This document shows positions 1 to 34,907 of a DNA stretch of 34,907 nucleotides, piece after piece. Position 1 is the first letter of the stretch; every line of letters starts with the position of its first letter. Where the stretch lies: NCBI GenBank assembly GCA_946547105.1, contig CAMNOV010000013.1, positions 1 to 34,907 of the forward strand. The letters are read 5' to 3'. The translations under genes were made by a program, and so were the position numbers. The notes beneath the pieces were generated by a model, which was given only the letters and a program-made list of their open reading frames with translations, did no database searches and was not told where the DNA came from. Origin of the DNA: an uncultured Clostridia bacterium. Its GTDB lineage: Bacteria > Bacillota > Clostridia > Oscillospirales > Oscillospiraceae.

Positions 1-2
1 GC

Positions 3-890
3 GCGCGCATGGAGGCGGCCTACGGCCTCGCCATCACGATCACGATGCTGATGACCACGCTGCTGATCTCCGTCTACCTGCGCAAGATCCGCAAAAAGAG
101 CGTGCTCAGCTTCCTGGTGCTGGCGGCCTTCGGGCTGATCGAGGGCGTCTTCTTCGTCTCCAGCCTCGGCAAGTTCATGCACGGCGGCTATGTCACCGTC
201 CTGCTCACGCTCATGCTCCTGCTGCTGATGGCAGTCTGGTACCGCGGCACGCTGCTGGAAAACCGCTTCAGCACCCGCCTGCGCTTCCGCAACCACGTGC
301 CCAGCCTTGTCGCGCTGCACAGCGACGAGAGCGTTCCGCTGCTGGCGCACAACCTGGTCTACCTCGCCAGCGGCAACGATTTCGAGCGCATCGACCGCGA
401 TATCCTTTACTCCATCCTCGACAAGGATACCAAGCGCGCGCAGGCCTACTGGTTTGTCAACGTCAACGTCGTCAACGAGCCGAACACCCTCAACTATGAG
501 CTTGAGACCTTCGGCACCGACTGCATCTTCCGCATCCGGCTGAACCTGGGCTTCAAGTGTTCTCCGCGCGTGAACGTCTACCTGCGCCAGATCGTGCAGG
601 ACCTGCAGAAGCGCGGCGAGCTGCCCGTCCAGGACAAGAAGTATTCGATCTACGGCAAGTCCACGGTCGGCACCTTCAAGTTCTGCATCATCCGCAAAAC
701 GGTCAACACCAAAACCGAGCTCAGCGCGCTCGACGAGCTGGTGCTCAACACCAAGTACTCCATCCGGCACATCGCCGGCTCCAAGGTCAAGTGGTACGGC
801 CTGGACACCTCCTCGCTCATCATCGAGAGCGTGCCCCTGATCACGAACAGCCGCGCCAAGCACCGCCAGATCGTCCGCAAGGAAGACTGA
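3..890 (+). CDS. kup: Kup-family potassium uptake protein, 3' part only
   Basis: This is the C-terminal part of a KUP/Trk-D type K+ importer, an integral membrane protein that brings K+ in, probably with protons. The frame is open to the left edge, so the true start lies outside the window; the ATG at 9 is an internal Met. The visible part opens with the conserved EAAYGLAIT block of a late transmembrane helix, continues through two hydrophobic segments (about residues 33-55 and 63-78 of the visible part), and ends in a hydrophilic cytoplasmic domain of roughly 200 residues, typical of full-length Kup proteins. The family is usually 600-700 residues, so well over half is missing. The next gene has its own promoter and lies beyond a repeat block and a terminator, so no operon with it is indicated. 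The family call rests on motif recognition. Confidence 0.88.
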   Translation, partial: ARMEAAYGLAITITMLMTTLLISVYLRKIRKKSVLSFLVLAAFGLIEGVFFVSSLGKFMHGGYVTVLLTLMLLLLMAVWYRGTLLENRFSTRLRFRNHVPSLVALHSDESVPLLAHNLVYLASGNDFERIDRDILYSILDKDTKRAQAYWFVNVNVVNEPNTLNYELETFGTDCIFRIRLNLGFKCSPRVNVYLRQIVQDLQKRGELPVQDKKYSIYGKSTVGTFKFCIIRKTVNTKTELSALDELVLNTKYSIRHIAGSKVKWYGLDTSSLIIESVPLITNSRAKHRQIVRKED

Positions 891-905
891 CCCGTCCCTT
901 CAAAG

Positions 906-1154
906 GCCCCCTTTCGCAAAAGGGGGCATATCGACGCGCGGGAAGCGTGCGACGAACAAAGCTTGCTGTCAGCGAAGCTGACTGGGGGTTTCTCATAATT
1001 CCGAATTCCGAATTCCGCATTCCGAATTGCCTCCGTAGGGGCCGCCGCCCCCGGCGGCCCGCTCCCTCGCGTTTTCTCCGTAGGGGCGATTCACGAATCG
1101 CCCGCTCCGCCCCCTGTCATCCTGAGCGAGCGCAGCGAGGCGAAGGATCTTTTC
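906..1154 (+). repeat. Mosaic intergenic repeat block 1
   Basis: At least five short modules sit side by side with no gene. A GCCCCCTTT...AAAGGGGGC palindrome is at 906-927; its usual partner arm (CTGTCAGCGAAGCTGAC, then G-rich) comes only at 966-988, after an unrelated insertion. AATTCCG-type repeats are at about 997-1030. A GTAGGGGCCG...GGCGGCCCG palindrome (module A) is at 1033-1061, and a GTAGGGGCGATTC...GAATCGCCC palindrome (module B) at 1078-1104. A TCATCCTGAGCGAGCGCAGC element is at 1114-1154. The same modules recur at 2578-2896, 15898-16276 and 17884-18136. Confidence 0.85.
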
Positions 1155-1167
1155 CCGCCGCAACGGC

Positions 1168-1195
1168 AAAGCCCGGACTTTTGTCCGGGCTTTTT
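1168..1195 (+). terminator. Rho-independent terminator
   Basis: A perfect 11-bp stem (1168-1178 with 1183-1193), loop TTTT, and a T-run through 1195. It lies downstream of kup, beyond the repeat block, and just upstream of the promoter at 1227. Confidence 0.85.
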
Positions 1196-1226
1196 ATGCT
1201 TTGTGAGCGAAAGCGGAAAGCGCCGA

Positions 1227-1255
1227 TTGACAATTTGCATCATTGCAGATACAAT
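1227..1255 (+). promoter_or_regulatory. Sigma-A promoter for the Gate-domain membrane protein
   Basis: TTGACA at 1227-1232 and TACAAT at 1250-1255 with a 17-base spacer, near consensus. The expected start near 1262 gives a leader of about 100 bases before the ATG at 1364. Confidence 0.8.
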
Positions 1256-1289
1256 ACGATTCAGCAGACCAGTATTCTCGTTCCACAGC

Positions 1290-1311
1290 CGGCACGTCTC
1301 AGGACGTGCCG
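1290..1311 (+). promoter_or_regulatory. Perfect hairpin in the mRNA leader of the membrane protein
   Basis: CGGCACGTC, loop TCAG, GACGTGCCG: a 9-bp perfect stem about 30 bases after the predicted transcription start. It has no T-run, so it is not a terminator. A GC-rich stretch (CGCCCGGGCG, 1318-1327) follows before the ribosome site. I do not recognise a riboswitch class. It could be an RNA control element, an operator, or an mRNA-stabilising 5' hairpin. Confidence 0.5.
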
Positions 1312-1363
1312 CATTTCGCCCGGGCGGAGGCATGCGCCCGCGGCCATGTCGGAGGATACGGCG

Positions 1364-2551
1364 ATGGACGAACAGAAAAAGACGGCCGCACCCGTCTTTA
1401 AAAAAGCGCTCGGCGTGGAGACCTTTGTGTTTCCTGTCATTTTTCTCGGCATTTTTGCCCTGTTTGCGGTGAAAATGGGCCTCGGCAACGCCATCAACAC
1501 GATGATGAACACGGCCTACCGCCTGCTGATCGACACCGTGCTCTATCTCACCGCCATCTGCGTGCTGATGGGCGCGATCTCGGCGCTGCTGAGCGAATTC
1601 GGCTTTGTCTCCCTGGCAAACCGCGTCCTGCAGCCGCTGATGCGGCCGGTCTACGGCCTGCCCGGCGCCGCTGCGCTCGGCGTCGTCACCACCTTTTTGT
1701 CGGATAACCCCGCCATCCTCGCCCTGGCCGACGACCATGAGTTTCGCCGCTGCTTCAAGGCCTATCAGTTCCCGGCCCTGACGAACCTCGGCACGGCCTT
1801 CGGCATGGGGTTGATCGTCTGCTCCTTCATGTACGGCCTGTCGGGCCGCATGCCGGAGGAGAAGATCGGCCTGGCGGTGATCCTCGGCCTGGTCGGCGCG
1901 ATCGTCGGCAGCGTCGTCAGCACCCGCCTGATGCTGATTTTCACGAAAAAGCGCTTCGGCGTCGATGCGCCGATGGAATCGAACGACAGCGCCGGCGCGC
2001 AGATCCCGGCCGGCATGCGCCCGGTCCGCGAGGGCAAGGTCGGCAGCCGCGTGATGGCCGCGATCCTCGAGGGCGGCCACAGCGGCGTGAAAATGGGCGT
2101 CAGCATCATCCCCGGCGTCCTGGTCATCTGCACCCTGGTCATGATGCTCACCAACGGCCCGTCCGAGAACGGCTACACCGGCGCCGCCTATGAGGGCATC
2201 AAGCTGCTGCCCTGGCTCGCCAACAAGATCGACTTCATTCTCCGGCCGCTCTTCGGCTTTTCCTCGCCGGACGCGATCGGCGTACCGGTCACGGCGCTCG
2301 GCGCCGCGGGCGCCGCGCTGGGCGTGACCAGCACGCTGGTGGACGAGGCGCTGATCCACGCCAACGATATCGCGGTCTTCACTGCCATGTGCATGTGCTG
2401 GAGCGGCTATCTCAGCACCCATACCTCGATGATGGACAGCCTCGACTGCAAGGAGCTGATCGGCAAGGCCATCCTCTGCCACACGATCGGCGGCCTCTGC
2501 GCCGGCGTCGCGGCCCACTGGCTCTTCGTCCTCTTCTCCGCGATCCTGTAA
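1364..2551 (+). CDS. Gate-domain polytopic membrane protein (CD0519/CD1768-like)
   Basis: A 395-residue multi-spanning membrane protein with hydrophobic helices spread over its length. The segment with LPGAAALGVVTTFLSDNPA and a later related half (SSPDAIGVPVTALGAAGAA) resemble the paired 'nucleoside recognition'/Gate domains of Firmicutes membrane proteins. I match it to the group annotated as CD0519/CD1768 family membrane protein; substrate and function are unknown. The ATG at 1364 is preceded by GGAGG at 1351-1355, 8 bases away. An in-frame ATG at 1346 would add six residues but has no well-placed ribosome site. The gene is monocistronic: its own promoter lies upstream and repeats plus a terminator follow. 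Substrate could be an ion or nucleoside-like solute; the sequence does not decide. Confidence 0.65.
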   Translation: MDEQKKTAAPVFKKALGVETFVFPVIFLGIFALFAVKMGLGNAINTMMNTAYRLLIDTVLYLTAICVLMGAISALLSEFGFVSLANRVLQPLMRPVYGLPGAAALGVVTTFLSDNPAILALADDHEFRRCFKAYQFPALTNLGTAFGMGLIVCSFMYGLSGRMPEEKIGLAVILGLVGAIVGSVVSTRLMLIFTKKRFGVDAPMESNDSAGAQIPAGMRPVREGKVGSRVMAAILEGGHSGVKMGVSIIPGVLVICTLVMMLTNGPSENGYTGAAYEGIKLLPWLANKIDFILRPLFGFSSPDAIGVPVTALGAAGAALGVTSTLVDEALIHANDIAVFTAMCMCWSGYLSTHTSMMDSLDCKELIGKAILCHTIGGLCAGVAAHWLFVLFSAIL

Positions 2552-2577
2552 CGGCTGCGCCCGTCAAACTTTCTCCC

Positions 2578-2896
2578 CCGTAGGGGAGGGGCTTGCCCCT
2601 CCCGCGCGCTCCCCAATTCCGCATTCCGCATTCCGAATTCTGAATTATCTCCGTAGGGGCCGACGCCCCCGGCGGCCCGCTCCTTCGCGTTTTCTCCGTA
2701 GGGGCCGCCGGCCTCGCCGGCCCGGCGTTCCCCCTGGCCCCCTTTTGCAAAAGGGGGCTGTCAGCGAAGCTGACTGGGGGTTCCTCCCGCGCAATCTCCT
2801 CATCATCCCCGTAGGGGCCGCCGCCCCCGGCGGCCCGCGTCCCCCTCAGGCCCCCTTGCCTAAAGGGGGCTGTCGCCGCGTCGCGGCGACTGGGGG
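2578..2896 (+). repeat. Mosaic intergenic repeat block 2
   Basis: No gene in this stretch. Modules in order: GTAGGGGAGGGGC...CCCCTCCC palindrome (2578-2603); AATTCCGCATTCCG repeats (about 2614-2647); module A, GTAGGGGCCGACG form (2651-2679); a related GTAGGGGCCGCCGGCC palindrome (about 2696-2724); the CCCCCTTTTGCAAAAGGGGG plus CTGTCAGCGAAGCTGAC composite (2737-2780); module A again, GCCGCC form (2809-2837); and a second composite whose central stem is changed to TGTCGCCGCG-TCGCGGCGAC (2850-2896). The changed stem keeps base pairing by compensatory replacement. Confidence 0.85.
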
Positions 2897-2907
2897 ATTC
2901 CTCCCAC

Positions 2908-2937
2908 GCTCCCGATCCTTTTGGATCGGGAGCTTTT
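2908..2937 (+). terminator. Rho-independent terminator
   Basis: An 11-bp perfect stem GCTCCCGATCC/GGATCGGGAGC with loop TTTT, followed by TTTT at 2934-2937. It closes the transcription unit of the Gate-domain gene, at the far end of the repeat block. Confidence 0.85.
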
Positions 2938-2950
2938 CGCTTCTTATCTG

Positions 2951-2979
2951 TTGACTTTACCAATTTAAAACGGTATATT
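2951..2979 (+). promoter_or_regulatory. Sigma-A promoter for the secreted LRR protein
   Basis: TTGACT at 2951-2956 and TATATT at 2974-2979, 17-base spacer, in an AT-rich patch that stands out in this GC-rich sequence. The leader to the ATG at 3045 is about 60 bases and ends in AGGAG at 3031-3035. Confidence 0.75.
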
Positions 2980-3044
2980 AAAAATGGAGGATTATACAAA
3001 GCCACACATACATAGCCTGCGATAAACGAAAGGAGAACATCACA

Positions 3045-6011
3045 ATGAAACGCTTTCTTGCCCTGTTTTTCTGTTTCGCGCTTTGCCTGACGCTGCTGCC
3101 CGCGGCGTCGGCGGAGGATATCGAAATCGTCGATCCCGTAGGGGCCGACGCCCTCGGCGGCCCGCCGGACGAGATCGTGATCGATCCCGTAGGGGCCGAC
3201 GCCCCCGGCGGCCCGCTTGACGACATCGCCCTCGCCGACGAGCCGGATGCCGCGCCGCCTTTCGACGACGTCGAAGGAGACCTCGACAACATCTTCGGAA
3301 CGCTCGACAACGGCCTCGAATGGAGTATTATCAACTTCACATTAATGATTTACGGATCCGGAGACATCCCTGACTTCCTGGCGTGCGAGGCGCCCTGGTA
3401 TGAATACCGGGATCGGATTCACACGCTGGAGGTCGGTCCCAACATCACCAGAATCGGCAAATGTGCCTTTTATGGACTGACCAATCTGGAAAACCTGCGG
3501 GAAGGTCTGCCCTGGTATCTGGATAGTATTGGCGATTATGCCTTCTTTTCCTGCTCCAGCCTGAAGGATATCATGATCGACGCAGCCGTGACCAGCGTCG
3601 GTACGCAGGCCTTCAACTACTGCTCTTCGCTTCGCCGGCTGAGCTTCTGCGGCGCGCCGAGCGTCGGTTCCCTGGCCTTCGGCAACTGCGGTTCGCTCGA
3701 GATGCTCAGCTTTGTAGGCGGCGCGCCTTCGTTCAGCAGCAACAGCTTCAGCGGCACCACGGCCGCGGCCTGGTATCCGCCGGACAACAGCAGCTGGACC
3801 GCATCCGTCCGACAGAACTACGGCGGCTCGATTACCTGGCAGACCGGTTACCGCGGCTGGGCGGGCGATGACATTGAATGGACGTTTGAAGGCAATCATC
3901 TGAGCCTGACCGGCACGGGCTGGACAGACGCGCATAACCGTGTCGGCTATCGCCACCTGAATGACCGGATCACCAGCGCCAGCGTCGGCGAAGGGATTGA
4001 GGGCCTCTCTTGGACCTTCGACAGATTGACAAGTCTGCGTACCGTCAGCCTGCCTGACAGCCTCACGAAAATCTCCGATTGTGCGTTTCAGGGCTGCACG
4101 GCTCTGGAGAGCCTGACGATCCCCGCCTCTGTGGAGTCCCTCGGCTTGTATACCTTCACCGGAGATACGTCCCTGAGGGTGATCCGCTTCCGGGGACGTG
4201 TACCGGCGCTTAGTGGCTCCGGAGCGATCAGCCCGCGCTTTGATAAAGTTACCGCTACGGTCTATTATCCCCCCATTCCGGGATGGACCTCGAGCGCGCT
4301 GCAGGATCAGGGCGGCACGCTGACCTTGGTCTGCGACGACAAGGTCGGCGACAACGTGACCTGGTCGCTGAACGACAGCGGCCTGCTGACGCTTACCGGC
4401 AGCGGCGCGACCTGGGATTACCCCAGTGAATACCCCGGCTTCTTCTATGTGCAGGACCTGTGCACCGATCTGGCTATGGACAACAGGATCACCAAGATCG
4501 GCAAATATCTGTTCTACCGGATGCAGAAGCTGACGAGCATCGACCTTCCCACATCCTTAACGACGATCGAACAGACCGCCTTTGGCAGGGCAAGCGCACT
4601 CAGGACGGTCCGCTTCAGGAGCCATGCGCCGACGATCGAGGACGATGCTTTTCTGGGCGTCTCCGCCACGGTCTATTATCCGCCCGTTCCGGACTGGACC
4701 TCGGACAAACGGCAGCAATACGACGGCACGTTGACCTGGGTCTGCGACGACAAGGTCGGCGACAGCGTGACCTGGTGGCTGGGGAGTGACGGCGTGCTGA
4801 ATCTGACCGGCAGCGGCGCGACCTGGGACTATCCCAGCGAATATCCGACTTTCTACTACTTCCGGAGCGAGTGCAGGGAGATCGATATCGGGCCGGGGAT
4901 CAGCTCGATCGGCAGCTTCCTGTTCTATTATATGACCAGCGCGAAGAAGCTGACGCTGCCCAAGGAACTGGAGAGCATCGGCTCAAGCGCCTTCCGGGGC
5001 TGCTCGGCGCTGACGGAAATCGTCTTCAAGGGCCACGCGCCGACGATCGCGGCCGCTTCCTTCGGCGACGTCACGGCCACGGTCACCTACTACCCGCTGT
5101 ACTCCTGGAACTCTGACACAAAGCAGGATTACGGCGGTACGCTGAGCTGGGTCAAGGACGACAAGATCGGCGCCAACACCGACTGGGAGCTGTTAAGCAA
5201 CGGTACGCTGTGGATCGGCGGCAGCGGCGCGACCGATGATTTCCCCAGCGCGTACCCCGCCTTCTACAGCTTCCGGGAAGAGTGTACGTCCGTGGTGATC
5301 GGCTCGAGCGTCACCAGGCTGGGCACCTATCTGCTCTACGGCATGGATTCGACGATTGACGTCACGGCCAACGAGGGTCTGACGATGATCTCAGATTACG
5401 CGTTCGGAAACATGAGCGCGCTCAAATGGATCCGGTTCAAAGGCAACGCGCCGACCTTCGCCTCCAATTGCTTCCATAACGTCACGGCGACGGCCCGCTA
5501 CCATAGTGAAAAATCGGGCTGGACCGCCTCCGTGATGCAGGATTACGGCGGCGATATCACCTGGCAGGATATGGACGCCGGGTTCATCGTTACGGTCACC
5601 TCTTATTGCGGGGATAATGCGACCGTCAATCTGAACTCCGGCGGCAGCTACCAGGGAGAGATCAGCTTCACCGTCCTGTCCGTCCGGGACCAGGCGGTAC
5701 TGGTTACGGTGAAGGACGGGAACAATTACACCGTGCTGCCCTGCACGCCCGACGGAAATCGCCACATGTTTACGCTCAATGTCACGAAGGATACGGAGAT
5801 CGTCGTCGCCTTCAAGGGAGATACGAACTTGAACGGGAAGCTTGAAATGCGCGACGCGACGCTGGTGAGCCAGGTGAAGAACGGCACGTACACCAGCGGA
5901 GGCGGGCTGTCGAGCCTGACGGCGGACATCAACGGCAACGGCCGCGTGGAGACCAGAGACGCGACGCTGATCTGCCAGGCGAGAAACGGCACCTATACCG
6001 CGCAGTGGTAA
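3045..6011 (+). CDS. Secreted BspA-type leucine-rich-repeat protein with dockerin-like C-terminus
   Basis: A 988-residue exported surface protein. Residues 1-23 form a classical signal peptide ending ASA, with cleavage likely before Glu24. Residues 30-63 are a 17-residue tandem duplication carrying PVGADA(L/P)GGP, encoded by the intergenic repeat module A. The body alternates LRR_5/BspA blocks (SIGSSAFRGCSALTEIVFKG-type) with modules opening DDKVGDxVTWxL and closing ATVYYPP...W; three to four such modules occur at about 140-residue spacing. The last 65 residues hold two calcium-loop-like repeats, DTNLNGKLEMRD and DINGNGRVETRD, as in dockerin type I. Known BspA-like proteins bind host or substrate surfaces; dockerin-like ends in gut Clostridia do not prove a cellulosome. 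Ligand unknown. Ribosome site AGGAG, 9 bases before the ATG. Confidence 0.85.
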   Translation: MKRFLALFFCFALCLTLLPAASAEDIEIVDPVGADALGGPPDEIVIDPVGADAPGGPLDDIALADEPDAAPPFDDVEGDLDNIFGTLDNGLEWSIINFTLMIYGSGDIPDFLACEAPWYEYRDRIHTLEVGPNITRIGKCAFYGLTNLENLREGLPWYLDSIGDYAFFSCSSLKDIMIDAAVTSVGTQAFNYCSSLRRLSFCGAPSVGSLAFGNCGSLEMLSFVGGAPSFSSNSFSGTTAAAWYPPDNSSWTASVRQNYGGSITWQTGYRGWAGDDIEWTFEGNHLSLTGTGWTDAHNRVGYRHLNDRITSASVGEGIEGLSWTFDRLTSLRTVSLPDSLTKISDCAFQGCTALESLTIPASVESLGLYTFTGDTSLRVIRFRGRVPALSGSGAISPRFDKVTATVYYPPIPGWTSSALQDQGGTLTLVCDDKVGDNVTWSLNDSGLLTLTGSGATWDYPSEYPGFFYVQDLCTDLAMDNRITKIGKYLFYRMQKLTSIDLPTSLTTIEQTAFGRASALRTVRFRSHAPTIEDDAFLGVSATVYYPPVPDWTSDKRQQYDGTLTWVCDDKVGDSVTWWLGSDGVLNLTGSGATWDYPSEYPTFYYFRSECREIDIGPGISSIGSFLFYYMTSAKKLTLPKELESIGSSAFRGCSALTEIVFKGHAPTIAAASFGDVTATVTYYPLYSWNSDTKQDYGGTLSWVKDDKIGANTDWELLSNGTLWIGGSGATDDFPSAYPAFYSFREECTSVVIGSSVTRLGTYLLYGMDSTIDVTANEGLTMISDYAFGNMSALKWIRFKGNAPTFASNCFHNVTATARYHSEKSGWTASVMQDYGGDITWQDMDAGFIVTVTSYCGDNATVNLNSGGSYQGEISFTVLSVRDQAVLVTVKDGNNYTVLPCTPDGNRHMFTLNVTKDTEIVVAFKGDTNLNGKLEMRDATLVSQVKNGTYTSGGGLSSLTADINGNGRVETRDATLICQARNGTYTAQW
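3132..3233 (+). repeat. In-frame copies of palindromic repeat module A inside a coding region
   Basis: Two 51-bp direct repeats (3132-3182 and 3183-3233) encode residues 30-46 and 47-63. The core of each (3135-3164, 3186-3215) is the intergenic module GTAGGGGCCGACG...GGCGGCCCG. The second copy matches the intergenic copy at 2651-2679 base for base over the core; the first differs by one base (Leu for Pro). Both are read in the frame giving PVGADAPGGP. Confidence 0.9.
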
Positions 6012-6046
6012 AGAAATATGTGATCTGCTGGTAATCAGGAAAAACA

Positions 6047-6079
6047 ACGAGGAGGATACGCACCGCGTATCCTCCTCGT
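6047..6079. terminator. Bidirectional terminator between LRR gene and pgi
   Basis: A stem of about 15 bp (6047-6061 with 6065-6079). On the minus strand it is followed by TTGTTTTTCC, a good T-run for pgi. On the plus strand the tail is only ATGATTTC, so it is weaker for the LRR gene. Confidence 0.8.
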
Positions 6080-6099
6080 ATGATTTCGATCCGGACGCC

Positions 6100-7377
6100 T
6101 TATTTCGCGCCGGGCTTGCCCAGCATGCGGAACATGTTCTTTTTATAGGCCTCCACGCCCGGCTGGTCGAAGGGATTGACCCCGGACATGTAGCCGGAGA
6201 TCGCGCAGGCCAGCTCGAAGAAGCAGACCAGGGCGGCAAAGCCCTCTTCGTTGCGCTCCTCGACCTCGACGACGAGGTTCGGCACGCCGCCCTCGATGTG
6301 TGCGGCCTTCACCGCGTCGGCCGCCACGCGGCACACGTCGGCCAGATCGCGCCCGGCGACGTAGTTGAGCCCGTCGGCGTCGGCCTCCTCAAAGGGCACG
6401 GCGTAGCTGCTGCGGCATTTGGTAAAGCGGACGATGGTCTCCATCAGGTTCCGGGGACCGGCCTGGATGTACTGGCCCATCGAGTGCAGGTCGGCGGTGA
6501 ACTCCACCGAGGCGGGGAAGATGCCGATGCCGTCCTTGCCCTCGCTCTCGCCGTAGAGCTGTTTCCACCACTCCGCCATGAAGCGGAAGCTGGGCTCGTA
6601 GCAGCCGAGGATCTCCACGGTCTTGCCGTTGGCGTAGAGGTGCTGGCGCACGGCGGCATACTGCCAGGCGGGGTTCTCGGGAGAGCGCAGGTCGAGCGCC
6701 TTGAACTCGGCGATTGCGGCGTCGATCACGCGGCGCACGTCGATCCCGGCCACGGCCATCGGCAGCAGGCCCACCGCGGACAGCACGCTGAAGCGGCCGC
6801 CGACGTCGTCGGGCACGACGAAGCAGGGCCAGCCGCGCTGGTCGGCCAGAGACTTGAGCGCGCCGCGGCGCGCGTCGGTGGTGGCGAAGATGTGCTCGTC
6901 GGCCTTGTCGCCGTACTTCTTGGCCAGCAGCTTGCGGAAGATGCGGAAGGAGACGGCGGGCTCCAGCGTGGTGCCGGACTTGGAGATGACGTTCACGTCG
7001 AAGTCCAGATCGCCCAGCTGCTGCAGCACGTCGCACAGATAGTCGGGGCTCAGACCGTTGCCCGCAAAGAAGACCTTGGGATCGTCCTTGCCGGGCAGGG
7101 GACGCAGCAGCTCGATGGCGCCGCGCGCGCCGAGATAGGAGCCGCCGATGCCGATGACGATCAGCGCCTTGGAGCGGCTGCGGATCAGCTCGGCCGTGCG
7201 CACGATGGCGTCCAGCTCGGTGTCCTTGATGCGCTGGGGCAGCTCGGCCCAGCCGGTGAAATCGGCGCCCGCGCCGGATTTGTCCGCAAAGGTCTGGTGG
7301 GCCTTCGCGGCCAGATCGAAATCGGGACCGCTGCCGCGGAAGAAGCTCTCCGCGCCGGAAACATTGACCTTGACCAT
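6100..7377 (-). CDS. pgi: Glucose-6-phosphate isomerase
   Basis: Interconverts glucose-6-phosphate and fructose-6-phosphate in cytosolic glycolysis/gluconeogenesis. It has 425 residues, the normal size of the short Firmicutes form. Visible motifs: the sugar-phosphate (SIS) motif IGIGGSYLGARGAIELL, SKSGTTLE, signature DDVGGRFSVLSAVGLLP, and the C-terminal signature FDQPGVEAYKK with the catalytic Lys region. The segment QYIQAGPRNLMET has Met before the conserved Glu-Thr where relatives usually have Phe. I start at the ATG at 7377 because AGGAGGT lies directly upstream (7382-7388); a start at 7407 would bury that site in the gene. It appears monocistronic, with a terminator at 6047-6079. Confidence 0.95.
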   Translation of the reverse strand: MVKVNVSGAESFFRGSGPDFDLAAKAHQTFADKSGAGADFTGWAELPQRIKDTELDAIVRTAELIRSRSKALIVIGIGGSYLGARGAIELLRPLPGKDDPKVFFAGNGLSPDYLCDVLQQLGDLDFDVNVISKSGTTLEPAVSFRIFRKLLAKKYGDKADEHIFATTDARRGALKSLADQRGWPCFVVPDDVGGRFSVLSAVGLLPMAVAGIDVRRVIDAAIAEFKALDLRSPENPAWQYAAVRQHLYANGKTVEILGCYEPSFRFMAEWWKQLYGESEGKDGIGIFPASVEFTADLHSMGQYIQAGPRNLMETIVRFTKCRSSYAVPFEEADADGLNYVAGRDLADVCRVAADAVKAAHIEGGVPNLVVEVEERNEEGFAALVCFFELACAISGYMSGVNPFDQPGVEAYKKNMFRMLGKPGAK

Positions 7378-7398
7378 AGATACCTCCTGATTTTCATT

Positions 7399-7427
7399 AG
7401 TTAACAAATATCACAAAATTATGTAAA
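7399..7427 (-). promoter_or_regulatory. Possible pgi promoter
   Basis: On the minus strand, TTTACA (7427-7422) and TTAACT (7404-7399) with a 17-base spacer, about 20 bases before the pgi start. The -10 is a poor match, but this is the only AT-rich stretch available. Confidence 0.35.
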
Positions 7428-7436
7428 CCAAATCAG

Positions 7437-7456
7437 CGCGGAAAACCGCGTTTTTT
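7437..7456 (+). terminator. Small hairpin with T-run on the opposite strand
   Basis: CGCGG-AAAA-CCGCG followed by six T on the plus strand, between two minus-strand genes. It has terminator form for plus-strand transcripts, though no plus-strand gene precedes it; it might stop antisense transcription. On the minus strand the T-run falls on the wrong side for the 7473-8816 gene. Confidence 0.35.
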
Positions 7457-7472
7457 GACGCAAAAACCGGCT

Positions 7473-8816
7473 CTACCACACCTGCCAGCGCTGCAAAAAA
7501 GCGAGAAAATACAGCAGCCAGAGCAGCGTGAGCAGGATCAGAAGCGCCGTTTTGGCGCTCTTCTTATCTGACAGGCGGCCCAGCGCCATCGGCAGCACGG
7601 GCATGGCCATCAGATAGCGCGGCGCGCTCAGCAGCCAGGTCGCGCCGATGGCGATGACGTAATAGGCGATGAACCAGGCGCCGTAGCTTGGCCGCAGGTC
7701 AGTGACCGTTGCCGCGACCAGCGCCAGCGCGCCCAGCCCGTAGATCAGATTCGGCAGCCACAGGCCGCAGAAGTTGTGCGGATTGTCAGTAAAGGTGCTG
7801 ATCGCCAGCTCCGCCTGATAGGCGGCGGTGTTGAAAAACAGCCCCAGATGCTGTCCCCAGTGCTCCGCCTGATAGATCATAAACTGCCAGGGATTGCCCG
7901 CGACGAAATAATTGATGACACAGTAGGCGGCAAAGCCCAGCGGCACGAGCAGGATGCAGGCGGCGCGGGGAATGAGTTTGGTGCCATGTTTTTCTCGTAC
8001 GGCCGCCGCGACGAGCTCCATGATCATCGGTACGGCCAGCATCAGCCCCAGCGAGCGGGTGAAGGCGGCCCATGCGCCGCAGAGCCCGGCGGGGAGCCAG
8101 AGGCCTTTGCGTGTCAGATACACGCAGCCCAGCGAGCAGAGCAGAAACAGGCTCTCGCTCATCGGCGCCGCATAGAAGAAGGAGCCCGGCAGAAGGCACA
8201 AAAATACCAGCGAACGCAGTGCCGCCTCGTGCGGCAGATCAAGCCGCAGCAGCCGGTAGTAAATGACACCGGAGCCGGCAAAGCACAGCGCAGACAGCAG
8301 TAAGCCCGCCGTCAGATAGTCTCCGGTCAGAAGACGGAACAGGCGTACCGGCAGCGGGTAACCCGGCAGAAACACCAGCTGTACCACCCGGTCGAGGCCG
8401 GCGTCGGAGAGATACCAGTCCTCGGCGATGGCCAGATAATGCTGACTGTCGGTGCAGCGCCAGAAGGAGAGCGTGTCAGTAAAGCTTCCGCCGTGGCCGA
8501 GCACCGCGCGCAGGCCCCAGGCAGCCAGCAGGATCAGCAGATCCAGGCACCACAGGGAGAAGAAGATGCGCAGCCCCATGGCCGGCGGCTCCTCCCGATC
8601 TGCCGCGGCGGGCAGCGGTGTATCTGACCAGAAGTCCACCCAGCGCGGGATGAAGCGCAGGCCGAGCAGCGCGAAAAGCGCGGCGCTGACCAGCGCGGCG
8701 AGCCGGCCCCAGGGGCCGTAGTCATAGCGCGGCCACCAGAGGAGGACCAGCGCCGCCAGGGCCAGCAGGCCCAGGAGGCGACCGGTCAGGGTCAGGCGTT
8801 TTGTCCGGTCCATCAT
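7473..8816 (-). CDS. Gpi18-like (PIG-V type) mannosyltransferase, polytopic
   Basis: A 447-residue membrane protein with about ten hydrophobic helices, resembling bacterial relatives of the GPI mannosyltransferase 2 (Gpi18/PIG-V) group. It is probably a polyprenyl-phosphate-sugar-dependent glycosyltransferase acting at the outer membrane face. Features supporting this: an early extracytoplasmic loop with FWRCTDSQHYLAIAEDWY (acidic and His residues where the family has W-D-x-x-H-Y), then VFLPGYPLPVRLFRLL, matching the family's F-P-x-Y-P-L-x-x-R block. The usual W-D is C-T-D here. It is last in the unknown-greA-mannosyltransferase operon, starting 5 bases after the greA stop with no clear ribosome site, so translation is probably coupled. 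Sugar and acceptor unknown. Confidence 0.7.
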   Translation of the reverse strand: MMDRTKRLTLTGRLLGLLALAALVLLWWPRYDYGPWGRLAALVSAALFALLGLRFIPRWVDFWSDTPLPAAADREEPPAMGLRIFFSLWCLDLLILLAAWGLRAVLGHGGSFTDTLSFWRCTDSQHYLAIAEDWYLSDAGLDRVVQLVFLPGYPLPVRLFRLLTGDYLTAGLLLSALCFAGSGVIYYRLLRLDLPHEAALRSLVFLCLLPGSFFYAAPMSESLFLLCSLGCVYLTRKGLWLPAGLCGAWAAFTRSLGLMLAVPMIMELVAAAVREKHGTKLIPRAACILLVPLGFAAYCVINYFVAGNPWQFMIYQAEHWGQHLGLFFNTAAYQAELAISTFTDNPHNFCGLWLPNLIYGLGALALVAATVTDLRPSYGAWFIAYYVIAIGATWLLSAPRYLMAMPVLPMALGRLSDKKSAKTALLILLTLLWLLYFLAFLQRWQVW

Positions 8817-8821
8817 AAAAA

Positions 8822-9325
8822 TCAGTACTGCATCAGCGGCGCGGAGCCGTCGTCCTCGGTTTTGGTGATGCTTTTGACTTCGGCCACGTAGCTGTAGCGC
8901 TCGTTGACCTGCACGGTGAAGCGGTCGCCCACCTTTTTGCCCAGCAGCTGGCGGCCCATCGGCGATTCCTTGCTGATGAGGCCCTTGCGCGGGTCGCAGC
9001 GCACGGTGGTGACGACCTGCAGGACTTCGGTCTCGTCGTCCTCGGGCATGTACAGCTCCACCTTGTCGAAAAGGCCGACCTCGTTGGCGCCGGCGCGGTC
9101 CTCAATGACCTTCGCCGTTTTGATCATGCCCTCCAGATAGCGGATGCGGCTGCGGTTTTTGTTCTGCGCCTGCTTGGCGGCCTTGTATTCAAAGTTTTCG
9201 CTCAGATCCCCAAAGGCGCGGGTGCGCTTGACCTCCTCGATCAGCCCGGGCATCAGCTCGAGCCGCCGGTAGTCCAGCTCCTCCTGCATCTTTTTGAGAT
9301 CTTCTCTGGTCAGTTCGTCGTGCAT
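8822..9325 (-). CDS. greA: Transcription elongation factor GreA family
   Basis: Binds the RNA polymerase secondary channel and stimulates cleavage of backtracked RNA. It has 167 residues. The N-terminal half is the antiparallel coiled coil with tip motif FGDLSENFEYKAAK; Asp40 and Glu43 match the acidic tip residues that position Mg2+. The C-terminal half is the FKBP-like domain with SPMGRQLLGKKVGD. The C-terminus is a little longer than usual, ending in an acidic DDGSAPLMQY. The start lies 2 bases beyond the upstream gene's stop, and its GAGGG ribosome site overlaps that gene's end, so the two are co-translated. Confidence 0.92.
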   Translation of the reverse strand: MHDELTREDLKKMQEELDYRRLELMPGLIEEVKRTRAFGDLSENFEYKAAKQAQNKNRSRIRYLEGMIKTAKVIEDRAGANEVGLFDKVELYMPEDDETEVLQVVTTVRCDPRKGLISKESPMGRQLLGKKVGDRFTVQVNERYSYVAEVKSITKTEDDGSAPLMQY

Positions 9326-9327
9326 GC

Positions 9328-9744
9328 TTATCCCTCTTGCAGATCGACCGTCACGGCGTCCAGGCCGCTGCGGTCAAATTCATCCAGATATTCGTCCATC
9401 CGGGCGTTGAGCTCGGTGAAGTCCTCGGGGTCGGTCTCCACAAGGCCCAGATCCCGCCGCGCCAGCTCTTCGGCCAGAATGTCGAAGAAGACCGCGTCCT
9501 CATAGTCGGCGATCGCCTCGTGGATGCCGCCGTCCTCATAGGCGCGCGAGGGGAAAATATGGCCGCGCCAGCGCTGGATCAGCGAGGGCATGCCCTGCCC
9601 GGCGCAGAGGGAGAACAGCTTCTCCTGCAGCAAATCATAATCCTCGAAGCGGTCTTCGCCGCGGGCCGAGTTCAAGATCCAGTTGCCGATATAGACCAGA
9701 TCCAGCAGACGCCGGAATTCCTTATCGGTCAGATCGATCGTCAT
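9328..9744 (-). CDS. Conserved small acidic protein upstream of greA, function unknown
   Basis: A 138-residue soluble protein without signal or membrane segments. It is rich in Asp/Glu and aromatic residues; the start TDKEFRRLLDLVYIGNWILN resembles a small family of uncharacterised bacterial proteins I have seen but cannot name. A helical fold is likely. The ATG at 9744 follows AAGGAGGTG, an excellent ribosome site. It is first in a three-gene operon with greA and the mannosyltransferase, separated from greA by 2 bases. Confidence 0.7.
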   Translation of the reverse strand: MTIDLTDKEFRRLLDLVYIGNWILNSARGEDRFEDYDLLQEKLFSLCAGQGMPSLIQRWRGHIFPSRAYEDGGIHEAIADYEDAVFFDILAEELARRDLGLVETDPEDFTELNARMDEYLDEFDRSGLDAVTVDLQEG

Positions 9745-9790
9745 GCAGGCACCTCCTTGCGGGATCACGGAATAATCCCGATCTTTCCTC

Positions 9791-9820
9791 ATTATACTGA
9801 ACATTAGTATTATACCAAAG
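9791..9820 (-). promoter_or_regulatory. Promoter region of the unknown-greA operon
   Basis: Two minus-strand TATAAT boxes, at 9814-9809 (with an extended TGG just upstream) and 9796-9791 (with TTGGTA 16 bases upstream at 9818-9813). Either could drive the operon. A small inverted repeat (CGGGAT...ATCCCG, about 9761-9780) lies between them and the gene. Confidence 0.5.
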
Positions 9821-9850
9821 CGCGCGTATAAATTCCACTATAAAATTAAC

Positions 9851-9879
9851 TTGTCAACGGAGCGCTTTCGCGATATACT
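9851..9879 (+). promoter_or_regulatory. Promoter for murI-DUF1934
   Basis: TTGTCA at 9851-9856 and TATACT at 9874-9879, 17-base spacer, ending 35 bases before murI. The same site read on the minus strand contains TTGACA (9857-9852), so divergent -35 elements may overlap. Confidence 0.75.
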
Positions 9880-9914
9880 GTTTCAGTTAACGCAAGGAAA
9901 GGGAGAACCCCGGT

Positions 9915-10730
9915 ATGGACAACAGACCGATCGGCATTTTTGATTCCGGCTTCGGCGGACTGACGGCGGTGCGCGCGCTGCGCGCGATCTGCCCCGAAGA
10001 GAATATCGTTTTTTTTGCCGATAACGGCCGCGCGCCCTACGGCGGCCGCCCGCGCGGGCAGCTGCGCCATATGGCGCGGCAGAACCTTTCCGTGGCGGCG
10101 TCAAGCGGCGCGAAGCTGATCTTCGCCGCCTGCGGTACGCTGTCCTCGAATGCGGCGGACATCCTCGCCGGGTATCCCGTCCCGGCCTTCGGCGTGCTGG
10201 ACGCGGCGGTGGAAGAGATCGCGCGCGAGCAGAGCGCGGCGCCCATCGGCGTGATCGCCACGGAGGCGACGATCCGCTCCGGCGCCTTTGACCGCGCGCT
10301 GCGCGCGGCCTGCCCCGGGCGCGAGGTCTATTCCGTCGCCTGCCCCGCCTTCGTGCCGCTGATCGAGAGCGGGCGCGTCGGGAAAGATGATCCCGAGCTG
10401 CGCAAGGCGGTGGAGGAGTATCTGCAGCCGCTGAAGGAAGCCGGCGTGGGCACGCTGCTGCTCGGCTGCACGCACTACGGGCTGATCGAGGACGCGCTGC
10501 GCGGCGTGCTGGGCGAGGACGCGCATCTGGTGGACGCCAGCGCCTGCGCCGCCGCCTTTATCAAACGCTATCTGGAAGAAAACGGCCTGCGCGGGGGAGA
10601 GGGTGCTCTCCGCTGCCTGACCAGCGGCGACAAGGAGCGCTTTGAGCGCCTGGCCCCGCTGTTTCTGGGACAGGCAGAGCCGCCGCAGACCGAACAGGTG
10701 CCGGTGATGCCGGCGGAGGAAGACACATGA
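9915..10730 (+). CDS. murI: Glutamate racemase, variant active site
   Basis: Makes D-glutamate for peptidoglycan by a two-cysteine mechanism in the cytosol. It has 271 residues, normal size. The two catalytic cysteines are present: Cys73 in AACGTLSS and Cys184 in LLGCTHYG, as is the N-terminal DSGFGGLT loop (Asp10, Ser11). Two substrate-contact motifs deviate: family C-N-T is C-G-T (Gly74), and the usual D-T-A-R-x-P-Y-G is DNGRAPYG (Asn37, Gly38). I believe C-G-T occurs in related Clostridia, so this may be a lineage form rather than loss of function. Ribosome site GGGAG at 9901-9905. The stop overlaps the next gene by 4 bases (ATGA). Confidence 0.9.
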   Translation: MDNRPIGIFDSGFGGLTAVRALRAICPEENIVFFADNGRAPYGGRPRGQLRHMARQNLSVAASSGAKLIFAACGTLSSNAADILAGYPVPAFGVLDAAVEEIAREQSAAPIGVIATEATIRSGAFDRALRAACPGREVYSVACPAFVPLIESGRVGKDDPELRKAVEEYLQPLKEAGVGTLLLGCTHYGLIEDALRGVLGEDAHLVDASACAAAFIKRYLEENGLRGGEGALRCLTSGDKERFERLAPLFLGQAEPPQTEQVPVMPAEEDT

Positions 10731-11152
10731 AAGAAAAAGAAGTAGTCATTGACGTGCACAGCGTCCATGCCTATGACGAAGAGGGCTCGGACAGCCTGGA
10801 CTTCAGCACCGACGGGATGTATCGCTATGAAAACGGCAGCGCGCATCTGTGGTACTGGGAGTCGGACGTGACCGGCCTGCCCGGCACGCGCACCAGCGTG
10901 GAGATCGGCCCCGATGGCGTGATCGTAGACCGGAGCGGCACCGTGACGAGCCGGATGGAGTTCCGGGAGGGCCTGAAGAATTTCTTCCCCTATGAGACGC
11001 CCTACGGCCTGGCGACGATGGGCATGGATACGCGCCGCATCCGCGCCGCCTTTGACGAAAACGGCGGGAACATGGAGCTGGACTATGTGCTCGACCTGGA
11101 GCACGCGGCCGCCATCCGCAACAAGTTCCAGATCCAGGTGAGGGAAAGCTGA
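10727..11152 (+). CDS. DUF1934 (YwiB-like) beta-barrel protein
   Basis: A 141-residue soluble protein. The pattern of an acidic N-terminus, E-S-D-x-T-G-L-x-G-T-R-T, then ETPYGLATMG and a final beta-hairpin ending R-N-K-F-x-I-x-V-R-E fits DUF1934, the lipocalin-like family of B. subtilis YwiB. Biochemical role unknown. Its ATG overlaps the murI stop, so it is translationally coupled to glutamate racemase; in other Firmicutes it also sits among housekeeping genes. No terminator is obvious after it. Confidence 0.85.
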   Translation: MKEKEVVIDVHSVHAYDEEGSDSLDFSTDGMYRYENGSAHLWYWESDVTGLPGTRTSVEIGPDGVIVDRSGTVTSRMEFREGLKNFFPYETPYGLATMGMDTRRIRAAFDENGGNMELDYVLDLEHAAAIRNKFQIQVRES

Positions 11153-11204
11153 AAAGAGCGTAAAAACTGTCTGCTAAAAACACCGTAGCAGGGACTATGT
11201 TTCT

Positions 11205-11921
11205 CCGGGAGAACAGGAGAGGAAGCAGTATGAAGATTTCGAGAGTCCTGAAAGATGCCATACGCTTTTGGTATTACATGCCGAAAAGACTCCGGCTGAA
11301 AAATCATAATCCAACCATTTTGTGCTCCAATTGTATCGGCGGGATGATATACCATGACATGCGTCTGAAGTTTCAGTCGCCAACAGTAAATCTGTTTATA
11401 CGACATAATGATTTTATGGAGTTTCTTGAGAACATTGAGTATTATTTGAACTGCGATATTGAACAGATTTATGAAGAGAGCGTAACTTATCCAATCGGAC
11501 AAATGAAACGCGGCAGCGAATCTGTTAAATTGTACTTTGTTCACTATCCTACCTTTGAAAATGCGATTGAGAAGTGGAGGGAAAGATGCACGCGTGTAGA
11601 TTTGGATAACGCTTTTGTTATTATGGAGTACATGCAGATAAACGAGTCCGACCGATTGTGGAAACGATTTTGTGCGCTTCCATTTAAATACAAAGCATTA
11701 CTGACCGGCGATACATCTTTTGAGCATCCGGATCTGGTTCACATTGATATGTATAATGAACCGTATGTAAATGGGCGGATTTTTTCAATCAAGCCCGGGA
11801 AGATACTGCATCGCTGGCTCGATGATTTTGATTATGTTTCATTTTTTAATCGAAATTGCCGCAATTAGCGCGGCCGTTCTTCCGTTGCGCTCTCATTATG
11901 CGTAAACAGTTGTTCTCCCGG
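11205..11921. repeat. 11-bp inverted repeat flanking the DUF1919 gene
   Basis: CCGGGAGAACA at 11205-11215 and its exact reverse complement at 11911-11921 bracket the AT-rich gene between them. Each arm also sits in a local near-palindrome (TTCTCCGGGAGAA on the left, CTCCCGGGGAG on the right). No transposase and no target duplication is visible. Confidence 0.4.
11230..11868 (+). CDS. DUF1919 protein (exopolysaccharide-associated), AT-rich
   Basis: A 212-residue protein. The blocks NPTILCSNCIGGMIYHDM, SPTVNLFI, FLENIEYYL, YPIGQ and the HY-x-x-F-E-x-A-x-x-K-W stretch are diagnostic of DUF1919, a family commonly encoded in capsule or exopolysaccharide clusters, probably linked to surface glycan transfer. 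The exact reaction is unknown. No signal peptide or membrane segment. Codon use and base composition are clearly AT-rich (AAT, ATT, TTT, GAA), unlike every neighbour, which points to recent transfer. No other glycan genes adjoin it. I start at 11230 (MKISRVLK) behind AGGAGAGGA; an in-frame start at 11197 has no ribosome site. Confidence 0.75.
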   Translation: MKISRVLKDAIRFWYYMPKRLRLKNHNPTILCSNCIGGMIYHDMRLKFQSPTVNLFIRHNDFMEFLENIEYYLNCDIEQIYEESVTYPIGQMKRGSESVKLYFVHYPTFENAIEKWRERCTRVDLDNAFVIMEYMQINESDRLWKRFCALPFKYKALLTGDTSFEHPDLVHIDMYNEPYVNGRIFSIKPGKILHRWLDDFDYVSFFNRNCRN

Positions 11922-11988
11922 GGAGAGATGATTCATACTATGCAGAGAAAAAAGAGAAGACAAGCAGGAAAACAGAATGATAAAATGC

Positions 11989-12022
11989 AAAAAAGCAGAG
12001 AGCGCTTGCTCTCTGCTTTTTT
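11989..12022. terminator. Bidirectional terminator between DUF1919 and khpA
   Basis: AAAAAAGCAGAGAGC, loop GCTT, GCTCTCTGCTTTTTT: a perfect 15-bp stem including A/T runs on both sides, so it works on both strands. On the minus strand it begins at the khpA stop codon. Confidence 0.92.
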
Positions 12023-12251
12023 AATCGAGGATCTCCACGGAGACCTTCTTGCCCTTCCTTTGGGCGACGGCCCGCATCAGGATACGGATCTGCTTGACGA
12101 TCCTGCCCTGCCGGCCGATGACCTTGCCCATATCGCCGTCGGCGACGCGAACCTCAAACACGGTCTCTCCGTCGGCCTTGCGCTCGGTCACAGAGACTTC
12201 GTCGGGGTGGTCGACCAGGCTCTGTACAATATAGGTCAGTAATTCTTTCAT
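12021..12251 (-). CDS. khpA: KH-domain RNA-binding protein KhpA
   Basis: A 76-residue single KH domain, the whole protein, as in B. subtilis YlqC. The GxxG RNA-binding loop is in MGKVIGRQGRIVKQIR. In Gram-positive bacteria KhpA pairs with KhpB/EloR, binds small RNAs and affects cell elongation. It is last in the ylxM-ffh-rpsP-khpA operon, 20 bases after rpsP, with AAGGAG somewhat far (about 12 bases) from the ATG. Its stop codon touches the terminator stem. Confidence 0.93.
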   Translation of the reverse strand: MKELLTYIVQSLVDHPDEVSVTERKADGETVFEVRVADGDMGKVIGRQGRIVKQIRILMRAVAQRKGKKVSVEILD

Positions 12252-12271
12252 TGCCGGTAGTTACTCCTTGT

Positions 12272-12508
12272 TCAGGCCTCGAGCTTCTTCAGCAGGCCGC
12301 GAACGGTATCGGTCGGCTGAGCGCCGTTGGCAATCCAGTACTTGGCGCGCTCCACGTCGATCTTCAGGGTCTCGCCTTCGGCCATGGGATCGTAAGTGCC
12401 CAGCTCCTCAATGAAGCGGCCGTCGCGCGGGGAACGGGAATCGGCGACGATGACACGGTAGTAAGGGGCCTTCTTGGCGCCCATTCTGCGCAGTCTGATT
12501 TTAACCAT
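12272..12508 (-). CDS. rpsP: 30S ribosomal protein S16
   Basis: A 78-residue S16 with the conserved start [30 protein letters not shown] split over the first 30 residues, and LGTYDP, ALKWI-like [12 protein letters not shown] further on. It binds 16S rRNA in small-subunit assembly. GGAGGTGA lies 9 bases before the ATG. In most Firmicutes rimM and trmD follow rpsP-khpA; here those two are 18 kb away on the other strand. Confidence 0.97.
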
Positions 12509-12734
12509 TGTGTATATTCACCTCCATGTTAGTTTTTCATCTATTACCAACGCTTTCGCGTGAGTAAGCCGATTGCGGGGAACGAGACGGCTGAGGCGAG
12601 GTTTTCTTTCCCACCTCATCCGGCCCTGCGGGCCACCTGTCTCGCTGCGGCTCGGTCACGCCGCGGCTCTGACATGCCCCCGGCATGTCATTCACTTCCG
12701 CGGCGCCGCTTCGCTGCCTCAAGGGGAAGGCTTT
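12509..12734. repeat. Degenerate intergenic repeat between ffh and rpsP
   Basis: A gene-free stretch inside the operon. CACCTCATCCGGCCCTGCGG (about 12611-12630) and AAGGGGAAGGCTTTT (about 12721-12735) look like the two ends of a dispersed gut-Clostridia repeat, with unrelated GC-rich sequence between them. That insert holds a perfect hairpin, GACATGCC-CCC-GGCATGTC (about 12670-12688). No clear promoter for rpsP is seen. Confidence 0.5.
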
Positions 12735-14108
12735 TCAGAGTCCGGGGAAGCCTCCGCCGAGGCCGGGGAAGCCGCCCCCGCCCATTTTGCCGAACTTGCG
12801 CTGCAGCTTCTTCATGTTCTTGCCGCTGAACTGCTTCATCATCTGCTGCATGCTCTCGTACTGCTTTAATAGACGGTTGACGTCCACGACGTTCAGACCG
12901 CAGCCGGCGGCGATGCGCTTTTTGCGGCTGGAGTTGAGGATCGCGGGATTGTCGCGTTCGGCCGGCGTCATCGAGAGGATGATCGCCTCCTGACGGGCCA
13001 TCTGCTTCTCATCGATCTTCGCGCCCTTGAGGGCCTTCGCGTCCACGCCGGGGATCATGCCCATGATGCTCTCCAGATCGCCCATGTTCTTGAGCTGACC
13101 CATCTGGTCGAGATAATCGCTGAGCGTGAAGCGGTTGGCGCGCAGCTTCTCGGCCGCCTCGAGCGCCTTCTTCTCGTCGAAGCTCTGCTCGGCCTTTTCG
13201 ATCAGCGTCAGCACGTCGCCCATGCCGAGAATGCGGGAGGCCATACGGTCGGGGTGGAAGGGCTCGATCATGTCGAGCTTCTCGCCCACGCCGATGTACT
13301 TGATGGGCTTGCCGGTCGCGGCGCGGATGCTCAGCGCGGCGCCGCCGCGGGCGTCGCCGTCGAGCTTGGTGAGCATCACGCCCGTCACGCCCAGCGCCTC
13401 GTCAAAGGCGGTGGCGGCGTTGACGGCGTCCTGGCCGGTCATCGCGTCGATCACCAGCAGGATCTCCGCCGGATGCACCGCGTCGCGGATGTTCTGCAGC
13501 TCCTGCATCAGCGCCTCGTCGATGTGCAGACGGCCGGCGGTGTCAAGGAAGACGATGTCGTTGCCGTGCGCCTTGGCGTGCTCGATGGCGGCTTTGGCGA
13601 TCTCGACCGGGTCGGTCTGGCCCATCTGGAAGACGGGGATGTTCAGCTGCGCGCCGACGGTCTCCAGCTGCTGGATGGCGGCGGGACGGTAAATGTCGCA
13701 GGCGACGAGCAGCGGGCGCTTGCCCTGCTTGCGGATGTAGCCGGCGAGCTTGGCGCCGTTGGTGGTCTTGCCCGCGCCCTGCAGGCCGACTAGCATCACG
13801 ACGCTCGGCAGCTGGGAGCTGATGTTCAGCTTCTGGTTTTCACCGCCCATGAGCTTGCAGAGCTCTTCGTTGACGATCTTGATGACCATCTGGGCGGGGT
13901 TGAGCGCTTCGAGCACGTCGGTGCCGACGGCGCGGTCGGTGACGGTCTTGGTGAAGTCCTTGACCACGCGGTAGCTGACGTCCGCCTCCAGCAGGGCCAT
14001 GCGCACCTCGCGCATCGCCTCGCGCACATCGGACGCGGTCAGCCGGCCTTTGCCGCGCAGGCGCTTGAAGGCCGCATTCAGTTTTTCGGATAAGCTTTCA
14101 AAGGCCAT
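12735..14108 (-). CDS. ffh: Signal recognition particle GTPase Ffh
   Basis: The 457-residue protein of the SRP, which binds signal sequences of nascent membrane and secreted proteins and docks with FtsY. Domains: N helical bundle (1-about 90), G domain with P-loop GLQGAGKTT (about 109), DTAGR, TKLDGDARGGAAL, and a Met-rich M domain (about 300-435) with the RNA-binding SRKKRIAAGCG stretch. It ends in Gly/Phe/Pro-rich GGGGFPGLGGGFPGL. GAGGA lies 7 bases before the ATG. The gene starts 3 bases after ylxM stops, the usual Firmicutes pair. Confidence 0.97.
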   Translation of the reverse strand: MAFESLSEKLNAAFKRLRGKGRLTASDVREAMREVRMALLEADVSYRVVKDFTKTVTDRAVGTDVLEALNPAQMVIKIVNEELCKLMGGENQKLNISSQLPSVVMLVGLQGAGKTTNGAKLAGYIRKQGKRPLLVACDIYRPAAIQQLETVGAQLNIPVFQMGQTDPVEIAKAAIEHAKAHGNDIVFLDTAGRLHIDEALMQELQNIRDAVHPAEILLVIDAMTGQDAVNAATAFDEALGVTGVMLTKLDGDARGGAALSIRAATGKPIKYIGVGEKLDMIEPFHPDRMASRILGMGDVLTLIEKAEQSFDEKKALEAAEKLRANRFTLSDYLDQMGQLKNMGDLESIMGMIPGVDAKALKGAKIDEKQMARQEAIILSMTPAERDNPAILNSSRKKRIAAGCGLNVVDVNRLLKQYESMQQMMKQFSGKNMKKLQRKFGKMGGGGFPGLGGGFPGL

Positions 14109-14111
14109 GGA

Positions 14112-14459
14112 TCATTCCTCTAATTGCCGGACCTCGCGCAGCAGCTGCCGAAGGTCGCTTTGCAGCTCGCCGGAGGCCTGCGCTTCCAGCGCTTCTACCT
14201 GCTTTTCAACACGCGCCAGACCCTGCCGCAGCGCCGTAAAGCGCCGGACGAGGCCGGTTTTTTCCTCGATCTCGCGCAGGGCCTGCTCCGCCCGGCGGAT
14301 GTTGTCCCACACGCCCTGGCGGGAGATGCCGCTCTGCTCGGCGATCTCGGAGAGGGAGAGGTCCTCGTTGATGTGCAGATCGTAGCAGCTGCGCTGCCGT
14401 TCGGTCAGCAGTTCGCCGTAAAAATCCAGCAGCATGCTCTGCATCATGCGGTTTTCCAC
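14112..14459 (-). CDS. ylxM: YlxM-type helix-turn-helix protein (UPF0122)
   Basis: A 115-residue putative regulator always paired with ffh in Firmicutes; in streptococci YlxM modulates SRP assembly. Residues 20-65 are a sigma-region-4-like HTH (LTERQRSCYDLHINEDLSL, then EIAEQSGISRQGVWDNIRR), followed by a long charged coiled coil to the C-terminus. I choose the GTG at 14459 because GGGAGG is 8 bases upstream and the size fits the family. Upstream in-frame codons would read through the promoter. Confidence 0.92.
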   Translation of the reverse strand: MENRMMQSMLLDFYGELLTERQRSCYDLHINEDLSLSEIAEQSGISRQGVWDNIRRAEQALREIEEKTGLVRRFTALRQGLARVEKQVEALEAQASGELQSDLRQLLREVRQLEE

Positions 14460-14496
14460 GGCGCAGACCTCCCTGTCAAGTGTTTCAGCTTGGCAG

Positions 14497-14525
14497 ATTA
14501 TACACGAATCCGCCGGCGCTGTCAA
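14497..14525 (-). promoter_or_regulatory. Perfect consensus promoter for ylxM-ffh-rpsP-khpA
   Basis: On the minus strand, TTGACA (14525-14520), a 17-base spacer ending in TG, and TATAAT (14502-14497): full consensus. The leader is only about 30 bases, ending in GGGAGG. Confidence 0.95.
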
Positions 14526-14629
14526 GTGCTTTTTCTTGTCAGAGGAGGAAAACGCCGTGTCGGGCGGCGCCGCCGTGGGCCGGATCGCCGCCGCGGCGAA
14601 AGAAAAGCGCAATTTGACGGCTTTCGGGC

Positions 14630-14658
14630 TTGAGAAAAAAGGGGCTGTTTGTTATAAT
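14630..14658 (+). promoter_or_regulatory. Sigma-A promoter for ychF
   Basis: TTGAGA at 14630-14635 and TATAAT at 14653-14658, 17-base spacer. The leader of about 95 bases is GC-rich and includes GCGGGCGCAGTCCGCCCG, able to fold. Between this and the ylxM promoter (14526-14629) I see no convincing gene. Confidence 0.85.
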
Positions 14659-14761
14659 ATCTCTCGCCGCAGCGGTTTTTTCCGGGAGCGGAGCGGGCGC
14701 AGTCCGCCCGGGCCGGATCGCCGCGACGGAAATCCCCGGATCGTAAGGAGATGCGTTTTCA

Positions 14762-15835
14762 ATGAAATTAGGGATCGTGGGTCTGCCCAACGTGGGCAAG
14801 ACGACGCTTTTTAACGCGCTGACCGGCTCGAAGGCCGAGACCGGCGGCTATACCGCGGCCAATGCCAAGCCCAACATCGGCCAGGCCAAGGTGCCCGACG
14901 AGCGGCTCGACTGGCTGGCAGAATACTACCACCCGAAGAAATACAGCCCGGCAAGCATCGATTTTGTGGACGTGCCCGGCGTCAGCTCCGGCGGCAAGGG
15001 CAACGAGGTCTTCCAGGCCATCCGCCAGGTGGATGCGCTGGTGCAGGTGGTCCGCTGCTTCGACAACGACGACCTCTTCCTCGAGCCGGCGGACGCCGTG
15101 CGCGACGCGGAGAGCTTCGAGCTGGAGCTGATCCTGGCGGACATCGAGATCGTCGAGCGCCGTCTCGAGCGCGCGAAGAAGAACGCCAAGGGCGGCGACA
15201 AGAAATACAAGCGCGAGGCCGAGATGTGCGAAGCGCTGATTGCCCATCTGACCGAGGAGAAGCCCGCGCGCGACTTCCCCTTCACCGACGAGGACAAGGA
15301 CATCCTGGCCGACGGCGGGTTGCTGACCGTCAAGCCCGTGATCTACGCCGCCAACCTCGACGAGGAGGGCATGGCCAACTACGCGGACAACGCAAACTTC
15401 AAGGCCCTGTCCGACTACGCCGCCAAGAGCGGCGCGGCCGTGCTGCCTGTGGCGGCGAAGTTCGAGGAGGATCTGGCCGAGCTCGACGCCGAGGAGGCGC
15501 AGATGTTCATGGAGGATCTCGGCCTGCACGAGACCGGTCTCGACCGCCTGATCCGCACCTCTTACGACCTGCTGGGCTATATCTCTTTCCTCACCGCCGG
15601 CGAGGACGACGTGCACGCCTGGACGATCGTGCGCGGCACCAAGGCGCCCAAGGCCGCCGGCAAGATCCACACCGACATCGAGCGCGGCTTCATCCGCGCC
15701 GAGATCGTCGCCTTTGAGGATCTGAAGGCCTGCGGCACGATGGCCGCCGCCAAGGAAAAGGGCCTGTTCCGCCTGGAGGGCAAGGACTACGTCATGCAGG
15801 ACGGCGACGTGACCATGTTCCGCTTCAACGTGTGA
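14762..15835 (+). CDS. ychF: Ribosome-binding ATPase YchF (OLA1 family)
   Basis: A 357-residue Obg-superfamily P-loop ATPase that binds ribosomes and takes part in stress and translation control. Motifs: G1 GLPNVGKTTLFNAL at residue 6, the G3 region VDVPG, and the variant G4 YAANLDEE, which gives YchF its ATP rather than GTP preference. The C-terminal TGS domain carries AWTIVRGTKAPKAAGKIH and ends in DVTMFRFNV, the family's usual end. It is monocistronic with its own promoter, AAGGAG upstream, and a terminator 16 bases after the stop. Confidence 0.97.
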   Translation: MKLGIVGLPNVGKTTLFNALTGSKAETGGYTAANAKPNIGQAKVPDERLDWLAEYYHPKKYSPASIDFVDVPGVSSGGKGNEVFQAIRQVDALVQVVRCFDNDDLFLEPADAVRDAESFELELILADIEIVERRLERAKKNAKGGDKKYKREAEMCEALIAHLTEEKPARDFPFTDEDKDILADGGLLTVKPVIYAANLDEEGMANYADNANFKALSDYAAKSGAAVLPVAAKFEEDLAELDAEEAQMFMEDLGLHETGLDRLIRTSYDLLGYISFLTAGEDDVHAWTIVRGTKAPKAAGKIHTDIERGFIRAEIVAFEDLKACGTMAAAKEKGLFRLEGKDYVMQDGDVTMFRFNV

Positions 15836-15850
15836 TTTTGTGATACGCAG

Positions 15851-15883
15851 ACGCCCGCCGCTGAAAAAGCGGCGGGCGTTTTT
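15851..15883 (+). terminator. Terminator of ychF
   Basis: A perfect 12-bp stem ACGCCCGCCGCT/AGCGGCGGGCGT with loop GAAAA and T-run 15879-15883. Confidence 0.92.
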
Positions 15884-15897
15884 GCATCTCGGGGGGC

Positions 15898-16276
15898 GGG
15901 CCGCCGAGGGCGTCGGCCCCTACGGGAAACGGATTGCCGCGCCAATGTGCGCACCGGCGCGCAATGACAGGTTTCAGGGGTTTCAGGCAAGGGACCAAAG
16001 AAGAGAAGGACGGTTCGTGAATCGCCCCTACGGAGAAACGCGAGGGACGGGCCGCCGAGGGCGTCGGCCCCTACGGGGGAAACGGATTGCCGCGCCAATG
16101 TGCGCACCGGCGCGCAATGACAGGTTTCAGGGGTTTCAGGCAAGGGACCAAAGAAGAGAAGGGCGGTTCGTGAATCGCCCCTACGGAGAAATGCGAGGGG
16201 CGGGCCGCCGGGGGCGTCGGCCCCTACGGGAAACGGATTGCCGCGCCGGTGTGCGCACCGGCGCGCAATGACAGGG
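15898..16276 (-). repeat. Tandem 151-153-bp composite repeat, about 2.5 copies
   Basis: Copies start at 15898, 16049 and 16202; the third stops after about 75 bp. Each holds module A (inverted), then ACGGATTGCCGCGCC...GGCGCGCAATGACAGG, then a GTTTCAGGGGTTTCAGGCAA / GACCAAAGAAGAGAAGG stretch, and module B (inverted). Copies 1 and 2 differ at only a few bases. Nothing here looks coding. An orphan terminator right arm, CGGCGGGCGTTTTTTT (16288-16303), follows the array. Confidence 0.92.
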
Positions 16277-16314
16277 GTTTTGTTTGTCGGCGGGCGTTTT
16301 TTTATCGTTTCGGC

Positions 16315-16340
16315 GCAACCTGCGGCCGGTTTTGTTGTCT
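16315..16340 (+). promoter_or_regulatory. Candidate ECF-type promoter of the sigma/anti-sigma pair
   Basis: CAAC at 16316-16319 and GTC at 16337-16339, 17 bases apart, followed by TATAAGGG. The AAC / GTC pattern is what many ECF sigma factors use for autoregulation; no good TTGACA/TATAAT pair is present here. It ends about 38 bases before the sigma gene start. Confidence 0.45.
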
Positions 16341-16377
16341 ATAAGGGTGAGAGCTCTTCACACAAAGGAGATTCAGT

Positions 16378-16935
16378 ATGGAAGACAGAGAGATCGTGGA
16401 TCTGTACTGGCAGCGTTCCGATCTGGCCATATCGGAAACGGAAAACAAATACGGAAGATACTGCCGAACGATCGCCTTCAACATCTGCGGCGACGCCGAA
16501 GACGCGGAGGAATGCGTCAGCGACACCTGGTTTTGCGCCTGGAACCGGATGCCCTCCGAGCGCCCCGCGGTCTTGTCGGCCTTCCTCGGCTGTATCACCA
16601 GAAGCTTCGCCATCAATAAAGTCAGGGCGAAACACAGGATCAAGCGCGGCGGAGGGCAAGCGCCTCTTGCGCTGGACGAGCTGGCCGAATGCGTCCCCGG
16701 CGGAACGAACCCGGAGCAGGAACTGGAGGCCAGGGAACTGGAAGCGGCGATCGGGCGCTTCGTGGCCGGGCTGAAGGAAACGGACCGACAGGCCTTCGTC
16801 CTGCGGTACTGGTATCTCGCGCCGGTCGCTGCCATCGCGCAGCGGCTGGGCTGCCGGGAAGCGAAAATCAAGAGCAGCCTGTTTCGCAGCCGAAAAAAGC
16901 TGAAGGTCTATCTACAGGAGGAGGGCTTATGTTAG
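16378..16935 (+). CDS. ECF-like RNA polymerase sigma factor
   Basis: A 185-residue sigma-70 family protein with only regions 2 and 4. Region 2 (about 20-90) includes YCRTIAFNICGDAEDAEECVSD and TWFCAWNRMP; region 4 (about 128-178) has FVAGLKETDRQAFVLRYWY and an HTH, AIAQRLGCREAKIKSSLFRSR. A flexible basic/acidic linker lies between. AAAGGAG sits 8-9 bases before the ATG. It overlaps the next gene by 7 bases, the normal coupling for a sigma factor and its membrane anti-sigma. Signal and regulon unknown. Confidence 0.9.
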   Translation: MEDREIVDLYWQRSDLAISETENKYGRYCRTIAFNICGDAEDAEECVSDTWFCAWNRMPSERPAVLSAFLGCITRSFAINKVRAKHRIKRGGGQAPLALDELAECVPGGTNPEQELEARELEAAIGRFVAGLKETDRQAFVLRYWYLAPVAAIAQRLGCREAKIKSSLFRSRKKLKVYLQEEGLC

Positions 16936-17792
16936 ACTCGCTGGCACTTCTGCGCGCTATGAACGGCATTCATGAGGAGGATGTAGTCATGGCCGGAAAC
17001 ATGTATTTCAACGAAAGAAAATCTACTCATCTGAAAACGAAGCGGATCGTCACCCTCGCCCTCGCGGCGGCGCTGATCCTGGCGCTGAGCGTCGGCGCCT
17101 GGGCGGCCTACGGCAAGGTGGCCGGGCCGCAGGAGGCCGAGCGCGTGGCGCTGCAGGAGCTCGAGGTCTGGAAGGAGCTGGGTTTGATCTGCCCGGAGGT
17201 ATCCTTCGAGGGCCCGGCGACGAAGATCGTCGAGGTCGAGGAGTATCAGGGCGGCGGATACTGGTACGACCGCCTGTTCCCGCACAGCTATGAGGTGCGC
17301 TGGTACGGCGTGGGCAAGTATAACTGCAACCTGAGCGTGGACACGCAGAGCGGAAAGCTGCTGTACGCCGTGATCGGCGCGGCCCCGGACGAATGGGACG
17401 AGCCCGTCGAAACGGTCGAGCATACGCAGCCGATCGACCCCTATGATCTCGACAAGGGCTCGGAGACCTTCACGCTGCACATCTACGACAACTTCGACGA
17501 CATCGTCCCCGCCGATCTGACGGTGGACGACTTCTGCTCGCGCCTGGCCGAGTACTGGGGCTTTACCGGCTACCGGATCGGCGACACGGTGGACGAGCTC
17601 TGGTACGACGCGCACTGGGAGGCCGTCGACGGCTCGACGCGGTTGCTGGATCTGCCCCGCACCAACCCGACGAATTATTACCTCACGGTATTCTTCGACG
17701 GTGACCAGGAGGGCGCGCCGATGTATCTGGAGCTGGAGAATTTCCCGGAAAACTGCACGCTGATGCTCGGCGCACGCCACGCCATCGGCTGA
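16929..17792 (+). CDS. Membrane-anchored putative anti-sigma factor
   Basis: A 287-residue single-pass protein. The cytoplasmic N-terminus (1-39) has LLRAMNGIHEEDVVMAG, a short motif I associate with N-termini of proteins paired with ECF sigma genes in Clostridia. One transmembrane helix spans about 40-61, then an extracytoplasmic region of about 225 residues rich in Asp, Glu, Trp and Tyr, with no named domain recognised. The first ATG (16929) has AGGAGG 6 bases upstream and overlaps the sigma stop. A second in-frame ATG at 16989 also has a strong GGAGGA site and would remove the conserved motif, so I prefer the first. Anti-sigma function is inferred from pairing and topology. Confidence 0.75.
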   Translation: MLDSLALLRAMNGIHEEDVVMAGNMYFNERKSTHLKTKRIVTLALAAALILALSVGAWAAYGKVAGPQEAERVALQELEVWKELGLICPEVSFEGPATKIVEVEEYQGGGYWYDRLFPHSYEVRWYGVGKYNCNLSVDTQSGKLLYAVIGAAPDEWDEPVETVEHTQPIDPYDLDKGSETFTLHIYDNFDDIVPADLTVDDFCSRLAEYWGFTGYRIGDTVDELWYDAHWEAVDGSTRLLDLPRTNPTNYYLTVFFDGDQEGAPMYLELENFPENCTLMLGARHAIG

Positions 17793-17810
17793 GGATCGAA
17801 TCGGAAAGCA

Positions 17811-17842
17811 CGCCCGCCGCGTTCACGCGGCGGGCGGTTTTT
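17811..17842 (+). terminator. Terminator of the sigma/anti-sigma operon
   Basis: An 11-bp perfect stem CGCCCGCCGCG/CGCGGCGGGCG, loop TTCA, and a T-run at 17838-17842. Its stem closely resembles the ychF terminator. Confidence 0.9.
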
Positions 17843-17883
17843 GTGCGTTAAGGGGGTGGGCGGTGGAATGCGGAATGAAAGAG

Positions 17884-18136
17884 CGGGCGATTCGTGAATC
17901 GCCCCTACGGAGAAATGCGAGGGGCGGGCCGCCGGGGGCGTCGGCCCCTACGAGGAAAACGGATTGCCGCGCCGGCGTGCGCACCGGCTCGCAATGACAG
18001 GTTTCAGGGTTTTCGGGCAAGGGGCCAAAGAAGAGGCGGGCGATTCGTGAATCGCCCCTACGGAGAAATGCGGGAACGGGCCGCCGGGGGCGTCGGCCCC
18101 TACGAGGAAATGCGGAATTCGGAATTCGGAATTGGG
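17884..18136 (-). repeat. Mosaic intergenic repeat block 3
   Basis: Inverted copies of the modules seen elsewhere: B (17884-17910), A (about 17923-17951), the GGATTGCCGCGCCGG...CGCAATGACAGG element (about 17960-18000), the GTTTCAGGG...CCAAAGAAGAG stretch (about 18000-18035), B again (18037-18063), A again (about 18075-18104), and GGAATTCGGAATTCGG repeats (18107-18136). This is nearly one and a half units of the 15898-16276 array, diverged. No gene seen. Confidence 0.85.
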
Positions 18137-18158
18137 GAGCGCGCGGGAGGGGCATAAA

Positions 18159-18191
18159 AAAACCGTGAAGCCGGGGGGGCTTCACGGTTTT
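18159..18191 (-). terminator. Terminator of the exporter/cargo locus
   Basis: A perfect 14-bp stem, AAAACCGTGAAGCC with GGCTTCACGGTTTT, and a 5-base G/C loop. On the minus strand the stem runs into TTTTTTT, ending the transcript of the LysM cargo gene. It could work on both strands. Confidence 0.92.
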
Positions 18192-18228
18192 CTCGTCGTT
18201 TCTCAGAAACGGATGGTCCGCGTTGGGC

Positions 18229-18429
18229 TCAGAAACGGATGGTCAGCTTCTGGTTGACCTTGAGCTCCTGGGGATTGCGGATGTTGTTCCAACGGCAGAG
18301 CTGCTCCACCGTGCAGTGGAAACGCTTGGCGATGGACTCGGCCGTGTCGCCCGGACGGACGACATAGGGGATCATCGTGCCGCCGCTGACATCCTGCAGC
18401 ACTTCATCGTTCAGGGGAGATGCGTTCAT
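18229..18429 (-). CDS. Double-glycine leader fused to a single LysM domain
   Basis: A 66-residue protein. Residues 1-17 (MNASPLNDEVLQDVSGG) form a double-glycine export leader: relative to the cut after Gly17 it has Leu at -12, Leu at -7, Val at -4, Ser at -3, Gly-Gly. The rest (about 22-66) is a complete LysM: YVVRPGDTAESIAKRF, then LCRWNNI and a final LKVNQKLTIRF. LysM binds GlcNAc-containing glycans, chiefly peptidoglycan. The mature product would be a bare 49-residue wall-binding module with two Cys (39, 45). No Sec signal is present, so export by the C39-peptidase ABC transporter at 23695-25875 is the natural reading. It lies 12 bases after the lipoprotein gene, behind AAGGAGG, and ends the locus. 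Confidence 0.85.
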   Translation of the reverse strand: MNASPLNDEVLQDVSGGTMIPYVVRPGDTAESIAKRFHCTVEQLCRWNNIRNPQELKVNQKLTIRF

Positions 18430-18441
18430 GTTCAGTCCTCC

Positions 18442-20937
18442 TTATTGAAGCAGTATTTTCTCAAAGTCGAGATCCTTGCCGGAATCTTCCTTCGCGTCCT
18501 TCCAGGTCAGATGCTCGGTCGCCTTGTTGAAGTTCAGCGTGCCCTCGCCGTCCTGGTAGACGGTCTCTTCGACGGTCTGGCCTTCCGCGGTGACGCGGGT
18601 AACGGTCTTGACGCAGTCCTTGTACTTGAGCTCGCCTTCCGCGTTGAAGCTGCCGAAGAAGACCCACTTGCTGGTCTCGCCATCGGCGACGATGGTCACT
18701 GTCACCTTGTATTCACCTTCGGCGCGTTCGGAGGGCTTGATCTCGATCTCGATGTCGTGGTTCTTGACCTCGCGGTATTTGCCGGCCACGGAGAGCTTGC
18801 CCGGATCGGGGTCCAGCCCCTCGGTCACGCCGTAGATATCGACCAGGTAGATCGTCTCGTCGCTCGGGTAGTCCGCGTAGTACACGGTGCAGCTGCAGCC
18901 CTCGGCGAGCATGCCGTAGGCAAGGCGGCAGATGGCGGGATCGACGGTGACGATGAGGCCGTTGGCCAGGTTGATGGTGTAGCGCTCGGCCTGGATATCG
19001 TGCACGATACCGGCCATCGAAGCATAGACCGGCTCCGGCGCAGGCTCAGGCTCGGGCTCGGCGGTGGGTTCGGGCTCGGCGGTGGGTTCGGGCTCGGGCT
19101 CAGCGGTGGGTTCGGGCTCGGGCTCAGCGGTGGGCTCGGGCTCAGGCTCAGCGGTGGGCTCGGGCTCAGGCTCAGCGGTGGGCTCGGGTGCGGGCTCAGG
19201 CGTCGGTTCGGGCGCGGGCGTCGGCTCGGGCTCGCCGGGCAGGGTGATCGTGCCGCCGCACTCGATCAGATCGAGCGGCTGGCCGCCGTAGCTGCCGTTG
19301 AAGTGCCAAATGACGTCCATCAGCAGCTCGCTGCTCTCATTGCCCAGCTCCACGGAGAAGCTGTGGCTGTCAAAGTAGGTGGTCGTCTTGCCGCCGGTGT
19401 AGTCCATGGCGGGCTGGGTGATGCTGGCCGTCTGCTTGCCGAGGCTGAGGGAGATGCCGTTTTCGACCCGGTTGAGGGTGATGGAGGCGGAGCGGATGCT
19501 GATATCCATCGTCACTTCCGCCCGGTGATCGCCGGTCTTGACCGCCTTCCAGTCGCAGCAGAGATCCAGACCGGTTTCCGTGTCGGAGCTGAAGCCGCCG
19601 GAGGCGATGGTCTCACCGGAGGGAGCGGGCGTCGGGGTGGGCTGCTCGGTCGGAACGGGGGCCGGAGCGGGCGTGGGCGCGGCAGTCGGCGCGGGGGCCG
19701 GGGCCGGCGTGGGCGCGGCGGTGGGCGCCGGGGTGGGGGCGGCGGTCGGCGCGGGCGTCGGGGTCGCCTTGGCGCTCACGGAGAGATAGGCCGTGTTGGT
19801 GCGCGCGGTCTGACCGTCATAGTTGAAGGTGCAGTAGGCGCCCCAGCGGTCCGCCTGCTTGGTCAGCTTGCTGATGCTCAGCGTGGTGCTGTACAGGCCG
19901 CTGAGCTGGACGCCGGGGACCTTGTTGAGGAAGCCCTGCGGCGTGTACTCGCCGCCGTCGGGGGACACAAAGGTCCAGCTCAGCGAGGTGTAGATGTTGG
20001 AGAAGGCCACAAAGTAGGCGGTGTCGCCCTCGCTGCGCTTCTCATTGGTGGGGTTCTTGGTGATGTACAGGAAGAGCGGCGCCGAGCCAGGTGCGGGAGA
20101 CTCTTCCGCAGGGGCCTCGCCGATGGGGCGGGGACGGGGCAGGGGATTGGTCTTGTCGGGCGTCTGATCGCCGGTGAAGACCGCGTAGCTGTCGGTCAGG
20201 CAGGAAGCGTCCTTCGCGTCCTCAAAACGGAACCAGCCGAAGTTGCTGCTGCTCTTCTCGCAGCCGGCAAAGGCCTGCTGGCCGGCGGCGTTATAGGCCT
20301 CGGGCGAGATATCACTGCCGTTGAGGTCCATATAGCTGACGCTGCGCTTCCCGTTTTGTTCCGAAACGAACTGGAAGGCATAGCTCTCGTAGCTCAGCGT
20401 CCCGTCGCGCAGGGTGACGGCGCACTTGGCCGTGTAGGCCTCGGTCTCGGAGAGCAGGATGTTGTCGTAAAACAGATACGACCAGGCACCCGTGACGGGG
20501 TCGTGGAAGGTGTCGGCGTTCTCGGAGAGAATATCCGGGAAGGATTCGCCCTCCTCGAGCTTGACCGCGCATTCGACGAGCGCGTCATTGTTTTCGTTGA
20601 GCTCCCAGAGCTTGAGGCTGGTGGAGCGGTCGGCCAGGTGCTGGGACGCGGCGACCAGCTCGAGACGGCCGTTGTGGTCCAGGTCGGTCACCGCATAGCG
20701 CCATTCGCGCGCTTCCCCGTCCTGCTCCAGCGAGGGCAGGGTCGGGAAGAGGGCGAGGATCTGCGCGGCGGCGGGATCTTCGCTCGGGGCGGGCGTGGGC
20801 TCCGCCGGGGCCTGCGTGGGCGCGGGGGCCTCGGGCGCGGGCGTTTCGGCGGGCTGAGGGGCGGCGCCGCCGCAGGCGGCGAGGGAGAAGACCATCGCGA
20901 TCGCCAGCAGCAGGCAGAGAATCGATTTTCTGTCCAT
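18442..20937 (-). CDS. Large multidomain lipoprotein with Pro-rich stalks
   Basis: An 831-residue surface lipoprotein. The signal ends in the lipobox SLAAC, Cys22 being lipidated. Parts: Pro/Ala linker (about 26-54); a domain (about 55-260) with an Asp-rich loop [11 protein letters not shown] like calcium-binding FG-GAP/EF-type repeats; an Ig-like stretch (about 285-388); a TPAPTAAP linker (about 390-437); a beta-rich domain (about 445-565); a PEPEPTAE repeat linker (about 568-636); and a C-terminal domain (about 640-831) that includes an OB-like segment. The linkers look like wall-spanning stalks. It lies between the two double-glycine cargo genes and 12 bases before the LysM one. A role as cell-surface receptor, anchor or immunity partner for the cargo is possible but unproven. 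GGAGG is 7-8 bases before the ATG. Confidence 0.8.
19028..19232 (-). repeat. In-gene tandem repeat encoding the PEPEPTAE stalk
   Basis: Tandem 24-bp units (eight codons, P-E-P-E-P-T-A-E) with some shortened copies, encoding about residues 568-636 of the lipoprotein. Such units are expected to vary in number between strains by slippage. Confidence 0.85.
19626..19768 (-). repeat. In-gene repeat encoding the TPAPTAAP stalk
   Basis: Imperfect units of T-P-A-P-T-A-A-P with P-A-P-A insertions, about residues 390-437 of the lipoprotein; nearly all codons are GC-rich Pro, Ala or Thr. Confidence 0.8.
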
Positions 20938-20953
20938 GGTTGTTCCTCCGTGG

Positions 20954-20980
20954 GCGGCGCAGACAGAGAAGCTGCGCCGC
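20954..20980 (-). promoter_or_regulatory. Leader hairpin before the lipoprotein gene
   Basis: GCGGCGCAG...CTGCGCCGC, a 9-bp stem with 9-base loop, ending about 7 bases before the GGAGG of the lipoprotein gene. With no T-run it is not a terminator. It may protect the downstream mRNA end or set expression relative to the cargo gene before it. Confidence 0.45.
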
Positions 20981-21020
20981 TTTCCATCATAGGGATGGGA
21001 TTTTAGATTTGATGAAAGGA

Positions 21021-21055
21021 ATCCGGCAGCATCGACGCTTGCGAGGCTGCCGGAT
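21021..21055 (-). terminator. Probable terminator after the CW_7 cargo gene
   Basis: A 10-bp perfect stem (21021-21030 with 21046-21055) and 15-base loop, followed on the minus strand by TTCCTTTCATC, a weak T-run. It may end or thin the transcript after the CW_7 gene, leaving the lipoprotein-LysM pair with partial read-through or its own promoter. Confidence 0.55.
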
Positions 21056-21081
21056 CCTGTGCCTGAGAAGGGAGCCCTTTA

Positions 21082-21402
21082 TCAGAGCAGCATGTTGTTG
21101 ACCAGGTTCTGGATGGTGTCGTAGTCGTAGCCGGCCTTCTTCAGGGCGATCTTGCGGGCATCGCCGTTGCCGTACTTGCCGTCGATGACGTCCTTGGCGA
21201 CCTTCTCATACTTGAGCAGATCGTTGACCAGGCCCTGCACGACCTGGGGATCAAAGCCGGCCTTTCTCAGCGCGGCAAAGCGGGCCTCGCCGTTGCCGTA
21301 GTCGCCGTTGATGCAGGCATAGGCAGCCTTCAGGTTGCGGGTCATACCGCCGGAAACGTTCTCCAGTGCTTCGTCAGCCAGTTTTACGATGTTGTCAGTC
21401 AT
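21082..21402 (-). CDS. Double-glycine leader fused to two CW_7 (Cpl-7) wall-binding modules
   Basis: A 106-residue protein. Residues 1-19 end in VKLADEALENVSGG, a double-glycine leader with Leu -12, Leu -7, Val -4, Ser -3, Gly-Gly, matching the LysM protein at 18229-18429. The mature part is two copies of a module of about 39 residues: first (25-63) with INGDYGNGEARFAALRKAGF, second (68-106) with VIDGKYGNGDARKIALKKAG followed by YDYDTIQNLVN. The G-x-(Y/W)-G-N-G-x-x-R...L-x-x-A-G-(Y/F)-D...V-Q/I-Q...V-N pattern is that of CW_7 repeats, which let Cpl-7-type phage lysins bind muropeptides. No enzyme domain is present. It lies 73 bases after the second ABC gene; AAGGAAG precedes the ATG. Export and cleavage by the neighbouring C39 transporter is inferred. 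Confidence 0.85.
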   Translation of the reverse strand: MTDNIVKLADEALENVSGGMTRNLKAAYACINGDYGNGEARFAALRKAGFDPQVVQGLVNDLLKYEKVAKDVIDGKYGNGDARKIALKKAGYDYDTIQNLVNNMLL

Positions 21403-21475
21403 GATGAATCTTCCTTTCTTTCTGATTGAAAAGACGCTCGCGAGGAGGTCTGATCTTTTCTGCTTGTGCTATCTT

Positions 21476-23680
21476 TTATTTTACAGTACCTGAAGCGCCG
21501 GTGTCAAGTCTTTGCTTGGCAACCAGGGCTGCAAACAGGCCGTTTTTCGCAATCAGCTGGTCATAGGTGCCGTCCTCGGCGATACGCCCCTTGTCCAGCA
21601 CCAGGATCCGGTCGCAGTGGCGGATGGTGCTCAGGCGGTGGGCGATCACGATGCGGGTGCATTTGAGGGAGTCCAGCGCGTCGGATACCTGCTTTTGCGT
21701 TTTGTTGTCCAGGGCGGAGGTCGCCTCGTCGAACATCAGGATCTTCGGCTTCGGCGCGATGGCCCGGGCGATCATCAGCCGCTGCTTCTGGCCGCCGGAG
21801 ATGCCGCCCTGGCCCTCGGAGATCAGCGTCTGCATCCCCATGGGCATGGCGCGAATATCGTCGGCGATGCCGGCCAGCTCCGCCGCCTCCCAGGCCTCCT
21901 CCAGCGACAGCTGGGGCGCGGAGATGACGATGTTGGAGTAGATATCGCCCTGGAACAGGCTGCCGTTTTGCGTCACGGCGCCGATCCGGCGCCGCAGCGA
22001 GCCCAAATCCAGCCCGGACATGTCCTTGCCGTCATAGTAGATCGCGCCGCGCTCCGGCTTTTCAAAGCCGAGCAGCAGCCGCATCAGCGTGCTCTTGCCG
22101 CAGCCCGTCGTGCCGACGATCGCCACGTATTCGCCCGCTTTGATCTTCAGGCTCAGGCCGTCAATCACATAGGGCATGCTCTCGCGGTAGCGGAAGGAGA
22201 CCTTCGACAGCTCGATATTGCCGGAAAGGCGCGTGACCATGGCCTTGTGCTCGGCCGACTCCGGCTCGGTTTTCAGGATGGGCTCCGCCATCTCCAGGAT
22301 GGGACGGATCCGCGCCACCGTGAGGGCCACGCCGCTGAGCGACGAGAAGGCGCCCATCACCATGCCGAAGGCGGCGTTGAAGGCCAGATATTCCGAGGGC
22401 GTCACGCGGGTTTCGACCGCGAGGTCATACAGCAGGAGCGTGCCCGCCAGGCCGACCGCCGTGACGATCACGCTGCTGACCTTCAGAAACAGGGGGGGAT
22501 TGTAATTGAGCTCGGCGACCTCGGAGAAGGAGCGGGCCCAGCGGGCGAAGACCCGCTTTTCCGCGCCGGCGAGCTTGATTTTCTGCACGCCGTTGATGAG
22601 CGCGTAGCTCAGGCCTTCGTTTTTCGCGCCGAGCTCCATGGCCCGCTTGCTGATCCTGATCTGCAGGAGAGCGGCGATCACGCCGATGCCCACGGTGAGC
22701 AGGATGATCGCCAGCGCCGGCAGGACCAGCGCGGGCGCATAGTGGAAGATCTGCGTGATATACAGCAGGCTCATCAGCGAGCTCAGCCCCATGGAGAACA
22801 CGCCGCCCAGCAGCTGGCTGCACAGCTGGTTGACCGCGCCGAAGCGGCTGGACAGCTCGCCGGAGGACCAGCGGCGGAAGAAATCGGCCGGAAGGTTCAG
22901 CACGCGCATCATCACCGCGGCCTCCACGGACAGGGAGGTTTTGATTTCGATGCGGTTCATCATCAGCTCGCGCACGCTGGAGATCAGCTGCGTGGAAACG
23001 AGGGTGCAGACCGTGAAGATCGCGGCGCCCGTCAGCATGGCGAGGCTGCCGCGCTCGAGCACCACACCCGTCAGCGTGCGCGTGATGCGCGGCATCAGCA
23101 TGCCGACCAGAGTGACGAGCAGCGTGAGCCCGGCGATCATCAGCAGGTCGCCCGTGCTCAGGCAGCCCTTCATGTAAAGCAGCAGGTCCGGGATGCCCAG
23201 CTTTTTGAGCGGGAGCGGGCGGTAAAAGCAGACCGCGTCCTCGGCAAACTGCGCCGCCGTCTGCCGGCTCAGCGACTGCCATTCGCCGCTGACCGGGTCG
23301 AGGAAGCGATAGCCCATGAAGGGCTTCGGCAGCAGCGCCACCGGCAGGCGGGACTGCCCGTAAAAGCCCAGCATCGGGCCGAAGGCGTCCCGGTACCAGC
23401 CCTCCTCCAGGCGGACGTTTCGCCGCATGATCCCGTGGGGACGCAGGCAGTATTCCAGCTGCTCGTCGGCGTCGGTCAGATTCTCGGGGATCTCCGAGGA
23501 CTGGACGTGATAATATTTCAGGATCTCGTCGATGGCCGCCTTGGTGACGATGCGCTCGTCGTTGAGCGCGCCGGCGCCGGGCCTGCCGAGGACCACGGAG
23601 GCCATGCGGAAAATGGAGTCTTCAAATACTTCCTGATCCTTCTGCTTGCGCAGGCGGATCTGGTCGTCAAACCAACTCAT
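21476..23680 (-). CDS. NHLM-type ABC exporter, permease/ATPase without C39 peptidase
   Basis: A 734-residue half-transporter. The first 150 or so residues form a soluble domain that takes the place of the peptidase, as in the second ABC protein of 'NHLM bacteriocin' systems. A transmembrane domain follows (about 165-440), then a nucleotide-binding domain (about 485-730) with Walker A GTTGCGKST, signature ISGGQKQR (Ile for the usual Leu), Walker B ILMFDEATSALD and switch His in IAHRLST. It lies 14 bases after the C39-ABC gene with GGAGG upstream, so the two are co-expressed and may act together. What it moves is unknown; in NHLM systems the job of this second ABC protein is not settled. Confidence 0.85.
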   Translation of the reverse strand: MSWFDDQIRLRKQKDQEVFEDSIFRMASVVLGRPGAGALNDERIVTKAAIDEILKYYHVQSSEIPENLTDADEQLEYCLRPHGIMRRNVRLEEGWYRDAFGPMLGFYGQSRLPVALLPKPFMGYRFLDPVSGEWQSLSRQTAAQFAEDAVCFYRPLPLKKLGIPDLLLYMKGCLSTGDLLMIAGLTLLVTLVGMLMPRITRTLTGVVLERGSLAMLTGAAIFTVCTLVSTQLISSVRELMMNRIEIKTSLSVEAAVMMRVLNLPADFFRRWSSGELSSRFGAVNQLCSQLLGGVFSMGLSSLMSLLYITQIFHYAPALVLPALAIILLTVGIGVIAALLQIRISKRAMELGAKNEGLSYALINGVQKIKLAGAEKRVFARWARSFSEVAELNYNPPLFLKVSSVIVTAVGLAGTLLLYDLAVETRVTPSEYLAFNAAFGMVMGAFSSLSGVALTVARIRPILEMAEPILKTEPESAEHKAMVTRLSGNIELSKVSFRYRESMPYVIDGLSLKIKAGEYVAIVGTTGCGKSTLMRLLLGFEKPERGAIYYDGKDMSGLDLGSLRRRIGAVTQNGSLFQGDIYSNIVISAPQLSLEEAWEAAELAGIADDIRAMPMGMQTLISEGQGGISGGQKQRLMIARAIAPKPKILMFDEATSALDNKTQKQVSDALDSLKCTRIVIAHRLSTIRHCDRILVLDKGRIAEDGTYDQLIAKNGLFAALVAKQRLDTGASGTVK

Positions 23681-23694
23681 GCCCGTCCACCTCC

Positions 23695-25875
23695 TCAGTC
23701 GCTTGCGATCAGCTCGGCATAGGCGCCGCCGCGGGCATAGAGCTCGTCGTGCGTGCCGCGCTCCACCACTTCGCCCTTGTCGAGCACGATGATCTCGTCG
23801 CAGTCACGGATGGTGGACAGGCGGTGCGCGATGACGATGCAGGTGATGCCGCGGTCGCGGATCGCCTTGACGAGCTCATACTCGGTCAGCGCGTCGAGCG
23901 CCGAGGTCGCCTCGTCGAGGATGATCAGCGTGGGATCCTGCGCCAGCACGCGGGCGATCTCCAGACGCTGCCGCTGGCCGCCGGAGAGGTCCCGGCCGCC
24001 CTCACTGAGCATGCCCTGGAAGCCGCCCTCGCGAGCCATGATATCGTCGTAGATCTGGGCGTCGCGCGCGGCGAGGATCATTTCAAAGTCCTCGATCGAG
24101 CTGTCCCACATCTTGATGTTGTTGGCGATCGTGTCCTCAAAGAGGACGATGTCCTGGTCCACGACGGCCACGGAGCCGGTGAAGACGCTGCGGTCGATCT
24201 CCGAGATGGGCTTGCCGTCAAAGAGGATCTCGCCGCTCCAGGGCTGATAGAGCCCGGAGATCAGCTTGGAGAGCGTGCTCTTGCCGCAGCCGGAGCCGCC
24301 CACAAGGGCCACGCGGCTGCCGGGCTTCATGTGCAGGGAGAAATCCCGGATCAGCGGCGGGCCGAGCCGGGAATAGCCGAAGCTGACATGGCGCAGCTCC
24401 AGCTCGCCGGAGAGCTTGGAGTAGTCCGCCGTCTCGGACAGAGGCGCGTCGGAGAACATGGGGTCGTCTGGGTATTGCATCACGTCCTCCACGCGCTCCA
24501 TCTCGGTGCGCATCTCCTGGATGGACTGGCCGGCGGAAATGAGCAGCATGGCCGGCGCCATGAAGGCGCTCAGAAAGCCCTGAAAGCTCATGATCATGCC
24601 GATGGTGAAGCGGCCCTGCATGGCCTGGTAAACGCCGAGGATCAGCACCGCGGCGCCGGCCAGCGAGCTGAGCAGGGCGGGGATCATGCCGAAGAGCTCG
24701 TTGAGCTTCGCGAAGCGGACTTCGGCGGCGTTGACGGAGGCCTGATAACCGGCCCATTTCTGGAAAAAACCGTTTTCTGCACCGCTGGCCTTGATGGTCT
24801 CCACCATCTGGATGCCGGAGACGGTGGTCGAGGCGAGCTTGCCGCTGTCGCGCAGCTGGACGCGGGTGATGTTTACGCGCCTGTTGGAGATGATCCGGGA
24901 GACGAGCAGGTTGAGGATCATCGCCGTCAGGCCCACGACGGTCAGCAGGACGCTGTAGCGCAGCATGACCGCCAGATAAAAGATCATCATCGCCGTGTTC
25001 AGCAGCAGGGGAGCGAAGGTGTTGACCAGGGTACCGGCGATGGAGGCGTTGGTGCCCATGCGCTGCAGGATGTCGCCGGACAGGCGCTGGCTGAAAAACT
25101 CCATCGGCAGGCGCAGCAGCTTCCACATGAAGGCGCTGCTGCCGACGAGGTCCATTTTTCCGTTGATTTTCAGCGAATAGACCGCCTGGACCCAGCCGAC
25201 GACGAGCTGCGCCAGCCCCAGAAGCCCCAGCAGGCCGAGGAAGGGCATCAACAGCTCCCGGTTTTCCCCGGTGAGCAGACGGTCGATGAAGAAGTTGGAG
25301 AAGATGGGATTGATGATGCCGAAAAGGGAGACGATCGCCGTGGACAGCATCACGAAGACCGCCGCCGAGCCCGCGCCGGTCAGACGCTTGCGGGCAAAGG
25401 CGATGGTGCTTTTGCGCCTGCCGCCGGGCTGAAATTCCGGCCCGGGCGTGATCTGCAGGCAGATACCGGTGAAGGAGCGGTCAAAGTCCTCCGCGCTGAC
25501 CCTCACCTCGCCGCGCGCGGGGTCGTTGATATAGGCGTAGCGCCCGCGGAAGCCCTTGAGCACGACGAAATGGTTGAAGTTCCAGTGGATGATGCAGGGG
25601 CAGGCGATCTCCTCCCGCAGCGCCTGGGGCTCGCAGCGAAAGCCGCCCGCCTCAAAGCCGTAGCTGCGGGCAGCCAGCAGGACGTTGCGGGCGTTGGAGC
25701 CGTCGCGGGATACGCCGCAGTCCAGGCGCACCTGCTCAAGCGGCACCCACTTGCCGTAATAGGCCATGACCATCGCAAGCGAGGCGGCGCCGCATTCGAG
25801 CGCCTCCATCTGCATCACGACGGGGACCTTTGCCACGCCCCCGGTCACCGGCCGCTTGATCCGATCCTTGCTCAT
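23695..25875 (-). CDS. C39-peptidase ABC exporter (PCAT), NHLM type
   Basis: A 726-residue exporter that cuts double-glycine leaders and moves the cargo across the membrane. N-terminal C39 peptidase: Gln22 (oxyanion), Cys28 in LECGAASLAM, His102 in NFNHFVVLKG, Asp118 in INDPARG, all intact. A transmembrane domain spans about 185-470. The nucleotide-binding domain has GGSGCGKST, DLSGGQRQR and LIILDEATSALD. I start at 25875 (MSKDRIKRP) behind AAGGGGG; the frame runs 34 codons further upstream, but that reads into the preceding gene. It overlaps nothing and begins 10 bases after the adaptor gene. The presence of two leader-bearing proteins downstream makes them the obvious substrates. Confidence 0.92.
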   Translation of the reverse strand: MSKDRIKRPVTGGVAKVPVVMQMEALECGAASLAMVMAYYGKWVPLEQVRLDCGVSRDGSNARNVLLAARSYGFEAGGFRCEPQALREEIACPCIIHWNFNHFVVLKGFRGRYAYINDPARGEVRVSAEDFDRSFTGICLQITPGPEFQPGGRRKSTIAFARKRLTGAGSAAVFVMLSTAIVSLFGIINPIFSNFFIDRLLTGENRELLMPFLGLLGLLGLAQLVVGWVQAVYSLKINGKMDLVGSSAFMWKLLRLPMEFFSQRLSGDILQRMGTNASIAGTLVNTFAPLLLNTAMMIFYLAVMLRYSVLLTVVGLTAMILNLLVSRIISNRRVNITRVQLRDSGKLASTTVSGIQMVETIKASGAENGFFQKWAGYQASVNAAEVRFAKLNELFGMIPALLSSLAGAAVLILGVYQAMQGRFTIGMIMSFQGFLSAFMAPAMLLISAGQSIQEMRTEMERVEDVMQYPDDPMFSDAPLSETADYSKLSGELELRHVSFGYSRLGPPLIRDFSLHMKPGSRVALVGGSGCGKSTLSKLISGLYQPWSGEILFDGKPISEIDRSVFTGSVAVVDQDIVLFEDTIANNIKMWDSSIEDFEMILAARDAQIYDDIMAREGGFQGMLSEGGRDLSGGQRQRLEIARVLAQDPTLIILDEATSALDALTEYELVKAIRDRGITCIVIAHRLSTIRDCDEIIVLDKGEVVERGTHDELYARGGAYAELIASD

Positions 25876-25885
25876 GGCGCCCCCT

Positions 25886-26302
25886 TCAGCGCAGCAGCAG
25901 CCGCAGGATCTGCGTCTGCCGGTAGCGCACGCCGGCCGTGTATTCGCCGTCGGCCAGGTCGGTGTCGGCCAGGGCAAAGACGCCCTGCTCGTCGCGGCCG
26001 AGGCTGCGGATCTCGGAGCTGGTCTCCCCGACGGTGATCAGCATGCCCTCCTCGACGCTTTTCGCCAGTTCCTCGTCGTCAAAGCGGAGCGTCATGACGC
26101 CGTCGGCGACCTCCGCGCGGCCGTAGGCCACGCTGTCGATATAGGTAAAGGAGCCCCAGACCAGCAGGCCGACCAGCAGCAGGATCACCGCCGTCAGCAG
26201 CAGCCAGACGCTGGGATTGGTGACGCGCAGGACCTGATTGAGCTGCTCCGGAGATTCGATCCGCTCAAGGCTTTCCTTGCGGTAAAGGTGTACGTGTTCC
26301 AT
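25886..26302 (-). CDS. Very short NHLM-type HlyD-like secretion adaptor
   Basis: A 138-residue protein matching the N-terminus of NHLM-type secretion adaptors: RKESLERIESPEQLNQVLRVT, then one transmembrane helix (about 33-53) and a small extracytoplasmic beta domain of about 85 residues with G-x-A-E-V and G-M-L-I-T-V. The long coiled coil and lipoyl parts of HlyD adaptors are absent, sensible in a cell without an outer membrane but far shorter than the usual family member. The frame is clean with a normal stop, so it looks designed rather than broken. GGAG is 6-7 bases before the ATG; 48 bases separate it from the dipeptidase gene. Confidence 0.75.
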   Translation of the reverse strand: MEHVHLYRKESLERIESPEQLNQVLRVTNPSVWLLLTAVILLLVGLLVWGSFTYIDSVAYGRAEVADGVMTLRFDDEELAKSVEEGMLITVGETSSEIRSLGRDEQGVFALADTDLADGEYTAGVRYRQTQILRLLLR

Positions 26303-26350
26303 GCTTGCTCCTTCCCACCGTCCGTCTTGAGAGCCGGGCGGCGCAGACGC

Positions 26351-27010
26351 TTATCGTTTCAAATAGGCCGAAGAGACCGGGAAATTGAAATAGGTGTCCG
26401 GATAGGGCTCGTTGGCGAGGACGAAATGCCACCACTCGCAGTCGATCGGCTGAAAGCCGTTTCGCAGCATGGCGCGCCGCAGGATCATGCGGTTGTCATA
26501 CTGCTCGGCGCTGATCCCCCGGTAATCCGGGTGCGAGACCTCGCTGAACAGGTCGAAGGGACCGCCCATGTCGAGCTCTTTGCCGCTTTTCATGTCCAGC
26601 AGCGTCAGATCCACGGCGCTGCCGCGGCTGTGGCTGGACTGCTTGGCGATATAGCCCCGGGCGAACAGCTCCTGCTTTTCCAGCTCCGGATAGAAATAGG
26701 GCTTCATGCGGATATCCTGGTCCTCGATGCCCCAGAGGACGAAGTGCTTCACCGCGCAGGCCGGGCGGTAGGCGTCGAACACCTTCAGGCGGTAGCCCTG
26801 CACGATCAGCTCGCTGCTGACGGCCTTGAGCGCCCGCGCAGCCTCGACGGTCAGCAGAGCGCAGGGCTCCTCATAGCCGTCGATGCGCTCGCCGATGAAG
26901 TTGTAGGTCGAATAATAGCGGATCTCCTGCACGATCTGCGGCACGTAATCGGCCAGCAGAACGAAGCCGGAGGGATCCATGGTCAGGTCGTTTTTATACG
27001 CGGTCCTCAT
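26351..27010 (-). CDS. D-alanyl-D-alanine dipeptidase, VanX/DdpX family
   Basis: A 219-residue zinc enzyme that hydrolyses the D-Ala-D-Ala dipeptide. All hallmarks are present: Arg82 in DAYRPACAVKHF, zinc ligands His127 and Asp134 in SSHSRGSAVDLTL, catalytic Glu192 and zinc ligand His195 in CEWWHF. There is no signal peptide, so it should be cytosolic like VanX. No vanH, vanA-type ligase or VanRS lies nearby, so this is not a vancomycin resistance cluster. It overlaps the end of the phosphatase gene by 17 bases, has GGAGG 6 bases before the ATG, and precedes the exporter genes. It could recycle D-Ala-D-Ala or alter precursor pools when the system is on. Confidence 0.9.
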   Translation of the reverse strand: MRTAYKNDLTMDPSGFVLLADYVPQIVQEIRYYSTYNFIGERIDGYEEPCALLTVEAARALKAVSSELIVQGYRLKVFDAYRPACAVKHFVLWGIEDQDIRMKPYFYPELEKQELFARGYIAKQSSHSRGSAVDLTLLDMKSGKELDMGGPFDLFSEVSHPDYRGISAEQYDNRMILRRAMLRNGFQPIDCEWWHFVLANEPYPDTYFNFPVSSAYLKR

Positions 27011-29183
27011 GGCTATCCTCCGTTTGGCCGCCCTTGTATTCCAGGCAGAGCATGGTCAGATCGTCGAACTGCTCGGCGTCGCGGACGAAAATATCGACCG
27101 CCTCGTGCACGTTCTCCAGGATGCGGCCGGGCCCGGCGTCGGGCTCCTTGTTGAGAGCCTCCATCATCCGCTCGAGACCGAACATGCGGTTTTCCGCATC
27201 CGTCGCCTCGGGCACGCCGTCGGTATAGACGAAGAGCTTGGCGCCGGGCTCCAGCTGCAGCTCGTATTCTTTATATTTTGCGCCGGCGATGCCGCCGATC
27301 ACGAAGCCGTGCTTGTCGCGATACAGCTCGAAGCGGCCGTCCGGGTGCTTGATCACCGGGAACTCGTGGCCGGCGTTGGAGGCGGTGAGCCTGCCGGTGG
27401 ACAGCTCGAGGATGCCGATCCAGACGGTGACGAACATATCCACCTGGTTGTTGGAGCAGAGAGCCTCGTTGGTCTTGGCGAGGATCTCCGAGGCGGATTT
27501 GCCCAGCATGGCGCAGCTTTGCAGGATGGTCTTGGCGATCATCATGAACAGCGCCGCCGGCACGCCCTTGCCCGAGACGTCCGCGATCACCAGACCGAGG
27601 TGGTCCTCGTCGATCAGGAAGAAATCGTAGAAGTCGCCGCCGACCTCCTTGGCAGGCTTCATGGTGGCGTAAATATCGAACTCCCGGCGGTTCGGATAAG
27701 GCGGGAAGACGTGCGGCAGCATGCTGTTCTGGATCTGGCTGGCCATGGACAGCTCCGTGCTGACGCGCTCCTTCTCCCGGGTGATCTCGGTGATGTTTTC
27801 GATGTACTGCTTGGTTTTTTTCGACAGATCGTCAAAGGACTCGGCCAGCACCTCGATCTCGTCGTTGGTGCGGTAGGAGTCTTTCATCTCAAACAGCTCG
27901 CCGGTCCGGCTGCTGTGGATGATGTTTTTCGTCATATCCCGGATCGGGTTGACGATCCGGTTGGCGGCAAGCAGGGCGACCGCGACGCTGAGCACGAAGA
28001 CGACGGCGATGATCCCGATGACCGTCCGCCGGGTCCGCACGGTGCCTTCCCGGAAGCGGGCGCTGGCCTGATCGTTGATCTTGTCGTATTCGGCGAGCAT
28101 CTGCCGCTCGGGCTGCTCTGTGATCTCTTTCTCCACCAGGGAGATGACCGCCCAGCCGACCGTCGGCATCGGGGCGCCGGCGGCATAATACTGCTTGTCG
28201 CGGATGGTGATGGTCTTCAGATCGGTCGTCTTATGCAGGGAGTCATCAATAAAATGCGCCAGCTCCCGGTTGCTGGAGTTTCTCAGGTCCGTGGCCAGAT
28301 CGGCTTCCTCCGCCTTGAAGGTCTCGCTCTCCTCCGGCGCGAGGATCACCTGGCCGCGGTTGTTGACGACGACGGCAATGCCCGCGCCTTCGCCGGAGGC
28401 GGTCATGAAATCGACCATGCTGCCCGGAAAAATGTCGATCCCGACGACGCCGATCAGCTCCCCGCCTACGTAAACGGGGGCGGAGCAGGTGACCAGCAGG
28501 CGGTTGGTGAAGGCGTCCCGGACCATGCCGGTGAAGTAGATCCCGCCGCTGGCGACCGCCCCCTTGTACCAGGGCCGGTCTCTGACCGGGAAGGGGATGG
28601 GATTGCCGCTTTCGTCCAGCTTGCTCAGGGGCTTGTCGTCCACGCAGAGATCCGTCCCGTCGGCCAGGCCGATATAGCAGCCGTCGATCTTGTCGGAACT
28701 GCGGTAAAGGGCGATCATGGGCGCGCTCATGTGCGCGGCGATTCCGATGTATTCCGATTCGGTATAGTCCACGCCCTCCTCGCACAGAACCATGGCGGAG
28801 GGGACGCCGGCCTTGTCCGGATCGGGCAGGCCGACCGCGGCAGGCACGATCTGCGCCCGGCTTTCAAACAGGCCCTGCGCCATGGCCTGCAGCATGTGGA
28901 TCTGGTCGACGATCTGGGAAAAATCATTGTCCGCGATCTTGGCCTGCAGGGCGGTCGAGCTGACGAGCGTGCCCTCCATGACCTGGTGCATCGTATCGCG
29001 GGAGGTCTGGGAGATCGCCGTCTGCTGCACGGTCCTCGTTTCGCCGACGATGTCGGAGAGCATTCTGCTCTGATAGGCGGACACGCCCAGGAATACGGCG
29101 ACCGTTGCCGCCATGATCAGCAGTACGAGGGTCACGGTCTTCTGCTGCAGCCCGCCGAAGGTTAAACCCAGTATCTTTTTCAA
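26994..29183 (-). CDS. Sensor serine phosphatase: dCache - HAMP - SpoIIE-type PP2C
   Basis: A 729-residue membrane sensor. TM1 about 16-36; extracellular double-Cache region about 50-360 (with RDRPWYKGAV and VGIDI, typical Cache motifs); TM2 about 388-408; HAMP about 408-460; then a PP2C/SpoIIE phosphatase about 505-717 with metal-site motifs EVGGDFYDF, IADVSGKGVPAALFM, SNAGH, YTDGVPEA and QFDDLTML. Such enzymes dephosphorylate STAS-domain antagonists in partner switches. The start is a TTG at 29183 behind GGGGGAG; no ATG fits. It begins 14 bases after the STAS gene. No anti-sigma kinase is in the window, so the switch partner must be elsewhere. The extracellular ligand is unknown. Confidence 0.9.
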   Translation of the reverse strand: MKKILGLTFGGLQQKTVTLVLLIMAATVAVFLGVSAYQSRMLSDIVGETRTVQQTAISQTSRDTMHQVMEGTLVSSTALQAKIADNDFSQIVDQIHMLQAMAQGLFESRAQIVPAAVGLPDPDKAGVPSAMVLCEEGVDYTESEYIGIAAHMSAPMIALYRSSDKIDGCYIGLADGTDLCVDDKPLSKLDESGNPIPFPVRDRPWYKGAVASGGIYFTGMVRDAFTNRLLVTCSAPVYVGGELIGVVGIDIFPGSMVDFMTASGEGAGIAVVVNNRGQVILAPEESETFKAEEADLATDLRNSSNRELAHFIDDSLHKTTDLKTITIRDKQYYAAGAPMPTVGWAVISLVEKEITEQPERQMLAEYDKINDQASARFREGTVRTRRTVIGIIAVVFVLSVAVALLAANRIVNPIRDMTKNIIHSSRTGELFEMKDSYRTNDEIEVLAESFDDLSKKTKQYIENITEITREKERVSTELSMASQIQNSMLPHVFPPYPNRREFDIYATMKPAKEVGGDFYDFFLIDEDHLGLVIADVSGKGVPAALFMMIAKTILQSCAMLGKSASEILAKTNEALCSNNQVDMFVTVWIGILELSTGRLTASNAGHEFPVIKHPDGRFELYRDKHGFVIGGIAGAKYKEYELQLEPGAKLFVYTDGVPEATDAENRMFGLERMMEALNKEPDAGPGRILENVHEAVDIFVRDAEQFDDLTMLCLEYKGGQTEDSHEDRV

Positions 29184-29197
29184 ATCGCTCTCCCCCG

Positions 29198-29497
29198 TTA
29201 TTCGATCGTGAGGATCTCGGAGAAGCCCGTCACATCAAAGATCTCCATGATGGCTTCGCTGACGTGTATGAGCTTCATGCTTCCATGGCCGTTCATGGCC
29301 TTCTGCGCGGCCAGCAGCACGCGCAGACCGGCGGAGGAGATATACTCCAGGCCGGAGAAATCCAGGATCAGGCCGTCCGCGTCGCCGAGCTCGTCCTGCA
29401 GCGAGCGCTCCAGGTCCGGCGCGGTGACCGTATCCAGACGCCCGGACAGCGTATAGATCAAGGTTCCGTTGTCAATCGTCTTATTGATGTTCAGCAT
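29198..29497 (-). CDS. STAS-domain anti-sigma factor antagonist
   Basis: A 99-residue single STAS domain like SpoIIAA/RsbV. The phosphorylation-site region LEYISSAGLRVLLAA is intact, with the target Ser in I-S-S-A-G-L. It would be dephosphorylated by the PP2C encoded next and then bind an anti-sigma kinase. The ATG at 29497 is behind AAGGAGA; an in-frame extension to 29578 lacks a ribosome site and is unlike the family. It is first in the 11-kb minus-strand locus, so the regulator pair leads the operon. Confidence 0.92.
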   Translation of the reverse strand: MLNINKTIDNGTLIYTLSGRLDTVTAPDLERSLQDELGDADGLILDFSGLEYISSAGLRVLLAAQKAMNGHGSMKLIHVSEAIMEIFDVTGFSEILTIE

Positions 29498-29566
29498 AGC
29501 ACGTTCTCCTTGCCGAAGATTTCGATGGACCGGCGCGCCGGGAAGGCGGCGGCCGTAGGGCAAACA

Positions 29567-29572
29567 ATTATA
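29567..29572 (-). promoter_or_regulatory. Possible -10 box of the STAS-exporter locus
   Basis: On the minus strand TATAAT lies about 70 bases before the STAS gene in an AT-rich patch (29567-29615), but no TTGACA-like -35 stands 16-18 bases upstream. It may need an activator or another sigma factor. Confidence 0.3.
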
Positions 29573-29666
29573 ATTCAATCTATCATAACATAAAAATTTC
29601 CGGGAATCTACAAAAAAACAGAGATTTCTTCGGCCGGCCCGGAGAAAAGGCCGAGGGGCAAAAAGA

Positions 29667-29697
29667 GGGCGGCCGGTATGCGTACGACCGGCCGCCC
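29667..29697 (-). terminator. Terminator of the short-chain dehydrogenase gene
   Basis: An 11-bp perfect stem (29667-29677 with 29687-29697), 9-base loop, and TCTTTTTG on the minus strand after it. Confidence 0.85.
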
Positions 29698-29721
29698 TGC
29701 AAAAACGGGTTCAGCTTGCGT

Positions 29722-30534
29722 TCATTTGACGTCACGGAAGAAATCACGCTTGTTGAAGGCGGCTGTCATGAAGCGCCAAGCGGCCTTGCCGCTTGTCAGC
29801 CATTCGATATGCGCGTTGTTCTTCGTATTTTCCAGCATGCCCCTGACAAGATGCGCGGCCACCACGTCCGGGTAGTCGCCGAGGATGTTGTAGACCTTCT
29901 TCGTCTTTTCCGGCAGGGCGATGCTTTCCTTGCCGCCGAGGGCCTTGACGGTGAAGTCGGTGATCATGATGCCGGGGGAGAGGCGGCCGGCCTTGACCTT
30001 GCCGCCGCGCTCGGCCAGCTCTTTGGCCAGGGCCTGGGTGAAGTGGGTGACGGCGCGCTTGCTGGTGCCGTACATGTTCAGACCCAGCATCATCGCGTCG
30101 TTGCTGCCGTAACCCTCCAGATTATAGATGAAGCCGCCCTGCGGCTGCTTTTCCATCTGAAGGGCGGCGAGGCGGCTGCCCATGACGGCGCCGCGCAGGT
30201 CGATGTCCAGAATCGCGTCGATCTCCTGCTCCGAAAGCTCCCAGATCGCCTTCATCGGCTGGTTGACGCCGGCGTTGTTGATCCAGATATCGATCGCGCC
30301 AAAGCGCTGCGCTGCGAAATCGACCAGAGCCTGCAGGTCCTCCGTGGAGGCCACGCTGCCGGTACGGCCTTCGACCTCGCCCGCGCCCTCAAGCGCGCGC
30401 AGAGTCTCCACGGCGGCGTTCAGACGCGCTTCGTTCACGCCGTTGACGACCAGATTCCAGCCCGCCCGGCGGAAAAGCTTTGCCATTTCAAAGCCGAGCC
30501 CGCGGGTGCTGCCGGTAATGACGACTGTTTTCAT
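29722..30534 (-). CDS. Short-chain dehydrogenase/reductase (NYC1/NOL-like motif)
   Basis: A 270-residue Rossmann NAD(P)H oxidoreductase. TGSTRGLG at residues 7-14 binds the cofactor; NNAG and the catalytic Y-x-x-x-K in MYGTSKRA are present. In place of the usual N-x-S-S segment it has YNLEGYGSNDA, which recalls the N-M-D/E-G-x-G-S segment of chlorophyll b reductase-like SDRs. That similarity does not imply chlorophyll as substrate here. The ATG at 30534 follows AGGAGG; the frame extends to 31083 only because it runs antisense to rimM. Monocistronic, with its own promoter and terminator. Substrate unknown. Confidence 0.85.
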   Translation of the reverse strand: MKTVVITGSTRGLGFEMAKLFRRAGWNLVVNGVNEARLNAAVETLRALEGAGEVEGRTGSVASTEDLQALVDFAAQRFGAIDIWINNAGVNQPMKAIWELSEQEIDAILDIDLRGAVMGSRLAALQMEKQPQGGFIYNLEGYGSNDAMMLGLNMYGTSKRAVTHFTQALAKELAERGGKVKAGRLSPGIMITDFTVKALGGKESIALPEKTKKVYNILGDYPDVVAAHLVRGMLENTKNNAHIEWLTSGKAAWRFMTAAFNKRDFFRDVK

Positions 30535-30566
30535 AAGCAAGTCCTCCTGCTCGTTTGAATGAATCC

Positions 30567-30595
30567 AATATAGCACAAAACCGGTGCGCGCACAA
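30567..30595 (-). promoter_or_regulatory. Promoter of the short-chain dehydrogenase gene
   Basis: Minus strand TTGTGC (30595-30590), 17-base spacer ending TGC (extended -10), TATATT (30572-30567). Confidence 0.65.
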
Positions 30596-30618
30596 GCCGA
30601 AACGGCCTGCGTCCGCTC

Positions 30619-30647
30619 TTGGCAAAAGGCCGCGGATATGATAAAAT
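30619..30647 (+). promoter_or_regulatory. Promoter of the rimM-trmD operon
   Basis: TTGGCA at 30619-30624, 17-base spacer, TAAAAT at 30642-30647, about 30 bases before rimM. Confidence 0.7.
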
Positions 30648-30678
30648 AATATAGTTTTGTACACAGGAGGGCGGGCAT

Positions 30679-31167
30679 ATGGAAAAACAGAGCTTCATCG
30701 ACGCGGGAAAGATCGTCAATACCCACGGCGTGCGCGGCGAGGTGCGGATCGAGGTGTGGCTGGACAGCCCGACGCTGCTGAAGCGCTGCGGACGCGTGTT
30801 CCTCGGCGGCGAGGAGAAAAAGATCCTCTCGGCGCGCGAGCACAAGGGCTTTCTGATCGCGCAGCTCGAGGGTGTGGAGGACGTGAACGCCGCCCAGGCG
30901 CTGAAAAACCGCGTCGTGCAGATCGCGCGCGCGGACGCGAAGCTCCCCCGCGGGGCCTATTTCCTGCAGGATATCATCGGCGCCTCCGTCGTGGACGAGA
31001 GCGGCGCAGAAGTCGGAAAACTCGCCGAAGTACTGGAGCTGCCCGGACAGCGGGTTTACGTGGTCAGGGGCGAGACCGAGCATCTGATCCCCGCGGTGCC
31101 GGCCTTCGTTTTGAATACCGACGCCGAGCGGGGCGTCATCACGGTGCGGCTGATTGAGGGAATGTGA
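30679..31167 (+). CDS. rimM: 16S rRNA processing protein RimM
   Basis: A 162-residue assembly factor that binds S19 and helps mature the 30S head. The N-terminal RimM domain has GKIVNTHGVRGEVRI; the C-terminal PRC-barrel begins after GAYFLQDIIGASVVDE and ends LIPAVPAFV...GVITVRLIEGM. GGAGG lies about 8 bases before the ATG. It is first in the operon with trmD, 75 bases upstream of it. Confidence 0.96.
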   Translation: MEKQSFIDAGKIVNTHGVRGEVRIEVWLDSPTLLKRCGRVFLGGEEKKILSAREHKGFLIAQLEGVEDVNAAQALKNRVVQIARADAKLPRGAYFLQDIIGASVVDESGAEVGKLAEVLELPGQRVYVVRGETEHLIPAVPAFVLNTDAERGVITVRLIEGM

Positions 31168-31173
31168 CGATCA

Positions 31174-31216
31174 GTTTTTAGTTCTTAGTTCTTAGCTTTT
31201 AGATTTTAGTTTTTGT
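31174..31216 (+). repeat. Short TTAG-type tandem repeat between rimM and trmD
   Basis: About five imperfect 7-8-base units of the form (T)TTCTTAG / TTTTTAG in an otherwise GC-rich operon. No promoter or terminator logic is evident. Confidence 0.6.
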
Positions 31217-31242
31217 GCTTGGTGGATGACAGGAAAAACCGT

Positions 31243-32538
31243 ATGAAGATCGACATTATGACTTTGTTCCCGGAGACGGTGGACGCGGTGCTGCACGAAT
31301 CGATCCTCGGCCGCGCGGCCAAAAAGGGGATCGTGGACATCCGCTGCGTCCAGATCCGGGACTATACCGAAAACAAGCAGAACCAGGTGGACGACTACCC
31401 CTATGGCGGCGGCTGGGGCTGCGTGATGATGGCGCAGCCGCTCAAGTCCTGCCTCGACGCGGTGATCGCCGCCGCGCCGGAGGGCCTGCGCCGCCGGGTG
31501 ATCTACATGAGCCCGCAGGGGCAGCCCTATACCCAGGAGACGGCCAAGCGCCTGAGCTGGGACTACGACCACCTGGTGCTGGTCTGCGGCCACTATGAGG
31601 GCGTGGACGAGCGCTTCATCGAGGAGTGCGTCGACGAGGAGATCTCCCTCGGCGACTTTGTGCTCACCGGCGGCGAGATCGCCGCGATGGCCGTGGCGGA
31701 CTCCGTGTGCCGCCTGGTGCCTGGCGTGCTGTCGGACGAGGCCTGCTACACCGGCGAGAGCCACTGGGACGGGCTGCTGGAATATCCGCAGTATACGCGC
31801 CCGGAAGTCTGGGAGGGCCGCGCCGTGCCGGAGGTGCTGCTGCAGGGCGACCACGCGCGCGTTGAGAAATGGCGGCGGCGGCAGCAGTTCGAGCGTACGC
31901 GCGACAAGCGGCCGGATATGTTCGAAAAGCTCGATCTGACCGATAAGGATGACCTGAAGCTGCTCGAGGAAGTGAAACGGGAGCGGGGGAGAATCAAGCT
32001 CACCGAGCCCGTGACCTGCCGACCGGCCGCCGAGGACGACCTGCCGGCGATGCTTCAGATCGCCGGAGAGGCGAGCGCCTGGCTCAGAAAGCAGAAGGTC
32101 GACCAGTGGCAGGACGGCTATCCCGCCGAGCGGCATTTCCGCTTTGATCTCGAGCGGGGCGAGCTGTTCGCCGTCTGTCACGGCGGCGAGGTCGCGGGCT
32201 TCTTCGCCCTCTCAACCCGGGAGGAAGCGAGCTACGCGGGCATCACCGACGGCAAGTGGACGGCGGATATCCCCTATGCGGTGCTGCACCGCTGCGCCCT
32301 GGCGGCCAAATACCGCGGGACGGGGCTGGCGGACAGGCTGATGCAGCTGGTGGAGCAGCAGGCGAGGGCCTGCGGCCTGCGCTGCGTGCGCACGGACACG
32401 CACAAAAAGAACAAGCCCATGCAGCGCCTGCTGCGGGAAAACGGCTACCGCTACCGCGGCAACATCCGCGTCACGGTGGGGGAGGGACACGACCCCGCCC
32501 GCCAGGCGTATGAAAAGCTGCTGAAAGAGCGAAAATAA
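31243..32538 (+). CDS. trmD: TrmD tRNA (guanine-37-N1)-methyltransferase fused to a GNAT acetyltransferase
   Basis: A 431-residue two-domain protein. Residues 1 to about 250 are a complete TrmD: MKIDIMTLFPE, YMSPQGQPY, LVCGHYEGVDERF, ISLGDFVLTGGEI (the SAM-binding trefoil knot), WDGLLEYPQYTRP with the catalytic Asp, and GDHARVEKWRRRQ. It methylates G37 of tRNAs to prevent frameshifting. After RERGRIKLTEPVTCRP comes a GNAT domain (about 257-431) with the acetyl-CoA motif AAKYRGTGLADRLM and RTDTHKKNKPMQRLLRENG. The reading frame is continuous with a steady GC-rich codon pattern. TrmD is normally about 240 residues, so the fusion is notable. The ATG at 31243 has AGGAA upstream; a TTG at 31213 is unlikely. 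The acetylation target is unknown. Confidence 0.9.
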   Translation: MKIDIMTLFPETVDAVLHESILGRAAKKGIVDIRCVQIRDYTENKQNQVDDYPYGGGWGCVMMAQPLKSCLDAVIAAAPEGLRRRVIYMSPQGQPYTQETAKRLSWDYDHLVLVCGHYEGVDERFIEECVDEEISLGDFVLTGGEIAAMAVADSVCRLVPGVLSDEACYTGESHWDGLLEYPQYTRPEVWEGRAVPEVLLQGDHARVEKWRRRQQFERTRDKRPDMFEKLDLTDKDDLKLLEEVKRERGRIKLTEPVTCRPAAEDDLPAMLQIAGEASAWLRKQKVDQWQDGYPAERHFRFDLERGELFAVCHGGEVAGFFALSTREEASYAGITDGKWTADIPYAVLHRCALAAKYRGTGLADRLMQLVEQQARACGLRCVRTDTHKKNKPMQRLLRENGYRYRGNIRVTVGEGHDPARQAYEKLLKERK

Positions 32539-32541
32539 TAG

Positions 32542-32680
32542 CCTCCCTTCCGCAGAAGGGAGGTGGCGTCCGGCGGCTCACGCAAGCCGGACGACGGAAG
32601 GTTTCTGAAAAAAGAAACCGTTTTTCGAAAAACCCTCAGTCGGCTTTGCCGACAGCTCCCTTTTGCGAAAGGAAGCCTGT
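32542..32680. repeat. Intergenic hairpin and repeat between trmD and rsmA
   Basis: CCTCCCTTC-CGCA-GAAGGGAGG (32542-32563) is a perfect 9-bp hairpin right after trmD. After a GTCCGGCGG...CCGGAC palindrome comes an inverted composite repeat (about 32633-32675: CCCTCAGTCGGCTTTGCCGAC, then CTCCCTTTTGCGAAAGG), a diverged copy of the module at 2737-2780. No T-run, so termination is doubtful and rsmA may be co-transcribed. Confidence 0.65.
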
Positions 32681-32691
32681 AAGGAGAGAAT

Positions 32692-33558
32692 ATGAATCTG
32701 ACCGACTACAATGAGATCCGTGCGCTGCTGGTGCGGCACGGCTTCCGCTTTTCCAAGTCGCTGGGGCAGAACTTCCTGACGGCGGCCTGGGTGCCGGAGC
32801 GCATCGCCGAAGAGGCGGGGCTGGACGAGCAGACCGGTGTGGTGGAGGTCGGCCCCGGCGTCGGCTGCCTGACGGCGGAACTGGCCAGACGCGCCGGAAA
32901 GGTCGCGGCCATCGAGCTGGACAAGGCGCTGCTGCCGGTGCTCAAGGAGACGCTGCGGGACTTTGACAACGTGACGGTGATCCCCGGCGACGCGACGAAG
33001 ATGGATCTGCGCGCGCTGGCGGAGGAGAAGCTGCCCGGGCTGCGCCCGGTGGTCTGCGCCAATCTGCCCTACAACGTGACGACGCCGCTGCTGACGGCGC
33101 TGATCGAGGCGGGCTGCTTCGAGACGATCACGGTGATGATCCAGCGCGAGGTCGCGCGGCGCATCTGCGCGGGGCCGGGCAGCGCGGACTACGGCGCTTT
33201 CGGGCTGTTCGTGCAGTGGCACTGCGAGACGGAGCTGCTGTTCGACGTGCCGCCGAGCTGCTTCGTGCCGCAGCCGAAGGTGACCTCCTCGGTCATCCGG
33301 CTGACCCGGCGCGAAGAGCCGCCGGTCCCGGTGCGGGACGAAAAGCTGCTGTTCCGGATCATCCGGGCGGCCTTCAACCAGCGCCGCAAGACCCTGGTCA
33401 ACGCGCTCTCGGCCGGGCTGGGGCTCGGCAAGGGCGAAGTGGAGGCCGCGCTGGCAGACTGCGGCCTGGATGTTCGCGTGCGGGGCGAAGCGCTGGATAT
33501 CGCCGCCTTTGCGGCGCTTTGCGACAAAGTTAATTGTTTGACGGGCGCGGATTTGTGA
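32692..33558 (+). CDS. rsmA: 16S rRNA dimethyladenosine transferase RsmA (KsgA)
   Basis: A 288-residue SAM enzyme that dimethylates two adjacent adenines near the 3' end of 16S rRNA. Motifs: SLGQNFL at the start, SAM site VVEVGPGVGCLTAEL, acidic AAIELDKAL, and the catalytic N-L-P-Y in ANLPYNVTTPLL. The C-terminal domain has CFVPQPKVTSSVIRL and AAFNQRRKTLVNAL. AAGGAG lies 5-8 bases before the ATG. Function is universal; placement after rimM-trmD fits a translation-related gene group. Confidence 0.97.
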   Translation: MNLTDYNEIRALLVRHGFRFSKSLGQNFLTAAWVPERIAEEAGLDEQTGVVEVGPGVGCLTAELARRAGKVAAIELDKALLPVLKETLRDFDNVTVIPGDATKMDLRALAEEKLPGLRPVVCANLPYNVTTPLLTALIEAGCFETITVMIQREVARRICAGPGSADYGAFGLFVQWHCETELLFDVPPSCFVPQPKVTSSVIRLTRREEPPVPVRDEKLLFRIIRAAFNQRRKTLVNALSAGLGLGKGEVEAALADCGLDVRVRGEALDIAAFAALCDKVNCLTGADL

Positions 33559-33567
33559 GAAAATCTA

Positions 33568-33597
33568 TTGATTTCCATATAAAGTTTGTGGTATGCT
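33568..33597 (+). promoter_or_regulatory. Probable ppdK promoter
   Basis: TTGATT at 33568-33573, 18-base spacer, TATGCT at 33592-33597, in the AT-rich gap after rsmA. The leader to the ATG at 33668 is about 65 bases and ends in AAAGGA. No terminator is seen between rsmA and here. Confidence 0.5.
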
Positions 33598-33667
33598 GAA
33601 TCGTAACTGACAAAACGGTCGGTTATTGAGCTGAAATCGAAAATTATTTATAGAAAGGATCGCAAGT

Positions 33668-34907
33668 ATGAGCAAAAAGTATGTCTATCTGTTCACCGAA
33701 GGCAACGCCAAGATGCGTGAGCTCCTCGGCGGCAAAGGCGCCAACCTCGCCGAGATGACCAACATCGGCATGCCGGTTCCCCAGGGCTTCACCATCACCA
33801 CCGAGGCCTGCACCCAGTACTATGAGGACGGCCGCACGATCAACGACGAGATCATGGGTCAGATCATGGAGTACGTGGAAAAGATGGAGGAGATCAACGG
33901 CAAAAAGTTCGGCGATCTTGAGAATCCTCTGCTTGTCTCCGTCCGCTCCGGCGCCCGCGCTTCCATGCCCGGTATGATGGACACCATCCTGAACCTCGGT
34001 CTGAACGACGACGTCGTCGCCGCCATGATCAAGGGCAACCCCGATCCCAAGTTCGAGCGCTTCGTTTACGACTCCTACCGCCGCTTCATCCAGATGTTCT
34101 CCGACGTCGTCATGGAAGTCGGCAAGAAATACTTTGAGCAGCTGATCGACGAGATGAAGGAGCGCAAGGGCGTGACCTACGACGTCGAGCTGACCGCCGC
34201 CGACCTCAAGGAGCTGGCCGAGCAGTTCAAGGCCGAGTACAAGAAGCAGCTGGGCGAGGACTTCCCCTCCGACCCGAAGGTGCAGCTGTACGAAGCCATC
34301 CGCGCCGTGTTCCGTTCCTGGGACAACCCCCGCGCCAATGTCTATCGCCGTGACAACGACATCCCCTACTCCTGGGGCACTGCCGTCAACGTCATGCCGA
34401 TGGTCTTCGGCAACCTGAACGACAACTCCGGCACCGGCGTCGCCTTCACCCGCGACCCCGCCACCGGCGAGAAGAAGCTGATGGGCGAGTTCCTGACCAA
34501 CGCCCAGGGCGAAGACGTCGTGGCCGGCGTCCGCACCCCGATGCCCATCTCCCAGATGGAAGAGAAGTTCCCCCAGGCCTACGCCGACTTCATCGACGTG
34601 TGCAACAAGCTGGAGGACCACTACCGCGACATGCAGGACATGGAGTTCACCGTTGAAAACGGCAAGCTCTACATGCTGCAGTGCCGCAGCGGCAAGCGCA
34701 CCGCGCAGGCCGCGCTGAAGATCGCCTGCGACCTGGTCGACGAGGGCATGATCGACGAGAAGAAGGCCGTCGCCATGATCGACCCGCGCAACCTCGACAC
34801 CCTGCTCCATCCCCAGTTCGATGCCGGCAAGCTGAAGGCTGCTACGCCCATCGGCAAGGGCCTGGGCGCTTCCCCCGGCGCCGCCTGCGGCAAGATCGTC
34901 TTCTCCG
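33668..34907 (+). CDS. ppdK: Pyruvate, phosphate dikinase, 5' part
   Basis: Interconverts pyruvate, ATP and Pi with phosphoenolpyruvate, AMP and PPi; common in PPi-using anaerobic glycolysis. The first 413 codons are present and the frame runs off the right edge. MSKKYVYLFTEGNAKMRELL and GGKGANLAEM open the ATP-grasp domain; SVRSGARASMPGMMDTILNLG, GTGVAFTRDPATGEKK and YMLQCRSGKRTAQAA follow, all characteristic. The swivelling phospho-His domain begins near the edge (GASPGAACGKIVF); its catalytic His and the pyruvate-binding barrel lie outside. The ATG at 33668 has AAAGGA 8-9 bases upstream. Very regular, highly biased codons suggest strong expression. Confidence 0.95.
   Translation, partial: MSKKYVYLFTEGNAKMRELLGGKGANLAEMTNIGMPVPQGFTITTEACTQYYEDGRTINDEIMGQIMEYVEKMEEINGKKFGDLENPLLVSVRSGARASMPGMMDTILNLGLNDDVVAAMIKGNPDPKFERFVYDSYRRFIQMFSDVVMEVGKKYFEQLIDEMKERKGVTYDVELTAADLKELAEQFKAEYKKQLGEDFPSDPKVQLYEAIRAVFRSWDNPRANVYRRDNDIPYSWGTAVNVMPMVFGNLNDNSGTGVAFTRDPATGEKKLMGEFLTNAQGEDVVAGVRTPMPISQMEEKFPQAYADFIDVCNKLEDHYRDMQDMEFTVENGKLYMLQCRSGKRTAQAALKIACDLVDEGMIDEKKAVAMIDPRNLDTLLHPQFDAGKLKAATPIGKGLGASPGAACGKIVFS

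Follow-up and report, generated by a model that had tools for sequence, protein, structure and literature searches.

Genes and leaders at the locus

The window (the whole 34,907-nucleotide stretch of DNA analyzed) comes from a gut bacterium of a group found in the rumen. On its reverse strand lie two small genes for wall-binding modules behind double-glycine leaders (the cargos), a lipoprotein gene, and an NHLM-type exporter (Table 1). Both cargo reading frames have a Shine-Dalgarno-like sequence 5′ of the ATG, at the coordinates initially assigned. The initial annotation had read their mature parts as a LysM and two CW_7 repeats, and profile searches agree, with the 66-residue protein matching PF01476 (60.2 bits against a cut-off of 20.9, E 1.8e-16) and the 106-residue protein matching PF08230 in two stretches (105.8 bits against a cut-off of 25, E 8.7e-31). 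The same kind of search recognized no catalytic domain in either cargo; indeed, the cargos contain almost nothing beyond the wall-binding module. No bacteriocin family scored above its cut-off in the mature parts, the sole bacteriocin-named match (CTB, E 0.047, 13.9 bits vs. 32) covering residues 1–27, mostly leader. Neither cargo passed the cut-off of the NHLP/Nif11 leader families (TIGR03793, TIGR03798); TIGR03793 was absent among matches up to E 1, and the best Nif11 score (E 0.13, 12.5 bits vs. 32.3) fell on residues 37–52 of the CW_7 cargo, beyond its leader.

Table 1. Features of the locus, by position in the window
Feature	Positions	Strand	Basis or remark
Terminator-like hairpin with T run, after LysM gene	18156..18191	(-)	By eye; not listed by an automated scan of the strand
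LysM cargo, 66 aa	18229..18429	(-)	Leader residues 1–17, mature part ~49 aa; PF01476 match
LysM cargo leader, double-glycine, MNASPLNDEVLQDVSGG	18379..18429	(-)	Kept in homologues
Lipoprotein, 831 aa	18442..20937	(-)	Lipobox by eye; gene between the two cargo genes
Lipoprotein domain common to GG-leader cargo family	19237..19617	(-)	Comparison with relatives
CW_7 cargo, 106 aa	21082..21402	(-)	Leader residues 1–19, two CW_7 repeats; PF08230 match
CW_7 cargo leader, double-glycine, MTDNIVKLADEALENVSGG	21346..21402	(-)	Kept in homologues
NHLM exporter subunit 2 (ABC2), ABC permease/ATPase without peptidase	21476..23680	(-)	TIGR03797, 733.3 bits vs. cut-off 709.4
Sigma-70-like promoter match upstream of CW_7 gene (TTGACA, 18 nt, TAAAAT)	21478..21507	(-)	11/12 matches
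NHLM exporter subunit 1 (ABC1) with C39 peptidase	23695..25875	(-)	TIGR03796, 927.1 bits vs. cut-off 853.3; start taken as ATG at 25875
HlyD-like stub, 138 aa, one membrane segment (by eye)	25886..26302	(-)	TIGR03794 positions 1–49 of 421, 29.8 bits < cut-off 156.2
VanX-like D-Ala-D-Ala dipeptidase, co-oriented	26351..27010	(-)	PF01427, 8.2e-40; NF033115, 198.9 bits < cut-off 320
dCache/SpoIIE-type sensor phosphatase, possible regulator	26994..29183	(-)	PF07228, 8e-51; PF02743, 1.8e-20
Anti-sigma-factor antagonist (STAS)	29198..29578	(-)	TIGR00377, 67.1 bits vs. cut-off 53.45

The leader pattern first noticed in both proteins (L at −12, L at −7, V at −4, S at −3, G at −2 and −1) was read again in place, and a strict leader motif, shaped post hoc once the families had been seen, matched the window twice, at the two cargo genes, and never in 200 dinucleotide shuffles. 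A looser motif gave 24 matches in 30 loci (475,570 bases; mostly chosen for the exporter, some for a CW_7 cargo) against 6, 2, 3, 7 and 2 in five shuffles, with some of the 24 being chance-like, including one in the window at 13473. The leaders thus combine hydrophobic residues at −12, −7 and −4 and GG at −2/−1 with a C39 exporter nearby, as in double-glycine C39 substrates; the Glu at −8 that belongs to the consensus given in PMC12184118 is absent from both. In a set of 122 distinct LysM or CW_7 proteins with the leader, D or E occupies −10 in 121, a position on which the search motif made no demand, while L at −7 (107/122) and V at −4 (105/122) were found with a motif that demanded GG and hydrophobic classes at those two positions.

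Both ABC proteins score above the curated cut-offs of the NHLM pair. An intact C39 exporter had been proposed for the locus; its catalytic triad is indeed kept, and the exporter comprises two ABC proteins rather than one. A full-length HlyD subunit (TIGR03794) was not found, so the window locus is a reduced form. The C39 domain of ABC1 is identical to LahT147 at 108 of 145 aligned residues (74%), with Q22, C28, H102 and D118 as in LahT. According to PMC6363468, LahT, from Lachnospiraceae C6A11, cleaves at GG, LahT150 is substrate-tolerant, and the LahT structure seats Val−4, Leu−7 and Leu−12 of the leader, all of which are present in both window leaders. Unlike the window exporter, LahT is described there as serving lanthipeptide precursors with Nif11-type leaders.

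Conservation and gene neighborhood

The leaders are kept in homologues across genomes, and cargo and exporter occur together. We scanned for CW_7 with a pattern taken from the mature part only, then confirmed and ranked candidates with the full-length query; among the best 80 of 92 candidate loci, the leader was present in 31 of 32 assigned to the family, compared with 0 of 48 others, and the single leaderless family locus is cut by a contig end. Family membership was set by us from record titles and closeness: Clostridiales-titled records were counted in, as was L085 (titled Clostridia, and identical in sequence to G579, a member of the genus), while the leaderless L096 (Clostridium sp.) and L098 (Clostridia bacterium) were left out, their inclusion giving 31/34. 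These two were grouped with the family in a count of complete short LysM/CW_7 reading frames, 124 of 129 of which bear the leader, in loci partly picked by similarity to a leader-bearing query; outside this count fall four incomplete frames (one with and three without a leader) and six frames longer than 150 aa (three with, three without). In other taxa, 1 of 46 reading frames matches a looser motif, with GS instead of GG in a 487-aa frame, and was judged spurious. An order-wide CW_7 search matched 18 of 394 genomes, including that of the window, with most other matches in frames longer than 240 aa.

A chance origin of the leaders was rejected on the shuffle controls and the split in leader occurrence among CW_7 loci. 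More broadly, it is extremely unlikely that the motif is accidental or that the leaders are vestiges on proteins kept in the cytosol, given that the leader is kept across species and viruses and is associated with the exporter.

The exporter and short LysM cargos co-occur within the genus: of 61 genomes, 30 have both, one the cargo only, six the exporter only and 24 neither (Fisher p 2e-10, a value that overstates independence because related genomes share ancestry). This table was read off the search results by us, a cargo being a match with an open frame of at most 130 aa at E 0.001 and an exporter a match above cut-off. Of the six genomes that have the exporter but lack such a LysM match, G605 has a CW_7 cargo, G585 both CW_7 and LysM cargos, and G612, judged by eye, two LysM-like cargos; small proteins of other kinds with a leader occur in G592 and G603, and G598 has none of these. 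The exporter is not always accompanied by such cargo: in other genera, only 1 of 16 genomes has a LysM or CW_7 cargo close to it. In G174 the CW_7 cargo genes are on different contigs from the exporter.

The gene order stub-ABC1-ABC2-CW_7-lipoprotein-LysM recurs in the closest relatives of the window. In the 36 genus genomes sampled (counting exporter loci whose ABC1 is at least 48% identical and genes no more than 8 kb away; many of these loci are truncated at the end of the contig or of the retrieved stretch), a homologue of the HlyD-like stub lies near the exporter in 34, the STAS gene in 17, the sensor phosphatase gene in six, and the VanX-like dipeptidase gene in four only. The sigma-70-like match ahead of the CW_7 gene also scores 11 in G004; it is weak, because the region has three sites against a shuffle mean of 2.4 and such a match is no general feature of the 36 CW_7 cargo genes. 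A conserved promoter upstream of these genes is unconvincing, with at least 10 of 12 matches in 12 of the 36 only.

Many relatives have several cargos per genome, and their cargos also include other extracytoplasmic modules, namely PepSY and further LysM types. This multiplicity, together with a leader and exporter of bacteriocin-type families, would suit bacteriocin-like proteins acting on competitors through wall binding, one of the roles first listed. We disfavor such antimicrobial action and regard it as quite improbable: dN/dS between the window and G004 is low (0.096 for each cargo, vs. 0.122 and 0.147 for the two exporter subunits), no immunity gene was recognized among the proteins scanned by profile, no membrane-active or catalytic part was recognized in the cargos, relatives have a PepSY-type cargo, and a cargo domain is fused into the lipoprotein. 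Against the more distant G583, dN/dS is 0.151 for the CW_7 cargo and 0.241 for the LysM cargo, the latter above the exporter subunits (0.144 and 0.148).

The fusion involves residues ~441–566 of the lipoprotein, which match a stand-alone, leader-bearing cargo of relatives, and it points to the producer's own surface. In relatives, a segment of the lipoprotein family ends at most 1 kb upstream of 25 of 45 LysM matches. The fused domain also occurs in other frames, mostly of 190–340 aa, in most genomes of the genus (the one that was read was judged by eye to be membrane-anchored), which makes the fusion weaker evidence for a pairwise link. Both the proximity and the fusion would fit small wall binders that serve as adapters, through which the lipoprotein or another surface protein would be tethered to the wall; nevertheless, we think such docking improbable, since the cargos have almost nothing besides the binding module and a second binding face is therefore not evident.

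Relation to known systems

The nearest precedent is MAM (Microbial Anti-inflammatory Molecule) of Faecalibacterium, although its cargo is unrelated and its exporter of another type. According to PMC12184118 and PMC8836110, MAM is a GG-leader protein encoded in most species beside a C39 exporter, is located in the cell envelope, where it is reported as the most abundant protein, and is proposed, without proof, to be cleaved and exported by a PCAT. What it has in common with the window is thus a GG-leader protein with a C39 exporter nearby. The MAM leader motif was found in 3 of 394 genomes of the order, which we took as Faecalibacterium from the motif. The four MAM-motif loci in these three genomes gave no match to the LysM, CW_7 or lipoprotein queries, and in three of them a single ABC gene, 27–29% identical to ABC1, was seen, but no distinct second subunit. 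On these grounds (no cargo match; a PCAT only 27–29% identical), we rejected homology to the mam locus of Faecalibacterium.

The same two ABC families as in the window characterize the NHLM/NHLP-Nif11 export clusters (TIGR03794/03796/03797; PMC2887384); unlike those clusters, the window has no NHLP/Nif11 leader above cut-off, a HlyD stub, and wall-binding cargo. No modification enzyme was recognized among the window proteins scanned by profile.

GMDP-binding CW_7 repeats are known from cell wall hydrolases (PMC5705596). Compared with the Cpl-7 endolysin described there (PDB 5i8l), the GMDP-contacting Gln is kept in the repeats here, as is the Arg as far as the pattern shows; Cpl-7 has a catalytic module, whereas here the repeats stand alone behind a leader. 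With contact residues mapped by spacing and one truncated repeat left out, Gln is present in 66/66 repeats and Asn in 61/66 as free counts, the repeat pattern itself having demanded Arg and Gly.

Viral copies and the probable role of the cargos

Three viral contigs have a leader-bearing LysM gene; a search of the two large records among them yielded no C39 domain. Viral matches to the two cargo profiles are mostly long reading frames (median 299 aa of the 89 matches listed), among which only the LysM of L369 has a leader motif in the first 60 residues of its frame. A leader-bearing CW_7 was not found in viruses among the matches listed (80 loci, with 89 reading frames matching the two profiles); viral matches to LysM-B (5 loci) and LysM-C (3 loci) included no short leader cargo, and of 90 viral stretches matched to the lipoprotein-shared domain, none was confirmed. 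L384 was rejected as a viral leader cargo, being the end of a CW_7 + LysM frame without a leader. In plasmids (3 records), all of the matches listed start at residue 27, without the leader part. The phage LysM has matches in 195 records of cultured phages; the 20 listed comprise 17 annotated as lysin or hydrolase, two hypothetical and one unannotated. We tentatively suggest, as a possibility only, that large tRNA-bearing phages, which carry a GG-leader LysM gene but, in the records searched, no C39 exporter, may use the infected host's NHLM exporter to lay a phage-encoded wall binder on the cell.

These observations bear on a shield or decoy role, in which exported LysM and CW_7 proteins would fill peptidoglycan sites and exclude lysins, phages or rival binders, a phage copy altering the wall of the infected cell, for example against superinfection. 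The occurrence of GMDP-binding CW_7 repeats in cell wall hydrolases, the predominance of long frames among viral profile matches, and leader-LysM genes in viral records where no C39 domain was found are consistent with this role. We nonetheless judge it unlikely: in viruses, a leader was found on the short LysM type alone, and on neither CW_7, nor the remaining LysM types, nor the domain in common with the lipoprotein.

Given the leaders, modules, exporter and gene association seen in the sequence, the initial observation is confirmed and its interpretation supported; of the roles then listed, we favor coating of the producer's own wall. Export of the cargos via the NHLM pair is well supported on sequence grounds. 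With moderate confidence, we infer that the NHLM-type transporter exports small non-catalytic wall binders that make up a regulated coat, likely on the producer's wall. Also in favor are the domain fusion, the recurrent gene order, the low dN/dS against G004 and the PepSY and further LysM cargos of relatives; counting against it are the missing Glu at −8, the LysM dN/dS against G583, the exporters that lack such cargo and the separate contigs in G174. In this view, the locus encodes a two-subunit peptidase/ABC exporter together with the proteins that it exports. Cleavage of the leaders after Gly-Gly is predicted for the C39 domain of ABC1, and the pair would send out the mature LysM and CW_7 proteins, which may bind peptidoglycan non-covalently, most likely on the producer's own wall. 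The membrane-anchored lipoprotein encoded between the cargos may act along with them so that a surface coat is formed or tuned, probably under the control of the sensor phosphatase and STAS protein of the same gene array.

Peptidase-ABC exporters are usually taken to export peptide antibiotics or signals. In this gut lineage, such an exporter seems to handle a family of bare wall-binding modules, which, if true, would counsel caution in labeling such loci bacteriocins in genome mining. Should both be real, the bacterial coat and its phage copies would be separate users of a single secretion route, and the coat's function could be tested directly through the phage copies. Taken together with MAM, envelope building would then be a second general job of peptidase-ABC exporters.

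Gene array and cargo proteins

The source genome (G000) comprises 1.89 Mb in 110 contigs and is 86% complete, the window being one entire contig. Its close relatives by protein similarity bear the titles Ruminococcaceae, Oscillospiraceae or Clostridiales bacterium, with sources including goat reticulum and sheep rumen where stated, and RUG isolates, presumably rumen genomes. A compact minus-strand array encodes, in order, an SDR oxidoreductase, a STAS protein, a dCache-SpoIIE phosphatase, a VanX-like dipeptidase, a HlyD-like stub of 138 aa, the C39 ABC exporter (ABC1), a second ABC exporter (ABC2), the CW_7 cargo, a lipoprotein and the LysM cargo, followed by a terminator-like hairpin (by eye). 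A gene taken for a sigma factor adjoins the array on the opposite strand, and the frame after it, which has a single membrane segment, may encode its regulator; a short GC-rich intergenic element lies on one side, with similar text across this gene, on its other side.

Features of the window, related loci (L handles) and viral contigs
Feature	Position	Remarks
GC-rich element	15840-16270	from translations
Putative sigma factor	16378-16935 (+)	
GC-rich element	17823-18190	GGGCGATTCACGAATCGCCC twice
LysM cargo	18229-18429 (-)	66 aa
Lipoprotein	18442-20937 (-)	831 aa
CW_7 cargo	21082-21402 (-)	106 aa
ABC2	21476-23680	
ABC1	23695-25875	C39 domain
HlyD-like stub	25886-26302 (-)	one membrane segment
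Lipoprotein-shared domain	L265 (G000:C6), frame from 1099	N-terminal membrane segment, proline-rich linker (by eye)
RDSWFV-motif proteins	L047:7946-8227, L091:15344-15625, L093:15065-15328, L284:10957-11202	GG leader
PepSY proteins	L217:12454-12717, L218:10376-10642	GG leader; beside lipoprotein and LysM genes
Viral leader-LysM genes	L369:2992-3186, L370:6007-6198, L383:4336-4530	amid tRNA genes
Leader-LysM viral contig	IMGVR_UViG_3300037400_001962	122.7 kb
Leader-LysM viral contig	IMGVR_UViG_3300028888_000063	133.7 kb
Leader-LysM viral contig	IMGVR_UViG_3300028833_003112	4.8 kb

The initial annotation described the cargos as double-glycine (GG) leaders joined to bare wall-binding modules, and profile searches agree: the mature parts are LysM (E 1.8e-16) and CW_7 (E 8.7e-31), no further Pfam domain scored above cut-off in either, and both carry the shared pattern L-12, L-7, V-4, S-3, GG. 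The CW_7 cargo is the single CW_7 protein found in the genome, which also holds three LysM matches (the cargo and two more, in open frames 426 and 736 residues long). In Cpl-7, a Gln and an Arg of its CW_7 touch GMDP (PMC5705596); in our CW_7 repeats the corresponding Gln, mapped by spacing, is kept in 66/66, as is the Arg, as far as the search pattern can tell.

Between the window and relative G004, dN/dS was 0.096 for each cargo, the two exporter subunits giving 0.122 and 0.147. With G583, which is more distant, the values were 0.241 (LysM), 0.151 (CW_7), and 0.144 and 0.148 (subunits), LysM not falling below the exporter. Cargos and exporter are all under purifying selection. The values are at least as compatible with a conserved function as with a rapidly changing weapon.

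Leader conservation and the exporter

A public-genome scan whose pattern was built on the mature region of the CW_7 cargo retained 80 of 92 confirmed loci, divided by our own assignment into 32 family loci and 48 others. The predicted conservation of the leader in homologues held in 31 of the 32, the sole leaderless locus being truncated by a contig end, and the leader occurred in 0/48 of the others (median frame 296 residues versus 121 in the family); two ambiguous leaderless records were placed among the others and, if moved, would give 31/34. We collected 122 distinct leader-bearing proteins (86 LysM, 36 CW_7) with a motif demanding GG and hydrophobic residues at -12, -7 and -4. Within these preset classes, Leu, Ile or Met occupied -12 in 112, Leu -7 in 107 and Val -4 in 105, while at -10, left free in the motif, Asp or Glu occurred in 121/122.

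ABC1 and ABC2 scored above the NHLM cut-offs of TIGR03796 and TIGR03797, respectively, and the C39 domain, initially described as part of an intact exporter, keeps Gln22, Cys28, His102 and Asp118. This domain is identical to LahT147 (PDB 6mpz) at 108 of 145 aligned residues, and the leader residues that LahT, a C39 protease, seats (Val-4, Leu-7, Leu-12; PMC6363468) are present in both window leaders.

The CW_7 cargo was matched in 7/200 genomes of a family sample, five with leader; all five have the NHLM second subunit above cut-off, which 10/200 have overall. Among 61 genus genomes, 30 held the exporter and a short LysM cargo, one the cargo only, six the exporter only and 24 neither (Fisher p 2e-10, a value that ignores shared ancestry). 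The order stub-ABC1-ABC2-CW_7-lipoprotein-LysM is kept in the nearest relatives, and the same genes are shuffled elsewhere in the genus. Around the exporter in 36 genus genomes with a sampled locus (8 kb radius, many loci ending at contig edges), we found the second subunit and the HlyD stub in 34 each, LysM in 20, lipoprotein and STAS in 17 each, CW_7 in 15, SpoIIE in six and VanX in four. In other genera, LysM, CW_7 and lipoprotein lay near the exporter in only 1/16 genomes, so the exporter there presumably serves different cargo. The stub, an NHLM-system HlyD shrunk to 138 aa with one membrane segment, has homologues near the exporter in 14 of those 16; the membrane-fusion arm may be dispensable in cells without an outer membrane.

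Related cargos, the lipoprotein and phage copies

Residues ~441-566 of the lipoprotein match a stand-alone GG-leader protein of relatives (31-36% identity). Stand-alone copies number 12 in 10 of the 61 genus genomes, the match spanning the leader (read residue-wise in part), and three loci (L097, L214 and L145, the last the same as L225) place one beside a domain-less lipoprotein. Fused copies occur in four genomes (G000, G577, G583, G597; an 891-aa G561 frame was left out), none of which has a stand-alone copy. In most genus genomes the domain is also present in further frames, mostly 190-340 aa long, and one such copy is found on another contig of G000 (L265). It looks like an envelope domain in three kinds of use (cargo, lipoprotein part and these frames). 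This supports probable placement of the cargos on the producer's own surface, implying no specific cargo-lipoprotein pair.

Relatives carry further GG-leader proteins. Genes with a conserved RDSWFV motif directly follow the second exporter subunit in several; one member scanned had no Pfam match up to E 1. Two others have a PepSY mature part (L217, PF03413, E 1.7e-9; L218, by similarity).

When viral sequences were scanned with LysM cargos as queries, short LysM genes with a leader turned up on three contigs, in loci of GC 0.36-0.39 versus 0.62 in the window. The 122.7-kb and 4.8-kb contigs are sister phages with 86% identical cargos, whose dN/dS of 0.32, from few sites, exceeds that of two adjoining genes (0.17 and 0.07). 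PHROGs comparison of one 15-kb stretch each gave portal and virion proteins in the 122.7-kb contig; for the 133.7-kb contig it gave a tail protein match, a weak one. No C39 domain was found in these two records, which may be fragments; the phage product may travel through a host exporter.

Precedent and proposed role

MAM of Faecalibacterium offers a precedent for envelope placement of a protein with a GG leader; PCAT export is proposed for it (PMC12184118; PMC8836110), and in one strain a HlyD-family gene is mentioned near mam (PMC8836110). Both cargo and exporter type differ from ours. NHLM families were set out for modified peptides (PMC2887384). A term search did not find the word LysM in a 2026 survey of rumen bacteriocins (PMC13289728), and no paper with LysM or CW_7 as C39-exporter cargo was found in the literature searched, which leaves most subscription journals outside.

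We propose that the dCache-SpoIIE phosphatase and STAS protein would read a signal and set expression. Homology strongly suggests that the precursor leaders would dock on the C39 domain and be cut after GG, and that the ABC1-ABC2 pair would export the mature cargos. Outside the cell, as is known of both families, the LysM and CW_7 modules would bind peptidoglycan. Together with the lipoprotein, the cargos would form a coat by which the wall may be stiffened, masked or protected.
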